A DNA stretch of 64,000 nt. Origin: Calothrix brevissima NIES-22. Its GTDB lineage: Bacteria; Cyanobacteriota; Cyanobacteriia; Cyanobacteriales; Nostocaceae. The notes under the pieces were generated by a model, which worked only from the letters and a program-made list of their open reading frames with translations, did not search any database and was not told where the DNA came from. Where the stretch lies: the NCBI RefSeq assembly GCF_002367995.1, contig NZ_AP018211.1, forward strand, positions 124,001 through 188,000, written 5' to 3'. Every line of letters begins with the position of its first letter. The stretch's first letter is position 1. This document shows, piece after piece, positions 1 to 64,000 of this stretch. A program made the translations under genes and the position numbers.

Positions 1-3000
1 AGTATGGCTGTAGGTCGTATTTCTCACTTCCTTGGCTTACAAGGGCCGAATATTCAAGTAGATACTGCCTGTTCCTCTTCATTACTAGCTGTACATCTAG
101 CTTGCCAAAGTTTGCGTTCTCAAGAATCCAATCTCGCCCTTGCAGGCGGAGTAAATCTGATTCTATGGCCTCTCAGCACTATCGTTCGTTGCAAGTTGAA
201 AGCCTTAGCTCCAGATGGTCGCTGTAAAACTTTTGATGTTGCGGCAGATGGTTATGGTCAGGGAGAAGGATGTGGTATGGTTGTCCTGAAGCGTCTCTCG
301 GATGCTATAGCCGATGGAGATACGGTTTTAGCGGTGATTCGAGGTTCAGCTGTCAATCATGATGGTCCTAGCAGCGGTCTGACAGTTCCCAATCAGATGG
401 CTCAGAAAGAAGTGATCCAGCGAGCACTACAAAATGCGAGAGTGGAGCCGCATCAGGTGAGCTATGTGGAAGCTCACGGGACAGGAACATCCCTTGGAGA
501 CCCGATTGAGCTAGAGTCTTTGGCAGCAGTTTATGGCAAAAACCGCCCGATAAATCAACCCTTGGTAGTTGGTTCAGTAAAAACCAATTTCGGGCATTTG
601 GAAGCAGCCGCAGGAGTTTGCGGTTTGATTAAGGTGGTTTTATCCCTTCATAATCAAGAAATACCAGCCCATTTGCACCTGAACAAACCCAATCCCCATA
701 TTCCTTGGCATCAACTTCCTCTGGTCGTTCCCACCAAAGCAATTCCCTGGAATGTAGGTAATCAAAGTAGAATGGCAGGTATCAGTGCTTTCGGAATTAG
801 TGGGACAAACGTTCATATAATCTTGGAAGAAGCGCCAGAACAAGTCCAACCTGAAAACTCTTTAGAGCGTAAATTACAGATATTATCTCTCTCAGCAAAA
901 ACTCCAAAGGCTTTGGTAGATTTAGTTAGTATTTATGCCCATCATTTGGAAAATAATCCAGAATTAGAGCTAGAAGACATCTGTCACACGGCCAATACAG
1001 GGCGTGCTCATTTCAATCATCGACTCGCAGTGATTACCTCTGATAAAGCTGAACTCGCTACAAAACTCAGCGACATCACAGTAGGTAAAGAAGTTACAGA
1101 GATATTTTCTGGTCAAATATCTAACAGTACAAGTTCACCCAAAGTAGCTTTTCTGTTTACAGGTCAGGGTAGCCAGTATGTAAATATGGGTAGGCAACTA
1201 TACCAAACTCAACCTACTTTTCGGAAAACCTTGGAGGAATGCGACCAAATTCTGCGCTCATACTTAGATAAGCCTTTGTTATCTGTGCTTTATCCACAAT
1301 CAACAACACTGGTAGAAAATTCCTCACTTCTAAATCAAACTGCATACACTCAACCAGCTCTATTTGCAATAGAATATGCCTTAGCGCAGTTGTGGCAATC
1401 TTGGGGCATCCAACCAGATGTGGTCATGGGTCATAGTGTCGGGGAATATGTGGCAGCAACCGTAGCAGGAGTATTCAGCCTAGAAGATGGACTGAAACTG
1501 ATTGCAGCTAGGGGAAGATTAATGCAGCAGTTACCCAGTGGTGGAGAGATGGTATCGGTGTTGGCATCAGAGTCGCAGGTAAAAGAGGTAATTGCCTCCT
1601 ATGCAGACAAGGTAGCGATCGCAGCCATCAATGGTGCCGACAGCATTGTGATTTCCGGTGTTGGTGAAGCGATCCAAGCAATTTGTCGCAATTTCGCAGA
1701 GATGGGAATCACAACCAAACCCCTAAAGGTTTCCCATGCTTTCCACTCCCCGCTAATGGAACCGATGCTTGCGGATTTTGAAGCCGTAGCCAAAGAAGTC
1801 ACCTACAGTCAGCCTCGCATACGCTTAATCTCTAATATTACTAGACAAGAGGCAACAGAAAACATTGCCACCCCTGAATATTGGGTGAAGCATGTCCGGC
1901 AACCTGTGCATTTTGCTCAGAGTATGCAAACCCTTCATCGGCAAGGATATAAACTGTTCTTGGAAATCGGACCTAAGCCAATACTCTTGGGCATGGGTCG
2001 TCAATGTCTGCCAGAAAATGTGGGATTATGGTTGCCTTCATTACGTCCGCCTCAAGAAGATTGGCAACAAATGCTCTCTAGTTTAGGGCAACTATACACA
2101 CAAGGAGTAGCAGTAGACTGGTCAGGATTTGACCGTGATTATTCCCGGCGCAAAGTATTACTCCCAACCTATCCATTTCAACGCCAACGCTATTGGCATG
2201 AAGTGGTAGAAAACAAGGATAAAACTGTTTCCACACCAATTGTGCAATTGCTCAACCAAGGTGAAACCGAGGGGTTAGCAAAGGAATTAGAACTAGCTGG
2301 GGAACTGAGCGAACAAGAGCGACAATTACTGCCAAAGCTACTAGAACTTTTGGTGAAACGGCAGCAAAATTATCTGGAATTCAAAGGGGGTATAGTTCAC
2401 GAATATTACAATGCTGTAGCAATTTTGGGTCAAGAGCAAGCGGGAAATCAAGCAGATGTCAGATCGGAATCAGCATTCTTGACCTTTGGTTTATTCCCAG
2501 AAAAAGTTCCTGGTTTTTCTTGGATTAAATGTCTCACAGAGCCGAATCAAGAAAAATCACGTCAGATGATTGTTGATTCTCAAAAAGAGTTGAGAAAATT
2601 ATTGTTTGCTGAAGTTGATTTCTCAGCTTGCAAAAAAGTTTTAGACTTTGGCTGCGGATACGCTTCGGATTTAATTCAGTTAGCCAAAAAACATGAGCAT
2701 CTACAATTGAATGGCTACACGATTTCCAGCGAACAAGCCAAACTCGGTAGTGCCAAAGTTGCAGAAAATCAACTCCAAGGGCGGGTAAAAATATTTAATC
2801 GTGATAGTACTAAAGATGAATTTCCTGATCGTTATGATTTGGTATTCGGGTTTGAAGTAGCACACCACATTTTCGATAAAAAATCATTATTCACGAATAT
2901 CGGTAATCATTTGCACCAAAAAGGTTATTTAGTGTTAGCAGATTTCATCTCTAACAGCGAATTGTCTATCGATCATCAGGAAACATCTTCCTACTTTATT

Positions 3001-5241
3001 ACTAAATCAGAGTGGGTAGAGTTACTATCTCAACATCATCTCCAGTTAGTTGCAGCTATTGATGTCAGTCCAGAGATATCTAATTTTTTGTACGACCCAG
3101 ACTTTGAGGAACGTTTGCAGCAGTTGTATGCCAGAAATCGCAACGAGAACGTCAAATCAGGGTTTAAATCCTACTATCAATTAGGCAAAGTTCTCAGCAA
3201 AGGAATAGCCAGCTATGTATTGCTAACAGCTCAAAAGCAAGAGCAGTTATCTCCAGAGCAAATAGCTGAGTGGAATCAACAAAGATTAGCGCAACTGACA
3301 TCTTACTCAGAGGTGACACCAAATCGCTGGCTCTACGAATTAGAATGGCAGCCCCAAAAACATTCAACTTCCATAGATCAGCAGCGGACAACAGGAAACT
3401 GGTTATTATTTGCAGAACCTGGTGATGTAGCCAAAGAATTAGTCGAGAAATTGGGTGCAGGATGTGTGATTGTATCTCCTGGTTCCAGTTATCAAAAGAT
3501 AGACGAAAAACATTACCAACTCAATCCCACTGCGCCAGAAGAATTTAAACTGCTGTTGGGTGACATTGCTCAAAACTCACAACTCCAGGGAATTGTGCAT
3601 CTGTGGAGTTTAGCAACAACCAACAGTCAGTTAAAAACAGCCCTAGAATATGGTTGTGCGAGTTTGCTGCATCTAGTGCAAGCCTTGATACAGACCCAAA
3701 AACAAGTAGCCCCTCTGTGGGTAGTCACCCAAGGTGCGATGAGTGTGGGTACAGACAAGGAAGCAGTGCAAGTGCAACAAACACCAGTGTGGGGATTAGG
3801 TCGGGTAGTCAGTTTGGAACATCCAGAACTGCAATGTCGGTTACTTGACTTGGAATCGAACACCAAAGCAGAAGAACTGGTGAGGTTGCTACGTCAAGAA
3901 CTGAACTCACAAGACGACGAGAACCAGATTGCTTACCGTCAGGGAGAACGTCGGGTAGCGCGACTGGTACGCCGACAGACAACCACCGAACAAAAGCAAG
4001 AGATCACCATTGTTCCTGAAGGCAGTTACTTGATTACTGGTGGACTAGGTGCTTTGGGATTACAATTGGCTAAGTGGTTGGCGGATAAGGGTGCTAAACA
4101 TTTGGTACTCACTGGGCGTGGTCAACCCTCACAGACAGCACAACAAATCATCACTCAAATCGAGCAAGCCGGAGTAGAAGTTTGCGTGCTGTTAGGTGAT
4201 GTTTCTGTTGAAGAAGATACAGCCAAGATTATCAGACAGGCGAATGCATCTCTACCGCCATTACGAGGTGTGATTCATGCGGCGGGAGTGTTGGATGATG
4301 GGGTTCTCCAGCAGATGAGCTGGGAACGGTTTATCAAAGTCATGGCTCCCAAAATTCAAGGCGTATGGTATCTGCACAAATTAACTCAGGAGTTAGCGTT
4401 GGACTTCTTTGTGTGTTTCTCCTCAGCAGCATCTTTGTTGGGTTCAACAGGTCAAGGTAATTATGCAGCCGCTAACGCTTTTCTTGATGGCTTGGCAGCT
4501 CATCGGCGATCGCTCAGTTTACCAGGATTGAGCGTGAACTGGGGATCTTGGGGAGAAGGCGGTATGGCTACTCGGTTAGCAGATCAGTTCCAGAGCCGCA
4601 TTCGCTCTTTGGGTATGAGTAGCATTCCTCCAGCCCAAGGGTTACAAATTTTGGAGCAGTTGTTGGCAGAATCGGCTACCTCTGTAGGGGTATTTCCTGT
4701 GAACTGGTCTGTGTTTGTGACACAATTGCCAGCAGGGATGAAAATGCCTGTATTGGAGGCATTTATCGATGAAGATAATGTAGCAAAAGAAACTCAGACC
4801 AACGAGTTTTTAGCACAACTCAAAGTAGCTAAAGCTAGCGATCGCCCCCAACTAATGACAAATTTCCTCCAGGGTGTTGTGGGTAAGTTACTAGGATTCC
4901 CTGACTCTCAAATGCTAGACCCGCAATTAGGATTTTTTGATATGGGGATGGATTCTTTGCTGGCTTTAGAGTTAAGAAATTTGCTGCAAACCAGTTTGGG
5001 GTGTGCAGTTTCTACCACGATTTTGTTTGAATACTCTAATATTGACTCTTTAGCTGAGTATTTAGTCACAGAGGTTTTGGCAGAAAAACTAGCCGCGACG
5101 GTTGAGATTGCCAACAATGGGAAACAACAACCACCAGCATTTATTTCTGGAGAGAAACAAACAACTTCCCCAGAAATACCAACAGACGCGATTATAGAAA
5201 AATTTAAACAGATCCAAAACCTACTCAACAAGGAGGTATAG
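1..5241 (+). CDS. Type I modular polyketide synthase, KS-AT-MT-KR-ACP (5' partial)
   Basis: This elongation module is cut at the window start, and the frame is open from base 1. Numbering codons from base 1, the remaining ketosynthase holds the active-site Cys24 in DTACSSS, EAHGTGT and NFGHLEAAAG. The acyltransferase has GHSVGEY (Ser479) and an HAFHS motif (about 579), which points to malonyl-CoA. A SAM-dependent methyltransferase follows (LDFGCGY, 881-887; FEVAHHIF). Then come a ketoreductase (TGGLGALG, about 1346, with an LDD motif and Ser/Tyr catalytic residues) and an ACP (MGMDSLL, phosphopantetheine Ser1652). There is no dehydratase or enoylreductase, so the module should leave a beta-hydroxyl. 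The methyltransferase lies between AT and KR and has a GCGY motif, which fits the O-methylating domains of CurL/StiD better than C-methylating ones; that is inference. The gene stops at a TAG inside the next gene's Shine-Dalgarno region, so the two are cotranscribed. Confidence 0.95.
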   Translation, partial: SMAVGRISHFLGLQGPNIQVDTACSSSLLAVHLACQSLRSQESNLALAGGVNLILWPLSTIVRCKLKALAPDGRCKTFDVAADGYGQGEGCGMVVLKRLSDAIADGDTVLAVIRGSAVNHDGPSSGLTVPNQMAQKEVIQRALQNARVEPHQVSYVEAHGTGTSLGDPIELESLAAVYGKNRPINQPLVVGSVKTNFGHLEAAAGVCGLIKVVLSLHNQEIPAHLHLNKPNPHIPWHQLPLVVPTKAIPWNVGNQSRMAGISAFGISGTNVHIILEEAPEQVQPENSLERKLQILSLSAKTPKALVDLVSIYAHHLENNPELELEDICHTANTGRAHFNHRLAVITSDKAELATKLSDITVGKEVTEIFSGQISNSTSSPKVAFLFTGQGSQYVNMGRQLYQTQPTFRKTLEECDQILRSYLDKPLLSVLYPQSTTLVENSSLLNQTAYTQPALFAIEYALAQLWQSWGIQPDVVMGHSVGEYVAATVAGVFSLEDGLKLIAARGRLMQQLPSGGEMVSVLASESQVKEVIASYADKVAIAAINGADSIVISGVGEAIQAICRNFAEMGITTKPLKVSHAFHSPLMEPMLADFEAVAKEVTYSQPRIRLISNITRQEATENIATPEYWVKHVRQPVHFAQSMQTLHRQGYKLFLEIGPKPILLGMGRQCLPENVGLWLPSLRPPQEDWQQMLSSLGQLYTQGVAVDWSGFDRDYSRRKVLLPTYPFQRQRYWHEVVENKDKTVSTPIVQLLNQGETEGLAKELELAGELSEQERQLLPKLLELLVKRQQNYLEFKGGIVHEYYNAVAILGQEQAGNQADVRSESAFLTFGLFPEKVPGFSWIKCLTEPNQEKSRQMIVDSQKELRKLLFAEVDFSACKKVLDFGCGYASDLIQLAKKHEHLQLNGYTISSEQAKLGSAKVAENQLQGRVKIFNRDSTKDEFPDRYDLVFGFEVAHHIFDKKSLFTNIGNHLHQKGYLVLADFISNSELSIDHQETSSYFITKSEWVELLSQHHLQLVAAIDVSPEISNFLYDPDFEERLQQLYARNRNENVKSGFKSYYQLGKVLSKGIASYVLLTAQKQEQLSPEQIAEWNQQRLAQLTSYSEVTPNRWLYELEWQPQKHSTSIDQQRTTGNWLLFAEPGDVAKELVEKLGAGCVIVSPGSSYQKIDEKHYQLNPTAPEEFKLLLGDIAQNSQLQGIVHLWSLATTNSQLKTALEYGCASLLHLVQALIQTQKQVAPLWVVTQGAMSVGTDKEAVQVQQTPVWGLGRVVSLEHPELQCRLLDLESNTKAEELVRLLRQELNSQDDENQIAYRQGERRVARLVRRQTTTEQKQEITIVPEGSYLITGGLGALGLQLAKWLADKGAKHLVLTGRGQPSQTAQQIITQIEQAGVEVCVLLGDVSVEEDTAKIIRQANASLPPLRGVIHAAGVLDDGVLQQMSWERFIKVMAPKIQGVWYLHKLTQELALDFFVCFSSAASLLGSTGQGNYAAANAFLDGLAAHRRSLSLPGLSVNWGSWGEGGMATRLADQFQSRIRSLGMSSIPPAQGLQILEQLLAESATSVGVFPVNWSVFVTQLPAGMKMPVLEAFIDEDNVAKETQTNEFLAQLKVAKASDRPQLMTNFLQGVVGKLLGFPDSQMLDPQLGFFDMGMDSLLALELRNLLQTSLGCAVSTTILFEYSNIDSLAEYLVTEVLAEKLAATVEIANNGKQQPPAFISGEKQTTSPEIPTDAIIEKFKQIQNLLNKEV
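5231..5236 (+). promoter_or_regulatory. Ribosome binding site of the second PKS gene
   Basis: A perfect AGGAGG lies 6 nt before the GTG at 5243 and overlaps the last codons of the upstream PKS gene. It supports the GTG start and suggests translational coupling of the two modules. Confidence 0.8.
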
Positions 5242-5242
5242 C

Positions 5243-8200
5243 GTGAATCAACCTCTTTCATCCCAGCAGTTGTTTGAGCTTTTAGAGCAAGTTCATCATA
5301 AGCTAGAAGCAGTTGATCGGGAAAAAACAGAACCAATTGCCATTATTGGCATGGGTTGCCGTTTTCCTGGGAACGCCAACGACCCCGCTTCATTGTGGCG
5401 TTTACTCCACGAGGGTGTGGATGCTGTTAGCGAAATACCATCAGATCGCTGGGATGTTGAGGACTTTTACGACCCAGATCCTGAAGCTCCTGCCAAGGCA
5501 TACACCCGATATGGTAGCTTTATTCCAGAAGTTGACCAGTTCGACCCTCAGTTTTTTGGGATGTCGCCTCGGGAAGCGGCGAGTTTAGACCCCCAGCAGA
5601 AGTTGCTGTTAGAAGTGACCTGGGAAGCTCTAGAAAATGCAGGGCTAGCAGCAAATAAGTTGAGAAACAGCCTTACTGGTGTATACGTAGGTATTTCCAC
5701 TGATGATCATACGTATAACTTAACAATCAATGCAGTTACAAAATTAGTTACTTCATCCAGCAAAAATCAAGAGACTTCCGTTTCTGTGGATGGTTACACT
5801 GGTATAGGTGTTGCCCGTAGCGTTGCCGTGGGTCGTATTTCTCATCTGCTGGGTTTGCAAGGCCCAAACATTCAGTTAGATACGGCTTGTTCCTCCTCTT
5901 TAGTAGCCGTGCATCTGGCTTGCCAAAGTTTGCGTTTAAAAGAATGTAATCTTGCCCTCGTGGGCGGAGTCAATTTGATTCTGTCCCCAGGAAACACTAT
6001 AGCTCGGTGCAAGATGAAGGCGCTGGCTCCTGATGGTCGTTGTAAAACTTTTGCGGCTGCGGCAGATGGTTATGGTCAGGGAGAAGGATGTGGTATGGTA
6101 GTCCTGAAGCGTCTTTCAGATGCCATAGCCGATGGAGATACGGTTTTAGCAGTGATTCGCGGTTCGGCTACCAACCACGATGGACCTAGTAGTGGTTTAA
6201 CTGTGCCTAACAAAAAAGCTCAACAGCAAGTCATCCAGCAAGCACTACAAAATGCGAGAGTAGAGCCGCATCAGGTGAGTTATGTGGAAGCTCACGGCAC
6301 AGGAACATCCCTTGGCGACCCGATTGAGCTAGAATCCTTAGCAGCAGTATATGGCCATAATCGTCCTCACAATCAACCGTTGGTAGTTGGTTCAGTCAAG
6401 ACCAACTTCGGACACCTAGAGGCGGCGGCTGGTGTTTTATCTTTGATGAAAGTTGTGCTGTCGCTTTACCATCAAGAGATACCACCTCATTTGCATTTTA
6501 CTGAGCCTAATCCTTACATACCTTGGCATAAAATTGCTGTGGTCGTTCCCACTAGAGGAATGCCTTGGGTGAGGGAAGAAAAACCCCGCATAGCCGGCGT
6601 AAGTTCCTTTGGGATGAGTGGGAGCAACGTTCATGTCATCTTAGAAGAAGCTCCAAAACAGGTTAAAGGTAAACAATCAAAAGAACGTCCTGTTCATTTA
6701 CTAACGCTATCAGCGAAAACTCAAAAGGCTCTGGGAGATTTAGCCAGTTCTTATCGCAATTATCTGGAAATTCATCCAGCACAAAGTTTGTCCGATATCT
6801 GTTACACCACTAATACTGGACGGTCTCATTTTCAGTATCGTCTGGCGGTGCTGGCTACTTCAGGAGCCGAATTGAAGGAAAAATTGGGGCGATTACAAGA
6901 TCCCCTAGCTCTGGAAGAAGCCGGGGATCTAATGTTCTGTGGTCAACTCCGCAGCACCAGCAGTCAACCAAAAATAGCTTTCTTGTTTACAGGTCAAGGC
7001 TCTCAGTATGTAAGAATGGGATGGGAACTATACCAGACTCAACCGATTTTTCGTGAAGCTTTGGCGCAATGCGATCGCATTCTCCAACCTGACTTAAAAA
7101 TCCCTCTACTAGAGGTGCTTTATCCCGCTAAAGTAGTAGGAGAACAATCTCATCTTCTGAATCAAACCGCATACGCTCAACCGGCTTTGTTTGCTCTGGA
7201 ATATGCCTTAGTGCAGTTATGGAAATCCTGGGGAATCGAGCCAAATGTGGTAATGGGTCACAGTGTGGGCGAATATGTGGCTGCAACTGTAGCTGGAGTT
7301 TTTAGTCTTGAAGATGGTCTCAAGCTGATTGCCACTAGGGGACGGTTAATGCAACAATTACCCCCAGGTGGTGAAATGGTATCGGTGATGGCATCGGAGT
7401 CTCAGGTAAGAGAAGCGATCGCACCTTATATTTCACAAGTAGCCATTGCTGCTTTTAACGGTCTTGAGAGTATTGTAATTTCTGGGGACAGTCAAGCAAT
7501 TGGCGCAATTTGTCGCAGTTTAGAATCCCAAGACATCAAGCTCAAACGCTTACAAGTATCCCACGCTTTCCACTCACCACTAATGGATTCGATGCTCAGG
7601 GAATTTGCAGCAGTGGCTCAACAAATCAGCTACCGTCAGCCTCGAATTCCCTTAATATCTAATGTGACTGGCAACCTAGCTGATGAAAGCATGGCCACAT
7701 ATCGGTACTGGGTAGATCATATTAGACAACCTGTAAGATTTACTCAGGGTCTGCAAACGCTACATCAGCAAGGTTATACAGTCTTCTTAGAAATCGGACC
7801 TCAGCCTATACTATTGGGCATGGGTCGTCAATGTCTACCAGCAAATCAAGGGGTCTGGCTGTCTTCTTTACATTCAACCCAAAGTGATTGGCAACAAATG
7901 CTCTCTAGTGTAGCACAGTTGTATGTGCAAGGAGCAAAAATAGATTGGTTAGAGTTGGAACGAGGTTATGCTTGTTCTAAAGTAATGTTGCCAAGTTATC
8001 CGTTCCAACGGCAACTTTATCCGAGAGAACCAATCCAAAGTCTACAAAAACTTTTATCTGGTGCCATCAAGTCGGAAAATACTTCGATTGTCAAATTACT
8101 CAGCCAAGGATATACCGCAGAGTTACTTCAACAACTACAAAAATCTGGTAATTTTTCACCAGAACAATTAAAATTATTAACGGATTTATTAGCAGTATTA

Positions 8201-11200
8201 TCTCAAAAACAGCAGCAGCAATTAATAATAGATACTATCAAAGATTGGCTCTATGCAGTCCAGTGGCAACCTGTAAATATAAATATTGGTCAGCAAAAGC
8301 CGAATTTTCAACTCAGTCACTGGTTAATTTTTGCTGATTCAAAAGGGTTGGGCGAAACTCTAATGACTCAATTGCAAAACCAAGGACATGAATGTAGTTT
8401 AGTTTATCGAGCCGATATTTATCATAGCCATCAAAGAGGAATTTATAACATTAATCCTGAACATCCCCAAGAATTTGAACAACTTTATCAAGAAATAATC
8501 GAAACAAGTATATTACCTGTAAAAAGGATAATTCATCTGTGGAGTTTAGATGAGAATTGTGAGCAAGATTTAACGATTTCTGCTTTAGAGTCAGCGCAAC
8601 TTTGGGCGTGTGGTAGTGTACTGTATTTGTTACAGGCTATAGTTAAAAACTCCAAGAATACTTTACCCCAATTGTGGCTGGTCACTAGAGGATCTCAGCC
8701 GGTTCTATCAAACACAGCGCAAATAGCAGTCACTCAATCATCTTTGTGGGGGTTAGGTCGAGTTATCTCTTGTGAACATCCGCAAATATGGGGTGGTTTG
8801 ATAGATTTAGATCCACAGAGTTCAGAAGATGAGGCGGAAATATTACTGCAACTTTTAGCCGATCATCAAAAAGAAGATCATCTAGCTCTGCGCGATCGCA
8901 AACCATATGTAGCTCGTTTAGTCAAACAATCTCTGCAAGAGTTTGCACCCTTATCATTGCGTTCTGATGCAACTTATCTGATGACTGGAGGTATGGGAGC
9001 TTTAGGATTACATACAGCTGAGTGGATGGTATCCAAGGGTGCCAAAAATTTAGTTTTAATTAGTCGTCGCCAACCTTCGGAACAAGCGCAGCTCAAAATT
9101 GAGCATTTAGAACAATTAGGAGCTAAAATTCATGTTTTGTGTGCAGATATCTCCGTCGAACAAGATGTGATAAGAATTCTACAGCAGATTGAGACATCCT
9201 TACCTCCATTGCTCGGCGTAATTCATGCAGCTGGAGTTTTGGACGATGGGATGATACATCAAATGAGTTGGGAGCGTTTTACTAAGGTAATGAGACCCAA
9301 GGTAAACGGTGCTTGGTATTTGCATCAATTCACTCAACACCTCTCACTAGACTTCTTTGTTTGCTTCTCTTCCACAGCTTCCTTACTAGGTTCCGCTAGT
9401 CAAGGAAACTATGCTGCTGCTAATGCGTTTATGGATGCTTTGGCTCATAATCGTCGTCGGATGGGATTATCTGGATTAAGCATTAACTGGGGAGCATGGT
9501 CTGAAAGTGGGATGGCTACTCGTGTAACTAGTCAGCATCAAAGCCGGATGAAAACATCTGGGATAGGTGCTATTTCTCCAACACAAGGACTGCAAGTATT
9601 AGAGCAACTTATACTCAACCAATCTCAATCACAGGTGGGGGTAATACCCGCCGATTGGTCAATTTTGGCGGAACAATGGAATTTAGAAAATTCAAGTTCA
9701 TTACTTTTGGAACTGTTAGATAGGGAAAAATTACAACAGCAACTTGCATTTAAACAGCAGAATGAAAAAGCAATTTTAGAGAAATTAAAAGCAGCACCAG
9801 AAACTGAACATCAAGAGATATTAAGGATTTATCTGCAATCTCTAGTAGCCAAGACTCTAAGAATCCAAGTATCAGAGATTCCTACTGATGCTAATCTCAT
9901 CGAATTGGGTATGGATTCTCTTATGACTATGGAAGTCATCAATCAACTTAGCCGCGATTTAGACTTTATAATTTACCCCAGAGAGTTTTATGAAAGACCT
10001 AGAATAGATTATCTAACCAAGTATTTAAGTGCTGAACTGGGAAACAAAACTATTACCCTGAACTCACAGCAATCATCTCCACCAACTTTAGAACTCTTCG
10101 AGGCCAAATCAATCTTCAATTCTCCTGCTCTGATTCCAAGTTCAGAGCGTCTCCCTGGGATTATATTTATCCTTTCTAGTCCTCGGTCTGGTTCTACTTT
10201 GCTCAGGGTAATGTTGGCTGGTCATCCTGCTTTATTTTCACCACCAGAATTGCATCTTTTAGCCTTTAATAATATGAGAGAGCGGGGGGAACAACTCAAC
10301 TTTTCGCACTTGGGTGAAGGGCTACAGAAAGCTTTAATGGAAATTCTCCATCTAGATGCAACAGCTAGTCAGGCTGTAATTAAAGATATGGAGTTGCAGA
10401 ATTTATCTATTCAGGAGGTATATCGGAAGCTCCAGGAAAATATAGCTCCCCGGTTACTAGTAGATAAATCTCCTGCTTATGCTGTGAATCGTGCCATCTT
10501 AGAACGAGGAGAAGCTATATTCGCTAACTCCAAATACATTCACTTAGTTCGCCATCCCTATTCAGTTATTGAGTCATTTGTGCGGATGCGGATGCAAAAA
10601 ATGGCAGGGTTAGGTGATGAAAATCCTTACCAAGTTGCAGAGCAGGTATGGACTAATAGTAATCAGAATATTTTAGACTTTCTAGCTCAGATAGAACCAG
10701 AGCGTTGTCATCAGATTTTTTATGAAGACTTGGTCAAGAAACCCTCGGAGATAGGAGCTCAACTGTGCGATTTTTTGCAAATTAATTTTGATCCTGCAAT
10801 TTTGCAACCTTATGATGGCGATCGCATGACTGAGGGTATTTATAAAAGTTCCTTGTCAATCAGCGATCCCAACTTTCTCAAACATGATTTTGTGGATGCG
10901 AGTTTAGCAGACAAGTGGAAAACTATTGAATTACCTCATTGGTTAGGGGAGAAAACACGACAGCTTGTTAAGCAATTCAATTATGAATTACCTAACCAAA
11001 TGGACTCTCTCTCAAATATTGCCAGTAATGAACAGTCACAGGGAGAAGTTTCTTTAACTGCACCAAACAAGGAGCAGTCTATGGATGAAAAGTTCTTAGA
11101 GTTCAAAGGAAATCAGACTTGTATATGTAGCTGGGGTTCCCCAGATAATCCTATAGTTCTGTGTATTCATGGAATTTTGGAACAAGGATTGGCTTGGCAA

Positions 11201-11950
11201 GAAGTAGCACTCCCGCTGGTTGCAAAAGGTTATCGGGTAGTAGCTCCTGATCTATTTGGTCATGGACGTTCAACTCATTTAGAGATGGTCACTTCTTATA
11301 ATTCTCTAACCTTTTTGGCTCAAATAGATCGGGTGATTCAGGAATTACCAGACCAACCTTTGTTTCTTGTAGGTCACTCTATGGGAGCAATGCTAGGCGC
11401 AATGATTGCTAGTGTGCGACCTCAGAAGGTGAAAGCCTTAATGTTAGTTGAACCTCCATTACCTCCTGAAGAGGACAAACAAAAGCCAATTCATCAACTA
11501 ACAACTTTTTTAGAATATTTTGCCTCTTGTCCTCAACATCCTATATTCCTAGATGTAGAAACAGCTGCTAGGAGATTGCGTCAAGCTACACCTGCTTTGT
11601 CAAAAGAATTTTCCTATATCCTCGCTCAACGGACAACAAAACCCTGTGAAGGCGGAGTCAGGTGGAGTTGGGACCCTATTCTTCGGACTCGTTCTACTCT
11701 AAATTTTAACAGTTTTAATGGAGGCCGATCCCAATATCTAGAAATGCTCAAACATATTCAAATTCCTACCACATTAGTCTATGGAGATAGCAGTAAACTA
11801 AATCGTCCAGAAGACTTGCAACAACAGCAAATGGCTATGGCTCAAGCAAAACTAGTTTTTGTTTCTGGAGGACACAATCTCCACATTGAATCCGCTTCTG
11901 CTTTAGCATTAATGATTGAACATAATTATTGTGGGTCGCAATTATACTAA
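5243..11950 (+). CDS. Terminal polyketide synthase, KS-AT-KR-ACP-sulfotransferase-thioesterase (CurM-like, terminal-alkene forming)
   Basis: A 2235-residue terminating module with GTG start. Domains in order: a short docking helix (1-30); KS from about 31 with Cys216 (DTACSSS), His about 350 and about 390; AT with GHSVGEY (Ser674) and HAFHS (774-778, malonyl-type); KR with TGGMGALG (about 1248), LDD motif and Ser/Tyr near 1377/1390; ACP with GMDSL (Ser1559); a PAPS-dependent sulfotransferase with P-loop SSPRSGSTLLR (1645-1655) and a 3'-phosphate motif HLVRHPYSVIES (about 1770); an alpha/beta-hydrolase thioesterase with GHSMGAM (Ser2046), Glu about 2070 (LVEPPLPP) and His2211. In curacin CurM the same order sulfates the beta-hydroxyl, then hydrolyses and decarboxylates the chain with loss of sulfate to give a terminal alkene. 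The Ser-Glu and Ser-His spacings here (24 and 165) fit the triad I recall for CurM TE. The domain assignment is seen; the chemistry is inferred from the family. Confidence 0.95.
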   Translation: MNQPLSSQQLFELLEQVHHKLEAVDREKTEPIAIIGMGCRFPGNANDPASLWRLLHEGVDAVSEIPSDRWDVEDFYDPDPEAPAKAYTRYGSFIPEVDQFDPQFFGMSPREAASLDPQQKLLLEVTWEALENAGLAANKLRNSLTGVYVGISTDDHTYNLTINAVTKLVTSSSKNQETSVSVDGYTGIGVARSVAVGRISHLLGLQGPNIQLDTACSSSLVAVHLACQSLRLKECNLALVGGVNLILSPGNTIARCKMKALAPDGRCKTFAAAADGYGQGEGCGMVVLKRLSDAIADGDTVLAVIRGSATNHDGPSSGLTVPNKKAQQQVIQQALQNARVEPHQVSYVEAHGTGTSLGDPIELESLAAVYGHNRPHNQPLVVGSVKTNFGHLEAAAGVLSLMKVVLSLYHQEIPPHLHFTEPNPYIPWHKIAVVVPTRGMPWVREEKPRIAGVSSFGMSGSNVHVILEEAPKQVKGKQSKERPVHLLTLSAKTQKALGDLASSYRNYLEIHPAQSLSDICYTTNTGRSHFQYRLAVLATSGAELKEKLGRLQDPLALEEAGDLMFCGQLRSTSSQPKIAFLFTGQGSQYVRMGWELYQTQPIFREALAQCDRILQPDLKIPLLEVLYPAKVVGEQSHLLNQTAYAQPALFALEYALVQLWKSWGIEPNVVMGHSVGEYVAATVAGVFSLEDGLKLIATRGRLMQQLPPGGEMVSVMASESQVREAIAPYISQVAIAAFNGLESIVISGDSQAIGAICRSLESQDIKLKRLQVSHAFHSPLMDSMLREFAAVAQQISYRQPRIPLISNVTGNLADESMATYRYWVDHIRQPVRFTQGLQTLHQQGYTVFLEIGPQPILLGMGRQCLPANQGVWLSSLHSTQSDWQQMLSSVAQLYVQGAKIDWLELERGYACSKVMLPSYPFQRQLYPREPIQSLQKLLSGAIKSENTSIVKLLSQGYTAELLQQLQKSGNFSPEQLKLLTDLLAVLSQKQQQQLIIDTIKDWLYAVQWQPVNINIGQQKPNFQLSHWLIFADSKGLGETLMTQLQNQGHECSLVYRADIYHSHQRGIYNINPEHPQEFEQLYQEIIETSILPVKRIIHLWSLDENCEQDLTISALESAQLWACGSVLYLLQAIVKNSKNTLPQLWLVTRGSQPVLSNTAQIAVTQSSLWGLGRVISCEHPQIWGGLIDLDPQSSEDEAEILLQLLADHQKEDHLALRDRKPYVARLVKQSLQEFAPLSLRSDATYLMTGGMGALGLHTAEWMVSKGAKNLVLISRRQPSEQAQLKIEHLEQLGAKIHVLCADISVEQDVIRILQQIETSLPPLLGVIHAAGVLDDGMIHQMSWERFTKVMRPKVNGAWYLHQFTQHLSLDFFVCFSSTASLLGSASQGNYAAANAFMDALAHNRRRMGLSGLSINWGAWSESGMATRVTSQHQSRMKTSGIGAISPTQGLQVLEQLILNQSQSQVGVIPADWSILAEQWNLENSSSLLLELLDREKLQQQLAFKQQNEKAILEKLKAAPETEHQEILRIYLQSLVAKTLRIQVSEIPTDANLIELGMDSLMTMEVINQLSRDLDFIIYPREFYERPRIDYLTKYLSAELGNKTITLNSQQSSPPTLELFEAKSIFNSPALIPSSERLPGIIFILSSPRSGSTLLRVMLAGHPALFSPPELHLLAFNNMRERGEQLNFSHLGEGLQKALMEILHLDATASQAVIKDMELQNLSIQEVYRKLQENIAPRLLVDKSPAYAVNRAILERGEAIFANSKYIHLVRHPYSVIESFVRMRMQKMAGLGDENPYQVAEQVWTNSNQNILDFLAQIEPERCHQIFYEDLVKKPSEIGAQLCDFLQINFDPAILQPYDGDRMTEGIYKSSLSISDPNFLKHDFVDASLADKWKTIELPHWLGEKTRQLVKQFNYELPNQMDSLSNIASNEQSQGEVSLTAPNKEQSMDEKFLEFKGNQTCICSWGSPDNPIVLCIHGILEQGLAWQEVALPLVAKGYRVVAPDLFGHGRSTHLEMVTSYNSLTFLAQIDRVIQELPDQPLFLVGHSMGAMLGAMIASVRPQKVKALMLVEPPLPPEEDKQKPIHQLTTFLEYFASCPQHPIFLDVETAARRLRQATPALSKEFSYILAQRTTKPCEGGVRWSWDPILRTRSTLNFNSFNGGRSQYLEMLKHIQIPTTLVYGDSSKLNRPEDLQQQQMAMAQAKLVFVSGGHNLHIESASALALMIEHNYCGSQLY

Positions 11951-12014
11951 TGATATCATTTGCGCTTGATTACTTATGATTAAATTTTTTATAACACCAT
12001 AAGGTAATTAATCA

Positions 12015-12995
12015 ATGAGAAATAGCGAAAACCTTTTAAATATAGAACTTTTGTGGGAAATCCCACTGGCTTTTTTATCTTTGATATTTTTTAAAACGGT
12101 GAGACTATTAATACGTACTCTCGCAAATATTAATGTACATTTAAACAAAAAAACAGATTTAAAATGGCTAATATACTCTGATAAAGTACTAATAAATCCT
12201 TTAATATTAGCATCTATTCTAGTTACTGGACCTCGTTGGAACCCCCATGCAGTCGCTGCTGGAGCTGGCCCATTTGATGTCAAAGAATCATTAGCCATAG
12301 ATGTAAAATCTTGTCTAGATTCAGCTGAATCATGGACGATCGGTATTTATAGTTTTCCTAATGCAAAAGCCATCACACATATAGCATTTCATAGTTCAAA
12401 TTTCCGGGAACAATGGTATCAATTAAAACTTAATCCCGGAAAATATACTTTAGGAATAAGATACTATCGTTGGGCTGCTATGGTTGATTTACCAGCTATC
12501 AATGTAGATGGAAATCAAATTATTAATACTCAATCAATTAACAATGATGATATCAATGATTACCTCAAAAATTTAGCAGAACGAGATAATATTTTTTACC
12601 GATGTCTTAATTATTACATATTCACTCTACTAATTTGCCAAAAATGGGTACCCCAAAAATGGGTTCAGAAAGAATATTTACCTGTTGGAGATACAAATAA
12701 CGAGTTTTTCTATGGAGTGATTTATCAGGGATACTCTTTAAATTTCCAGATAAATCCATTATTACTAAATAACTATGATATCTATTTAACAATATATAAT
12801 CGTTCTAGTTTTCCCGTCATTTGGTATCAGATAAAGGAAGCAAAACACACAACTTCCATAGTAGAAAAAGATGGTTTCTATTTAATTCGGCTTCGTTCCC
12901 ACCCATCTTACCCACTTCAAGATGAAGTATCTGATGATTCAAAAATAATTCCTAATAATGAAACATTAAGGATTAATACCCTAATTGTGACTTAA
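12015..12995 (+). CDS. Conserved cyanobacterial protein of unknown function next to the PKS (DUF6208-like)
   Basis: A 326-residue protein starting 64 nt after the PKS stop, on the same strand. A hydrophobic stretch near residues 12-35 (WEIPLAFLSLIFFKTVRLLI) looks like one membrane anchor. Motifs such as TGPRWN, IDIKS-like segments, LGIRYYRW and YDIYLTIYNRSSFPVIWYQI suggest a mostly beta-rich domain. From memory it resembles the DUF6208 family of cyanobacteria, which has no assigned function; I am not certain of that label. The AT content is higher than in the PKS genes. The last four codons and the TAA stop lie inside the left arm of the 50-bp inverted repeat at 12985-13034, so the reading frame ends in repeat DNA. 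A role in export or tailoring of the polyketide is only a guess from position. Confidence 0.8.
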   Translation: MRNSENLLNIELLWEIPLAFLSLIFFKTVRLLIRTLANINVHLNKKTDLKWLIYSDKVLINPLILASILVTGPRWNPHAVAAGAGPFDVKESLAIDVKSCLDSAESWTIGIYSFPNAKAITHIAFHSSNFREQWYQLKLNPGKYTLGIRYYRWAAMVDLPAINVDGNQIINTQSINNDDINDYLKNLAERDNIFYRCLNYYIFTLLICQKWVPQKWVQKEYLPVGDTNNEFFYGVIYQGYSLNFQINPLLLNNYDIYLTIYNRSSFPVIWYQIKEAKHTTSIVEKDGFYLIRLRSHPSYPLQDEVSDDSKIIPNNETLRINTLIVT

Positions 12996-13480
12996 AGGAA
13001 TTCTTTGCCGCAACGGCAAGCTTTTACTTTAATTTCACTCCGGTAATCTCATACTTTAGACAGTAGCCTGTTGGTTTATAGGGTAAAAATGGCTGGAATT
13101 ATTATCAAACTTCCTTAAACCAAGCATATTTACTGAAAAAGTGTTCAGAACAAACGGCAAGCTTTTACCTAAGTTTTGAACTCATGGCAACATTTTAGTT
13201 AAAACTGAACTATTTCGGTTGCGATCGCCATCCAGGGAGACAGTGAGTTTTCTCCACTCTTTAAAGTAAAATTCTGCCGCTTGTTCAGAATTGAACTAAA
13301 AGTAAGCCGCTTGTTCATTGACCATATTGTAAATAATTATACTAAATGATTGAGAATTTTATCAGATTTACAGCAATTTTTGTTTCATAGACTACTAGAT
13401 ACTGTTTAAAGTATCAAGAAGCCGCAATCAAATTAAAGTAAAAGCTTGCCATTGCGGCAAACATTTCCTTTAAGTCACAA
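12985..13480. repeat. 496-bp element bounded by 50-bp inverted repeats (MITE-like)
   Basis: The left arm 12985-13034 and the reverse complement of the right arm 13431-13480 match at 47 of 50 bases. The 396 bp between hold no credible gene. Each arm contains a small hairpin (TTGCC...GGCAA). A third, partial copy of the arm (15 bases, ACGGCAAGCTTTTAC) lies at 13154-13168, and GCCGCTTGTTCA occurs twice, at 13276-13287 and 13306-13317. I see no clear target duplication at the ends. The element looks like a non-autonomous transposon or other palindromic mobile repeat; no transposase with matching ends is in the window. Confidence 0.75.
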
Positions 13481-13486
13481 CGGTTT

Positions 13487-13631
13487 ATGCTTCCATTTTG
13501 CGTAATAGGACAAGTTATGCTTCCGTTAGTTTGGACTTGCTGACAATTAATTAACGCAACAATAAGGTTTCAGTCCCTAAAATCCTCGCTTATGCTTCCA
13601 GACCCTGACAACTTTTGGGTCTGGTTACAAT
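13487..13631. other. Intergenic stretch with TATGCTTCC repeats
   Basis: TATGCTTCC recurs three times (near 13487, 13515 and 13590) in a short gene-free stretch between the inverted-repeat element and the transposase remnant. I see no coding potential and no function for it. Confidence 0.35.
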
Positions 13632-13675
13632 CCTCTGCCTTACCCAAGCGAGATCACCAAAAGTTGCCAAGAACC
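13632..13675. repeat. Solo ISL3-type terminal repeat
   Basis: This stretch matches, with a few differences, the outer end of the ISL3-type element at 25697-25746 (shared core AGATCACCAAAAGTTGCC, then AAGAACC). No partner end or transposase of that type is nearby, so it is a solo end left by deletion or one-ended rearrangement. It directly abuts the transposase remnant that follows. Confidence 0.65.
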
Positions 13676-13676
13676 G

Positions 13677-14187
13677 AAATATACTTTAAGCTTACCGTTA
13701 ACTGACCCTGGCTTTGATTTTTCAGTTTTATCTGAGTTTCGTAAAAGGCTAGTTAACTCTGGTTTGGAGCAAAAGCTACTTAACATAATTTTGAGCCAGT
13801 TACAGTCACGCATGACTATTAAAAACCCATCGACGACAGCGCACAGATTCGACTCATGTGCTGGCAGCAATTCGCTCCTTGAATCGACTAGAAACATTAG
13901 GAGAAGGAATGCGTTCTGCCCTGGATAGTTTAGCAGTAGCCGTACCAGAGTGGTTAACTGCCCACATTCAACCAGATTGGTTTGACCGCTACGGTCGTCG
14001 AGTAGAAAACTATCGTTTACCTAAATTGGATTCAGAGCGAGAAGCTTTAGGCAGTACGATTGGCGCAGATGGATTAGCTCTATTAGAGGCAATTTATGCA
14101 CCAACATCGCCGTTCTCCTTACCAAATAATAAAGTCTTTAACTGGTCTATGGACGAGTATGCAGCCCTTTACAATGACAGTAAATGA
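13677..14187 (+). pseudogene. Transposase remnant (IS1182-like, DDE), frameshifted and truncated
   Basis: Coding similarity to a cyanobacterial DDE transposase is spread over two frames. The first part reads TDPGFDFSVLSEFRKRL and on to SQLQSR in one frame. After about 13830 the sequence continues as RTDSTHVLAAIRSLNRLE in another, ending with NWSMDEYAALYNDSK at 14187. The DSTHV motif carries a likely catalytic Asp. Both the N-terminus and a large C-terminal part are missing. A C-terminal piece of the same kind of transposase lies far away at 49465-49779. Family naming is from memory of related sequences. Confidence 0.7.
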
Positions 14188-14236
14188 TTTTGTCCCCCTA
14201 CAACCAAATAGTTCCATATCCCTTGTGCCAGTTGCT

Positions 14237-14291
14237 AAAGAACTTTATTGTCTGGAAAAGAACTTTATTGTTAACTTAAGGACTTTATTGT
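14237..14291 (+). repeat. Three direct repeats with 20-bp period before parA (operator or iterons)
   Basis: AAAGAACTTTATTGT at 14237-14251 and 14257-14271, and a variant TAAGGACTTTATTGT at 14277-14291, recur exactly every 20 bp. The last copy overlaps the GTG start of parA. Helically phased repeats in front of a ParA gene usually serve as an autoregulatory operator or partition site; that function is inferred. Confidence 0.65.
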
Positions 14292-15072
14292 GAGTGTACA
14301 GAACAAAACCTGCATTATTACGCTATTTAACCAAAGTGGTGGTGTTGCTAAAACCACGCTTACTCAAAATATAGGCTATCACCTTGCACTTAAAAAACGT
14401 CGTGTCTTGTTGGTAGACATGGACCCACAAGCTAGCCTGACTACTTTCATGGGGCTTGAACCCGACGAATTAGAGCAAAGTATCCAACAAACAATTGTTG
14501 ACAACAAGCCATTACCTATCTATCCTGATCTGATTCACGGTATGGCGCTTGTCCCTGCTGATATTAACCTAGCGGTTACTGAAATGCAGTTAGCAAGTGC
14601 GATCGCCAGAGAATATCGTCTAAAAAATGCACTTGCCACAGTGCAGGCTAATTACGACTTTATTCTGATCGACTGTCCCCCTTCTTTAGGGTTACTCAGT
14701 GTTATTAGTTTGACTGCTGCTACTCACATTCTTGTTCCGATACAATGCCAGTTTAAATCATTTAAAGGAACAGAACTTTTACTTAGTACGGTAGCCCAAG
14801 TCCGCAGTCATACAAACCCCAGTTTACAATTTGCGGGGTTTGTTCCCACAATGTTTGATGGTCGCACTGCCCAAGAGTCTCGGACTGTGAAAGCTGTGCA
14901 AGAACAACTATCAGATATTGGTACTGTATACCCACCCATTCCAAAATCTATTGCTTTTGCCGATGCGTCCGAGCGTAGAGTACCTTTAGCATTGTTTGAT
15001 AAAAATCATTCTGCTGTCAGCGTACTCAAAAAAATTGCCAACAGTTTAGATAAACTCGAAGTAAAACAGTGA
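14290..15072 (+). CDS. parA: ParA-family partition ATPase
   Basis: A 260-residue ParA/Soj-type ATPase, GTG start. The N-terminus has a deviant Walker A (NQSGGVAKTTLT, about 14-25), then VLLVDMDPQASLT (Walker A' region) and FILIDCPPSLGLLS (Walker B, about 125-138). There is no N-terminal DNA-binding extension, which matches the small ParA type. Such proteins use ATP-dependent DNA binding to position plasmid copies before division, guided by ParB bound at a centromere. The signature Lys of the usual KGGVGKT motif is replaced here by Ser (SGGVAKT), a change worth checking for function. The next gene, parB, starts 4 nt before this gene's stop, so the two are translationally coupled. Phased repeats overlap the start codon. 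Confidence 0.9.
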   Translation: MSVQNKTCIITLFNQSGGVAKTTLTQNIGYHLALKKRRVLLVDMDPQASLTTFMGLEPDELEQSIQQTIVDNKPLPIYPDLIHGMALVPADINLAVTEMQLASAIAREYRLKNALATVQANYDFILIDCPPSLGLLSVISLTAATHILVPIQCQFKSFKGTELLLSTVAQVRSHTNPSLQFAGFVPTMFDGRTAQESRTVKAVQEQLSDIGTVYPPIPKSIAFADASERRVPLALFDKNHSAVSVLKKIANSLDKLEVKQ

Positions 15073-16031
15073 ATAAAAAGCGTAACGAACCCTACGCCGC
15101 CATCAAAAAACCCGTTGAACTGCTGTTCGGTAGCAGTGCAGATACCACGCAGCCTGATAATCAAGCCAATGCTAGTTCCACTATTGACATTACTAAAATC
15201 AAGCTGCCTTTCTCGCAACCCCGGCGCTACTTTGACCCCCAAAAGCTTGAAGAATTATCACGCTCGATCAAAGAATTAGGTATTCTCGAACCTCTGTTAG
15301 TACGTCCACTGCCTGCAGGAAATTATGAATTGGTAGCGGGGGAACGACGCTACAGAGCGGCAACAATGGCAGGATTAATCGAAGTACCTATTGTTGCAAG
15401 GGAAATGGATGATGCGACTACATATCAAGTACGCCTCGTTGAAAACCTACAACGTGAAGACCTCAACCCCCTAGAAGAAACTGAAGGTATCCTCGAACTG
15501 TTGGCGTTGCGGTTAGAACTCAGCGTTGACGAAACCGTCAAACTGCTGCAAAAAATGGACAATGAAGCTAAAGGTAAAATTACCCGTAACGTTACGGGTA
15601 ACTCTCAAACTCTGCTTGTTGAAGAGGTATTTATAGCTTTAGGACGCATGAAGTGGGATTCTTTTGTTCGCAACCGCCTTCCACTGCTTAGTCTGCCGTC
15701 TGATGTGCTGTCAGTTTTGCGTTCGGGGAAACTTGAGTACACTAAAGCACGAGCGATCGCACGAGTTAAAAATGAAAAAACCAGAGATGAACTGCTAAAC
15801 ATAGCAATTGAACATAATCTATCCCTGAGCGAAATCAAACAGAAAATCCAAGTTATTGAGCAGCAGTCTGAATCGCGCTCATCTTCTCAAACAGAGACGA
15901 CAGACCTCAAAGAGCGTGTTGATGATACCCTGCGACGATTCAAAAAAGCTAAATTGTGGGATGACCCCAAGAAAAAAACACAAGTAGAAAAACTGCTGGC
16001 ACAACTCGAAGCATTAATGCAGCAAGAGTAA
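15069..16031 (+). CDS. parB: ParB-family partition protein
   Basis: A 320-residue ParB/Spo0J-type DNA-binding protein, GTG start overlapping the parA stop. The N-terminal ParB nuclease-like/CTPase fold is clear: SQPRRYFDPQKLEELSRSI (about 50-68), the LEPLLVRPL strand and GERRYRAA (about 93-100), then LVENLQREDLNPLEE. A helix-turn-helix region follows (about 135-235), and the C-terminus is charged and probably dimerises. It should load on parS and work with the upstream ParA in plasmid segregation. The stretch encoding KITRNVTGN contains a perfect 22-bp palindrome (15580-15601), a good intragenic parS candidate. Codon use and base composition match parA. Confidence 0.9.
   Translation: MNKKRNEPYAAIKKPVELLFGSSADTTQPDNQANASSTIDITKIKLPFSQPRRYFDPQKLEELSRSIKELGILEPLLVRPLPAGNYELVAGERRYRAATMAGLIEVPIVAREMDDATTYQVRLVENLQREDLNPLEETEGILELLALRLELSVDETVKLLQKMDNEAKGKITRNVTGNSQTLLVEEVFIALGRMKWDSFVRNRLPLLSLPSDVLSVLRSGKLEYTKARAIARVKNEKTRDELLNIAIEHNLSLSEIKQKIQVIEQQSESRSSSQTETTDLKERVDDTLRRFKKAKLWDDPKKKTQVEKLLAQLEALMQQE
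15580..15601. promoter_or_regulatory. Perfect 22-bp palindrome inside parB (candidate parS)
   Basis: The sequence from TTACCC to GGGTAA is identical to its own reverse complement, centred on AACGTT. It sits in the parB coding sequence. ParB binding sites are typically palindromes of about 16 bp close to parAB, so this is a reasonable candidate; a small in-frame palindromic repeat insertion is the alternative. Confidence 0.5.
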
Positions 16032-16042
16032 TGCTTCGCGAA

Positions 16043-17518
16043 TAATTAATTTTCTATAGAATCCATTGTAAATAAATCGGAGTTAAAGAGAGAGGGAAGC
16101 CTTTAAGTCGAGCAAATCCTCGTTCTGTTAAGTACTCATCTCGATAAGCACGAACTGCTTGCTTCAAAGTCAGTTGAGACTCAGGTTTATTAGTGACATA
16201 TACACGCCACCCTAACAGTTGAACTTGTTGTCGAAGCGCATCTTCATCAATTCTAAAATCCAGGTGAAACGAAACTTCTTCTACTATTTGAGGTTGACGT
16301 TCTCAATATCGCCTTTTAGCTTTTTGAACTCGTTGGGTTTGAATATCAATTTTAAATAAACCATTAGTTCGATAACGTTTAAGAATAGCTGCTACAGATG
16401 ATTCCCATTCATCAGGTGAGGTGAGTTTTTTCTTGCCACGCCGAGGTATTTTGAGTTGTTCGAGAGCATCAGAGCTTTTCTGTATACGTTCGCGTAGATA
16501 ATTTTCTTCTGTCTGTGCAATGGCAAATGAACGTACTACTAATTGTCGCTCTTCCCAAGATATTTCTGAGCCAGTCGCGTGCGGGGGTTCCCCCCGTTGA
16601 GCGAACTGGCGTTGTCCGTCAATCTCTACCTTTTGGAGAAATTTTAGTTCAAATCCTTCCCTGCGGGACGCTCCGCGAACAGCAATATCTCTAGTTTTTC
16701 CGTCTGCATAATCGTAATTGATAATAGTCAACTCTTGTTTTATATCCCAAACTGGTTGAAGATATTCTATTAATTTTTCTCTTGGCGATTGCTTGGCATT
16801 TAAAGGACATAGATAAAAATCACCACCCAACACAATATGGGTTCTCGTCCCAATTGATGCCATTTTACAGTCACCAATATATAGTAATTCTGACTGTTTT
16901 ATTGTTGAACGTACTCTTTCTATGGCTGGAATATATAACGGGTCATCGGCTTTTTCCCCTGACAAGATTTCCGTTGCAATTGGCATCCCTAATGGGTCTA
17001 ATGTCGATAACATCCTCCTTGACTTGTGCCAAGTCCGGACGATGATCTTTGCTATGTCCCCATTGAAATAGTCCTTCGGGATTTACCCCACAGTGGCTCG
17101 ATGCGGTTGTACTATCCAAACGTACCCGTTCTGGTTTGAGATCGTAGACACACAGCAAATTACTCCCTAGTTCTGACTCAAATACAGACCAGTTTTCATC
17201 ACAATTAAGGTAGCGTAATACCGCTTCTAGCCGATCATCCGTCAAGTCTAATTCCTGTAAGGAATCGCCCATCAGTGTTTTTAAAGTTTCCAAACGCTTG
17301 GAAGCCCAGCCTTGGACGTGATTTAAACGATGATCTGCTTGCGATAATATGTGTGTTAACCAAATTACCGCTACGCTCCCCAAACTCTCACCTTGCCAAT
17401 TTCCATGTGTCGGAAAGTGCTTATCGATTAACTTGCCTATCCCCATCTTCTGTATTTGTGTCAGAAGTACGGGTATATCATCGACTCTTTCGTTTGTAAT
17501 TATGGGTTCAGTTGCCAT
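16043..17518 (-). pseudogene. IS1634-like transposase pseudogene carrying small repeats
   Basis: The N-terminal part (17518-16943, starting MATEPIITNERVDDIPVLL) and the main part (from about 17013, including IGDCKMASIGTRTHIV) lie in different frames, joined near 17000. The frame then meets a TGA at about 16302 in KAKRRY, and transposase-like sequence continues beyond it to about 16043 (LGWRVYVTNKP, ERGFARLKGFPLSLTPIYL). So there is one frameshift, one in-frame stop and a truncated end. Two small dispersed repeats lie in the body at about 16569-16614 and 16655-16682, apparently in frame. The gene resembles DUF4277/IS1634-type transposases of cyanobacteria and is not functional as written. Confidence 0.8.
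16569..16614. repeat. Small dispersed hairpin repeat inside the transposase
   Basis: Bounded by GCCAGT and ACTGGC, with a GC-rich centre containing GGGGGTTCCCCCC. The same frame (GCCAGT...GAACTGGCGTTG) with a different centre appears at 23122-23163. This fits the very small mobile repeats known from Nostoc genomes. A second small repeat lies at 16655-16682. Confidence 0.6.
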
Positions 17519-17708
17519 AATTCTGAACCTATACCGATTTACTCATTTTTGGAAATATGTCTTTCGGTATACTTCTTTTCCTAACTCCTCAAAAAATGAG
17601 CGAACCGGGAGTAATCAACAAGTTTAAATAAGTTTAGGTAAGTATTTCAGAGCAGAATAGCAGTTAAGTAGAGCTGCAAAACTTCTCCTAAAAAGTTTCA
17701 CAATTTTT

Positions 17709-17849
17709 TATGGGGTATAAATGGGTGCTATATATACCCCATAAATACTTGGGAATTTTCTTTCTCAATTTAACCCCTATTTAGGGTATATATAGGTGAT
17801 GCTTAGGGTATTTTTGACTCACTAATACTTTATACCCCACTTGACCCCT
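17709..17849. promoter_or_regulatory. GGGTATA box array upstream of the actin-like gene (candidate parC / operator)
   Basis: A perfect 11-bp inverted repeat (TATGGGGTATA at 17709-17719 and its complement at 17733-17743) is followed by further GGGTATA or TATACCCC boxes near 17784, 17805 and 17831, ending next to the ATG at 17850. Actin-type (ParM/StbA) partition systems use repeat arrays directly upstream as centromere and operator, so this array probably does the same here. Confidence 0.6.
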
Positions 17850-18791
17850 ATGACCAACATTCATGCCTTACAAAAAATTTTTCCCTCCGGCTTTGATAAC
17901 GGTTACGGTAGCATCAAACTTTTAGTCGATGGCTTTGATGTTGTTCGCGTCCCCAGTTATATCTCTTCTGTTGAGATGGAAGACGTACCTGGGAGAGTAG
18001 TTTTCAATGGTACTGCCTACACAGTAGGAGAATCTGCTTTTCGTACAGGTTATCATTTCGACCGCAATACAGATAACAACGAGAACAAAGTCAATAATGC
18101 ACTAATTACATTATTGGGTGCCTTGGCACATTTACCACATCGTAAAGCTTGGCATTTAAAGTTAGTTGTTAGTTTACATGATGTCGCTTTGGCAGAAGAC
18201 TTGAAACAAGTACTCAACGGTGAATACCAACCAATACTTGCTGGCAAAGTTTCAGAGGTAAAGATTGAAGTACTCAAAGTCGTCCCAGAGGGAATGGGTG
18301 CATTGTTTGGGCAACAACTTCCCCCAAAATTAACTGTTTTAGACTTTGGCAACGGTACTACTCTGTATTCCCGTTACAGCCAAGGTAAGCGTGAAGTTCA
18401 CACTCCTTATCCCACGGGTGTAGAAGTCCTCATAGAGGATATCTCCCAAAAGATGAAACATCTTAATGGCGGGAAAATCGGTGACCCATCAAAAATTAGA
18501 TTTTGTCTAGAAATGGGACATACCAAGTATAGCCGTGACATTGATATCAAAGATGTTTATAGCGCTTGTTTAAAAGACTGGTATGAAAAATACTTGAAGA
18601 AAGTTGTGAATCTCACACTTGATGCCAAACACACTGGAGATGAAATTTGGGCGATTGGTGGAGGTTGCTTGTTGCCTGGATTTAAGAAGCTCTTAGAGAA
18701 GAACGGGTTCAAAATTCTGGATAATCCCGTAGAAGCTAATGCTTGTGGACTTCTAGAAATGGCTAAAGCGATTGTGAAAAAAAATTCGTGA
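17850..18791 (+). CDS. Actin-like plasmid segregation protein (ParM/StbA family)
   Basis: A 313-residue actin-like ATPase; I choose the ATG at 17850 over an upstream TTG. Actin-fold motifs are visible: phosphate 1 (SGFDNGYGSIKLLVDG, about 10-25), phosphate 2 (VLDFGNGTTLYS, about 165-176) and the adenosine motif (IWAIGGGCLLPGFKKLL, about 268-284). ParM-type proteins polymerise and push plasmid copies apart through an adaptor bound to a centromere. The GGGTATA array immediately upstream and the small downstream gene (18903) complete the usual three-part layout. Having both this and ParA/ParB within 4 kb suggests two partition systems on one replicon, or a cointegrate of two plasmids. Confidence 0.85.
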   Translation: MTNIHALQKIFPSGFDNGYGSIKLLVDGFDVVRVPSYISSVEMEDVPGRVVFNGTAYTVGESAFRTGYHFDRNTDNNENKVNNALITLLGALAHLPHRKAWHLKLVVSLHDVALAEDLKQVLNGEYQPILAGKVSEVKIEVLKVVPEGMGALFGQQLPPKLTVLDFGNGTTLYSRYSQGKREVHTPYPTGVEVLIEDISQKMKHLNGGKIGDPSKIRFCLEMGHTKYSRDIDIKDVYSACLKDWYEKYLKKVVNLTLDAKHTGDEIWAIGGGCLLPGFKKLLEKNGFKILDNPVEANACGLLEMAKAIVKKNS

Positions 18792-18902
18792 ACCCATATC
18801 AGATTGGCTCAATGCCTCGTTGAAAATTATAGATTGGTGAACTCTCGTACTCTGAAATCCAAACCCTAAAAGAAAGCTCATCACATTTGAGAAATAATCA
18901 CA

Positions 18903-19208
18903 ATGGCAGATAAACAAAATTTAACACCAGAAAAAATCCGGATTAAAGATAGCTATCGTGAACGTATCTTTGCTGAGTCACAACAACTAGATAAAAGTTA
19001 TCTGGAAACGCTTTACTTTATTATTGACTGCTATTTTGCCTTTAAAAAGGGTGCATTCCCAATACAACAAGCAGTTTCACATACACCTGTTGTTAATCCT
19101 ATTACCATAAACCAAAATCAACTTGAGGAGCAGACTACAAATCCATCTGCACTCGAAGAACAAAAGGATTTAAACGGTGAAACGTTCACCCTTGATTTTG
19201 ATTTGTAA
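18903..19208 (+). CDS. Small protein downstream of the ParM-like gene, possible ParR/StbB-type adaptor
   Basis: A 101-residue hydrophilic protein starting MADKQNLTPEKIRIKDSY, with a predicted helical N-terminal half and an acidic tail ending TFTLDFDL. It lies 111 nt after the actin-like gene, on the same strand. In ParM systems the following small gene encodes the DNA-binding adaptor that links filaments to the centromere. The size and position fit, and an acidic hydrophobic C-terminal tail could contact the filament. I cannot identify a DNA-binding motif with certainty, so the assignment rests on context. Confidence 0.6.
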   Translation: MADKQNLTPEKIRIKDSYRERIFAESQQLDKSYLETLYFIIDCYFAFKKGAFPIQQAVSHTPVVNPITINQNQLEEQTTNPSALEEQKDLNGETFTLDFDL

Positions 19209-19574
19209 CTATAATCACCAGCAATACATACTCATTGCATGGCTACTTCATGGGCTAAAAGTCAACTCTTTTGCTTAATTCGCTTGTTAACAAACAGATG
19301 AGGCTTTTAGCAAAATTAAAGGAGAATGAAATCTTACTTGAATAGTAACCTTACCAGTGTTTCATCAGTTAGGTTTTTCTGCAACTGATCGGCGATCGCA
19401 ATGCTCAATATTTTCTTAAATTAACCTGATTCAGTAGCCTTTTATCAACCAATTCTTCGGCTATTTATTTAAACTTACAGAAAGACAGGCTGAAAGCCCT
19501 TGAGTATGTGTATCGAAGCGTGGCAAAGATACACATACGTGCTTCAGACAAGGGATGAAAGCCGTTTAAGCCCT
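19209..19574. other. Non-coding region with a predicted pseudoknot-like structure
   Basis: No credible gene. At 19497-19554 three helices can be drawn: outer CCCTTG/CAAGGG (19497-19502 with 19549-19554), an inner 11-bp stem GTATGTGTATC/GATACACATAC (19504-19514 with 19528-19538), and a loop GAAGC (19515-19519) complementary to GCTTC (19541-19545). This may be the left end of the TnpB transposon or a structured RNA. A HIP1 octamer lies near 19391. Confidence 0.45.
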
Positions 19575-19730
19575 TTAGGGCTGAGTGCTGTTAGATTTTT
19601 TTGGTTCTGGAAGCGTATCAATCAAATCTTCAATGATTTGAGTCATGGTTTTATCTTTTTCAACAGCTAATAAGCGTAACTTATTAATGCGGCGTTCGCT
19701 TAAAAGAATATGCAAACCTTTTTTAGCCAT
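19575..19730 (-). CDS. Small ribbon-helix-helix protein divergent from tnpB
   Basis: A 51-residue protein starting MAKKGLHILLSERRINKL and containing KDKTMTQIIEDLIDTL, which looks like a CopG/Arc-type ribbon-helix-helix DNA-binding domain (short strand, then two helices). It is transcribed away from the TnpB gene with a 71-nt gap. Small genes of this type often sit beside TnpB-only elements in cyanobacteria, where they may regulate the element. Its stop codon lies in a hairpin AGCCC-TTTA-GGGCT. Confidence 0.7.
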   Translation of the reverse strand: MAKKGLHILLSERRINKLRLLAVEKDKTMTQIIEDLIDTLPEPKKSNSTQP

Positions 19731-19784
19731 GATATGTATTTAATTTGTACATATTAATGGTACTTTACTTGGAGATGAAACAAA

Positions 19785-19801
19785 CAAGGAGGTGATACAA
19801 C
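19785..19801 (+). promoter_or_regulatory. Strong Shine-Dalgarno sequence deciding a TTG start for tnpB
   Basis: AAGGAGGTGAT ends 6 nt before the TTG at 19802. It matches the anti-Shine-Dalgarno of 16S rRNA over the whole stretch and strongly supports the TTG start, since no ATG occurs nearby in frame. Confidence 0.75.
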
Positions 19802-21195
19802 TTGCTAACAAACTATGTGTATAAGCTACGTCCTAACATTACACAATCATCAACAATGAGTAATTGGGTGGATATGTTACGTTCGCACTACAACTGGTGT
19901 TTGAATGACAGATTAACCCAATATGCCCAACAATTTATCCAGGGTGACTATTGTAATATTAGAACCAAGGCTCTTGCTTGTCCTATAACTTGTTTTGTTA
20001 GCAAAAATGGTGCAACGGGAGAACCTTGGAAGAATTCAGGAGATAAAAATCCTAGACGTAGTGCGGGAATGATTCAAGATGCGGCATTACCTACATTAAA
20101 AAAGGCTAGACCTTGGTATGCTGATATTGATTCAACAGTGTTCAGCAAAATGTAAAACGCTTGGATGTTGCCTACAAAAATTTCTTTGATGGACGTGGAT
20201 TTCCTAAATTTAAAAACCGTTCTAACTTCACATCTTTTACATACGTAATTGGTGTGAAAGTCCAAGGGAATAAAATCTACCTCCCCAAGCTTGGTTGGAT
20301 GAGATTCTTTAACTCTCGACCAATACCTGATGGTTTTAAAATTAAAGCTGCCACAATCCGTAAACGTCAAGATGGGTGGTATGTATCGCTAAGAATTGAG
20401 GATAGAGCAGTACCAGATTATATTGTTAAACCTTTCACTGAAGTTAACAATATAATCGGGTGCGATTTAGGTATCACCAAGTTAGTGCATCTATCTGATG
20501 GCTACCAGATTGAAAATCCTAAATTTGCTACCAATAAGAAAACTAAAGTCACTTTAAAAATCAGACAACGTAGAGTTAATCGGAAAGCTAAAGGGAGTAA
20601 AAATCGTAAAAAAGCAGCTACAAATGTAGGTAAGTTTCACAAAAAGATTGCAGATAAACGCGACTGCTATCAATGGTATGTAGCTAACAAAATTGTTTCT
20701 AGAAACGTTGATGCTATTGCCATTGAAGACTTAAATGTTTCAGCAATGAAGAGACGTTGTAAGCCGAAAGTAGATGAAGAGAGTGGTAGATTTTTAAAGA
20801 ATGGACAATCAAGAAAGAAAGGTTTAAATCGTTCAATCTTTGATGCTAGCTGGGGTGAATTGGTATTGAAAATCGATTATCTTGCTGCAAAGCATGGAAA
20901 GGTTGTACTTAAGGTAAGCCCAAAATACACCAGCCAAAAATGTCAAAACTGTGGTCATGTTGATGCGTCTAATCGTGATGGCGAAAAGTTCATTTGTACT
21001 CAGTGTGGACATTTTGACCACGCTGACATTAATGCAGCTAAAAACATCAGAGATAGAGCTTATTCTATAGTACGGGTGGACTGCCCGGAACTTAAACGCC
21101 CAAAACAATGCAAGGAGTTATCAGCACGCCCTCGCGGCAATCGTGTTGAGCCTGGGAACCCTAGTAATAGGGATATTAAGTCAGTAATGTCTTAA
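19802..21195 (+). pseudogene. tnpB: TnpB RNA-guided nuclease of an IS200/IS605-type element, single frameshift
   Basis: Two frames join into one TnpB of about 464 residues. The N-terminal part (19802-20155, MLTNYVYKLRPNITQSS) ends early at a stop after DSTVFSKM. The rest resumes just before 20161 as QQNVKRLDVAYKNFFDGRG, consistent with loss of one base near 20140. The RuvC nuclease residues are intact in the second part: IGCDLGITKL (Asp), AIEDLNVS (Glu) and DHADINAAKN (Asp). The zinc finger is also intact (CQNC and CTQC). TnpB is an RNA-guided DNA nuclease using an omegaRNA from the element's right end. No TnpA transposase is present, so this is a TnpB-only unit. The frameshift probably kills it unless recoded. 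Confidence 0.85.
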
Positions 21196-21224
21196 GAATC
21201 CCCGCACCTTTAGGTCGGGGAGTG
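21196..21224 (+). ncRNA. Right-end hairpin of the TnpB element (likely omegaRNA 3' end)
   Basis: Just after tnpB, CCCCG (21200-21204) pairs with CGGGG (21216-21220), with an inner ACCT/AGGT stem. This is the typical right-end structure of IS605-group elements in cyanobacteria. The omegaRNA would overlap the tnpB 3' end and finish near GAGTGTCAA, with the guide starting in the flanking DNA. Confidence 0.55.
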
Positions 21225-21599
21225 TCAAAAAGCTTTAAGTAACTGCACTGAGTCTGTAGCCTCACGGCTATTATTCACAAAAATGTCAGCAATTAGTCGT
21301 AAAACTTCGGCTTGTTCTTCAGGAGGTGCTTCAGCAATTAGCGATCGCAGGCTAACTCCTGGCCTTTGACCAAATAACTCAGATAAATACCATACCCTAG
21401 CTTCTACCGGAACAGCCAAAAGTAGCGCTATTAGTTTTGATGCTCCTAAATCCGCCTTCCCGCGACGAAAGCGGGATAACATCACCTCTGAAACTTTAGC
21501 CTGTTCAGCCGTTGTCTTCGCTTCCAAATTGAAGCGATTCATCATCTCATCGAATAACTGCTGATAACGTTGAGTTTTCTCTGATACAAAACTTTGCAT
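21225..21599 (-). CDS. XRE-like helix-turn-helix regulator
   Basis: A 124-residue protein starting MQSFVSEKTQRYQQLFDEMM. Residues about 27-62 (KTTAEQAKVSEVMLSRFRRGKADLGASKLIALL) form a Cro/C1-like helix-turn-helix with a recognition helix near SEVMLSRFRRG. The C-terminal half is helical and acidic (PPEEQAEVLRLIADIF). Such small regulators are common on cyanobacterial plasmids and may control replication or maintenance genes. It reads away from the rep region and ends about 5 nt beyond the TnpB right-end hairpin, so the TnpB element was probably inserted beside it. Confidence 0.7.
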   Translation of the reverse strand: MQSFVSEKTQRYQQLFDEMMNRFNLEAKTTAEQAKVSEVMLSRFRRGKADLGASKLIALLLAVPVEARVWYLSELFGQRPGVSLRSLIAEAPPEEQAEVLRLIADIFVNNSREATDSVQLLKAF

Positions 21600-21856
21600 T
21601 GCTTTGTTAATTATACTTAATTATAACGGTTATACTATGTGATGTCCGATGAAACAACCAGGATGATGTCTACCTTAATCTTACCAAACTCTTGCTAGAA
21701 GTGCTTTTCACTAGACATATATTTAATCTTCTAACCACCAGCATAACCATCAAATGAATGGCTTGTCACGATTAAACATAAAAATTCGTTGACTGAGCAT
21801 GAATGATAGACATCTAAAAAATCAGCCTCCATCCCGTTGGGAAAGAGGTGAAATTT

Positions 21857-21897
21857 TGTCTTGTTATTTTGTCTTACTGTCTTGTTATTTTGTCTTA
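21857..21897 (+). repeat. Two 20-bp direct repeats upstream of rep (candidate iterons)
   Basis: The 20-mer from TGTCTTGTTATT to TGTCTTA occurs at 21857-21876 and 21878-21897, period 21. Each contains two TGTCTT half-sites, four in all. They lie 9-110 bp before a short leader frame and the rep gene, a usual place for Rep-binding iterons or an operator. Confidence 0.6.
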
Positions 21898-21905
21898 GCA
21901 GAACT

Positions 21906-22007
21906 ATGACACAACCCAATTCAAAAATTCAAGAACGTTTTTACCCACTTCAGCATGAAGAATGGTTGAGAGCCTACCGTGAACTCACACCAGCACAAAG
22001 GGACTAG
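21906..22007 (+). CDS. 33-residue leader peptide coupled to rep
   Basis: A short frame starts MTQPNSKIQERFYPL and ends RELTPAQRD, with its TAG 2 nt before the rep ATG. The sequence resembles the conserved N-terminus of other cyanobacterial helix-turn-helix replication proteins, where ...ELTPAQRD leads directly into the winged-helix domain. It may be a relic N-terminus detached by a stop, or a translationally coupled leader controlling rep. Confidence 0.5.
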   Translation: MTQPNSKIQERFYPLQHEEWLRAYRELTPAQRD

Positions 22008-22009
22008 CT

Positions 22010-22951
22010 ATGCCAAACCAAACTCAACTTACGGTAGTCCCTGATTGCCCAATGCTTGGTATCGAATTAGATGGTTTCTACCAAACTCCTAACTCAATGG
22101 CAATTAAAGCTATTCGCGGCAAGTTAACTGCTGCTGACTGGTCACTATGGTCTTATCTACAAATGATTGAGCCTTTCGGCGATCGCATGGTAGAACTACC
22201 AAGAATTCCAGAAATTGCAGAAGCAATCGGTGTCAGTGAAAGACAGGTTAAACGTTCTCTGGCAAAACTTGAAGATTTAGAACTTTACCGATGGGAACCT
22301 GTAGTAATTCGTGGACAGAATTTAGCAGGTAAGCAAGCCAAAGAACTACGCCAAAAGAAAAAAGCAAATCAATCTGAAAGTAAAACTAAATTTTCTCACG
22401 AGAGAAAAATGACAGAATTGTCCGAAGTTGGACAGAATTGTCCAGAACAGGACAGTCCAGAATCAGATAGTAAAACTAAATTTTCTCACGAGAGAAAAAT
22501 GACAGAATTGTCCGGAGTTGGACAAAATTGTCCGGAGTTGGACAAAATTGTCCGGAGTTGGACAGAATTGTCCGGAGTTGGACAGAATTGTCCAAATCAA
22601 GAGCTAGAACCCTTGTACAGTAATGGTTCTAGATCCCCTCAGATCTCTCAGACTTATACAGAATTTATTCAGACTCTCTCAGAAGACGAGCGAGCGAATT
22701 TTTTGAACTTTTGTGAAGAAAAAACCAAGAATCTTAGTCAGCCAGTCAACGACATTGAAGCTTGGTTGGCTCATCAAAATAAAGCTGGACAAAATCGCTG
22801 GGAAGTTTATTACAAGAAATTTCTAGCTTGGCAACAAGCACAATCCAAAAAACCTCAAAGTCGTCGCAGTAGCCAAATGATGAAAAAGTTTCAAGAAGAA
22901 ATTGAGCAACAACGTCAGCAAGCTATGGAAACTTATAAGGAGAAATTATGA
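22010..22951 (+). CDS. Plasmid replication initiator-like winged-helix protein with an internal iteron array
   Basis: A 313-residue protein starting MPNQTQLTVVPDCPMLG. The N-terminal 110 residues look like a Rep winged helix: KLTAADWSLWSYLQMIEP, then PEIAEAIGVSERQVKRSLAKLEDL (helix-turn-helix, about 62-86). A basic linker (QKKKANQ) leads to a low-complexity part (about 123-205) coded by DNA repeats: a 90-bp offset duplication and 20-bp units of GACAGAATTGTCCGGAGTTG. The C-terminal part is helical. It sits downstream of iterons and upstream of a DnaB-type helicase, which supports a role in starting plasmid replication. The initiator role is inferred; the helix-turn-helix and repeats are seen. 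Confidence 0.7.
   Translation: MPNQTQLTVVPDCPMLGIELDGFYQTPNSMAIKAIRGKLTAADWSLWSYLQMIEPFGDRMVELPRIPEIAEAIGVSERQVKRSLAKLEDLELYRWEPVVIRGQNLAGKQAKELRQKKKANQSESKTKFSHERKMTELSEVGQNCPEQDSPESDSKTKFSHERKMTELSGVGQNCPELDKIVRSWTELSGVGQNCPNQELEPLYSNGSRSPQISQTYTEFIQTLSEDERANFLNFCEEKTKNLSQPVNDIEAWLAHQNKAGQNRWEVYYKKFLAWQQAQSKKPQSRRSSQMMKKFQEEIEQQRQQAMETYKEKL
22411..22600 (+). repeat. Intragenic 20-bp iterons in rep
   Basis: Units of GACAGAATTGTCCGGAGTTG run head to tail at 22501-22520, 22521-22540, 22541-22560 and 22561-22580, with a partial copy to 22600. Two diverged copies lie at 22411-22450. The TTGTCC...GGACAA core is an inverted repeat. A longer block (22379-22428) is repeated at 22469-22518, exactly 90 bp away, which keeps the frame. 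The array is a candidate replication-origin or Rep-binding array. Confidence 0.75.
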
Positions 22952-23343
22952 TCGCTGCCAGTGTTCTTGAAATTAGAAAAGCCAGTTTAGGTTGGATAAT
23001 GCAAAACCCAGAAGCAATTGCTAGAGTGAGCTTGAACCCCCTTAAAAAAGCTTTTTCCTATGAAAGGGAACAGGGAACGGGCAACGGGCAACAGGGAAAA
23101 CAAAGCTACCCACAAGGGGGAGCCAGTCTCCGTAGCGACCGCGACTTGAGAGAACTGGCGTTGGGGTTTCAACCTACCTTGCGATACAAGGATTCCTTCG
23201 CCCACAAGGGGCGAGGCTTTAAACCTTGCTTCAGGGCTAATTTCCCCTCTGTTCCCTATTCCCTGTTAAGAGTTCCCGCCCCGTTGGCGCAGCCTCTCGT
23301 AGAGAAGGGTCTCTGTGAATTGAAAATCTCAAGTTGCTTATGA
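22948..23343 (+). CDS. Short ORF after rep, mostly made of dispersed repeats
   Basis: The ATG overlaps the rep TGA (ATGA). The first 36 or so residues (MIAASVLEIRKASLGWIMQ and on to LKKAF) look like ordinary protein. From about 23060 the sequence is repeat DNA: GGAACGGGCAACGGGCAACAGGG, a hairpin repeat at 23122-23163 and other GC-rich blocks. The original gene was probably interrupted and the rest of the frame is meaningless. The intact family is unknown to me. Confidence 0.35.
   Translation: MIAASVLEIRKASLGWIMQNPEAIARVSLNPLKKAFSYEREQGTGNGQQGKQSYPQGGASLRSDRDLRELALGFQPTLRYKDSFAHKGRGFKPCFRANFPSVPYSLLRVPAPLAQPLVEKGLCELKISSCL
23060..23330. repeat. Cluster of small dispersed repeats between rep and the helicase gene
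   Basis: The cluster holds tandem GGGAACGGGCAAC-like units, a GCCAGT...ACTGGC hairpin repeat shared with 16569-16614, and blocks such as CCACAAGGGG and GTAGAGAAGGGTCTC. It looks like several small mobile repeats stacked in one place. Confidence 0.6.
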
Positions 23344-24710
23344 CTGAAGAACTAAGTTTTCAAGGGACAGCTGACCGCCTGCCACCCCAAAACATCGAGG
23401 CAGAAGAGGCAATTTTGGGCGGAATTATGTTAGATCCAGAAGCAATAAGCAGGATTTGCGATCGCTTAATTCCAGAAGCCTTTTACATCAGCGCCCACAA
23501 AGATATTTATCAAGCTGCGCTGCGGCTGTTGAGTCAATCTTTACCCACAGATTTACTTTCAGTCACCAGTTGGCTGGCTGACCACAATTTACTTGACCGG
23601 ATTGGTGGGAAAAATAAATTAGCCACCCTTGTAGACCGCACAGTGTCAGCCGTTAACATCGATGCCTTAGCTCTTTTGGTGATGGACAAGTATCTGCGGC
23701 GGCAGTTGATTAAAGCTGGTAATGAAATTGTACATCTGGGTTATGAGACTGAAAAAGAGTTACCAATTGTCCTAGATCAGGCAGAGCAAAAGGTTTTTCA
23801 ACTATCTAATCAAACTATTACAAACAATACTGAACACAACAGCACGATTAATATTGCTGCTTACGAGGAATTAGATTCAGATAATCCTATCTACCCCACA
23901 GGACTTCATGAGCTTGATAATTTAATGCTGGGATTTGAAGATGGTACACTGACCATAGTTGGGGGTAGGCCATCAATGGGGAAATCTTTCATCGCGCTGT
24001 TCCTGGCGTTCCAGATGATACTGCTCCACGACTTACCTGTGGCTATCTTCTCGCTGGAGATGACAAAAAAGCAATTGGAGTACAGACTGTGGAGTTTAAT
24101 TAGTGTTACCAATGCCTACAAGCATTTAGACTTGATCCCACTGAAAAGCGATCGCATCCGCAGACATCGTTCAGGTAATCAACCTTTAGAAGGCTGGGAA
24201 TTCACCAGTATTGCCAAAATTGTTGGTATCGCTTCAGAATTACCGCTTTATATGAATGACTCAAGAGGCATTACTGTTTCTGGAATTGCTTCTGAATGTC
24301 GTCAGATAAAAGCCAAAGAAGGAAAGCTGGGATTAGTTGTAGTCGATTACCTGCAAATGATGGCAGAAGACTCTGGGGGTAATCGCAGTTATGAACTAGG
24401 AGATGTCGCCAGGGGACTTTACAAAATGGCTGGTGATTTAAATGTTCCTGTCTTGGCACTTTCTCAAATTTCTAGGGGAGTAGAGAGTAGGCAGAATAAG
24501 CGTCCTATGATGAGTGACCTCAGCCAGTCGGGAATTTTAGAGATGGTTGCCGATAATATTATCTTGGCTTATCGGGACGAGTACTATAACCCAGACACAG
24601 AAGACCAAGGAATTCTAGAACTTATCATAGCTAAATCTCGCCACGGCGATACAGGCACAGCAACAGTCTTTTTTGACAAGTCATATGGAATTATCCGGAA
24701 TTTGGGGTGA
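23340..24710 (+). CDS. dnaB: DnaB-type replicative DNA helicase
   Basis: A 456-residue DnaB-like helicase; I choose the ATG at 23340 (MTEELSFQGTADRLPPQNIEAE) over an upstream TTG. The N-terminal domain has PQNIEAEEAILGGIMLDPEA and the usual helical repeats. The RecA-like C-terminal domain has Walker A GGRPSMGKSFIALFLA (about 203-218), FSLEM (H1a-like), Walker B LGLVVVDYLQMM (about 327-338), and a KSRHGDTGTATVFF tail with the conserved KxRxGxxG arrangement. DnaB unwinds DNA at the fork. A plasmid copy next to a Rep-like gene would load at the plasmid origin. Near the end the usual LRESGxIEQDAD is replaced by LSQSGILEMVADN, so it is diverged from chromosomal DnaB. No intein is present. Confidence 0.9.
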   Translation: MTEELSFQGTADRLPPQNIEAEEAILGGIMLDPEAISRICDRLIPEAFYISAHKDIYQAALRLLSQSLPTDLLSVTSWLADHNLLDRIGGKNKLATLVDRTVSAVNIDALALLVMDKYLRRQLIKAGNEIVHLGYETEKELPIVLDQAEQKVFQLSNQTITNNTEHNSTINIAAYEELDSDNPIYPTGLHELDNLMLGFEDGTLTIVGGRPSMGKSFIALFLAFQMILLHDLPVAIFSLEMTKKQLEYRLWSLISVTNAYKHLDLIPLKSDRIRRHRSGNQPLEGWEFTSIAKIVGIASELPLYMNDSRGITVSGIASECRQIKAKEGKLGLVVVDYLQMMAEDSGGNRSYELGDVARGLYKMAGDLNVPVLALSQISRGVESRQNKRPMMSDLSQSGILEMVADNIILAYRDEYYNPDTEDQGILELIIAKSRHGDTGTATVFFDKSYGIIRNLG

Positions 24711-24850
24711 TGAAAGCTGTTTGCAGGCGATCGAGAGCGATTTTTTTCGGGGGAGATGGGCGAAAGACAGTCTGTTGGTTTACCAACTATAAGAGAACTT
24801 GAAATTTTACGCGATCACATTTTGTCTGAATGTGATTTGAACCATGTCTT

Positions 24851-25746
24851 GGTTCTTGGCAACTTTTGGTGATCTTGGCTGGGGGAAGGCAGAGGGCAGA
24901 CGGCAGACGGCAGAAGGAAGAGGAAGAAAAAATTTCCACAATTAAAGCTTTGCTTGGATTACAGAACATCTGCATCACAAGAAAGCCGTAAGCGATCGCC
25001 CCTTGAAGTCACAAATCCCACACCCGGATAAGAAAACGTTTTAAAACCTTCTGCCATCTGCCTTAAAGTGCGTAACCTTTCATCATCACCAAAATCTGAC
25101 AAGAACCTAAAAGTTGAGCTACGCAAGTAATTATATACGGTATTTTTAGCAACTCCCAGGGATTGAGCAATTGCTTGCACTGATAGGCCTTGAGAACGTA
25201 AGCTCCAAACTCGCTCATGGATGTCCCTCCGTCTAGCCCTTGCCTTGGCGGATTGGACTTTCCATCGAACTTAGTCGTTGAGCTAAACGTAAAGTTCTTC
25301 TCGCCCAAGGTACGGTTACATTGGTTAGTCTTTCTGTAAAAATGCGCCGTTTACACAACTTATTAAGGCAAAAAAACTTCCGCACCTTTAACTGTAAGGT
25401 AATGCTGTATTCAGCCCAGGGTAAGTCTGCTAATAAGCGTTCATAGCGACTATGAATTTTATGAGTTGGTTGGTTACAAACTGGACAATTAACTACTTTA
25501 CTGGTGGCAGAAACAATCAACCAAATCTTCGTTTTTATCTCGTCAAGTTGGCAATTCTCAAGTTTCAGATTGGTTGAATCTGGTAATAAGTGAGTTAGCA
25601 CCGACATAGGACTTTCTGAGGCTTATTCCTCAAATGTTTGATGAAGTGAAGTTTGACGTATCTCAATTATATCTTTCTGACTTCTGCCTTCTGCCCTCTG
25701 CCCTCTGCCTTCCCCCAGCCAAGATCACCAAAAGTTGCCAAGAACC
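24851..25746. mobile_element. Decayed ISL3-family insertion element, 896 bp
   Basis: The outer 50 bp are a perfect inverted repeat (24851-24900 and 25697-25746) starting GGTTCTTGGCAACTTTTGG. Such ends with a zinc-finger transposase are typical of ISL3. Inside is a broken transposase on the minus strand. The body is less than two thirds of a normal ISL3 element, so it is an internally deleted derivative. The inner ends carry GGCAGA-rich short repeats. No clear target duplication is seen. A solo copy of the same end lies at 13632-13675. Confidence 0.8.
24959..25607 (-). pseudogene. ISL3-type transposase remnant
   Basis: Reading from 25607, the first 115 residues or so (MSVLTHLLPDSTNLKLENC) include the ISL3 zinc-binding module: CPVCNQPTHKIHSRYERLLADLP, then CLNKLCKRRIF. 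After about 25250 the frame breaks. Pieces of a later helix-turn-helix (QAIAQSLGVAKNTVYNYL) follow in another frame down to 24959. The whole DDE catalytic core is missing, so the gene is dead. Confidence 0.8.
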
Positions 25747-25802
25747 GCAGGGGGTAAAATCACAATGATTGGAATATTTTTTATTTGTGAGTCCCTAATT
25801 AT

Positions 25803-28385
25803 TCACAGCCAATTACCAATGAGTATATATGCAGACCAAAAGCGCGGTGCATTATATTGGGGATCTTTTAATAACTTTAGCTGGGCAAGGCGTAAGGCTT
25901 CAGCTTTGCTAACGTTACCATGCTGAAGTTGTTGATAAAAAAGACCGACAAATTTAGCTGTCGCTTCATCATTAATATCCCACAGAGAAGCGATCGTACT
26001 TCTGGCTCCAGCGCGAACTGCAACCCCCGCTAAACCGAGTACGGCGCGATTATCGCCGGTGGCTGTTTGGCAAGCACTTAAAAATAATAGTTCCATACGG
26101 TTAGATTTGCTGCTATTGCGACTGCGGAGAATTTTATCGAACTGGGTAACATTAATGGGTCCATCGGCAGCCAAAATAAAGGTATCTTCAGCCCGGGAAC
26201 TATACTCACCGTGGGTAGCTATATGCACTATGTTAAATTTATCGGAATTAATTTTGCTTTCTAGAGCTTGACTGGTAAACTGCTGTTCTAGCAAATTGGT
26301 TGTTTCTATTCCGGTGTTAGCAATTAACTCAAATTCCTCTTCAATGGCAGGTAAGGGCGGATATTGAGAAAACCCTGGGGGAGAATTGATTAATCCGGCG
26401 GTAATAACTCTGAGTTTCTGTTTTGCTAAGGGTTGAGGATCAAGGAGTTGCAAACCGAGATTGAGAGAAACAGCGTATTTCTCTAGTAAATATTTTTTGC
26501 CATCATGCAAAGATGCCATTGGCACATTACGTAAAGCTCCATCTAGCAGAAATACTAGAGTTTTGACGCCTGTAGTTTGTAATTCTGATTCAATCGGTTG
26601 AATTAGCCAACTGTAAAGCTGCTGTAACTGTTTTTTTGTCGCTCTGCTAGTGTATTGTTGATTGAGATTAAATCGTAGTTGATTGGCTATTTTCTCTACT
26701 TCTGCTTGCGGTATGTTGGTGGCATAATGTCGCAGGGGTTGTTTAGGAATTTTGACAATTACTTGAAGTGATTCTGGCAGAATTATGGGGTAAAAAATAG
26801 CGGTGGTGGGGTTATCTTCATCTACTAATTTATCTAATACTACTGTTTGACCTTGTAAACAAGCTTCGCGGAAAAAGTTATCTAATTCGGCTAATTGCAA
26901 GGCTTCAATGCGTTGGCGGGCTTTGTCTAAGGTTTTTTCATCCGGTTTATCGGCTTGGGAGCGCAGTAATATTTCTACTGATTCCCGATATACTGGTTCT
27001 ACACTGTCACGAAAAGATAATTGCACATCTTGGTTGACAGTTACTAAGTCACTGCGGAGAGTATCTAAGGTTGCTAAACTTGCATCATAGGCAATAATTG
27101 CATCTTGAATATTTCCTTGTGCTTTAAATATCCGGCCTAATTGCCATTGCCAGCGATAAGCTATTTCTGGTGCGTTGTAGGTTTGAGTTAAAAATAAAGC
27201 CTGCTGGGTGAGTTTTTGCGCTTCATTCCACTGTTGTGTTTGTTCGTAGAAATGCCCTAAAGTACCAAGTCCATAAGCTTCTGCTCGTTTATCGCCTAAA
27301 TCACGGGCTTGTTGAATGGCGGTAGCTATGAGTTGGGAATTCTTAACTGTTAAATTTTCTCCGCCTAATTTCAGCAGATTTTGCACAAAGTTAATGCGCG
27401 CATAGATGGCTAAACTACTGAGGGGAAGTTGGGCGATTTGCGATTGAATTTCTGGTAATAAAGTTTGCGCTTGTGCAGATTTACCTTCTTCAATCATTAA
27501 TTTCAGTTGGTTTAGCTGTGCTTGGACTTTAGTTAGGGGTGAGGGAGATATTTTAACTACCTGTTGATATAAAGCAAGCGCTTCTGTGATTTTACCTTCA
27601 GCATGAGCATTATTCCCCAAGCTTAATAAACTGGCTGCTACATCATCAAAAGATTGCAACCGTTGGGCAATTTCGAGACTTTGCTGTAAAACCTTTTGCG
27701 CTGCTGATAAATTACCGACTAATTGCAGACTATCACCAAGCGATCGCAAACTGACGACTTTTTCTAAAGAATCTGGTTGCGATTGTAACTGCTGCTGTAC
27801 TTGATTCAGTAATTTGATGGATTTTTGATAAAAACCTTGGATGCGTAAAACTTGGGCTTGATTGATTTGCGATCGTACTACGCCACTATTATCTTTTATT
27901 TTGGTATATATCTCTGCTGCCTGTTGCCAAGTTCTCAAGGCTGCATCTGTTTGTCTCATACTTAATTGCAGACTAGCTTGCACATCTAGCGATTGAGCGA
28001 AAACTTCTAAATTTGCCGTCTTCTCTGAATTCGCTGTTAATAAATTGAGACTGGCTGTAATTGCTTGTTGGGCTTGATTCCAATCCCCCAGTTCTTGATA
28101 AGCTAGAGATAAATTACTCAAAGTTGCCGCTTGTCTAAGGGTATCGCCCTGCTGTTGATATTCTTTAACTGCTTGCTGTAAAAATTTCACAGCTTCCGCA
28201 AATCTGCCAGCATCATATAATTTTTTCCCCTGTTCTAAATTAGAGATAGCGACAGAGATTGATGTTTGTGCATTTATGGGATTATTAGCAACAAATTTAC
28301 CCATAGCTGGTGAAACATGGGTGCATATTATTGTAGTTGCTACGACCAGCGCCAAAAAAGAGTATAGTTTATTTTTAAATTTCAT
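25803..28385 (-). CDS. Secreted TPR-CHAT protease-like protein
   Basis: An 860-residue protein with a signal peptide (MKFKNKLYSFLALVVATTII, cut near ISPAMG-like residues). Residues about 45-470 are tetratricopeptide repeats (for example NLEQGKKLYDAGRFAEAVKF, ATLSNLSLAYQELGDWNQAQ). The C-terminal third is a CHAT caspase-like domain with a catalytic His in HIATHGEYS (about 722) and Cys in LSACQTATG (about 772), ending SAYILIGNWL. CHAT-TPR proteins of this layout are very common in filamentous cyanobacteria; they are thought to act in protein-protein signalling or proteolysis outside the inner membrane. The gene sits 172 bp downstream of a filamentous-haemagglutinin-like gene on the same strand, a frequent pairing that suggests processing or scaffolding of that surface protein. 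Substrate unknown. Confidence 0.9.
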   Translation of the reverse strand: MKFKNKLYSFLALVVATTIICTHVSPAMGKFVANNPINAQTSISVAISNLEQGKKLYDAGRFAEAVKFLQQAVKEYQQQGDTLRQAATLSNLSLAYQELGDWNQAQQAITASLNLLTANSEKTANLEVFAQSLDVQASLQLSMRQTDAALRTWQQAAEIYTKIKDNSGVVRSQINQAQVLRIQGFYQKSIKLLNQVQQQLQSQPDSLEKVVSLRSLGDSLQLVGNLSAAQKVLQQSLEIAQRLQSFDDVAASLLSLGNNAHAEGKITEALALYQQVVKISPSPLTKVQAQLNQLKLMIEEGKSAQAQTLLPEIQSQIAQLPLSSLAIYARINFVQNLLKLGGENLTVKNSQLIATAIQQARDLGDKRAEAYGLGTLGHFYEQTQQWNEAQKLTQQALFLTQTYNAPEIAYRWQWQLGRIFKAQGNIQDAIIAYDASLATLDTLRSDLVTVNQDVQLSFRDSVEPVYRESVEILLRSQADKPDEKTLDKARQRIEALQLAELDNFFREACLQGQTVVLDKLVDEDNPTTAIFYPIILPESLQVIVKIPKQPLRHYATNIPQAEVEKIANQLRFNLNQQYTSRATKKQLQQLYSWLIQPIESELQTTGVKTLVFLLDGALRNVPMASLHDGKKYLLEKYAVSLNLGLQLLDPQPLAKQKLRVITAGLINSPPGFSQYPPLPAIEEEFELIANTGIETTNLLEQQFTSQALESKINSDKFNIVHIATHGEYSSRAEDTFILAADGPINVTQFDKILRSRNSSKSNRMELLFLSACQTATGDNRAVLGLAGVAVRAGARSTIASLWDINDEATAKFVGLFYQQLQHGNVSKAEALRLAQLKLLKDPQYNAPRFWSAYILIGNWL

Positions 28386-28557
28386 TGTAGTTTCAAAGAA
28401 AATTCAAAGCGAACTTAGTACAATATTTCATCAATTCATATCTCATTCTCTGCGTACCTTTGTGAGCCTTTGCGTTTAAATTTCCACCCTCAATAAACCA
28501 ACCAAGAAATTTAATGCTTTAATTGAAGCTATCAAAAGCGATCGCACTTTTAACCCG

Positions 28558-31500
28558 TTACCGAGAACTCGCACAAGCAGCAGCTGTTAACGTTGGACTA
28601 TGGGGTATAACATGAGAAGCTTGTGCAACTAAATAGATATCGCCGTTTTCACCCTTAATTAATCCCTGTGCTTCCACAATCTCCGGTGGGGAAGGATTTT
28701 CATCCATGCTACCCTGACTATTAGCAAAAGAATTTTGATTACTATCTACACTCACCCATTTTTTGACTACCGAATCTGTTTGCAGATATTCATAAGGATT
28801 AAAAGGTAAACCACCTCTTCCCGTAATCGTAAATGAACTGGCACTTTGTTTACTACCAGCTTGACAAGAGTTATCAATTTGTCTGGAAGCATCCACCAGA
28901 TTGGCGCTGAGTTGTACTAAGCCTTGACTGGGGTCTACTTCTGGTGTATTGATAGTCACATTACCGCTAATACCCAATTCCGAACTAGCAGTGATACCGC
29001 TTTGTGCTGTCTGCTGTGCTTGGAATCCGATACCGAAGATTCCTTGAGTAGATATGTTAATATTGCCACCTTGACCGCTAAAAGCATTGGCTGTAATATC
29101 GCTGTTTTCTGCGGCAATGGCGATGATGAAGGGACTGTTAATGGTAATGTTACCACCGTTACCACCTGCAAAATCTGTACCTGCTGTGGCGGTAATGTTG
29201 CTATTACGCCGCACAAATAAAAAATCTTGAATATCTAATTTAATTTCGCCGCCATTATTACTAGCTGTTGCTGCATTAATAAATGCTTGATTGTCTAAAG
29301 TTAAAGTCCCAGCAGTTAAGGAAATATTGCCACCTTTACCGCTACCATTACTATTTACACCGATACCTGCACCGTTTTTAATGATAAAAATTTCTGGGTC
29401 AATGGTAATATTGCCGCTATCACCTGTTGCAGTTTTTTCTGTATTGGCAAATAGTCCGGTATTTGTGCCATCTAAGGTGATATTATCTCTGACTTGGACG
29501 TTAATATTTCCGGCTTTAGCTGTACCGGATGTGGTGGTGAGAAATTGTGCGCCGTTATTAGCAGTTAAGGTATGAGCATTAATGTTGATATTACCGCCTT
29601 GACCATTATTAGTAGAAGCCGATATTTTTACGCCATCATTAATATTTAAGTTTTGGGTGGTAATAAGAATATTACCTGCATCGCCTATACCTGTACTTTC
29701 AACTGCTAATTTTCCTTTACCAGTAATGTTAATATTTTCCGGTGCGGTGAGAATTAAGTCACCACCTTTACCACTACCAGAAGTAGAAGCGGAAATAGTG
29801 GAATTTGGGAATAGGGTAATATCTAAATTGGGCTGATTTTGGTAAGGATTGAGTTTTAATGTACCTGCGGGGGCTTGTCCTTGGGTTTCGGCAAAAATTC
29901 CCACAATGCCTGCTAGGTCTAATTTGGAGGCGTTTAAGGTGATGCTGCCACCGCCTTTGGTGTTGGTAGCTGTTGCAGTGGCGGTGGCGGTGATGCGGGC
30001 GGTGTCGGATACGATGAGGCTAGGTGTATTGACAATGATATCCCCGGCTTTACCTGCGCCAGAAGTTTCTACGGTGAGAATTGGGGCGAAGTCTTGCACA
30101 CCGATACCGAGATTAACTAGATTCGGTGCATTGACAGTAATTGTCCCGCCATTACCTTTACCTGTAGTTGTAGCGAAGATTTTACCGCCATTGGCTAATG
30201 TGACAGTGGGAGAATTGAGGGTGATGTCTCCGGCTTTACCGTTTGCTGTGGTGGAAGCGGAGATTTGTGAGGAATCTGTGAGGGTTAAGTTGTTGGCATT
30301 AATTTGAATATTACCAGCTCGACCTATATTGCTGGTGTTGCTGACAATTTTACTATTATTGAAGGTGACAGTACCCGGACTGGTGATAGTAACATTACCT
30401 GCGGGATTGTCGCCTTTGGTGTCGCTTTCAATGCGACTATTTTTAAATGTGAGATTACCTGTGCTGGTAATATTTACATTCCCTGATTGACCTACTCCAC
30501 CAACATCTAGGGTAATTTGCCAAGGATTTATAGGATGCTGGATTGTCACCTGTTTACTGGTGATGATGTTAGTATTGGTCAAAGATAAATTACCAACACC
30601 GTTAACTTGAACATCTCCAGATTTGTCAGTAGCAGATAGAGTTAAGATATCTAAATTTGTAATCTGATTTTTAGCTGCTAAAGTAACGTTACCACCTGCT
30701 CCGGAATTGCCGTTGGTGGAAATAGAAAAGGAGTTCAAGGTTGCGGCATTAACATTTTGATCTACATCATTATTTATATTTATATTCCCATCTCTGGCAC
30801 TGAGAGTAATTAGTCCTCCATCTCCTGCGTTTCCTGACCCTGAATATGAGAAGGAGTTAAGTTTTTGTGTAGAGATATTACCCTGTATAGTAGTCAGGGC
30901 TAATGCACCCCCTGAACTTGCGTTTCCTGATTCTGAATAGGAGTAGGAGTTAAGGTTTGGTGTAGAGATATTACCCTGTGTATTAGTCACAGTGATCGCA
31001 CCCCCAGAACCTGCGTTTCCTGAATTTGAATATGAGGAGGAGCCTAGGTCTCCTGTAGAGATATTACCTTGTGTGGTAGTCAGGGCGATCGCACTCCCAG
31101 AACCTGCATTTCCTGAATATGAAAATGAGGAGGAGCTTAGGTGTTGTGTAGAGATATTACCCTGTGTGGTAGAAAGAGCGATCGCACCCGCAGAACCTCC
31201 GTTTCCTGACCATGAATTTGAAGCGGAGAAAAGGTTTTGTGTAGAGATATTACCCTGTGTGGTAGTTAGAGTGATGGCTCCGCCAGAACCTGCGTTTCTT
31301 GAATTTGAAAGTGAGACGGAGCTTAGGCCTCCCGTAGAGATATTACCCTGTGTGGTAGTCAGAGTGATGGCTCCGCCAGAACCTGCGGTTAACGCACCCC
31401 CAGAACCTGCGTTTTCTAAATATGAGTCGGAGAAGGATAATAGATCGTTTGTAGAGATATTACCATGTGTGGTAGTCAGAGCGATCGCACCCCCAGAACC

Positions 31501-33696
31501 TGCATCTCCTGAATTTGAATGTGAGAAGGAGTAAAAGTTTTGTGTAGAGATATTACCCTGTGTGGTAGTGAGCGCGATCGCACCTCCATCACCTACGTTT
31601 CCTGAATTTGAAATTGAGAAGGAGCCTAGGTTTCCTGTAGAGATATTACCCTGTATGGTAGTGAGTGTGATGGCTCCGCCAAAGCCTGCGGCTAACGCAC
31701 CCCCATCACCTGCATTTCCTGAACTTGAATAGGATACGGAGAAAAGGTCTTTTGTAGAGATATTACCCTGTGTGCTAGTCAGAACAATCGCACCCCCAGA
31801 ACCTGCGTTTCCTGAAACTGAAGATGAAGAGGAGTTAAGGCTTTGTGTGGAGATATCGCCCCCTGTAGCAGTTAAAGTTATATTACCTCCACCCAGTTTG
31901 TTACTAGTATCAATATTACCTAAATTTAAACTAATACCTGCAATCTCAGCATTTCGTCCATTGGTTGTGATACTATCGGCAGGATTCATCTGAACATTAC
32001 CGATGCCATTAGCATCAATATCTGCCAATATTTTAATCTTATTTACAGCAGCCACGCTGCCATTTAGACTAATATTTTCTGTTGCTGATAAATTAACTTC
32101 ACCACCATTAGTCGAATTTCCCGCATTAATATTGCCAGCATTAATACTGCCATTTGTAGCATTTAAATTAATGGCACCGCTAGCACCAAGGGGTACAATT
32201 GGAGTGCGAAAAATCAGTTTTGTCCCCTCAGCAATTCCCCAAGGCGCGGTTTCCCCTGCTTTATACAAAGTGCCTGAATTTTCTGGTGAGTAATTTGTTA
32301 CTGATAATTGCCAAATTCCTCTAGGATTATCTCCATTAAAAGATGCTAATTCACCCGCTATAGGTTTAAATCTTCCTTTAAAGGGGGGTGAAGCACTAAC
32401 AATACTCGTCGCGGCACTATCATCTAACAAAGTATCTTGTAAGTTACCTGCATTATCTCCACTATAAGAAAATACAGTTACTAGCTTCCCAGATGGTGAA
32501 GTGAGATCAACATTTAGGTCACTACTAGTACTAGTATTTGATGCTGAAAGCTGTATATCTAAATCTCGGATGGGTTGCAAATCTGATACTGTGAAGGTAA
32601 ACATAGCACTTCCATCGGCAGGAATATCACCCCCAGCATCTACATCAACTACAGAAATAATATCTCCTCCTTTCACAAAAGAAGTATCAATATTACCTAA
32701 TGTCAAACTCGCTCCCGAAAGGCTAATATCTCTGCCATTGGTTTTGATTGTATCGGCAGTATCCATCTGAAAATTACCGATTCCATCCCTATCGGCATCA
32801 GCAATAAATGCGATTTTATCGCTACCATTAGCTAAATTTAAAGTGCTATTAGTCAGAGCATCAACTGTAATATCATTTGTCCCTTGCAATATCAGATTTG
32901 TATTTCCTGACAAACCCTCTAATGTAGTTTTATCAACTGTGGCATTATTGTTTTCACCAATAGTCAGGTTTTTAGTATTGAGGAATAATGTAGCTGTAGC
33001 GATATTTCCTCTAGTGATTAAATTTTCTGTACCTGTTAATTTTACTATTCCCTCTGGTGCTGTTAATGTGCCTGTATTAATCACATTTGCACCAAGTAAA
33101 TTTATATTCTTACCAGCATCAACCGTTAAATTACCTTGATTATTAATCGTCCCTTGCTGATTGCTTAATGCATTGCTAAATAACGCCCCTGGTTTGACTG
33201 TCAATAAATTACTACTTTGCGGATTAGTAGCACTAAATAACCCATTTCCACCTAATCTAATACCATCAGCAGTAGTAGCAGTAAACGAACCACGAATATC
33301 TAAAACTGCATTTTTACCAAAAATTATGCCATTGGGATTGATCAAAAACAGGTTGGCGTTACCCAATACCCCCAGTGTTCCCAGAATTTGAGAAGCATTA
33401 TTTCCTGTTACCCTTGTCAAAATATTCTCGATTCCACTGGGATTGGTAAAATATGCTCCTCTTGCTGAGTCAATATTAAACTCACTAAAGCTGTGGAAAA
33501 GGTTCGCCCCGCGAATTGCACCCCCATCTATTCTGTCACTGGGAATGCCTTTAATTGTATCAGGTTTGACAACTGAGCTTTCAGTACCAAGGGTATTATC
33601 GGGAATTATTTGCGCTTTAGCCAATGTAAAGTGAGCCAGAGTCAAGTAAGTTAGACTAATGCCCATTAAGAAACGTATATTTTCCGAAAATCGCAC
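28558..33696 (-). CDS. Filamentous haemagglutinin-like surface protein with TPS domain
   Basis: A 1712-residue exoprotein. A signal peptide (about 1-29, MGISLTYLTLAHFTLAKA) is followed by a two-partner-secretion (haemagglutination activity) domain: FHSFSEFNID, NPSGIENILTRVTG, and NANLFLINPNGIIFG with the NPNG motif. Residues about 349-494 resemble a proprotein-convertase P domain (DLNVDLTSPSGKLV, NPRGIWQLSVTN), an unusual insertion. At about 615-960 lie 11 tandem units of about 31 residues with TTTQGNIST and SGNAGSGGAI. The rest is beta-helix-type repeats (GKGGNISLTAG). The C-terminus has the RGGLPFNP and ASxVIPHSP motifs common to cyanobacterial members. It should be exported by a TpsB pore, but none is in the window. 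Likely an adhesin or sheath protein. Confidence 0.9.
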   Translation of the reverse strand: MRFSENIRFLMGISLTYLTLAHFTLAKAQIIPDNTLGTESSVVKPDTIKGIPSDRIDGGAIRGANLFHSFSEFNIDSARGAYFTNPSGIENILTRVTGNNASQILGTLGVLGNANLFLINPNGIIFGKNAVLDIRGSFTATTADGIRLGGNGLFSATNPQSSNLLTVKPGALFSNALSNQQGTINNQGNLTVDAGKNINLLGANVINTGTLTAPEGIVKLTGTENLITRGNIATATLFLNTKNLTIGENNNATVDKTTLEGLSGNTNLILQGTNDITVDALTNSTLNLANGSDKIAFIADADRDGIGNFQMDTADTIKTNGRDISLSGASLTLGNIDTSFVKGGDIISVVDVDAGGDIPADGSAMFTFTVSDLQPIRDLDIQLSASNTSTSSDLNVDLTSPSGKLVTVFSYSGDNAGNLQDTLLDDSAATSIVSASPPFKGRFKPIAGELASFNGDNPRGIWQLSVTNYSPENSGTLYKAGETAPWGIAEGTKLIFRTPIVPLGASGAINLNATNGSINAGNINAGNSTNGGEVNLSATENISLNGSVAAVNKIKILADIDANGIGNVQMNPADSITTNGRNAEIAGISLNLGNIDTSNKLGGGNITLTATGGDISTQSLNSSSSSVSGNAGSGGAIVLTSTQGNISTKDLFSVSYSSSGNAGDGGALAAGFGGAITLTTIQGNISTGNLGSFSISNSGNVGDGGAIALTTTQGNISTQNFYSFSHSNSGDAGSGGAIALTTTHGNISTNDLLSFSDSYLENAGSGGALTAGSGGAITLTTTQGNISTGGLSSVSLSNSRNAGSGGAITLTTTQGNISTQNLFSASNSWSGNGGSAGAIALSTTQGNISTQHLSSSSFSYSGNAGSGSAIALTTTQGNISTGDLGSSSYSNSGNAGSGGAITVTNTQGNISTPNLNSYSYSESGNASSGGALALTTIQGNISTQKLNSFSYSGSGNAGDGGLITLSARDGNININNDVDQNVNAATLNSFSISTNGNSGAGGNVTLAAKNQITNLDILTLSATDKSGDVQVNGVGNLSLTNTNIITSKQVTIQHPINPWQITLDVGGVGQSGNVNITSTGNLTFKNSRIESDTKGDNPAGNVTITSPGTVTFNNSKIVSNTSNIGRAGNIQINANNLTLTDSSQISASTTANGKAGDITLNSPTVTLANGGKIFATTTGKGNGGTITVNAPNLVNLGIGVQDFAPILTVETSGAGKAGDIIVNTPSLIVSDTARITATATATATNTKGGGSITLNASKLDLAGIVGIFAETQGQAPAGTLKLNPYQNQPNLDITLFPNSTISASTSGSGKGGDLILTAPENINITGKGKLAVESTGIGDAGNILITTQNLNINDGVKISASTNNGQGGNININAHTLTANNGAQFLTTTSGTAKAGNINVQVRDNITLDGTNTGLFANTEKTATGDSGNITIDPEIFIIKNGAGIGVNSNGSGKGGNISLTAGTLTLDNQAFINAATASNNGGEIKLDIQDFLFVRRNSNITATAGTDFAGGNGGNITINSPFIIAIAAENSDITANAFSGQGGNINISTQGIFGIGFQAQQTAQSGITASSELGISGNVTINTPEVDPSQGLVQLSANLVDASRQIDNSCQAGSKQSASSFTITGRGGLPFNPYEYLQTDSVVKKWVSVDSNQNSFANSQGSMDENPSPPEIVEAQGLIKGENGDIYLVAQASHVIPHSPTLTAAACASSR
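30818..31870. repeat. About eleven 93-bp tandem repeats within the haemagglutinin gene
   Basis: On the plus strand the motif GTAGAGATATTACCCTGTGT recurs about every 93-130 bp, usually with a GCGATCGCAC or GTGATGGCTCC block close by. The protein units carry GNIST and SGNAGSGGA. High similarity between units suggests recent duplication and probable length variation between strains. Confidence 0.85.
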
Positions 33697-34023
33697 GAAA
33701 AATACCTGTTTAAGTTCAAAATAGATGCTGAGGGTATTTTACTATTTTTCGCTGCTAGTTTTATTGAAGATGAAAAGATTGTCATGTTTTATTGTGAATC
33801 TGTGCTGAGAGCGATCGCACTTCTGTTCTCCAAGCAAGGGATATCCAGAGCAGCGTTCGCCAACCTGTCGAAACCTTGAAGCGATCGCGCTTTTGTATTC
33901 TAAGCAAGGGATATCTGCAATAGGGTAGCCGCCGAGATACCTGCAAAAAGAGACACGTTGTAAATAATAAGACTTTGGACAAGTAATGGTAATTTAATCA
34001 GAACTCTGACTGGGCATAGCGAT
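33697..34023. other. Non-coding region with a duplicated HIP1-containing block
   Basis: Two similar 35-bp blocks starting GCGATCGC and ending AAGCAAGGGATATC lie at 33811-33845 and 33881-33915, 70 bp apart. The promoter of the minus-strand haemagglutinin gene should lie at the left edge. I see no gene here. Confidence 0.5.
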
Positions 34024-34161
34024 TACTTATTAAGCGCGACTTTCTCAACCGATGGCAAGACTCTTGCCTTGGGCAGTGCAGATGGAGCTATAGTTCTCTG
34101 GAATTTGAATGAGCTAAATCATCTCAATAATCTAGATAGCTTACTGGGGCGTAGCCCATAG
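34024..34161 (+). pseudogene. WD40-repeat protein fragment
   Basis: A 45-codon open stretch reads LSATFSTDGKTLALGSADG, then AIVLWNLNELNHLNNLDSLL, the end of a WD40 blade as found at the C-terminus of large cyanobacterial WD-repeat proteins (FSPDGKTLASGSADGT...LWNL). There is no start and no further blade, so this is a relic. Confidence 0.6.
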
Positions 34162-34352
34162 AGTGTGTGCAAGGTAGTCTAACAGACAGGTGAGAATGTT
34201 AAGTTTTACAGGTGCTTTCGATAATTCTTCGGAAATTTTCGGTGTTCAGGTTGTAAGTATAGTGAAGTTTGAGTTAGCCCGGAAGATGAAATAATTGACC
34301 CCATAGGCTGACACCTCAACATTTCAGTACACTTACTTCACAGGTTTTTTGG
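34162..34352. other. Intergenic leader of the giant protein gene
   Basis: About 190 bp without a gene between the WD40 relic and the ATG at 34353. I do not see a convincing promoter or Shine-Dalgarno sequence; the base just before the start is T-rich (GGTTTTTTGG). Confidence 0.3.
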
Positions 34353-37300
34353 ATGTCTACCCCTAATGTTTTCGATTCCTTAATTAAGCAGTATTCCGGT
34401 TTGTACAAGTACACCACTACAGTTAGGCACAAGGGCACAGTGATTGCCTTTGCCATGAATGACCAGCAGCGAATTTTTTATAGTGTCTTAAATCTCAACA
34501 GTACTGGTGACCAAAATGCTGCTGATGCCAACAATCCTCAAAGCGCGATAGATAAAGATGGGTGGGAAGATCCTAAACCATTAAATTTCCCGACGGAAAT
34601 TGCAGAAGTTGGGTTTGGTGTGGCTGACCAAACCTTACTGCCAAGTTACCGCAATAATAGCCAGACACCTGAAAAGCCAGGTATTAATTTACGACCAACA
34701 GAGAAGGATTTATTTTTATCCTCAACGGCAAGGTTGACGGCAGATGCACCATTTCAGGTGTTATCAGATGGACAGTTTGTGTATTTGTTTAGACAAGCGA
34801 TCGCAAACCCCGCAACTTATGCCACAGTTGATCAACAGCAGGCAGCCCGGCGGAAAATGGTGTTTGTCCAAGGCACACAACTGAGTGTCAGCCCTGATGG
34901 TACGGGTCTGGTGCAATTTGACAAAGCACAAGACGCATGGGTTGCTAGTTCTGCTACTGGCAGTGTACCTATTGTCAATTCCACATTATTAGTTGATCGC
35001 TTTGTCTTGTCAGGCGCGTACTTGCAAACCAAGATGGAGGTGCGCTTTCAACGTAGTCGCAGCAAAACCCGTCCCCAAAGTCGTAAAGATAGCTTGGGCG
35101 CAAAAGACCTAGATGGCAATGATTTTCTGGAACCGACACAAGAATTAAAATTTCTCGGCAATTTAACAGATGGTCGCTTCACGGTGCTGTTGTTGCCCAC
35201 ACAAATCCAAGAAATTCAACGGTGGCAAATTTTTGCACATAACAGCAAAACTGGCTTAATTGATGCTTTTGATGTGGAACGGTCTACAGATGGCTTGTTT
35301 AATACGCGGGGTTCACAGGTCTATACCTGCGTCGATCATCCAAATGTGTTTTCATTAAAATCTGGTAAATGTGCTGAACCCAGCCTCACTGATTCATCCC
35401 AAGTATGTAACAAAGATTTAGTACCCCGTGTAGTCACAGAAGGCTATGCTGAGTCTGCATTGCGAACCAAAACCTCAGAGGAATTGGACGCAGAAGTCAG
35501 CAATATCCTAGCCCAAAAAAATTTGTCGAATCTCCAGTCCCAAGGTAAATTTTCCGTCATCACTGAACCTCATGTAGCACTGGCTTCCGGTGTGAAACTT
35601 GGGCAAACCTTTACTCAAGAAGCCTGGATTTTACCGACCACATCTAGTACTACATCCCAAGCCCTGCTTACCAACAAAAGTAACGGTAACACCGATAGTT
35701 TAGCAGCCAGTCGCCAAACTCATGATGGCTGCCCTTCGATTTGGATTGAAGCCGGCAGCCGAGTGAGAATCGGCTTTGGCGATGGCAACCAGTGGTATGA
35801 AGTGGCAACCAAAAGCATTCTCACTCCCAATATCTGGAATCACCTAGCTGTGACATTTGATGGCAATGCCTATCGAGTGTATGTTAATGGTCGGCTGCGA
35901 GAAAAAGCTGATATGGCTCAAGTCTACATCAATGGCACACTCCAACAACAGTTAGATGCAGAAGGTAACTCTCAGCCAAAGCTGGCATCACTCCAGGGTA
36001 AAACTCCAGTCAATAGCCCCATTACCAGTTTTGGCGCTGCGAAAAATACCTTTAGAGGCACTATTGATGAAATTCGTCTCTGGAGTTGGGCGCGCTCAGA
36101 AAAAGAGTTACAAGCGGACATGCACCAACGATTAGTTGGGCAAGAATTGAAGTTAGTTGGCTATTGGCGATTTGATGAAGCCACAGGCAAAACGATCTAC
36201 GACCAGACCGATAACAAAGCCAATGGGACACTACAAAGTCAGCTACAGTGGAGTGTGACTCCCTTTGATGCGCCGCCATTCACCCAGAATCTGGATGAAT
36301 GGCTATGGGTGAACTCTGACGCACCTGTGGGCGAAAGTTTGGGTGTGAGCCGCAGTAGCTTTCAAATTGCGTCAACCAATGCCAACGGGCAATTAGAAGC
36401 CCGTAGTATTACCTCTGGCATCACTGCATTACTGTATTACCAGCAAGAAAATGTTGCCAGTGGCTACAGCAATGAAGAAAAACCCCTCAAACGTAATGCT
36501 CGCGTCATGTTGGCAGTGGCTACCAAGAGCGCATCAGGTGATAAAAACGAGATTGCTACCCTGGATTTAGGCGTATCCGGTTCAGGAAAACTAGCACAAA
36601 TTCCCGATGTTGTACCACTGTCGGTAATTCACAAACCAAATGCTGATGGGCAATCAATTAACCAACAGCTAGACAAAATTAGCAGTTTGCAAAGCCAAAC
36701 GCGGATTTTGAAGGAAGAAATCATCAATCTCGATCGCCTAATTGATCGCACTACGCCCACAGTGACGATTTTAAATAATGCGATCGCTAATCCGTCCATC
36801 GATAGCATCATTTACCCTGAGTTTGCTTACTTAAATGAGAAATTACGCCAACTCAAAACAGCCCAACAAGATGTGACACAAAAAGAAGGTGAACTAGCTC
36901 AAAAAGATGCAGAGGTGAGCAATGCCACTGCCATATTCTATCAAGATACTGGGTTTGAAGGAAAAAGATTAAGTACTACACGAGGTTTTCTTGATACTGG
37001 AGTTTTGGAGTCTTACGGTTTCAACAATTTAATTTCTTCTCTGAAAATTCCCCCACAACTGCAAGTCACCCTCTATGAAGATGACAACCGTGGAGGTAGC
37101 AGCAGAACATTTAAAGGTGATGTTAGCAGTGTGGGTGATTTTAATGACTTAACATCCAGCATTGATGTAGTCAAAAATCCCGACTACACCCGCCCCGCAG
37201 AGATAGCCTTGCAAACCGCTAACGATACCTTGACAGCGCGCAAGAATGAAGTCATTAATGAGCGCGACTTACTCCAAAGCCGCATTAATGCCTACACCCA

Positions 37301-40300
37301 AGAGAAAAACGACAAAAACACCAAGCTCACCACCATTCAAACAGAACTAGACAGCATTCGCTCAGGAATTATCCACGGTGTTGATGTGCCCATGAAACTG
37401 GTGCATACTGACCCCTTTGGATTAACTATTGCTGGTGGACTGTTGGGTTTTGCCTGGACAAAAGATACACCATTCCTTTTTGACAGTGCCACAGGTAGCT
37501 TGGCACTTTACTTCCGAGGCATAGACGATCAATTTTTTGTCACCTATTACACCACGCAAACAGAAAGAGCCAAATACCCCCTCACCAACGCGCAAGGTCA
37601 GGATTTGGTTATTTGCTTTGCGCGTTCCACTGATTTAGAAATGGATCAGATTGTCATTACTACCAGTGGTAACCCGAATGCAGATATCTGTTCCGTGACT
37701 ATCACCGGGGCAAACATCACAGAAACATGGAACAATGTACCCCGTAATCCTGAGCGGTTTGCCAAAGTGTTAAATGGGTTGGCAGGTGAGCGGGAATTTA
37801 TCGGCTCTGGTACGATTAAAACCGAGTTAGGACAGGTGAAAAGCCTGGAATTTGCTGATGGCTTGAAGCGATCACTACCCAAAGGTGCTACCTTGATTGT
37901 TGGCAAGACAAAGGTGACGACCCAAGAACGGGCAGAAAAAAATGCCACCAAGATTGCGATTACCTCTGGGATTATTCCTGTACCCACCGAGAAACTACCA
38001 GTATTTTTCCTAGAGTATGACTACACCAGTGATGCTCAAACCACAAAAGTACCTAACGACTTGTACAACGGATCGTTACTAATTCGCGCAATGGTTGATA
38101 CAACTCAGTCAGGTCAAGTACAAATTGAGCAACGTGTCACCAGTGGCGGAACCCTCACCTGCAAATGGACTGCTGCTAGTCCCGGTAGCACCCTCGCCTT
38201 TGATGGTGTTGACGATTACGTTCATCTCCAGAATGCTCAACAGCTAAAACAACTGGATGCGGCTAGTGATGTCACCATTGAAGCCTGGATGCGTCCCAAC
38301 CGTATACAGGAAAAGGCGCGCATTCTCCAGCATTACAGTAATGATGGTGCTAATTATGCCCTGGGTTTAGAAGCCAAAGAACTATTGTCAGCCTTAGAAT
38401 TCATAGGTAGCAACTATGTGGAATTGGGTCAAGGTGTAGTTTTGGGTGACAAATTCACTCAAGAAGCCTGGATTTATCCCACGGATGCTAATGCTGACTT
38501 TAATGGCTTTTTAGGTAATCATCCAGAAGATTCTAGCAAGCGATCGCCCTCCATTTGGGTATTCCAGAACAATCACATCCATGCCGGATTTGGCGATGGT
38601 AGCAATTGGAACGCCTTTATCACCAATTCCATCCCCAATAGTCAACCTGTACTGTCTGTCAATACCTGGAATCACGTTGCTGTCACCTTCGATGGTGAAT
38701 GGTATCGCCTTTATGTCAACGCTGTCCTCAAGTACAGTACAGATGCATTTAAAGGCAAAAAGCCTATCAACACCCCAGTTAGATTTATTGGCAAAGTCGA
38801 TAACTTCTTCAAGGGACGCATCGATGATGTCCGCCTCTGGAAACAAGCCCGCACCCAAGCCGAAATTCAAGCCGACATGAACCGTCAACTTAGGGGTAAC
38901 GAAATCGGCTTAGTTGGCTATTGGCATTTTGAAAATAGAATTGCGACTGATTATTCTCGCTTTGGCAATGATGGCACGCTGCGGGGTGACTTTTTGAATA
39001 ATCTCCCATCACCACTACCTGCATACGCCATTTTTGCTGGAGTTAACAATCAATTTGTACAAACCAGTGATATTTTTGCTGGTGGTAATTGGAATCATGT
39101 CGCGGCAGCCTTTGACCAATCCTACGGGTTAGAATTTGACGGCACAGGTGGTTATCTGGATTGTGGTAACGACACCACACTGGATATTAGCCGTGACCTC
39201 ACCATTGAAATCTTTCTCCAAGTTAAAGACCTCAGTCGCGGTAATGGCATTCTCAGTCGCGGCAAACTCAATGATGGCACAACGGATCATGATGTTCCCT
39301 ACGCTGTTTGTGTCCTCCCAGATGGCAAAATTGGATTTGTGTTTGAAGATGTCAAACATCAAGTCCATTCTTTCGTTTCTGAAGGCAGTATTGGCACCAA
39401 CTTCTCCAAGATTGGCATTACTCGCAAGCGAGTCAGTAAAGAAACGAAAGATGATAAAGCTGTAACTGGTGTAAAAGTAGAATCTTGGGATGAGATTAAG
39501 TTTTACATCAACGGTGCATTATCTGGAGTGCGTAATTATGAAAGTCAGCAACCTGCGAGTGATGATTTTAGACAACCTACTGATATTGGCAACAGTAGCC
39601 AATCTCTAGAAATTGGTGTAGGTTTGACAATCAATTTGCCTGTTCTACTTACTAACCAAGAAATTGCCCTGCCGATTGTGGCTCCATTGCGAGGTATTCT
39701 CACCGAAATTCGCATTTGGAACACAGCTCGTGAACTAGAACAGATTAGTCAAGAAATTAAGGGCAGCGAAAAAGGATTAGTCTCTTGGTGGCAATTTGAA
39801 GAAAATGACGGTAACACTGCCTTTGATTCTAAAAGTCGTAACCACGCCGCAATTAAAGGTATCGTGAAATGGGTAAAAGACCCAAGTCCCGACGGTTCTA
39901 AGCTGACCTTATATCACAATGGTAGCAAAGTTTTAGCACCGAGAATAGATGCAACTGCATTGAAAACTAACAAATCCCAATTTACCATTGGTACTCTGCA
40001 AACAACCAATAATCCAACGCAATTCTTCCAGGGTGAACTTGAAGAACTGCGGATTTGGAAAATCACCCGTACTGAAGAACAAATTCAAGATAATCTGTTC
40101 CGGCGGTTAATGGGCGAACAGGAAAATTTACTCGCATACTATACATTTGATCCTGATGTTTCTGCTACTTCATCAACAGCAATTACTAAGCTTGATGATC
40201 GCTCCTCCCACGGCAATCATCTCGATATCACCGGAGCAGCTTACATTCTTTCCACCGCACCAATTGGTGAAGATATTCCTCAAGTTCGTAGTGCTTTGGC

Positions 40301-43300
40301 AGGAGTAAAAACCACATTCCATGACTTGATTCAAAGTCCACCAAGTATTCAGGAATATGGCGATTTGCAATACGACAGTGCAGGTAACTTAATTGGCATT
40401 TTCAAGCGTTGCTACAGTTTTCTCAAAGATGGTCAATGGCAATTAGTGACAGGTTTTAAAGTTGGTGATTTAATCACCGAGTGGATTGGTCAGATGCAAA
40501 CAGCACCGCAACTGATTGGTTATATTGAAGGCGCGCCACCCGTTCCCAGTGAAAACCTCGCTGCTACAGGATATGTATTAGGTGAGTTTAGCGATTACAC
40601 AGGTGCTAGTTCTGTAGAACTGACTAAAGCCCAAAGTACCACCTATACTTACTCTGCCTCCAAAGACCAAGGCTTTGACATGTCGGTTGATCTCAAGGTT
40701 GGGCCAGTATTGGGGCTAGAACTAGAGTCAGGAATTGGCTTGGCGATCGAAACAGTCGATGTTGAGAATGTGATTGGACTCCACGCTAACTTTGAGAATT
40801 CTTTAAGTTGGCTCGAAGATGCTAGTACAGGCGTTGGACGCACCACCACAGAAGCAACCAAAATGGAGTTGCGCGGGATTGTGGAAAATGCAGATGCGAT
40901 CGCCTATCCCAAAATCGGAAGACGATTTGTGCCTGATAATATGGGCATGGCATTGGTGAAATCAGAGACAGCAGACATCTTTGCCCTGCGCCTCAAGCAT
41001 AATAATGCTTTGATTTCCTTCCAGATGCGTCCCAACCCAGACATTCCACCCGATCGCAATATCATCACATTTCCCATGAATCCCCGCTATGTCAAACAGG
41101 GGACTTTAGATGGCAAAATCGGGTTTGAGGCTGATCCTGACTATCCGCAAGCATTAACCTACAGTTCAGATACTAGCTATTTTAAACCAATTGAAGCTTA
41201 CGCCCTCAAGGAGCGCATTAACCGCCAGGAAGCAGAACTGCAAACCTATTACGAACAATATGCCGCCGGAGCCAAAGGACGCCGCCAGGATGGTTTATAT
41301 GGCAGTGATAGTGATTTAGCAGTGGGAAGGGCAGTCAATAAGTTACCTCGGTTACAAAAGCGGAATCTGGTAAATTCCTATGTTTGGACAGCCGCAGGTG
41401 GGTTGTACGCCGAAACCCAGGAAACGATGGATGTTTATCAGGAACAGCTTGGTGGTGCTTACGCATTTAAAGGCACAGCAGGTATTTATACTGATTTAAC
41501 CCTGGCGATCGGTGGAGCAGGTATTAAATTTGAACTTGATGCCATGTTTGGTGGGCACTTGAACTTGACTGTTACCAAGAGTCAAGAGTCACAAACTGCC
41601 TTTGGGTTAAATGTCGATTTAGGCAAAGTGGAGAGTGATATTTACCTGCGGAATGAAAAAGGCGAGTTGGTTATGGATGATCCTGATCCGCGTAAAGCAA
41701 AACCCAGACTCAGACCAGAGCGGGTTGACGCCTATCGCTTTATGACGTTCTATTTAGAGCCGCGTGCCGATCAGTTTGATTTATTCTTTAATCGCGTCGT
41801 CGATCCGATTTGGTTAGCCCAAAGTGATGACCCCAGCGCCCTAGCCCTAAGGGAAGCGCAACAAAATAAGAATGATACTTGGCGGATTATGCACCGCGTC
41901 ACCTATGTCAGCCGCATTCTGCCATCACTGAGTGAACCTGCGCCTTCATCACTAGAGAAGACGTTGCAAACCCTCGACATTGACAGCAACTATGAGTTGA
42001 TTAAACAGCTAGAGCCGTTTGTAGCTAATAAGCTCACTAGCTATGTAGAATTCACGGATGCAATTCGTGATACCATTAGGCTTTATTTTCCAGAATTGCA
42101 ACCCCATGAGCAAGCTGTGATGCAATACATGAGCCTGTACTTTGGTATTGTCGATGGTCAAGACCAGACCTTAGATGATGCTCAATTTGGGCAGGCTTCA
42201 TTGCGCGATCGCCCACTTAATCAACCGCCAATTGTCAATGCAGGTACAGACCAAATTATTGGACTCGATGATAGCAGTACATCCATTGAGCTAGAAGGCA
42301 GTGTGATCGACGATCGCCTAGAAAAATCCTCAGCTATTTTTGTGACCTGGGAGCAAATTGCCGGGGAAGGAACCGTTGTCTTTGATGATCCTCACGCCCT
42401 GAAAACTACAGCCACCTTCACCAAACGGGGCAAATATCTGTTGCGGTTAACGGCTGAGGACGGTATGTTATCGGCAAGTGACAATCTCACCATTGTGGTT
42501 AACCAACGCCCTGTGATTTCCGCAGGCGGTAACAAGCAGGTTGTTCCTACCGGGCAAAATACCCGACAGTTAAAAACCCTCTTGCAAGGTGTGTTGATTG
42601 ATAGTGGATTGGGCGATCCAGACCGTGGCGTCATCTCGGTGAAATGGAGTAATCAGAGCCGGGGAACAGTGACCTTTGAAAATGCCAAAGCACTGCAAAC
42701 ATCAGCAACCTTTGATCAGAGTGGTAATTACTTGCTGAAGTTGACTGTTGATAATGGTACTTTTACGGTTGATAATGAAGTTACCATTGCTGTTGCCGCC
42801 CGCGCCACTCAGAAATTACAGGCACTTTACACTTTTGAGTCGAGTAATGGGGTTGTACCTGATGTATCTGGTGGAGATGCACCTCTAAATTTAGTTGTCA
42901 CTGATGCTAATCATGTTCAAAAAGTAGCAGGCGGTTTGCTATTGAAGTCACCGACTCTGTTAGCCACTAGCAATGGGGCTGGGAAAATTACCACAGATGT
43001 GCAGTCAACCAATGAAATCACAATTGAGGCATGGTTACAATCAAGCTCCGGGAATTCTGAAGGGTTAGCTCGCATTGTCACCTTCTCAGAAGGGGCTGGC
43101 AAGCGAAATTTTACCTTGGGACAAACAGGTGATCGCTTTTATATCGGCATCCGTACTACCACCACTAACGACAATGCCAGCAATAAGCCATTAGCAGTTG
43201 GTAAAGTGACTACAGCACAACTGACTCATATTGTGGCGACACGTGAGGCATCGGGAGTGTTACGATTCTTCCAAGATGGTCAAGAAATTAGCCGTCGTGA

Positions 43301-45359
43301 ACTCAGTGGTAATTTCTCTAACTGGAATAATAATTTCAAACTTGCCCTGGGCAACGAGTTAGGTAGTAATAGCAGCGATGAACGCGCCTGGTTGGGTCAA
43401 TTGCATCTCGTCGCTATTTACAGCCGCGCTTTAACGGCTGATGAGGTGAGACAAAACTATGAGTTTGGTGCTGATACCAACTTGCCACCTGTGATTTCTG
43501 CTGGGGAAGATCAGGTAATTGATTGGGCACAAACACAACCACTTCCTATCGTGGCACAGTTAACAGGACGCATCACCCATGATCGCCCCTCACCCAATGC
43601 CATAACACGTTGGTCACAAATTGCCGGGCCTGGTAGTCCCAATGGCGTGAAGTTTGGGGATGAGAAAGCCTTAGTTACATCTACAGAATTTACCCGCAAT
43701 GGGCGCTATGTACTGCGGCTAACTGTGGATGATGGCGAACTCATGTCTAGTGATGAGGTTGTTGTAGTGGTGAATCAACCACCCACCATTGCAGCCCAAG
43801 TTGCACCATTTGTGACTTTATTAGAGAACTCAGTCACCACACAGTTAACCGGAATTATCAAGAATGAAGGTTTAGGTGAACTGTCCGACTCCATCCGCAT
43901 CACCTGGAGGCGCGTTAGTGGCCCCAACACTATGCAGATTGCTAATGCTAATCAACTGAATGCGATCGCTACACTTACGGAACGGGGTGTTTATCAACTG
44001 GAGTTCAAGGTTGATAATGGTCGTCTTTCTCAGACTATTCCCGTAGTGGTTACGGTAAATCAATCACCCAGTGTCAGTGCGGGTACAGTTCCCGTGTTAA
44101 CTCTACCTCTACTCTCAGAGGTGAACAATGACCCCACAGCAGTCAAGGTGCAAACAACCCTAGCGGGACAAATAATTAACTCTGGCTTGGGTAATCCGCA
44201 ACAAAATAACCTGACCGTCAAATGGCAACAGGTGAGTGGGCCGGGAGAAATCAAGTTTGCGGATGATACTAAAGCCGATACTCAGGCAACATTTACGGTG
44301 GGCGGTATCTATGTCCTGCGCTTTAGCGCTACCAATCCCGACAGCGACCTGTCCAGTTTCTCTCAGGTATCTGTCACCGTTAACCAACGCCCCATTGTCA
44401 AGGTGATTGCTGCTGCAAAAGAAATCACCTTACCTGCAAAGTTAGAACTTGATGCCACGGTGAGTGATGATGGTTTACCAACGGTGCCAGGGATTTTGAC
44501 CTTAAAGTGGACAAAGGTCAGTGGCCCTGGTAACGTCAACTTTGCAGATGTGAACTCAAGTTTCACCACCGCTAGTTTCTCTAAGGGTGGTAACTATGTG
44601 CTGCGGTTAACCGCAAACGATGGTGCAGTAGAGGAAATGGATGAAGTAGCGATCGCTGTCAAATCACCCCCCAGAATTGCTAATAACTTAGTGCTGCTCT
44701 ATACCTTCAAAGAAAACGGTGGCAACATAGTTACTGATGTCTCAGGTATTGACCCTGCCCTGAATTTAACATTTGCAGGAGATGGAGCTAAGTTGCAAGG
44801 AGGTGTGTTATCAATTACTAAACCCACCCTCGTAGCCTCGGCAGCAGCAGCAACTAAACTGATTAGAAATGTCAAAGCCACAAATGCCATCACCATTGAG
44901 GCATGGGTGAAACCCAGAGACATCAACCCAACCCAACAGTTACCAGCCCGAATCGTGACTGTTTCCCGCAACGAAGCCTTCCGTAACTTTACACTCGGTC
45001 AGGAAAATGGCTATTACGTCATACGGTTGCGGACAACAGTAGCAGATGCCAATGGCACCAACAATGCCTTCCCCGTAGGAAGAGTGTCCACCAGCCAAGT
45101 TTCTCATCTAGTTTACACCTGGGATAAAGCGTCCAAAATAGCCAACTTCTATTTAGATGGTGAAAAAATAGCTAGTCAACCAAACATAGATGGTGACTTT
45201 GCTGTTTGGGCTGACGACTTCAGACTAGGTTTAGGCAACGAATTTAACAATCAGTCCCGTGCCTGGTTAGGCAATATTCACTTAGTAGCTATTTATAACC
45301 AAGCTCTCAGTATTAGTGAGGTGAGACAAAACTTTAATGCTGGATTAGATACTTTATAA
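34353..45359 (+). CDS. Giant multidomain LamG / crystallin / PKD-like protein (3668 aa)
   Basis: No signal peptide is visible (starts MSTPNVFDSLIKQYSGLYKY). LamG/concanavalin-like jellyroll domains appear at about 402-585 (QEAWILPT, RGTIDEIRLWSWAR), 1276-1550, 1590-1830 and, partly, 1850-1930. A beta/gamma-crystallin-like unit lies at about 861-940 (AIFYQDTGFEGKRLS, VTLYEDDNRGGSSRTF). Coiled coils lie at about 766-853 and 949-1003. Residues about 2083-2450 form a unique region (STTYTYSASKDQGFDMSVDL) without a domain I recognise. Two PKD/Ig-like domains (2623-2810, NAGTDQIIGL), a LamG (2826-3040), four more PKD/Ig-like (3043-3440) and a final LamG (3446-3668) follow. LamG and PKD domains bind sugars and proteins, so an adhesin or effector role is plausible. 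The export route is unclear. Confidence 0.8.
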   Translation: MSTPNVFDSLIKQYSGLYKYTTTVRHKGTVIAFAMNDQQRIFYSVLNLNSTGDQNAADANNPQSAIDKDGWEDPKPLNFPTEIAEVGFGVADQTLLPSYRNNSQTPEKPGINLRPTEKDLFLSSTARLTADAPFQVLSDGQFVYLFRQAIANPATYATVDQQQAARRKMVFVQGTQLSVSPDGTGLVQFDKAQDAWVASSATGSVPIVNSTLLVDRFVLSGAYLQTKMEVRFQRSRSKTRPQSRKDSLGAKDLDGNDFLEPTQELKFLGNLTDGRFTVLLLPTQIQEIQRWQIFAHNSKTGLIDAFDVERSTDGLFNTRGSQVYTCVDHPNVFSLKSGKCAEPSLTDSSQVCNKDLVPRVVTEGYAESALRTKTSEELDAEVSNILAQKNLSNLQSQGKFSVITEPHVALASGVKLGQTFTQEAWILPTTSSTTSQALLTNKSNGNTDSLAASRQTHDGCPSIWIEAGSRVRIGFGDGNQWYEVATKSILTPNIWNHLAVTFDGNAYRVYVNGRLREKADMAQVYINGTLQQQLDAEGNSQPKLASLQGKTPVNSPITSFGAAKNTFRGTIDEIRLWSWARSEKELQADMHQRLVGQELKLVGYWRFDEATGKTIYDQTDNKANGTLQSQLQWSVTPFDAPPFTQNLDEWLWVNSDAPVGESLGVSRSSFQIASTNANGQLEARSITSGITALLYYQQENVASGYSNEEKPLKRNARVMLAVATKSASGDKNEIATLDLGVSGSGKLAQIPDVVPLSVIHKPNADGQSINQQLDKISSLQSQTRILKEEIINLDRLIDRTTPTVTILNNAIANPSIDSIIYPEFAYLNEKLRQLKTAQQDVTQKEGELAQKDAEVSNATAIFYQDTGFEGKRLSTTRGFLDTGVLESYGFNNLISSLKIPPQLQVTLYEDDNRGGSSRTFKGDVSSVGDFNDLTSSIDVVKNPDYTRPAEIALQTANDTLTARKNEVINERDLLQSRINAYTQEKNDKNTKLTTIQTELDSIRSGIIHGVDVPMKLVHTDPFGLTIAGGLLGFAWTKDTPFLFDSATGSLALYFRGIDDQFFVTYYTTQTERAKYPLTNAQGQDLVICFARSTDLEMDQIVITTSGNPNADICSVTITGANITETWNNVPRNPERFAKVLNGLAGEREFIGSGTIKTELGQVKSLEFADGLKRSLPKGATLIVGKTKVTTQERAEKNATKIAITSGIIPVPTEKLPVFFLEYDYTSDAQTTKVPNDLYNGSLLIRAMVDTTQSGQVQIEQRVTSGGTLTCKWTAASPGSTLAFDGVDDYVHLQNAQQLKQLDAASDVTIEAWMRPNRIQEKARILQHYSNDGANYALGLEAKELLSALEFIGSNYVELGQGVVLGDKFTQEAWIYPTDANADFNGFLGNHPEDSSKRSPSIWVFQNNHIHAGFGDGSNWNAFITNSIPNSQPVLSVNTWNHVAVTFDGEWYRLYVNAVLKYSTDAFKGKKPINTPVRFIGKVDNFFKGRIDDVRLWKQARTQAEIQADMNRQLRGNEIGLVGYWHFENRIATDYSRFGNDGTLRGDFLNNLPSPLPAYAIFAGVNNQFVQTSDIFAGGNWNHVAAAFDQSYGLEFDGTGGYLDCGNDTTLDISRDLTIEIFLQVKDLSRGNGILSRGKLNDGTTDHDVPYAVCVLPDGKIGFVFEDVKHQVHSFVSEGSIGTNFSKIGITRKRVSKETKDDKAVTGVKVESWDEIKFYINGALSGVRNYESQQPASDDFRQPTDIGNSSQSLEIGVGLTINLPVLLTNQEIALPIVAPLRGILTEIRIWNTARELEQISQEIKGSEKGLVSWWQFEENDGNTAFDSKSRNHAAIKGIVKWVKDPSPDGSKLTLYHNGSKVLAPRIDATALKTNKSQFTIGTLQTTNNPTQFFQGELEELRIWKITRTEEQIQDNLFRRLMGEQENLLAYYTFDPDVSATSSTAITKLDDRSSHGNHLDITGAAYILSTAPIGEDIPQVRSALAGVKTTFHDLIQSPPSIQEYGDLQYDSAGNLIGIFKRCYSFLKDGQWQLVTGFKVGDLITEWIGQMQTAPQLIGYIEGAPPVPSENLAATGYVLGEFSDYTGASSVELTKAQSTTYTYSASKDQGFDMSVDLKVGPVLGLELESGIGLAIETVDVENVIGLHANFENSLSWLEDASTGVGRTTTEATKMELRGIVENADAIAYPKIGRRFVPDNMGMALVKSETADIFALRLKHNNALISFQMRPNPDIPPDRNIITFPMNPRYVKQGTLDGKIGFEADPDYPQALTYSSDTSYFKPIEAYALKERINRQEAELQTYYEQYAAGAKGRRQDGLYGSDSDLAVGRAVNKLPRLQKRNLVNSYVWTAAGGLYAETQETMDVYQEQLGGAYAFKGTAGIYTDLTLAIGGAGIKFELDAMFGGHLNLTVTKSQESQTAFGLNVDLGKVESDIYLRNEKGELVMDDPDPRKAKPRLRPERVDAYRFMTFYLEPRADQFDLFFNRVVDPIWLAQSDDPSALALREAQQNKNDTWRIMHRVTYVSRILPSLSEPAPSSLEKTLQTLDIDSNYELIKQLEPFVANKLTSYVEFTDAIRDTIRLYFPELQPHEQAVMQYMSLYFGIVDGQDQTLDDAQFGQASLRDRPLNQPPIVNAGTDQIIGLDDSSTSIELEGSVIDDRLEKSSAIFVTWEQIAGEGTVVFDDPHALKTTATFTKRGKYLLRLTAEDGMLSASDNLTIVVNQRPVISAGGNKQVVPTGQNTRQLKTLLQGVLIDSGLGDPDRGVISVKWSNQSRGTVTFENAKALQTSATFDQSGNYLLKLTVDNGTFTVDNEVTIAVAARATQKLQALYTFESSNGVVPDVSGGDAPLNLVVTDANHVQKVAGGLLLKSPTLLATSNGAGKITTDVQSTNEITIEAWLQSSSGNSEGLARIVTFSEGAGKRNFTLGQTGDRFYIGIRTTTTNDNASNKPLAVGKVTTAQLTHIVATREASGVLRFFQDGQEISRRELSGNFSNWNNNFKLALGNELGSNSSDERAWLGQLHLVAIYSRALTADEVRQNYEFGADTNLPPVISAGEDQVIDWAQTQPLPIVAQLTGRITHDRPSPNAITRWSQIAGPGSPNGVKFGDEKALVTSTEFTRNGRYVLRLTVDDGELMSSDEVVVVVNQPPTIAAQVAPFVTLLENSVTTQLTGIIKNEGLGELSDSIRITWRRVSGPNTMQIANANQLNAIATLTERGVYQLEFKVDNGRLSQTIPVVVTVNQSPSVSAGTVPVLTLPLLSEVNNDPTAVKVQTTLAGQIINSGLGNPQQNNLTVKWQQVSGPGEIKFADDTKADTQATFTVGGIYVLRFSATNPDSDLSSFSQVSVTVNQRPIVKVIAAAKEITLPAKLELDATVSDDGLPTVPGILTLKWTKVSGPGNVNFADVNSSFTTASFSKGGNYVLRLTANDGAVEEMDEVAIAVKSPPRIANNLVLLYTFKENGGNIVTDVSGIDPALNLTFAGDGAKLQGGVLSITKPTLVASAAAATKLIRNVKATNAITIEAWVKPRDINPTQQLPARIVTVSRNEAFRNFTLGQENGYYVIRLRTTVADANGTNNAFPVGRVSTSQVSHLVYTWDKASKIANFYLDGEKIASQPNIDGDFAVWADDFRLGLGNEFNNQSRAWLGNIHLVAIYNQALSISEVRQNFNAGLDTL

Positions 45360-45363
45360 GGAT

Positions 45364-45396
45364 AGCGATCGCCAACTCCACAAGCTGGCAATCGCC
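45364..45396 (+). terminator. Hairpin after the giant gene
   Basis: GCGATCGCCA near 45365 can pair imperfectly with TGGCAATCGC near 45386, 5 bp after the stop codon. There is no clear T tract, so this is a weak terminator candidate built on a HIP1 octamer. Confidence 0.3.
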
Positions 45397-45513
45397 CTGT
45401 GTGCAATTTTTTGAGCTAGATTACTTGCTGTAGCTAAATTTCAGGTTTTTTATACAAACCCTCGAAAAGGGGGATTAGGGATTTTATGACTGAGAAGCGG
45501 TAAATTTTTCGTT

Positions 45514-45617
45514 TTTTTATGTCTCATTATTCTTTAGACTTTGAGAGAATTGCATTTTGAGACATAAAAAGAGACATAATTCAGGCGTGTCTCAGAAACT
45601 ATAGTTTCTGAGACACG
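45514..45617. repeat. Nested inverted repeats with GTCTCA boxes, including a perfect 32-bp palindrome
   Basis: 45586-45617 (from CGTGTCTCAGAAACTA) is a perfect 32-bp palindrome. Just before it TTTTTATGTCTCA (45514-45526) is the exact inverse of 45558-45570, and another GAGACA lies at 45571. The shared GTCTCA/TGAGAC boxes occur five times in about 100 bp. It may be a regulator-binding site, a transposon end or a replication structure. Confidence 0.65.
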
Positions 45618-46155
45618 TTGGGGGGAAAAGCTTTGCTGACAACGATTTGAGTGAAATATTTAGCACGTCTTGGAGCGGCTTCTGGGGTTCAGCCGGGATA
45701 CCTGTAAGTGCGATTCGTTCTGGAGAAACCCATTATTTGGAGGGATTCCAGGCATCAGGATACCGTTGGCGAATTCCCCTAGAGAAACTGCTTTTGGGAA
45801 AATTTTAATTAGTATTGAGCCGATAGAAAAAGTAATCCACCAGGGAGGTACTGCCCCTCCTTTCACTGTGTTATCAGCACAGCGCCTCAATGAGTCGGCT
45901 TCAGGTGGAAAGGCGGAAGCTAAGAGAATCGTAGACGCAAAGCGGCTTCCCGAAGGGTACTCTTGACGGTGTAAGCCGCAGCCGCTTTCAAGGCGGTTTC
46001 CTCGTCCATGCCGGACAGCTTCCATTCAGGGGTATCTGAGGAGGCTTGTAGACGCGTTCGCGGAGCGTTGCCGAAGGCTAGCGGCTTCCCGAAGGGTACT
46101 CCCTAATGACTGGTTCCACAAACCAGCGCCAACCCACGGCTTCAGACACCATCAG
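45618..46155. other. Gene-poor region with small dispersed repeats before the tRNA array
   Basis: No convincing gene. The repeat GCGGCTTCCCGAAGGGTACTC occurs near 45944 and again near 46082. A second block type (CGCGTTCGCGGAGCGTTGCC) lies near 46053. The same CTTCCCGAAGGGTA core interrupts the tRNA-Lys gene at 47004-47024. The array transcript from the right would run into this region. Confidence 0.5.
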
Positions 46156-46230
46156 TGGAATCAAGGGGATTTGAACCCCTAACCTCCTGTGTGCAAGGCA
46201 GGCGCTCTAGCCAGTTAGAGCTATGACCCC
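46156..46230 (-). tRNA. tRNA-Ala(UGC)
   Basis: Cloverleaf on the minus strand with acceptor GGGGTCA and the G3-U70 pair that marks alanine tRNAs. The anticodon loop is CTTGCAC (anticodon TGC), T-loop TTCAAAT. One mismatch closes the anticodon stem. CCA is not encoded. It is the last gene of the array. Confidence 0.85.
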
Positions 46231-46235
46231 ATATT

Positions 46236-46312
46236 TGGTGGATACTGGTCGGAATCGAACCGACAACCTTCTAACGGCCAGTTAGATGCTTTACCGATTA
46301 AGCTACAGACCC
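46236..46312 (-). tRNA. tRNA-Ala(GGC), degenerate
   Basis: A 6-bp anticodon stem TCTAAC/GTTAGA encloses TGGCC; read as a 7-base loop the anticodon is GGC with an unusual C at position 37. The acceptor has G3-U70 but two mismatches lower down. CCA is encoded. Identity less sure than the neighbours. Confidence 0.6.
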
Positions 46313-46317
46313 ATAGG

Positions 46318-46391
46318 CGAGAGTGGTAGGACTTGAACCCACAACCTTCGAGGTAGAAGCTCGATGTTCTATTCCATTGAGCTACACTCCC
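46318..46391 (-). tRNA. tRNA-Arg(UCU)
   Basis: Acceptor GGGAGTG/CACTCTC, anticodon stem TCGAG/CTCGA with loop CTTCTAC (anticodon TCT), T-loop TTCAAGT. CCA is not encoded in full. Confidence 0.9.
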
Positions 46392-46397
46392 ATAAGT

Positions 46398-46473
46398 TGG
46401 TAGCCCCGGCAGGAATTGAACCCGCGACTTCCTCTTTGTAAGAGAGGCACTCTCCCAACTGAGTTACAGGGCT
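46398..46473 (-). tRNA. tRNA-Val(UAC)
   Basis: Acceptor AGCCCTG/CGGGGCT, anticodon stem CCTCT/AGAGG with loop CTTACAA (anticodon TAC), T-loop TTCAATT, encoded CCA. Confidence 0.9.
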
Positions 46474-46478
46474 ACGAA

Positions 46479-46549
46479 AGCGAGTGATGGGACTCGAACC
46501 CATGCGCTCTCGTGTGGCGCACTCAGATGCTAGCCACTACATCACACCC
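46479..46549 (-). tRNA. tRNA-Gly(GCC)-like, degenerate
   Basis: The T arm (ATGGG/CCCAT, loop TTCGAGT) is good. The acceptor has two mismatches and the anticodon arm is poor: the best fold gives loop GCGCCAC with anticodon GCC but C instead of the invariant U33. Probably decaying. Confidence 0.5.
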
Positions 46550-46574
46550 ACATTGAAGAACCTTGAAGGTTCAG

Positions 46575-46646
46575 AGCGATCAACGAGATTTGAACTCGTG
46601 TCTCCTGGTTGGAAGCCAAGGGTGTTTACCACTACACCATGATCGC
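46575..46646 (-). tRNA. tRNA-Gly(UCC)
   Basis: Perfect acceptor GCGATCA/TGATCGC, anticodon stem CTTGG/CCAGG with loop CTTCCAA (anticodon TCC), T-loop TTCAAAT. CCA not encoded. Confidence 0.9.
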
Positions 46647-46650
46647 ATTA

Positions 46651-46724
46651 AGCTGGTGACAGGAGTTGAAAGAGCAACCTACTGATTACAAGTCAGTTGC
46701 TCTGCCACATTGAGCTACACCAGC
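46651..46724 (-). tRNA. tRNA-Thr(UGU) with disrupted T stem
   Basis: Perfect acceptor GCTGGTG/CACCAGC and anticodon stem ACTGA/TCAGT, loop CTTGTAA (anticodon TGT). The T-stem strands (TGCTC and TCCTG) do not pair, although the T-loop TTTCAAC is recognisable. CCA not encoded. Confidence 0.75.
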
Positions 46725-46732
46725 ACTAATTT

Positions 46733-46809
46733 TGGTGACGGGGGCAGGAGTCGAACCTGCCGATGTTCAGGTTATGAGCCTGACGAGCCACCGTTGCTCC
46801 ATCTCCGCG
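46733..46809 (-). tRNA. tRNA-Met(CAU), initiator-like
   Basis: Loop CTCATAA on stem TCAGG/CCTGA. The 5' end CGCGGAG leaves position 1 unpaired (C1 against C72), as in bacterial initiator tRNAs, but only two of the three diagnostic G-C pairs of the anticodon stem are present. CCA encoded. Initiator identity uncertain. Confidence 0.85.
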
Positions 46810-46820
46810 ATGTTACCAAA

Positions 46821-46895
46821 TACCCCTGACTGGATTTGAAGGGTGCAACTTCCAAATTTTAAGTTTGGCACCTCTTCCACTTGGGTTACAGGGGT
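46821..46895 (-). tRNA. tRNA with Leu(UAA) anticodon but short variable loop
   Basis: Acceptor ACCCCTG/CAGGGGT and anticodon stem CCAAA/TTTGG with loop CTTAAAA (anticodon TAA). Leucine tRNAs normally carry a long variable arm; here it is about 5 nt. The T-stem strands CACCC and CCAGT do not pair. Identity and function are doubtful. Confidence 0.65.
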
Positions 46896-46901
46896 AAGTT
46901 T

Positions 46902-46976
46902 TGGTGGGCGCTACAGGAGTTGAACCTGTGTCAGCCTGATTAAGAGTCAGGAGCATAACCGTTCTGCCAAACGCCC
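46902..46976 (-). tRNA. tRNA-Lys(CUU)
   Basis: Acceptor GGGCGTT/AGCGCCC, anticodon stem CCTGA/TCAGG with loop CTCTTAA (anticodon CTT), T-loop TTCAACT, encoded CCA. Confidence 0.9.
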
Positions 46977-46982
46977 AAGATT

Positions 46983-47078
46983 TGGTGGGTCGTCAGAGAC
47001 TCGTAGCTTGCTTCCCGAAGGGTACTCTGATCACTCCGCTTAAAAGGCGGGAACTAAGCACCATTGAGCTAACGACCC
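46983..47078 (-). tRNA. tRNA-Lys(UUU) interrupted by a small repeat in the T-loop
   Basis: Perfect acceptor GGGTCGT/ACGACCC, anticodon loop CTTTTAA (anticodon TTT), T-stem CAGAG/CTCTG intact, encoded CCA. The T-loop is about 26 nt instead of 7 because a small repeat of about 19 bp with core CTTCCCGAAGGGTA lies at about 47004-47024. Without it the gene would have normal length. Confidence 0.8.
47004..47024. repeat. Small dispersed repeat inside tRNA-Lys
   Basis: Core GCTTCCCGAAGGGTA, also present near 45947 and 46085 outside any gene. TA at both edges may be a 2-bp target duplication. The size and site (RNA loop) match the very small mobile repeats known from Nostoc. Confidence 0.7.
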
Positions 47079-47083
47079 ATGAA

Positions 47084-47152
47084 TCCGAGTGGTAGGATTT
47101 GAACCTACGACCGCCTGTTCCCAAAACAGGAGTGCTGCCAAGCTACACCACA
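47084..47152 (-). tRNA. tRNA-Pro(UGG), imperfect acceptor
   Basis: Anticodon stem CCTGT/ACAGG with loop TTTGGGA (anticodon TGG), T arm GTAGG/CCTAC. The acceptor (TGTGGTG against CACTCGG) has at least two mismatches. CCA not encoded. Confidence 0.75.
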
Positions 47153-47163
47153 CCTGGATAATA

Positions 47164-47236
47164 CTGCCCTGCCAGGGTTTGAACCTGGAATCTCCTCGTT
47201 CAAAGCGAGGAATGTTGCCAGTTACACCACAGGGCA
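47164..47236 (-). tRNA. tRNA-Gln(UUG)
   Basis: Acceptor TGCCCTG/CAGGGCA, anticodon stem CCTCG/CGAGG with loop CTTTGAA (anticodon TTG), T-loop TTCAAAC. CCA not encoded. Confidence 0.9.
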
Positions 47237-47241
47237 ATAAT

Positions 47242-47318
47242 TGGCTGCCGAGGTTGGGGTCGAACCAACATCTCCGTGATTCAGAGTCACAGCGACTTTC
47301 CAAGTCGTCCACTCGGCA
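47242..47318 (-). tRNA. tRNA-Gln(CUG)
   Basis: Acceptor TGCCGAG/CTCGGCA, anticodon stem TGTGA/TCACG with loop CTCTGAA (anticodon CTG), T-loop TTCGACC, encoded CCA. Confidence 0.85.
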
Positions 47319-47323
47319 ATGAA

Positions 47324-47398
<75 letters not shown>

Positions 47399-47407
47399 AT
47401 GTGCCAG

Positions 47408-47481
47408 TCCCCCAGATCCGGATTGAACGGATGACCTCCTGTTCTTCAGACAGGCGCTACTACCAACTGAGCTACCAGGGG
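47408..47481 (-). tRNA. tRNA-Phe(GAA)
   Basis: Acceptor CCCCTGG/CTGGGGG, anticodon stem CCTGT/ACAGG with loop CTGAAGA (anticodon GAA), T-loop TTCAATC. CCA not encoded. Confidence 0.9.
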
Positions 47482-47487
47482 ATAAAG

Positions 47488-47561
47488 CGAGAACGGAAGG
47501 ACTTGAACCTTCACTCTTCAGTTTCGTAGACTGACGTGTTATCCTGTTACACCACGTTCTC
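47488..47561 (-). tRNA. tRNA-Arg(ACG)
   Basis: Perfect acceptor GAGAACG/CGTTCTC, anticodon stem TCAGT/ACTGA with loop CTACGAA (anticodon ACG, A34 normally edited to inosine), T-loop TTCAAGT. CCA not encoded. Confidence 0.9.
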
Positions 47562-47567
47562 ATAAGG

Positions 47568-47657
47568 CGGAGAGGACAGGATTTGAACCTGCGACGGGCA
47601 TTAACTACCCGCTTCCTCTTAGCAGGAGGATGCTTTTAACCACTCAGCCACCTCTCC
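47568..47657 (-). tRNA. tRNA-Ser(GCU)
   Basis: Perfect acceptor GGAGAGG/CCTCTCC, anticodon stem TCCTC/GAGGA with loop CTGCTAA (anticodon GCT), and the long variable arm expected of serine tRNAs. CCA not encoded in full. Confidence 0.92.
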
Positions 47658-47661
47658 GTAA

Positions 47662-47763
47662 TGGGTCGGGCTGGAATTGAACCAGCAATACTGAACGCGG
47701 CGGTTTTACAGACCGTTACCTACACCAATAGGTGTAGCGAACTGCAAATAGGTGAGCCGACCC
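47662..47763 (-). tRNA. tRNA-Tyr(GUA) with a 20-bp duplication in the D-loop
   Basis: Acceptor GGGTCGG/CCGACCC, anticodon loop CTGTAAA (anticodon GTA), class II variable arm. The gene is 102 nt. The octamer AATAGGTG occurs at 47727-47734 and 47747-47754, exactly 20 bp apart, so 20 nt were added in the D-loop. The extra bases create a perfect 7-bp hairpin CTACACC-AATA-GGTGTAG (47720-47737). Confidence 0.85.
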
Positions 47764-47770
47764 ATAAATT

Positions 47771-47847
47771 TGGTAGTGCAGACGGGACTTGAACCCGCTA
47801 ATTACACGCTTGAAAGACGTGCCGCTCGGCCACTTCGCTTCTGCACC
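47771..47847 (-). tRNA. tRNA-Glu(UUC)
   Basis: Acceptor GGTGCAG/CTGCACT (G1-U72), anticodon stem CACGT/GCGTG with loop CTTTCAA (anticodon TTC), T-loop TTCAAGT, encoded CCA. Confidence 0.9.
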
Positions 47848-47877
47848 ATGTATGCCATGTAAGTTGAAAAAGCTGTT

Positions 47878-47949
<72 letters not shown>

Positions 47950-47974
47950 AGCTTTTTCGGTTAGGACACGGCAA

Positions 47975-48046
47975 CGCACAGACTAGGACTTGAACCCAGA
48001 ACAACAGTTTTGGAGACTGTGGTGTTGCCAATTACACCATCTGTGC
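47975..48046 (-). tRNA. tRNA-Trp(CCA)
   Basis: Perfect acceptor GCACAGA/TCTGTGC, anticodon stem ACAGT/ACTGT with loop CTCCAAA (anticodon CCA), T-loop TTCAAGT. The D arm (GGTGTAATTGGCAACA) resembles that of the Gln(UUG) gene. CCA end not encoded. Confidence 0.85.
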
Positions 48047-48049
48047 ATT

Positions 48050-48124
48050 TGGTCGCAGCGACGGGATTTGAACCCGTATACTCTCGGTTATGAGCCGAGT
48101 ACCTTGCCGTTAGGTGACGCTGCA
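48050..48124 (-). tRNA. tRNA with CAU anticodon (elongator Met or Ile2)
   Basis: Acceptor TGCAGCG/CGCTGCG, anticodon stem CTCGG/CCGAG with loop CTCATAA (anticodon CAT), T-loop TTCAAAT, encoded CCA. Could be tRNA-Ile2 if C34 is lysidinylated; sequence alone does not decide. Confidence 0.85.
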
Positions 48125-48127
48125 ATG

Positions 48128-48203
48128 TGGAGTCCAGGGTGGGATTTCAACCCACGATTGTCGGTTTTGCAAGCCGTTGCCTTAAACACTTGGCGACCTG
48201 GAC
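48128..48203 (-). tRNA. tRNA-Cys(GCA)
   Basis: Perfect acceptor GTCCAGG/CCTGGAC with U73, the cysteine discriminator, and encoded CCA. Loop TTGCAAA gives anticodon GCA. The T-loop is TTGAAAT, with G in place of the invariant C56. Confidence 0.8.
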
Positions 48204-48214
48204 GTAATGTTACA

Positions 48215-48290
48215 CGGGGATGATGGGATTTGAACCCACGGTCTTTCGCTCGACAGGCGACTGCTTTAAACCGGACTAAGCTACACCCCC
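48215..48290 (-). tRNA. tRNA-Asp(GUC)
   Basis: Acceptor GGGGGTG/CATCCCC, anticodon stem with loop CTGTCGA (anticodon GTC), G73 discriminator, T-loop TTCAAAT. CCA not encoded. First tRNA of the array in transcription order. Confidence 0.9.
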
Positions 48291-48356
48291 ACGTTGGGTG
48301 GCAATTATTTAGTTTTCATGGTTCAGAGGTGTTAGCGCTGTGCCTTTTTGAGAGGT

Positions 48357-48417
48357 TGTAGTGCTTCACTACATTTATACTACATAATGTATTACAAAGT
48401 GTCAAGGGCGTACTACA
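48357..48417 (-). promoter_or_regulatory. Promoter of the tRNA array with TGTAGT operator-like boxes
   Basis: On the minus strand TTGACA (48400-48405) and TAGTAT (48377-48382) are separated by exactly 17 bp, a near-consensus sigma-70-type promoter about 85 bp before tRNA-Asp. A perfect 7-bp inverted repeat, TGTAGTG-CTT-CACTACA (48357-48373), covers the predicted start site. TGTAGT/ACTACA half-sites occur four times (48357, 48368, 48379, 48412), suggesting a repressor or activator. Confidence 0.7.
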
Positions 48418-48490
48418 AACTTTTTTGAGAAGTAAGAGGGCAAGGGTTGCTTAATGGCTGTATTGCCCTCTGTGATTAAGTTTGAGTAAA

Positions 48491-49027
48491 TTACTCAGCT
48501 TCAGTCAGGCGTTGTGCGCTCCAGAACTGTTCGGCAAATGCAACTGCTGGGTGAATTGGCGCTTTGGGCTTGGTTTTCAGTACCATTCCTGCTTCATGTG
48601 GCAAGCGATCGCTTTTGCTGGAATTGCACTTTTCACACGCTGTTACAACGTTGTCCCAGGTATGCTGTCCACCTTTAGAACGGGGTATTACATGGTCAAG
48701 TGTTAGATGCTTGGTGCTACCGCAGTATTGGCAGGTGTGGTTATCTCGTTTCAAAACCTCACGACGATTGACAGGTGGTACTTTCCAATGCCGTTCGGGA
48801 TTGCCAATGGTTAAGCGGATGTGTTCAGGCACTTGTAGTACGACATTAGGAGAACGCACTTCCCACTGCTTTGTAGTACCAAAATCCAACGATTCTGCTT
48901 GACCTGTGACTAACAGCGCGATCGCTCGTTTGATGTTGATGCGTGCTAGTGGTAAGTAGTTTTTAGAGAACACTACTACTGAATTTTGTAATATGTGTGG
49001 TTGCTGAAAAGGTAGTTGAGCTTCCAT
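48491..49027 (-). CDS. HNH endonuclease-family protein
   Basis: A 178-residue protein starting MEAQLPFQQPHILQNSVVVF. The N-terminal part has the cyanobacterial HNH-protein pattern (YLPLARINIKRAIALLVTGQAE). The HNH core lies at about 100-145: CQYC, HLTLDHVIPRSKGGQHTWDNVVTACEKCNSSK, with two CxxC zinc pairs and the DH...N...N/H residues of the nuclease. HNH proteins of this family include nickases, homing endonucleases and CRISPR- or phage-linked nucleases. An AGGAG lies 13 nt before the ATG. It is on the same strand as, and just upstream of, the 25-tRNA array. The array has its own promoter, so co-transcription is possible but not required. Its role next to tRNA genes is unknown. Confidence 0.85.
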   Translation of the reverse strand: MEAQLPFQQPHILQNSVVVFSKNYLPLARINIKRAIALLVTGQAESLDFGTTKQWEVRSPNVVLQVPEHIRLTIGNPERHWKVPPVNRREVLKRDNHTCQYCGSTKHLTLDHVIPRSKGGQHTWDNVVTACEKCNSSKSDRLPHEAGMVLKTKPKAPIHPAVAFAEQFWSAQRLTEAE

Positions 49028-49042
49028 AAGTTAATTCACTCC

Positions 49043-49083
49043 TCAAAAAATAACCCCCGCCTCTGGAGAAAAGAAGCGGGGGT
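49043..49083 (-). terminator. Rho-independent terminator between the 72-aa gene and HNH
   Basis: On the minus strand an 8-bp GC-rich stem (GCGGGGGT, 49076-49083, with ACCCCCGC, 49053-49060) is followed by TATTTTTTGA. It would end transcripts of the 72-aa gene before the HNH gene. Confidence 0.75.
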
Positions 49084-49105
49084 CAGGTGGTTGATACTCT
49101 TTGCC

Positions 49106-49324
49106 CTATATCGGTGCTAGACAACATTTGCACCTCCCGCTTTGAATAAGTTGATCCAGATTCAGCCATTCGCCTAATGCTCCCAAAATGCCAACACTTG
49201 TAGATTTATCACCGCCGCCAAAGTGATATGTTCCTTCAAACGCAAACAGTGCAATGACTCTACCTAAACCCTTGGGTTGGCAATGTATCACGCTACTAAT
49301 GGTTGAAGAGAATTTGCGGCTCAT
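49106..49324 (-). CDS. 72-residue protein of unknown function
   Basis: The frame starts MSRKFSSTISSVIHCQPKGL and ends GRCKCCLAPI. Features are an N-terminal basic stretch, a Gly-rich middle (HFGGGDKSTSVGILGALGEWL) and a C-terminal CxC-C pair that might bind metal. It has its own promoter-like sequence (49362-49390) and a terminator (49043-49083), which supports expression. I do not recognise the family; it could also be a relic. Confidence 0.5.
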   Translation of the reverse strand: MSRKFSSTISSVIHCQPKGLGRVIALFAFEGTYHFGGGDKSTSVGILGALGEWLNLDQLIQSGRCKCCLAPI

Positions 49325-49332
49325 TGAAAATT

Positions 49333-49390
49333 TGTAGTATTTGTAATCGAGAACTATTTTAATAATACACTTGTAGTATGTGTTTGTCTA
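49333..49390 (-). promoter_or_regulatory. Promoter of the 72-aa gene with TGTAGT boxes
   Basis: On the minus strand TAGACA (49385-49390) and TATTAT (49362-49367) are 17 bp apart. TGTAGT half-sites lie at 49333-49338 and 49372-49377, the same box found four times at the tRNA-array promoter, so one regulator may control both. Confidence 0.55.
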
Positions 49391-49464
49391 CTGCACAGTT
49401 CTCAAGGATGAGGGGGGCGATGCTATGAGCTTTGTGCTGACTTCTGAATTTCTCTCGGCTCATC

Positions 49465-49779
49465 TTAATAAATTGAGTTGAGTTTTATCCAGAGCGCGAT
49501 CGCTTCCGACCAATATGAGATAGGGAATGCAAGGGCAGCCACACGCTCTCGTAGCTTGGCACGACCAACAGCAGTTAACTGACGTTGTTGTAATTCTCTA
49601 AATAAAGGCTCATCGGGATGAATCGAAACACTGCGTCCAGTTTTGGAAGTAGTGCAGCGTTCCCTGGCTGGACAAGTTGCACAAATATGTTTGGGGAACT
49701 GAACTTTGCCACCGACACTAAAAGGTAAACTCACCCCATTAGGGCAGCAAATAGTGTAATTGTCCCAATCCAAGGACAA
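49465..49779 (-). pseudogene. C-terminal fragment of an IS1182-like transposase
   Basis: 104 codons reading TICCPNGVSLPFSVGGKVQF, CATCPARERCTTSKTGRSVS and ELQQRQLTAVGRAKLRERV, the zinc-binding and C-terminal part of a DDE_Tnp_1_6 transposase. After RERV the normal continuation (EHALAHIGRWQG) is lost and the tail differs. It is the same kind of transposase as the N-terminal remnant at 13677-14187. Confidence 0.75.
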
Positions 49780-49882
49780 AATGGAGTTTAGGCGAGATTA
49801 AGAAAGAATTTGCACCTGTTGGACAAAAAACAAGGGTGATATTATTTACGATAACAACGCTTAAGCCTGCCCAAACAAACCC

Positions 49883-51643
49883 ATGCCGGACTCCCAGGAA
49901 CCAAAGCAAGTCACCAATAACAACTTACCCAATTCTCAGTTTGGCAGAGGGCTGATTAATGCTGAATCTGTGAAGGCAGAGCGTATAGGCGGTGACATCT
50001 ACAATATCCACCTTGGGCAGCAGACGGTAGCACCAGCTAATCACAATACCCAGCAGCAGAAAATTTTGATTCTGGCAGCAATTCCTCATGGTTTGCGGTT
50101 GGATCGAGAGATTAGGGAAATTGAGGAAGCCATACGACGCGCCACAAGACGGGATTTGTTTGAGATTCGGATTAGAACTGCTGTACGTCCTCAAGATATT
50201 CGTAGGGCGCTCGCAGAAGAACGCCCTTGTATTGTTCATTTATGTGGACATGGGTTAGAAGATGGCAGTTTGTTGCTAGAAGATGATGGCGGGAACAACA
50301 AACCTGTTTCGGCAGATGGTTTAGCATCGCTGTTTAAGTTACACGCCGATTATGTCAACTGTGTCTTACTCAACGCCTGCTACTCAGCTAAACCTGCTCA
50401 TGCAATTAGCCAACATATTAATTATGCAATTGGTATGAATCAGCCCATTGGTGACAAAGCTGCAATTGCGTTTGCTCAAGGGTTCTATGATGGTTTGGGT
50501 TACGAAAATTCAGAAACTCAAAATGTATTCCAACGAGCTTTTGAAGAAGGTTTAGTTGCCATTCAAATGGAAGACATTTCACAGGGACAAATACCAGTTT
50601 TAAAAAGTAAAGTTTCTTATATTGAAAATTCTGTATCAGCAACAGACACAGACATATATTTTGAACGACCTCCAAGGGAGCAGAAATGTTATGATGCAAT
50701 TGTGCAGCCAGGGGCTTTAATTAGAATTAAAGCTCCTCAGAAAATGGGGAAAACTCTGCTATTAGAGAAAATCCTGGAATATGCAAGACAAAAAGGTTAC
50801 GAAATAGTTAAATTAGATTTAAAACTTGCTGATAGTTCTACTTTAACTGACTTGAAAACATTCTTAAATTGGTTATGTATTAATGTTTGTGATAGTCTTA
50901 ATCTAGAAGATAAAATAGAAGAATATTGGCAAGATAATTTAGGAATTAATACAAGCTGTACTCGCTACTTTCAGAGATATTTATTATCTAATATTAATAC
51001 AAATTTAGTTTTTGCTATAGATAATTTTGAGCGATTGTTTAAATATGAAAATATCTTCTCGGAATTTTGCTTATTGCTGCGGAGTTGGTATGAAACTGCC
51101 AAACAAGGCGACAGAATGGGGAAAATTTGGAAGAAACTGAGGTTAGTAGTAGTTAATTCTACAGAGACTTATCCTACCTTAGATACTAATCGTTCACCAT
51201 TTAATGTCGGGTTAGCAATTGAGTTACCTGAGTTTAATCAACAGCAGATAGAGGAAATTGTAAATCTGTATGAAGTGAATAGTCTTTTATCAAAAAATGG
51301 ATTAAGCCAATTAATGCACTTACTAGGGGGACATCCTTATCTAGTACAGCTGGCGCTTGCTAACCTCAAGGAACAAGAAATTACCTTGGAGGAGCTATTA
51401 ACACTAGCACCAACAGAACAAGGAATTTTCAGCTATCATCTACGACAACAACTAGAAGCTTTAGAAGATAATTCTGAACTAATTGAGAGTTATAAAAGAG
51501 TAATAACAGCAGATCAGGCAGTACAACTTAGTCCAGAGATTACTTTTAAATTACATAGCTTGGGGCTGGTTAAAATAGTACGCAATGACTGTATTACTAG
51601 TTGTGATTTGTACCGTCAGTATTTCTTGGTAAGATTGGGGTAA
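49883..51643 (+). CDS. CHAT protease-like domain fused to an AAA/STAND-type ATPase
   Basis: A 586-residue protein. The N-terminal 55 residues hold FGRGLINAESVKAERIGGDIYNIHLGQQ-type adaptor sequence (positions about 21-48), a short segment found before effector domains in cyanobacterial signalling proteins. A CHAT domain follows with His123 (CGHG) and Cys166 (NACYS), the caspase-like dyad. From about 265 comes an AAA_35-like ATPase: Walker A APQKMGKTLLL (about 284-294), a Walker B-like NLVFAIDNFERLF, and GGHPYLVQLALANLKE. The start ATG lacks a clear Shine-Dalgarno sequence. Genes with a CHAT protease and an NTPase sensor are known in bacterial conflict and programmed-cell-death systems. The next gene, with a related ATPase, begins 3 nt after this stop, so they are one operon. 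Confidence 0.85.
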   Translation: MPDSQEPKQVTNNNLPNSQFGRGLINAESVKAERIGGDIYNIHLGQQTVAPANHNTQQQKILILAAIPHGLRLDREIREIEEAIRRATRRDLFEIRIRTAVRPQDIRRALAEERPCIVHLCGHGLEDGSLLLEDDGGNNKPVSADGLASLFKLHADYVNCVLLNACYSAKPAHAISQHINYAIGMNQPIGDKAAIAFAQGFYDGLGYENSETQNVFQRAFEEGLVAIQMEDISQGQIPVLKSKVSYIENSVSATDTDIYFERPPREQKCYDAIVQPGALIRIKAPQKMGKTLLLEKILEYARQKGYEIVKLDLKLADSSTLTDLKTFLNWLCINVCDSLNLEDKIEEYWQDNLGINTSCTRYFQRYLLSNINTNLVFAIDNFERLFKYENIFSEFCLLLRSWYETAKQGDRMGKIWKKLRLVVVNSTETYPTLDTNRSPFNVGLAIELPEFNQQQIEEIVNLYEVNSLLSKNGLSQLMHLLGGHPYLVQLALANLKEQEITLEELLTLAPTEQGIFSYHLRQQLEALEDNSELIESYKRVITADQAVQLSPEITFKLHSLGLVKIVRNDCITSCDLYRQYFLVRLG

Positions 51644-51646
51644 TAT

Positions 51647-54136
51647 ATGCACGACCAGTACATTTTCTCTGGAAGCTTACCTGAAAATGCCAGCACTTAT
51701 GTCAAGCGCCAAGCAGATGATGAATTGTATGAAGCATTATTACAAGGGAAGTTTTGTTATGTATTGAATTCTAGGCAGAGTGGCAAGTCTAGCTTGCGTG
51801 TCAGGACAATGAGCCGCTTGAGTGAAGCTGATGTAGAGTGTGCAACTATTGATTTATCGTCTATTAGTATTCAAACAGCAACTCACGAGAATTGGTATGC
51901 AGATTTAATTGTTAAGTTGATAGACAGCTTTGTCTTAGATATAGACTTTAAAAGTTGGTGGGAACAGAATCAACTAAATTCCCCATTACTAAGATTTGGC
52001 AATTTTCTCACAAAAATACTTCTAAGTGAAATTAGCGAAAATATCGTAATTTTTATTGATGAAATTGATAGTGTATTGAGTCTAAAGTTTCCTAAAGATG
52101 ACTTTTTTGCTTTTATCCGTTCTTGTTACAATTTACGAGTTAATAACCCTCAATACAATCGTCTCACGTTCTGCTTGTTGGGGGTAGCGTCTCCGACAAG
52201 TTTAATACAAGACAAGAACCGTACCCCATTTAACATTGGTCAGGCGATCTCTCTCAAGGGTTTCCAATTACATGAGGTTGAACCATTAGAGAAGGGTTTG
52301 TATGGTAAGTTCAATAATCCCCAAGCAATAATGCAGAAAATTTTGCAGTGGACTGGAGGTCAACCATTTCTGACTCAAAAGCTGTGTCAGTTTATGGTTG
52401 AAGAATCAGAGCAAGACAATCCTCGTTCTGTAGAGCAAGTAGTCAGATCACGGATGATCGAGAATTGGGAATCACAGGATGAACCTGAGCATTTGCGAAC
52501 AATTCAAGCCAGAATTTTGCAGGATGAACAACGAGCAGGGTATTTACTAGAACTGTATCAGCAAATTCGATTGCACTCGGAACAATCTGAAATTACAGCA
52601 GATGATACAAGTGAGCAAAGTGAGTTACAACTTTCAGGATTAGTTGTTAGGCAGCAGAACAAGTTAAAAGTTTATAATTCCATTTATCAAGAAGTTTTTG
52701 ATTCTAATTGGATTGAAAATCAATTAAAAAATCTACGCCCGTATTCAGAAAATTTCCGCTTTTGGGTGGCTTCTGGAGGTGCTGATGAATCACGATTGCT
52801 GCGAGGAAGGACTTTACAATCAGCTTTAGAGTGGGCAAAGGATAAAAGTTTAAATTATCAAGATAGGCAGTTTTTAGCAGCTAGCCAAGCAAAGGAAAAA
52901 GAAGATGAAATCGCTGCTACTGAAAAAGAAGCGGCTTTAGAGAGAGAAAGGAAGGATAGAGAAGCGGCAGAAAAAAGAACTTTGGTGCTGGCTTCAGCTA
53001 ATCAAAAATTAGCTGAAGCTAATCGGAAAGCTCAAAAACGTATTCGTATTGGTTCTGTTATTTTAGGTCTGACCTTGGTAGGAGCAGTATTTTCTATAAT
53101 TTGGGCAGGCAAGGATATTCAAGAAATAAGGAATACTACCGAGCAGATATCAACTTTATCTAAACTAGGTGAAGAACTTCATCGCAAGGGTAAAGTCCTT
53201 GAAGCAAGTAGAGCTAGAGAACAAATAGGTTTAGCTTATGAAATTAGAGACTATGAATTCAAGAAAGCAGTACTATTAACTTTTATTTCACAAGCCTATG
53301 AGCGACTTGAGAACTGGGATGAAGCAGAAAGTGCAATTAAAGAAAGTCTAGATATTTTAAAAAATCATGCAAACAATAGTAATTTTGATGAAAGATTACA
53401 AATTCAAGTCTTAGCTCAGACAGTTAAAGGCAATTTGCTGGTACAAAAAAAAGAAACAAATCAGGCTATAGAATATTATAAAAGAGCATTTAATCTTCTT
53501 AAAAATTCCTCCCGAAAAACTAGTTCATTTACAAAAACTAATGGATTGCTTGCAGATCAAGATGTTGAATCTTCTGTTCTAAGTTTAATTAGGCTACTCT
53601 CCAAAAATAATACAGAATTAGAATTGAGAAAACAGGCTGAACAATTCCTTCCCCCAAATTTCCCTGAATATGCTTCATTTTCTAGGCTACCTTGCGATAA
53701 TGAGCAACAACTATTCTCTCCTCCTACACCTACAGGAAAGCCAGATTGGCAAACTTCCATATATATATATTACGGGCAGATAAATCCAATAACAAAAGAA
53801 GCCAATGGTAGAGGATTGATAATTTTTAAGAACGTTGGTTTTCAATACTACGGAGATTTTAAGAATAATAAACGTCATGGATGTGGAAGATTGACATATC
53901 CAAAAGAAAGTAATATTCAATATTATTTAGGTCAGTTTAAAGATGATTATTATCAAGGATTAGGACGTTTGAAATGGAAAAATCAAAATGAATATAGAGG
54001 AAACTTTGTTCAAAATAGATGTAAAGGACAAGGAGTATATGTATTTGCAGATAAAACTAAACCTAAACAGTCTGGAATATGGGATGAAAATAAGCTAAAA
54101 GTAGAAGGAAATGAAAATTTGTCATGTAATAAGTAA
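51647..54136 (+). CDS. AAA_35-type ATPase with TM segment, TPR and MORN repeats
   Basis: An 829-residue protein. The N-terminal ATPase (AAA_35-like) has Walker A NSRQSGKSSLRV (about 41-52), Walker B IVIFIDEIDSVL (about 133-144) and GGQPFLTQKLCQFM (about 233-246), a winged-helix-like region after that, and RLLRGRTLQSALEWA near 382. A charged coiled coil (about 405-460, EKEAALERERKDREAAEKR) leads into one membrane helix (IGSVILGLTLVGAVFSIIWA, about 467-486). TPR-like helices follow (about 490-620). The C-terminus (about 715-810) has MORN repeats (YYGDFKNNKRHGCGRLTYP, YRGNFVQNRCKGQGVYVF), which bind lipids or membranes. It is operonic with the CHAT-ATPase upstream. I infer a membrane-anchored partner of that protease; function unproven. 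Confidence 0.8.
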   Translation: MHDQYIFSGSLPENASTYVKRQADDELYEALLQGKFCYVLNSRQSGKSSLRVRTMSRLSEADVECATIDLSSISIQTATHENWYADLIVKLIDSFVLDIDFKSWWEQNQLNSPLLRFGNFLTKILLSEISENIVIFIDEIDSVLSLKFPKDDFFAFIRSCYNLRVNNPQYNRLTFCLLGVASPTSLIQDKNRTPFNIGQAISLKGFQLHEVEPLEKGLYGKFNNPQAIMQKILQWTGGQPFLTQKLCQFMVEESEQDNPRSVEQVVRSRMIENWESQDEPEHLRTIQARILQDEQRAGYLLELYQQIRLHSEQSEITADDTSEQSELQLSGLVVRQQNKLKVYNSIYQEVFDSNWIENQLKNLRPYSENFRFWVASGGADESRLLRGRTLQSALEWAKDKSLNYQDRQFLAASQAKEKEDEIAATEKEAALERERKDREAAEKRTLVLASANQKLAEANRKAQKRIRIGSVILGLTLVGAVFSIIWAGKDIQEIRNTTEQISTLSKLGEELHRKGKVLEASRAREQIGLAYEIRDYEFKKAVLLTFISQAYERLENWDEAESAIKESLDILKNHANNSNFDERLQIQVLAQTVKGNLLVQKKETNQAIEYYKRAFNLLKNSSRKTSSFTKTNGLLADQDVESSVLSLIRLLSKNNTELELRKQAEQFLPPNFPEYASFSRLPCDNEQQLFSPPTPTGKPDWQTSIYIYYGQINPITKEANGRGLIIFKNVGFQYYGDFKNNKRHGCGRLTYPKESNIQYYLGQFKDDYYQGLGRLKWKNQNEYRGNFVQNRCKGQGVYVFADKTKPKQSGIWDENKLKVEGNENLSCNK

Positions 54137-54293
54137 GTCAGCGAAAAAATTTGTAGGTATGTAACGAAAAGTTAATCAGAAGAATTTGAGTAAAATTTAA
54201 CATTTGTGTCATTTTCAAGCGAAGACTTTTGATAGATGGAGGCGATCGCCCCCATTCAACCAGAGCGATCACCTTTATCCTCTAAGAAAATTG

Positions 54294-54905
54294 TTAGTTT
54301 AGTGCAGCATCAATGGCATCACTAATTTCTTGATGTTCCAAATTTCTGGTATGCAGTGCAGCCGTTGCAGCAGCTTCCGCAATGATGGTGTAGAGTACTG
54401 GTGAATCTGGAGTAGCCTTAGATAAATAGAGCAGAGCTTTGATTAGATGGTCTTCTGGATGTTCCGTCTCTAGTTCCTTAAGAGCATCATAATTAGTTCT
54501 GGAAGCTAGGGCTAATTGGTGATAATCAGTTTGGGGCGTGAGAAATTTTAGAATACTGCTCGTTGCGTTCCCTACAGGGTCAGGGGAATCGAAGGCGATC
54601 GCATTACCACTGCTGATTTCATCTAAAGCTTTTACCTGTGCGTAGTCAGCTACCGCATTAGCCGCCGCCGCCAAAATTTTGCGTAAATTGGGATTTGTGC
54701 TGGTCGCGCTCACCAAAAATCCTAAGCATTTGCTGTAAAAATCTCTGAGGTGACTGGCGTAGATTTTTTTTACTGCCTTGGCATCACCTTTTTTGTATTG
54801 CTCTAATGCCTGATACTGCCATTCATCAATCGGTTCGCCTAATTTTTCTAAAAACAGATCGATTACTTTTTCTAGTGTTAGTTCTGTAGATACTGCTTGC
54901 ACCAT
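54294..54905 (-). CDS. Helical protein of unknown function, third gene of the GIY-YIG operon
   Basis: A 203-residue protein; I choose the ATG at 54905 (MVQAVSTELTLEKVIDLFLE), which has AGGAG 10 nt upstream. It is almost wholly helical and rich in Ala and Leu (KILAAAANAVADYAQVKALDEI; LALASRTNYDALKELETEHPED). No domain is recognised and there is no signal peptide or membrane segment. It lies 13 nt after the GIY-YIG-containing gene on the same strand, so the product probably works with it, perhaps as an antitoxin-like or scaffold protein; that is only inference from the operon. Confidence 0.65.
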   Translation of the reverse strand: MVQAVSTELTLEKVIDLFLEKLGEPIDEWQYQALEQYKKGDAKAVKKIYASHLRDFYSKCLGFLVSATSTNPNLRKILAAAANAVADYAQVKALDEISSGNAIAFDSPDPVGNATSSILKFLTPQTDYHQLALASRTNYDALKELETEHPEDHLIKALLYLSKATPDSPVLYTIIAEAAATAALHTRNLEHQEISDAIDAALN

Positions 54906-54918
54906 TGGTTTATTACTC

Positions 54919-55746
54919 CTAAATCCAGTTTTCAAAGTTTTCAGCTTCCACCTGGGGCAAATACAGCTTGTCCCAGTTGCGATCAAACTGCTCCCTAACT
55001 ATCCTTGAGACAAAGCCAACAGCATTATCTCTGTCATAGTGAATTGCAACTTTAAGTAGTGCTAGGTTTTGCGTTCCTAACGTTATGTAGTTGATGCCAC
55101 GCCTAATTAGCTCAGAGTTAGGGGGCAAAGCAACATCTTTTAATGGGTTATCTGGAATGTCCCTAAGCTCATGCTGATATGAAGGTAAAGCCTTAACTCC
55201 CTCCATAACAATAGTTTCTGCCCATTGCTGAAATGGAATTTCGCGCATTTGAGCATCAAATTTGGCTAAGTTTAGGCAATAGTCTCGGTGTAACTGCAAC
55301 CATTCACGTATGAAGTAGGTAATTAAAAACTTTTCAGAATCTCCCCAAATATTTGTAATAATCTCAATTTTTTTAACATCCTCGGTATAAGCATAGTAAT
55401 AAGGCAGTAAAAACTTTTTAGAGTTTTTCTGACTCGTTGATTGTTTAATTCCATTAAGAGGTGGATTAAACCAGTTGATTAATGCTTTTTCTATTGTTGG
55501 TAGGAGTGATTTGTCTGATACTTCCAGCCAAGCTAAACGAATATTCCCAATCTTTATAAGCTCATTTTCTTTGTGATGAGCAGCCCATCTGGATTTTAAG
55601 CTGCTAGCAATCCCTATATATTGAATTGTGTTGTTAGCATCAATAGCAAAATATATGGCTGAACATATAGGTAAACTCTTACGTTGCTCCAAAGGTAATG
55701 ATGGCAGCAATAAAGGGTTTAAAGATTTAAAATCAACATTGGTCAT
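54919..55746 (-). CDS. GIY-YIG nuclease-like protein with a C-terminal domain shared with its neighbour
   Basis: A 275-residue protein; I choose the ATG at 55746 (MTNVDFKSLNPLLLPSLPLE) over a TTG 12 nt upstream. The N-terminal 95 residues resemble a GIY-YIG endonuclease: AIYFAIDANNTIQYIGIASSLKSRWAAHH (positions about 34-62) and a later Glu in TIEKALINWFNPPLNG, the usual metal ligand before NxPLN. From about 135 to the end (REWLQLHRDYCLNLAKFDAQ, NAVGFVSRIVREQFDRNWDKLYLPQVEA) it is strongly similar to the whole of the upstream gene product. It follows that gene by 2 nt. The architecture of GIY-YIG plus this second domain, next to a stand-alone copy of the domain, is not one I can name. Confidence 0.75.
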   Translation of the reverse strand: MTNVDFKSLNPLLLPSLPLEQRKSLPICSAIYFAIDANNTIQYIGIASSLKSRWAAHHKENELIKIGNIRLAWLEVSDKSLLPTIEKALINWFNPPLNGIKQSTSQKNSKKFLLPYYYAYTEDVKKIEIITNIWGDSEKFLITYFIREWLQLHRDYCLNLAKFDAQMREIPFQQWAETIVMEGVKALPSYQHELRDIPDNPLKDVALPPNSELIRRGINYITLGTQNLALLKVAIHYDRDNAVGFVSRIVREQFDRNWDKLYLPQVEAENFENWI

Positions 55747-55748
55747 TC

Positions 55749-56252
55749 TTAAAACCAAACTTTTGATTTTGAAGCTTCTACTTGAGGCAAATAAAGTTTA
55801 TCCCAATTGCGCTGCAATTGTTCTCTAACAATCCGTGATACAAACCCAATTGCGCTATCACGGTCATAAAAAATCCCAATACGCAACAAAGCTATATTCT
55901 GCTCTGACAACAAAATATAGTTGAGTTGTCGCTTTACGAGATTTGCAGTTGGAGGTAAGACAATATCTCGCAAAGGATTATCCGGAGTTTCAATTGAATG
56001 CTTGTAATCAGGTAGACCTTCAACACCCTTACTGAGCATTATTTCTACCCACTCTTGTGAAGATAGTTCTCTAGCTTGAGCATCTAGCTTGGCCAAGTTT
56101 AGGTAATATTCTCTGTTACGCCCAATCCAACCCCTAACATATTGAGTGACAAGGGTTTTTAACGAATCGCCTGAGACTTCCCCAAAAATGGACATTTTCT
56201 CGTCATCTTCTGGAGTCACGTAGTAGTAGGTAAGCGAGTATTGTTGAGCCAT
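55749..56252 (-). CDS. Stand-alone paralogue of the GIY-YIG protein's C-terminal domain
   Basis: A 167-residue protein starting MAQQYSLTYYYVTPEDDEKM. Residues about 35-167 align with the C-terminal half of the next gene product, including REYYLNLAKLDAQARELSSQ, DNPLRDIVLPPTANLVKR, and SAIGFVSRIVREQLQRNWDK then LYLPQVEA. The first 30 residues also match the corresponding linker (YYYAYTEDVKKIEIITNIWG there). So the nuclease gene arose by fusion of a GIY-YIG module to a duplicate of this gene, or this is the nuclease-less copy. First gene of a three-gene minus-strand operon. Function unknown. Confidence 0.7.
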   Translation of the reverse strand: MAQQYSLTYYYVTPEDDEKMSIFGEVSGDSLKTLVTQYVRGWIGRNREYYLNLAKLDAQARELSSQEWVEIMLSKGVEGLPDYKHSIETPDNPLRDIVLPPTANLVKRQLNYILLSEQNIALLRIGIFYDRDSAIGFVSRIVREQLQRNWDKLYLPQVEASKSKVWF

Positions 56253-56346
56253 TCAATACTTATCCATTAATTGAGCATCAATCTTATATAAATTTACATC
56301 ATCATTCTATAAATTTGGTATGTTTTTAAATTAGATTAACAAATAA

Positions 56347-56400
56347 ACCCCGGCGCTGGCACGTCGGGGACTTCCCAACCGTAGGATCAGCTACAGCAGG
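56347..56400 (+). promoter_or_regulatory. Hairpin and Shine-Dalgarno before the small HTH gene
   Basis: CCCCG...CGGGG around a GGCGCTGGCACGT loop (about 56348-56369) forms a stable stem upstream of an AGGAG (about 56397-56401) and the ATG at 56413. It may be a 5'-UTR structure or the end of an upstream transcript. Confidence 0.4.
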
Positions 56401-56412
56401 AGCAAATTTATT

Positions 56413-56631
56413 ATGGATCGTTTCACTAACAGAACCGAATATGTTTTGAACGAAATTGCAAGCTATCCAAGTCAAGCTGAGGCGGCGGCGGCCCTTGGAA
56501 CTAGCCCACAGGTTGTTTCTCGCTGGAATTGTAACGAATCTCAGCCTAGTGGTGTAGTTGCTAGAGTTTGCCAGTTGGCTAGATACATAAAAGAATTGGG
56601 CTATGAATTACCGCCCACCATTGATTTCTAA
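56413..56631 (+). CDS. Small Cro-like helix-turn-helix regulator
   Basis: A 72-residue protein starting MDRFTNRTEYVLNEIASYPS. The helix-turn-helix is SQAEAAAALGTSPQVVSRWN (about 20-39), of the Cro/YdaS kind, with QVVSRW as recognition helix. Cro-like proteins of this size repress their own and neighbouring promoters. An AGGAG precedes the start and a strong terminator follows (56664-56686), so it is a single transcript facing the cassette that begins at 56928. Probably the regulator of that cassette. Confidence 0.75.
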   Translation: MDRFTNRTEYVLNEIASYPSQAEAAAALGTSPQVVSRWNCNESQPSGVVARVCQLARYIKELGYELPPTIDF

Positions 56632-56663
56632 GAAAATATCTCCGCAATCAACTAAAGTTGTTG

Positions 56664-56686
56664 CCCCTCTAATTAGAGGGGTTTTT
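56664..56686 (+). terminator. Rho-independent terminator after the HTH gene
   Basis: CCCCTCT-AATT-AGAGGGG is a perfect 7-bp stem with a 4-base loop, followed directly by TTTTT. A textbook intrinsic terminator. Confidence 0.85.
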
Positions 56687-56699
56687 AATTTAAGTGGAT

Positions 56700-56927
56700 A
56701 GCTTATGCAGTGCTGTTGCATTGCAGAAACCTAATGTTTGTCCGTAGTGGATAGCACTTTTACTTACTTTTTTGTAATTCAAAAGTGGCAATTATTAAAC
56801 ATTCCACTGCAATTATGCAGAGTGTGAAATACAAATAAGCAGTATTTGAAATTAAAGTACAGCTTACTTGTAGTTCATCCACTGCAATTATGCAAATTAC
56901 AGTTAGTGCATATTGCATAAATCAATA
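56700..56927. repeat. Regulatory region with TGCA-type repeats before the ATPase cassette
   Basis: CCACTGCAATTATGCA occurs twice (about 56801 and 56879). Related TGCAT/ATGCA motifs lie near 56707, 56722 and 56907. The cores are imperfect palindromes TGCA-ATT-ATGCA-like. Similar motifs (TGCAATATGCAT, ATGCACTAAATAA) recur at the far end of the cassette, 61558-61670. They may be operators or element ends. Confidence 0.5.
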
Positions 56928-57350
56928 ATGGAAGAAACAAGAATTATTTATGAAACATTAGTAGGTGACAGAGTTAATGATGTCCACTGGTGGCGCGTCA
57001 AGAAAGCCATGAGTGCATCAGAACTGCCTTTAAATAAGTCTGGTTTTGAATTGTTCATTGCACTAAAGAGAACTTCACCCCGCTACTTTTCTCAATATCA
57101 TAAAGTCAAACGTCAAGTTTCAACTATTGAGTCATCTATAGGTGAGGGTGTTACTGGTGAACAGTTTGTAAGCTTGCTGGAAAAGCTCGATATCTCTCCT
57201 AATCAATCAACTATCAGTCGATGGTTTAAAGGCTGTGGAGGCTTCAAAGCAAAGCAGTTTTATTGTAAGACTGTGCTACTTCCTATCATTGCGATCGCAT
57301 TGATATACAAGTCAAAAGTTCAAAACAATCAATTAGCAAAGGTAGGTTAA
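56928..57350 (+). CDS. Putative DNA-binding protein, first gene of the ATPase cassette
   Basis: A 140-residue protein; I choose the ATG at 56928 (MEETRIIYETLVGDRVNDVH) over an upstream TTG. Residues about 85-110 (LLEKLDISPNQSTISRWFKG) look like a helix-turn-helix with STISRWF as recognition helix. Near the end LLPIIAIALIYKSK could be a short membrane segment or a buried helix. The next gene's GTG starts 1 nt after this stop. No family known to me; it may regulate the cassette or act as a membrane-linked DNA adaptor. Confidence 0.65.
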   Translation: MEETRIIYETLVGDRVNDVHWWRVKKAMSASELPLNKSGFELFIALKRTSPRYFSQYHKVKRQVSTIESSIGEGVTGEQFVSLLEKLDISPNQSTISRWFKGCGGFKAKQFYCKTVLLPIIAIALIYKSKVQNNQLAKVG

Positions 57351-57351
57351 T

Positions 57352-58044
57352 GTGATTAACAAAGTATCAACTCGGATTCAATCTAGATTATCTAGAAAAA
57401 GTATCAAAGTCTCGTTAGGTAAAATTAAACAGATTTATTCTCAGATGGTAGCTGATGCAAATAAGCCAACTAATGCTGAAATTGACGCTATAACTGATTA
57501 CTTTATTAAACAATTCTCTAAACCTGCACCCGTTACTCAAGAAGAAACAGAGTTAGTAGAAACAGAATCAAATCCAGAAATAACCGCAATTGATATTATA
57601 GAAACTGATTCTACGCTGGAAGAACCACAAAATAAGTCAGCGATCGCAGTTCCCGAAGATAATCAAATAGTTGTGTCTAGTGCCGATAAACAAGCATTAG
57701 TCAGCACCCAATCAGCAGCATTAGGATTTGAGTTGTCAGAACAGGAAACAATAGCAATAGCTGACAATATTGATAATGTATTTGCTGATTACTCAGCTTT
57801 TGTTACCAGTGTTACCTCTGCCATTAAAGGTTATATTGCCCACAAATTTGATGAGATAGAGGAAAAATTAGATAGCAGTGGTAATGAGGTAAGGAATTAT
57901 TTAGCCGATAGAAATTTCAGGTTGAATCAAAAATTGGTTGATTATACCAACAATGTCAAAAGCATCCAGTCTGATACTGAGGAAATGCGAGAAAATTTGA
58001 GAACAACTAAAAATATAGTCTTATCTCGGTTTCAAATTAAATAA
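57352..58044 (+). CDS. Acidic coiled-coil protein of the cassette
   Basis: A 230-residue protein with GTG start (MINKVSTRIQSRLSRKSIKV). A basic N-terminus (about 1-35) leads into a long Glu/Thr-rich disordered segment (about 60-120), then a helical C-terminus with coiled-coil character (IEEKLDSSGNEVRNYLADRN, DYTNNVKSIQSDTEEMRENL). No enzyme motif and no signal peptide. It could be a structural or DNA-packing component. The small TM protein that follows starts in the +1 frame 29 nt after this stop. Confidence 0.65.
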   Translation: MINKVSTRIQSRLSRKSIKVSLGKIKQIYSQMVADANKPTNAEIDAITDYFIKQFSKPAPVTQEETELVETESNPEITAIDIIETDSTLEEPQNKSAIAVPEDNQIVVSSADKQALVSTQSAALGFELSEQETIAIADNIDNVFADYSAFVTSVTSAIKGYIAHKFDEIEEKLDSSGNEVRNYLADRNFRLNQKLVDYTNNVKSIQSDTEEMRENLRTTKNIVLSRFQIK

Positions 58045-58072
58045 AAATCATGACGGATTAACACAAATATTT

Positions 58073-58228
58073 TTGGGAATAATCACGTTATTATCCCTAT
58101 TCTTTGCCCTTTCAGGTATCACTCAAGCCTACCAACACTACCACTTACCTTCAAAGGTTGAGGAGCGTTTGCAAGAGAAGAAGTTAATTGATTATTGTCC
58201 TTTATCTATTCCATTGGAGGAATGCTAA
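58073..58228 (+). CDS. 51-residue small membrane protein coupled to the next gene
   Basis: An open frame from a TTG at 58073 codes for MGIITLLSLFFALSGITQAY, then a basic/acidic tail ending CPLSIPLEEC. It has one strong membrane helix at the N-terminus. Its TAA (58226-58228) overlaps the ATG of the next gene (TAATG), a sign of real translation and coupling. The start is uncertain: no ATG is present, the frame is open upstream to about 58019, and a +1 frameshift from the previous gene is an alternative. Confidence 0.55.
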   Translation: MGIITLLSLFFALSGITQAYQHYHLPSKVEERLQEKKLIDYCPLSIPLEEC

Positions 58229-58884
58229 TGGTGAAAGCCAAGTATCTAAAAGACCATGTAACAGGCTACGGTAAAAATGTTAGTCGTGCCACTAAAGACA
58301 AGTTTGGTATTTCTAATCAATTGATAGTTAAGGCTGCATTAGGTGATGAGAAATCACTTACCCAAATTGCGGATATGGGTAAATTGGGTGAAAGACTAAT
58401 TCTAGTGATGCCTACTATCAAGCAAAATCTAAATTCTTACATTCAGGGCAACACCCAATACAATCAAACTCTTGCAGAAATTTATAGAGAAGGTGGCAAG
58501 GGTGCATTAGCAATTGATAAAGCATCCTCAGACCTAACACTAGAAAATACCAAGTTCAATAACTTACTAGAGGAATATAAAGCGCGTTTGTTTGCGTCTC
58601 TAGAGGCTGAAGAAGACAGGCATAACATCCAGATGGATGCTATTGAACTGCAAGCCTGGATAGATACTCAGATGAAAGAGATTGATTATAAAGTGCAGAT
58701 GGAGAATATATCTAATAAGCCTTTCGTCGCTCAAATAAAGGCTGATGAAGATTACGAAACCAAGAAAATTCAGCACATTCTAGAGCATGGTAGCGAGAGT
58801 GATTTAAGCTTAATTCCTCGCAAACAATATATTACTAATCCACTGAGAAAGCTTTGGCAGGAAATTAGAGATTTATTCAGCTAA
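58228..58884 (+). CDS. Coiled-coil protein of the cassette
   Basis: A 218-residue protein; I choose the ATG at 58228 (MVKAKYLKDHVTGYGKNVSR), with GGAGGA 6 nt before it. It is helical and charged, with long amphipathic helices (KASSDLTLENTKFNNLLEEYKARLF region, about 100-125; IELQAWIDTQMKEIDYKVQM, about 145-165). No domain is recognised and there is no membrane segment. The N-terminal MVKAKYLKDHVTGYGKNV is basic and could bind nucleic acid or lipid. A hairpin (58897-58920) separates it from the next gene. Confidence 0.65.
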   Translation: MVKAKYLKDHVTGYGKNVSRATKDKFGISNQLIVKAALGDEKSLTQIADMGKLGERLILVMPTIKQNLNSYIQGNTQYNQTLAEIYREGGKGALAIDKASSDLTLENTKFNNLLEEYKARLFASLEAEEDRHNIQMDAIELQAWIDTQMKEIDYKVQMENISNKPFVAQIKADEDYETKKIQHILEHGSESDLSLIPRKQYITNPLRKLWQEIRDLFS

Positions 58885-58896
58885 TTGATGATAGAA

Positions 58897-58920
58897 AGCC
58901 CCCTACGCGGCAAGGGGGCT
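58897..58920 (+). terminator. Hairpin between cassette genes
   Basis: AGCCCCCT and AGGGGGCT form a perfect 8-bp stem with an 8-base loop. On the plus strand it is followed by AAAAATATTT, so it is not a clear terminator. It may be an attenuator or mRNA processing/stability site. Confidence 0.5.
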
Positions 58921-58942
58921 AAAAATATTTAGTGATTGTATT

Positions 58943-59545
58943 ATGGCTCAAATTCCCTACGAATACCCAGATTTTAACAATAGTGATGAGTCAGCAACTC
59001 AAAATAATTATCCGGTAGAACTAGATGATAGTTTTACACCTGACCAGATAGAGGAAATTAATAATTACAAGGAAAGAGCTAACAAAAAAATTGCTAAAAA
59101 TGAATCTATCCTCAGAGGTTTAGAAACATTCTTTTGGGGAATTAGCTCTTACTCACTTTGTAAATGGTTGATTTTAAATCTAGGATCAAGTGGTATCAGT
59201 GTTGCGATCGCACTTGCGTTAGTGGTCAATCAGATAGTAAATCGTGATTGTTTAGATAGCTTTAATCTAAATAAAAAAGATGGTCAGTGGGAACTAAACG
59301 GTATGGGTAAATTATTTAAATTTGGGTTTGGATTGTTGACGAGTGCCTTTGTACTTTGGTCATCTATCGGCAACTTTATAGGAATGGTAAATGATTCTAA
59401 GGTAACTTACTATGCTTTAAATAATGTTGTTGAAGAATTTAATAGTTTGCCTAAAAAACAACAAGAGGAATGGATACAAGGCGCTGTTACTGGTGCGGCA
59501 TTGGTGGCGTTGATATTTATTGGTGTTGGAGTAAATAAGAGGTAA
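58943..59545 (+). CDS. Membrane protein of the cassette
   Basis: A 200-residue protein starting MAQIPYEYPDFNNSDESATQ. After an acidic disordered N-terminus (about 1-35) and an amphipathic helix there are three likely membrane helices: about 70-95 (LCKWLILNLGSSGISVAIAL), 127-148 (FGFGLLTSAFVLWSSIGNFI) and 181-199 (AVTGAALVALIFIGVGV). The next gene, the ATPase, starts 4 nt after its stop, so the two are tightly coupled and probably form a complex. No family recognised. Confidence 0.7.
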   Translation: MAQIPYEYPDFNNSDESATQNNYPVELDDSFTPDQIEEINNYKERANKKIAKNESILRGLETFFWGISSYSLCKWLILNLGSSGISVAIALALVVNQIVNRDCLDSFNLNKKDGQWELNGMGKLFKFGFGLLTSAFVLWSSIGNFIGMVNDSKVTYYALNNVVEEFNSLPKKQQEEWIQGAVTGAALVALIFIGVGVNKR

Positions 59546-59549
59546 GTTA

Positions 59550-60977
59550 ATGAAAACTTTACCTATTATTACAGTGCTGGGGGTGGTCAGTTCATTAGTA
59601 TCAGCATTTTATTTGGGTCAGATAGATGAATTAAGTTTTGATCGAGTAACTATACAGTTTTGTCCCCAAACTGCAAACATCAACCAACCAAACGCCAGAG
59701 AATCACAAGGAAAACTAGATTTACAATACTGTCGATATCGTCATCGGTTATTAAAAGAAGTATGGGAAAGCGAGCAGTATAAGGCAGCAATTCCACTATC
59801 TAAAGAATCATTCTCTATTCAAGAATACAAAGGTGATAATTCGGGGGGAATTTGGCTTTTGCTGGCTCCCTTTCTAGCTGGTAGCGCATACTTAGCATGG
59901 TCAAACAAGTGTCAAATTGATTACGATAAAAAATTTAAGTTACTTGAAGACTTAAAAAGCTCTTATAAACTGGCTACTGTGTCAGCTAGGAATGAGAGAG
60001 AGTTTAAAGCTACTGCTATTAATCAGAGATGGGATACTCAACGGGTCAAAGCTGGTCAGATTTCAATTGATGCTATGCAAGATAGATTGAGGCGACAAAG
60101 TGAAATTCAAGACCGTACTCATGATTCTACATTAAAACAATTCGATTTAAATGATAGTCAAGCAGATAAACAAATTGCTGAGAATCAATTAGCCGTTACA
60201 GAAGCTAATAAGAAAAGGGATAAACTATCTAAAACTAATCATAACGAAGATAATACCAATCAAAAACCGACAAATGAATTATTAAAAGATAGTTTAATTG
60301 ATGCTCTCAAAAATCATGAGGATGGCTGGCTCTGGAATATCATTAAAGCAGCCAAGCCCCTATGGATAATTGGCGAACAGGGAACAGGTAAAACTAATAC
60401 ATCTGTATCTATTGGGTTGATTCGTAAATACTGTTTAGGTATCTCAATTTTCAGAATTGCTGATCGCCACTTAAACGGAGCTAATAGCAAGGTTTGGAAA
60501 CTGCTAGAAGCACAGAATAAGGCTGATAATGATTCAGCTATTATTGAGGTTTTGCAAGATACCTATGAGCGGAGATTAGAGCGTATTGCATTAGATTTAG
60601 ATGATAAACAAGCGGAACAATTTTTATTAGATGAATTTACTCATCTTCGAGATATTGATGAGGAAACTATAACTAAATTTATTAAATCAACGTTCAGCGA
60701 TACTAGAAAAGCCAAAGAAAGATTTATTGGTGTAACCCATCTTGGAACTAATGCAGCTTTTGGAGATGGTACAGCAGCCATGAGAAAGGCTGGCAGTATC
60801 CTGATTGAAAAATTTACAGCAGATGGAGAGAAACCATTATCTAGAGTAGTTATTAAACATGGCTTAGTTGATAGCCAAGGAAATAAACTAGAAGATGTAG
60901 AGCATACATTACCAACATGGTTTGAGGCTTTGACAATTTACAATCATTTCCACAATAAACCTATTGAATTTAATTAG
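59550..60977 (+). CDS. Membrane-anchored P-loop ATPase of unknown role
   Basis: A 475-residue protein. Two N-terminal membrane segments (about 3-22, LPIITVLGVVSSLVSAFYLG; about 97-115, GGIWLLLAPFLAGSAYLAWS) flank a periplasmic-type loop with two Cys. A coiled coil follows (about 145-225). The C-terminal ATPase has Walker A IIGEQGTGKTNTS (about 272-284), Walker B FLLDEFTH (about 363-370) with the catalytic Glu, a sensor-like FIGVTHLGTNAAFGDG (about 392-407), and IEKFTADGEKPLSRVVIKHG. The layout recalls DNA-pumping or assembly ATPases of the HerA/FtsK/VirB4/Zot type, but I cannot place it in one of them. It is the only clear enzyme of the cassette, so the cassette probably moves or assembles something at the membrane. 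Confidence 0.75.
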   Translation: MKTLPIITVLGVVSSLVSAFYLGQIDELSFDRVTIQFCPQTANINQPNARESQGKLDLQYCRYRHRLLKEVWESEQYKAAIPLSKESFSIQEYKGDNSGGIWLLLAPFLAGSAYLAWSNKCQIDYDKKFKLLEDLKSSYKLATVSARNEREFKATAINQRWDTQRVKAGQISIDAMQDRLRRQSEIQDRTHDSTLKQFDLNDSQADKQIAENQLAVTEANKKRDKLSKTNHNEDNTNQKPTNELLKDSLIDALKNHEDGWLWNIIKAAKPLWIIGEQGTGKTNTSVSIGLIRKYCLGISIFRIADRHLNGANSKVWKLLEAQNKADNDSAIIEVLQDTYERRLERIALDLDDKQAEQFLLDEFTHLRDIDEETITKFIKSTFSDTRKAKERFIGVTHLGTNAAFGDGTAAMRKAGSILIEKFTADGEKPLSRVVIKHGLVDSQGNKLEDVEHTLPTWFEALTIYNHFHNKPIEFN

Positions 60978-60988
60978 GGATATCAAAA

Positions 60989-61861
60989 ATGGACACAATA
61001 ACAGATTTTTTATTCTTAAATGAAAATTTGGCTACAAACTTCAACCCTTTTTATGAAGATGAATATTTAGTAATTCAAACTTACCCTCCTGAAAAAAGGC
61101 TAATAATAGATAAACGAAGCTTCAACCATAAAGAAGCCAGAAATTATTGTGATATTCAAAATCTTGCTCATGATTACACATCATATAGTTTAAGAATCTT
61201 TCATAATCAAAAACTTTGGGAAGTAAACTTTATGGGTGAGCCTTTGGAAGTTTCTCAGCAGCAAGATTGGAAGATTCATGAAGATTACTTTCAAGCCGAG
61301 CGTGATGAAAATTTTGATTGCGAAATAGTTTTATGTCGATGCAGTTATCCTTACTTTTCTTCATTAAGAACTTTCAGCAATAATTATGGAGAAGGTGATG
61401 AGTATTGGCAACCTGTAACCTGCCTTGTAGAAGATAACGGCAGAGATATAGATAATTGCCCAAATTGTAACTGTGCGTTAATTAAGTTAGATGAAAATGA
61501 AGACGAGGAAGATGATGATAACTATCGCCTACTTACAATTGTAGGCTCTTGGTTATTAGTGCATACGCTATTTGCACTGCAATATGCATATAGTATTCTA
61601 TGGAGATGGCCCTGCACCGAGTCATTCATCTATTGGTTGCGCGGGAGGGCGCATTGCACATACTATGCACTAAATAATTCATTATTAAGCTTAGTTCTAC
61701 CTAGATACAGGACATACAGTAGCAACAGGGCGAGATATTGGTGTAGCTTGAGGTGCATTAGTAACCAAAGCTATTTCACCAGTAGCAGTTTTGACCATAC
61801 CTTGCGCTTCGATAATCTCCGAAGTTGCATTGTTGCTTACCGGAACAATACCATCTATTGA
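60989..61861 (+). CDS. Zinc-ribbon-like protein with a suspect C-terminal tail
   Basis: A 290-codon frame 11 nt after the ATPase. The first 180 residues or so look like a normal soluble acidic protein (MDTITDFLFLNENLATNFNP, and CPNCNCALIKLDENEDEEDD with a zinc-knuckle-like CxxCxC). After about 61525 the frame enters repeat DNA: an inverted repeat GCCTAC/GTAGGC (61527-61546), TGCA motifs, and from 61697 the antisense end of a haemagglutinin-like gene. The tail (RLLTIVGSWLLVHTLF onwards) is probably not native. The gene seems to have been broken at the junction and has acquired a random end. Function unknown. Confidence 0.5.
   Translation: MDTITDFLFLNENLATNFNPFYEDEYLVIQTYPPEKRLIIDKRSFNHKEARNYCDIQNLAHDYTSYSLRIFHNQKLWEVNFMGEPLEVSQQQDWKIHEDYFQAERDENFDCEIVLCRCSYPYFSSLRTFSNNYGEGDEYWQPVTCLVEDNGRDIDNCPNCNCALIKLDENEDEEDDDNYRLLTIVGSWLLVHTLFALQYAYSILWRWPCTESFIYWLRGRAHCTYYALNNSLLSLVLPRYRTYSSNRARYWCSLRCISNQSYFTSSSFDHTLRFDNLRSCIVAYRNNTIY
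61527..61690. repeat. Junction region with inverted and TGCA repeats
   Basis: GCCTAC (61527-61532) is the inverse of GTAGGC (61541-61546). TGCATACG, TTTGCACTGCAATATGCATA and GCGCATTGCACATACTATGC follow within 110 bp. These motifs resemble those at 56700-56910, so the two regions may be the ends of one element. Confidence 0.45.
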
Positions 61862-64000
61862 CGTAGCTGTTTGCTCCTCTAGAGTTGCTAGGGGAATGCG
61901 AATATTTGTACCCGTCATCGATTCCAATGGGCTAGGTGGTAAACTACCGCGTCCAGTAACAATAAATTTGCCTAACGGTTTGGGGTTGGGATCTCTGGGG
62001 CAAATTTGGGAAAATTTAGTACTAGCGTCAATGAATTCATTGGGTAGTTGAATTAGTTCTTGCGTTGGTTGGACTTCTGGTTGCTGAATCTCAATTTGTC
62101 CTTGTACGCCTAATTCAGAACTCGCCGTAATATCATTTGTTTGCGGTGATGGTTTGAGGCGTGAATTGATACCGAAAATATTCTGAGTAAAAATGTTAAT
62201 ATTACCACCTGCACCAGAGAAGGCGTTAGCTGTAATATCGCTGTTTTCGTTGGGTGCAGCAACGATGAATGGTGTATTTATAGTTATGTTACCGCCATTG
62301 CCTCCGGCTTGGGCTGTGCCTGCGGTGGTGGATATTTGGCTACCGTTGCGTAGGAGTAAATATTGGGAGAGGTTAAAATTAATGTTACCGCCATCGGTAG
62401 AAGCTGTTTGAGCAATAATTTTACCATTATTGAGACGGGTAATATCACCACTAATATTAATATCACCTGCTATTCCTTTGCCGTCGCTACTACTACTGAT
62501 AAAACCCCCATCGGTGATATTTAAAAGTGGAGTTTCAATTGTTAAACTGCCACCATTACCTGTACTTGTTTCAGATGCAGAAGCCGTAATTGTGCTAGTT
62601 CTTTGCCTTTCTAGAAAACCTGTGGAGATACCTGTGACATTTACAGATTCGCTAGCGCGGATAAAGATTTTTCCTGCATCACCCTCTCCTGTAGTTTGAA
62701 CGAAAACTTCAGCACCATTTCTTAAACTTAATGTTCTGGTTTCAATTGTCAAATTTCCACCTTGTCCTTTAGGTGGTCTACCGTTGCGAGGGTCTATAAT
62801 ACCTGTATCAATTCTTCCATCTGTTTGCACACCTGCAAAAATACCTGTACTGTAAAAGTTAGGCTTCTCTGTTTCAAATAACTCTATTTCATCGGCACGA
62901 ATAAAAATATTACCAGCATCCCCATCACCAAAGGTAGCAGCTTGTATTTTACTCCCATCACTCACACTTAAGCGATTGGTTTCAATAGTTAAATTACCTG
63001 CTCGACCTTTACCAAGTACATCTATTTGAGCGAGTAAACCACCAGGAAAACCAACTGAACCTTCTTGACTCGTATCACCTTCCCGTTTAGGAATTTGACC
63101 GCTTAATTCTACAGAGTCAGTAGCGATAATTTTAAAATTACCAGCATTTCCTTCCCCAAATGTAGAAGGGCCAATTTGTGAATTTCTAACGATTAATCTT
63201 CCAGTTTTTATTGTTACATCGCCAGCATTACCTCTAGCGGATTGTTCAACACCAGAATCTAAATTACTATCGCTCAAAATTTCTACTAAGTCTCTAGCCT
63301 CAACTGTAATATTTCCCCCATTTCCTTCATCGAAAGTCCCAGCAAAAATTCCTGCTCTATTTGTAATATTTAAGGAATCAGTAGTAATATCAATATTTCC
63401 GGCATTCCCTCTGCCATAGTTATTAGAACTCATTTCTCCAGCATCTTGAATAGAAATATTTCTAGCTTTAATTTTGATATTTCCACCAGTTCCTACAACA
63501 CCAGACCCTAGACTGGCGAATATACCACTACCTTCCCCTGAAATTTTAAATGCATCATGCACGTTGATATTCGCCGTACCTCCAATAGCTTTTTTCCCTT
63601 GGAGTGCATCTGATGCATCGCTAACATAAATTCCTAAACTGCCGCCATTATTTAGAGATAAAGAGCCAGATGTGATACTAACAGTACCTCCATTGCCAAC
63701 AGCATCATTACCTACAACACTGAATAAACCACTCTGATTACTGTTACTATCTTGCCCGTCAAAAGTAACTGTATCCCTTGCTGTAATCGTTATATTTCCG
63801 GCATTCCCTTGTCCGCGAGTAAACGAATTAATTTGAGCGCCATTAGTTAGTGAAAGTGAGCCAGTTATGATGTCGATATTCCCAGCATTACCTACAGCAT
63901 CACTACTTTGAACGTTGTTGTAAATATATGATGCCGCATCTAGAGAAATTGCATCACGGGCTGTGATGAAAATATTACCTGAATCACCTTGACCAAAGGT
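61697..64000 (-). CDS. Filamentous haemagglutinin-like protein, C-terminal part (5' partial)
   Basis: The frame is open from the right edge of the window to the TAG at 61697-61699, about 767 codons; the start lies outside. It is made of beta-helix repeats (GNAGNIDIITGSLSLTNGAQ, GRGNAGNIDITTDSLN, GEGDAGKIFIRASE). The C-terminal region carries the family motifs TGRGSLPPSPLESM, IVEAQGM-like and the end PVATVCPVSR, as in other cyanobacterial TPS exoproteins. It is similar in kind to the gene at 28558-33696, but without the 31-residue tandem repeats in the visible part. It runs toward the cassette on the opposite strand, and its stop overlaps the spurious tail of the previous gene. Likely a surface adhesin; function inferred. 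Confidence 0.9.
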   Translation of the reverse strand, partial: TFGQGDSGNIFITARDAISLDAASYIYNNVQSSDAVGNAGNIDIITGSLSLTNGAQINSFTRGQGNAGNITITARDTVTFDGQDSNSNQSGLFSVVGNDAVGNGGTVSITSGSLSLNNGGSLGIYVSDASDALQGKKAIGGTANINVHDAFKISGEGSGIFASLGSGVVGTGGNIKIKARNISIQDAGEMSSNNYGRGNAGNIDITTDSLNITNRAGIFAGTFDEGNGGNITVEARDLVEILSDSNLDSGVEQSARGNAGDVTIKTGRLIVRNSQIGPSTFGEGNAGNFKIIATDSVELSGQIPKREGDTSQEGSVGFPGGLLAQIDVLGKGRAGNLTIETNRLSVSDGSKIQAATFGDGDAGNIFIRADEIELFETEKPNFYSTGIFAGVQTDGRIDTGIIDPRNGRPPKGQGGNLTIETRTLSLRNGAEVFVQTTGEGDAGKIFIRASESVNVTGISTGFLERQRTSTITASASETSTGNGGSLTIETPLLNITDGGFISSSSDGKGIAGDINISGDITRLNNGKIIAQTASTDGGNINFNLSQYLLLRNGSQISTTAGTAQAGGNGGNITINTPFIVAAPNENSDITANAFSGAGGNINIFTQNIFGINSRLKPSPQTNDITASSELGVQGQIEIQQPEVQPTQELIQLPNEFIDASTKFSQICPRDPNPKPLGKFIVTGRGSLPPSPLESMTGTNIRIPLATLEEQTATSIDGIVPVSNNATSEIIEAQGMVKTATGEIALVTNAPQATPISRPVATVCPVSR

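Follow-up and report, generated by a model that had tools for sequence, protein, structure and literature searches.

The 64,000-nucleotide stretch of Calothrix brevissima NIES-22 DNA analysed here (the window) contains a cassette of six genes, hth, cc1, tm1, cc2, tm3 and ATPase (56928-60977), which is a piece of plasmid backbones. It probably builds a membrane-bound DNA-handling complex that serves plasmid segregation or cell-to-cell spread. By sequence, it belongs to no described conjugation or segregation family, in line with the sequence-only reading, which could not name a system for it: none of the six proteins reached the Pfam cut-off, and none of the three tested against NCBIfam did so there. 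We found no account of the cassette in the open-access literature, a scope outside which most subscription journals lie.

All features given here with coordinates lie on the forward strand. The first gene, hth (56928..57350, 140 aa; an alternative TTG start at 56913 is possible), encodes a putative site-specific DNA-binding protein, its helix-turn-helix (HTH) being judged from sequence appearance. One nucleotide separates it from cc1 (57352..58044, 230 aa), a coiled-coil-like, soluble protein and putative adaptor. After 28 nt follows tm1 (58073..58228), which has a TTG start and encodes a small single-TM protein of 51 aa; small TM ORFs occupy this slot likewise in C6, C8, L006, L026, L034 and other copies. 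The tm1 stop overlaps the start (TAATG) of cc2 (58228..58884, 218 aa), which encodes the coiled-coil-like hallmark protein. The 58-nt gap behind cc2 holds a G+C-rich stem-loop (58897..58920), with a similar stem in L006-L009 and L026, and leads to tm3 (58943..59545, 200 aa), a membrane protein gene. Four nucleotides further on begins the ATPase gene (59550..60977), whose product has an N-terminal membrane or coiled part (residues ~1-235) and a C-terminal P-loop motor domain (~236-475). The ORFs and their short spacings (1-58 nt, with stop/start overlap) are hence as first described. The TM counts were put less exactly by a simple hydropathy scan: instead of three and two segments, tm3 has at least two and the ATPase one or two, the number varying with the copy.

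The initial description had also counted a Cro-like regulator and a zinc-ribbon gene with this run. The run itself stands, as six genes, but the small Cro-like HTH regulator (56413..56631; weak HTH_3 match of 0.0043, below cut-off) is an associated but separate unit, with a terminator-like dyad, CCCCTCTAATTAGAGGGG plus a T run (56664..56686), between it and the site upstream of hth. In L026, a C-terminus similar to the Cro-like protein precedes the cassette, as read by eye. At the other end, the zinc-ribbon-like ORF (60989..61861) starts 11 nt behind the ATPase gene, and its tail resembles DUF1345 (residues 180-201, a weak Pfam match below cut-off). A jackhmmer search over the collected loci found only the ORF itself and, via this tail, the DUF1345 gene of L026. 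Since it is not conserved among the loci, we exclude it from the unit; it is probably a deletion fusion.

The synteny check proposed at the outset was run, and gene order proved to be conserved in relatives: among 69 non-redundant loci with cc2 (75 before duplicate removal), none is permuted. In the comparison with L026, the nearest relative, dN/dS is about 0.10 for cc2, 0.07 for tm3 and 0.10 for the ATPase, compared with 0.61 for cc1, and the core genes are under purifying selection. From the kept order and the low core dN/dS it follows that the cassette is more than a chance arrangement. The hallmark gene cc2 was found at 49 places in 49 records, i.e., one cassette per plasmid; the C. brevissima NIES-22 genome carries four cassettes on four contigs. 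All named hosts belong to filamentous cyanobacterial genera.

Upstream of hth lies a site composed of a dyad, 22-bp iterons and a second dyad. Dyad 1 (56805..56820, CTGCA-ATTA-TGCAG) is followed by degenerate iterons (56820..56877, from an offset scan) and by dyad 2 (56880..56894, CACTGCAATTATGCA), of which one-mismatch copies precede hth of L029 and L034; a third dyad, GCATATTGCAT (56908..56918), stands immediately 5' of the hth start. A period of 22 was the best among offsets 15-59, with z 4.0 for the window alone and z 10.4 for eight relatives, L115 and L116 being left out of clade A. The site travels with the hth gene and is common to plasmids with a similar HTH protein; in the pairwise HTH/site comparison, 14 of 465 pairs fell outside all four classes. 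It also holds the left-hand copies of the TGCA repeats that the sequence-only reading had seen on both sides of the run. That flanking arrangement was not borne out: the right-hand look-alike near 61574 is one base short and lies within codons of the DUF1345-like segment, and CACTGCAATTATGCA, present at 56805 and 56880, has no further copy in the 190,194-base contig at up to two mismatches. An integrative element with TGCA borders was rejected, as the right copy is coding and the contig holds no second site.

Nor does the suggestion of a small integrative or phage-like element fit the cassette's location in plasmid backbones, where it lacks border repeats. That the genes serve the structure or packaging of a plasmid-like phage is the least credible reading, hardly to be expected at all. 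The small TM protein, the membrane proteins and the P-loop ATPase are reminiscent of filamentous-phage assembly, and the ATPase match to PHROG family 29669 (3e-12), a family without assigned function in PHROG, stands. However, a search of 50,697 phage records with the ATPase gave nothing at E 0.01, IMG/VR, where only close relatives were considered, yielded no confirmed match, and the annotated host plasmids examined carry rep and mostly ParA genes but no capsid genes.

Sister plasmids have, ahead of the same core, a different pair in place of HTH-cc1, namely an actin of the ParM type and a small protein that is a putative DNA binder. ParM was found in the operon of 11 of the 69 relatives. The window's own operon contains no actin-like ParM; a ParM gene with its small partner is found by itself at a distance of 38 kb. 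Four operons combine HTH-cc1 with remnants of the ParM-type front. One core thus carries two alternative front ends. We rejected FcmB as a candidate for the sister-operon ParM, as this cyanobacterial actin is chromosomal in its published description (PMC12645912). The sister cassettes resemble ParMRC in opening with a ParM homolog and a small putative DNA-binding partner; a further likeness may be the iterons 5' of the operon. In contrast, the window cassette has HTH-cc1 and a membrane core that includes a P-loop ATPase, a core of a kind that ParMRC, to our knowledge, lacks. The cassette might be a second partition system only, in which the complex would tether plasmid copies to the membrane, or place them there, while the cell divides, and would pump no DNA. 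We regard this as rather unlikely. It would agree with ParM and its partner in the equivalent operon position, with an iteron site 5' of the first gene that resembles a centromere, and with one cassette per plasmid. Yet ParA is annotated in all four ParM-type plasmids examined and in five of seven HTH-type records seen whole or mostly (absent from the other two), so that a partition system is usually already present and the cassette looks like a second DNA-handling function. Moreover, we know of no partition system with a multi-protein membrane core bearing its own P-loop ATPase, and in this the cassette differs from those known to us.

Three modules recombine between plasmids, namely the HTH gene with its site, the membrane core and the motor domain. 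The AU tests used quick trees and clades chosen after inspection of the identity table, and the third, which lacked L026, the window's sister, is ill-posed. Motor domains diverge strongly between otherwise similar cassettes, as would be expected if the cassette served in some conflict, such as phage defence or exclusion, and its motor domain diversified under selection. Two members are weakly similar to STAND NTPases, and one ParM-type motor matches the PADLOC mad8 model across the P-loop region (5e-7). Such a role nevertheless seems very improbable: the six window proteins have no PADLOC match at E 0.1, and the single copy per plasmid, the fixed order and the ParM-linked front end fit plasmid upkeep better.

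Searches with the ATPase against Pfam, NCBIfam and PDB sequences gave generic P-loop matches only, in one search with ABC transporters as the best. FtsK_SpoIIIE and DUF87 did not match the window ATPase above cut-off, and genome searches with both omit this genome's cassette places, with weak matches in 2 of 31 and 5 of 31 relatives, respectively. Comparison by hhalign with FtsK, HerA and T4CP, and with AAA_22 as control, did not separate them; AAA_10 was unusable as a comparison set because it gave just three sub-cut-off matches across 24 genomes. A low-confidence model showed a weak structural match to FtsK, EccC/EssC and TcpA motors over 156-179 residues. AAA+ and ABC proteins were absent among the 50 structure entries listed, which excludes nothing. 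The ATPase resembles these motors also in its P-loop and DE Walker B, but it has no sequence-family match and a different N-terminal membrane part. With the weakly motor-like model of a membrane ATPase, and with ParM-type actin in sister operons, the earlier suggestion of a membrane machine for moving DNA or building a filament fits.

Like VirD4/TraG coupling proteins, the ATPase is a membrane-anchored P-loop ATPase on plasmids, and the motor ORFs of two MS1 plasmids are annotated 'type IV secretory system conjugative DNA transfer family'. The cassette could be part of conjugation, namely an atypical coupling protein that, together with accessory membrane proteins, aids mobilisation to other filaments; TcpA in the structure list and the typing of 25 of 49 records as mobilizable agree with this. 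We consider it improbable. The other 24 records are typed non-mobilizable, and on pANA03 (20 kb) neither a relaxase nor a type IV secretion gene is annotated. Unlike in VirD4/TraG proteins, PF02534 misses this genome's cassette ATPases while matching five other proteins. Two of these are encoded on contigs C5 and C7, which thus have separate canonical coupling proteins away from the cassette. That the cassette ATPase serves as the usual coupling protein of its plasmid was rejected accordingly.

For the membrane-bound DNA-handling complex that we favor, we infer DNA binding, a motor fold (from a weak model), a membrane or septum location and the function itself. The HTH protein would bind the dyad/iteron/dyad site 5' of its own gene and so mark its own plasmid; probably it also controls the operon. 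The cc1 protein may connect it to a membrane platform of tm1, cc2 and tm3, where the N-terminally anchored ATPase might drive plasmid DNA in the manner of FtsK/HerA motors; the septum is the most likely place for this. Delivery in sister plasmids would fall to a ParM filament and its small putative DNA-binding partner in place of HTH-cc1. The output could be plasmid segregation beyond that by ParA, or passage of plasmid DNA to neighboring filament cells.

The latter may be carried further, tentatively and with considerable doubt, to a plasmid-encoded DNA pump at the septa of multicellular cyanobacteria. Its FtsK-like motor, membrane-anchored and iteron-recognizing, would hand plasmid DNA on through successive cells of the filament. 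Both the recognition front end (HTH-cc1, or ParM with its partner) and the motor would be exchangeable, and the pump would be an independent counterpart of Streptomyces TraB/Spd. Stability and spreading are reported to be inseparable for TraB/clt/Spd in the mycelium (PMC4170104), and the systems share a plasmid setting, a multicellular host, a motor that is FtsK-like (in the cassette, putatively so), plasmid repeats, several small membrane proteins and a DNA-binding protein, which in the cassette is a putative one. The cassette differs in that its repeats precede an HTH gene and in gene order, proteins and host, and we found no sequence relation between the two.

If our reading holds, the cassette would represent an undescribed membrane machine common to plasmids of filamentous cyanobacteria, by which plasmid DNA is maintained in, or spread through, a multicellular bacterium. 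The cassette would then offer a test case for plasmid upkeep in long, many-celled filaments and a marker for classifying such plasmids, and would exemplify a single membrane core on which DNA motors and modules for plasmid recognition are freely exchanged.

The conserved unit in the window comprises six genes at 56928-60977, namely hth (a putative DNA-binding protein), cc1 (coiled-coil-like), tm1 (a membrane protein), cc2 (coiled-coil-like), tm3 (a membrane protein) and the ATPase. The window corresponds to bases 124001-188000 of contig C5 (190,194 bases) in a genome of 9.26 Mb. The ORFs and short spacings described in the sequence-only reading match the sequence; its borders, in turn, have to be redrawn. 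The Cro-like gene taken as the cassette start is a separate unit upstream of the conserved six, and the zinc-ribbon ORF counted as a member lies downstream, without conservation among relatives. Nor is the right-hand TGCA repeat a flank, as this copy sits inside the DUF1345-like tail of the zinc-ribbon ORF. Since both this tail (below cut-off) and a gene of L026, the window's nearest relative, located 2.2 kb farther along, resemble DUF1345, we infer that the zinc-ribbon ORF is likely a deletion fusion.

Where present, the cassette genes kept one order throughout 69 non-redundant loci, a count from which tm1 was left out as too short for reliable detection; in several copies, its slot is occupied by small ORFs that encode either a TM segment or a hydrophobic stretch. 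We found hth in 48 of the 69 loci (44 of these with the full hth-cc1-cc2-tm3-ATPase set), ParM in 11, hth plus ParM and/or partner remnants in four, and neither hth nor ParM within the stretch examined in six. Between the window and L026, dN/dS was about 0.1 or lower for each of cc2, tm3 and the ATPase, and 0.61 for cc1. A G+C-rich stem-loop between cc2 and tm3 (58897-58920), also seen in L006-L009 and L026, may set the protein ratio. In two Nostoc sp. MS1 plasmids (L056, L057), the ATPase is divided into two ORFs, and the annotation of the second reads type IV secretory conjugative DNA transfer family; the ParM-type motor at L055:8777-10597 gave a PADLOC mad8 match (5e-7) across the P-loop region.

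In PLSDB, the ATPase query matched 41 places on 41 records and the cc2 query 49 places on 49 records, the latter from Nostoc (27), Calothrix (13), Tolypothrix (4), Anabaena (2) and, with single records, Microchaete, Allocoleopsis and Cylindrospermopsis, all of them filamentous. Within the phylum, cc2 occurred in 20 of 386 genomes (19 from the window's family, one from its order), at 37 places on 37 contigs, and outside the window's genome these contigs measured 6.5-292 kb for 32 of 33 places. A scan of genome contigs yielded 21 loci. With the ATPase as query, phage records gave no match and IMG/VR no confirmed one. The NIES-22 genome holds four copies, one each on C5, C6, C7 and C8. A 435-aa ORF, probably a transposase, has its first 60 residues identical at C6 56384-57691, C8 4533-5840 and C8 22927-24234. 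The window further contains a minus-strand array of 19 tRNA genes (46155-48291); PMC5987646 describes a linear Nostoc plasmid with 24. By eye, two adjoining large ORFs at 49883-54136 (586 and 829 aa) have P-loop-like N-terminal parts, the 829-aa ORF with seemingly repeat-rich C-terminal parts, and two minus-strand neighbours at 54919-56252 have similar C-terminal halves, the start of the first resembling a GIY-YIG nuclease.

Relatedness to the window differed from module to module. L026 shares 28% identity in hth, 59% in cc1, 90% in tm1, 93% in cc2, 98% in tm3 and 95% in both the N and C parts of the ATPase. L029 is 71% identical in hth and 82% in the motor domain, the C-terminal P-loop part of the ATPase, with 24-29% in the rest. 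L008 and L009 share 76-83% in the core, i.e., the membrane-protein module, and 20-21% in the motor domain, and L028 shares 83% in the motor domain and 14% in hth. In AU tests, on quick trees and with clades picked after the identities were known, the hth tree rejected both a pairing of the window with L026 (p 2.5e-4) and the core clade of six members (p 1.9e-43), the cc2 tree rejected a window-L029-L034 clade (p 3e-75), and the motor-domain tree rejected the core clade in its six-member (p 0.006) and four-member (p 3e-6) forms.

As judged from sequence comparison, the DNA upstream of hth goes with the HTH gene and not with the core. The upstream similarity score averaged 43 in the 26 pairs whose HTH proteins are alike but whose cores differ, 9.2 (maximum 13) in 35 pairs with similar core and different HTH, and 8.7 (maximum 13) in 300 unrelated pairs. 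The window-L029 pair scored only 12.75, and over all pairs the score correlated about equally with HTH (rho 0.51) and cc2 (rho 0.48). The similarity might also reflect hitchhiking of DNA that simply adjoins the HTH gene. As to the repeats themselves, the motif CACTGCAATT[A/T]TGCA precedes hth in L029 and L034 of the window's HTH clade. A 22-bp period is plain in eight relatives of this clade (z 10.4) and is the best of 45 offsets in the window itself (z 4.0). The best period in a second HTH clade (16 members) is 31 bp and weak (z 4.3), three small HTH clades showed no clear period, and 11 of 32 upstream regions had repeat pairs above the 95% shuffle level.

A ParM homologue takes the place before the core in L055, L058, L060, L037, L038 and others; two of these front-end genes passed Pfam ALP_N, and others are annotated ParM/StbA. 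After ParM, most such loci encode a protein of 77-84 aa that, from its sequence, looks ribbon-helix-helix-like. Beside hth-cc1, L109 and L110 retain a ParM fragment and the small partner, and L099 and L112 the small partner. C5 also carries a ParM homologue followed by a small ORF (window 17841-18791 and 18903-19208) without a membrane core. ParA is annotated on all four ParM-type plasmids looked at further and in five of seven HTH-type records seen whole or mostly; pANA03 and pMIC7113.08 have no annotated ParA, and C6-C8 contain ParA-like ORFs by eye. Since ParA is annotated on most cassette plasmids seen, a ParA partition system usually exists besides the cassette.

The nearest functional parallel is Streptomyces TraB with its Spd proteins (PMC4170104); PMC12645912, PMC5987646 and PMC10899382 are further literature. 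Our data suggest that the recognition module of the cassette is plasmid-specific. The combination of recognition module, core and motor, present once per plasmid, usually beside ParA and in filamentous hosts, suggests that the cassette builds a DNA-handling machine at the membrane, which would serve either segregation or spread from cell to cell.
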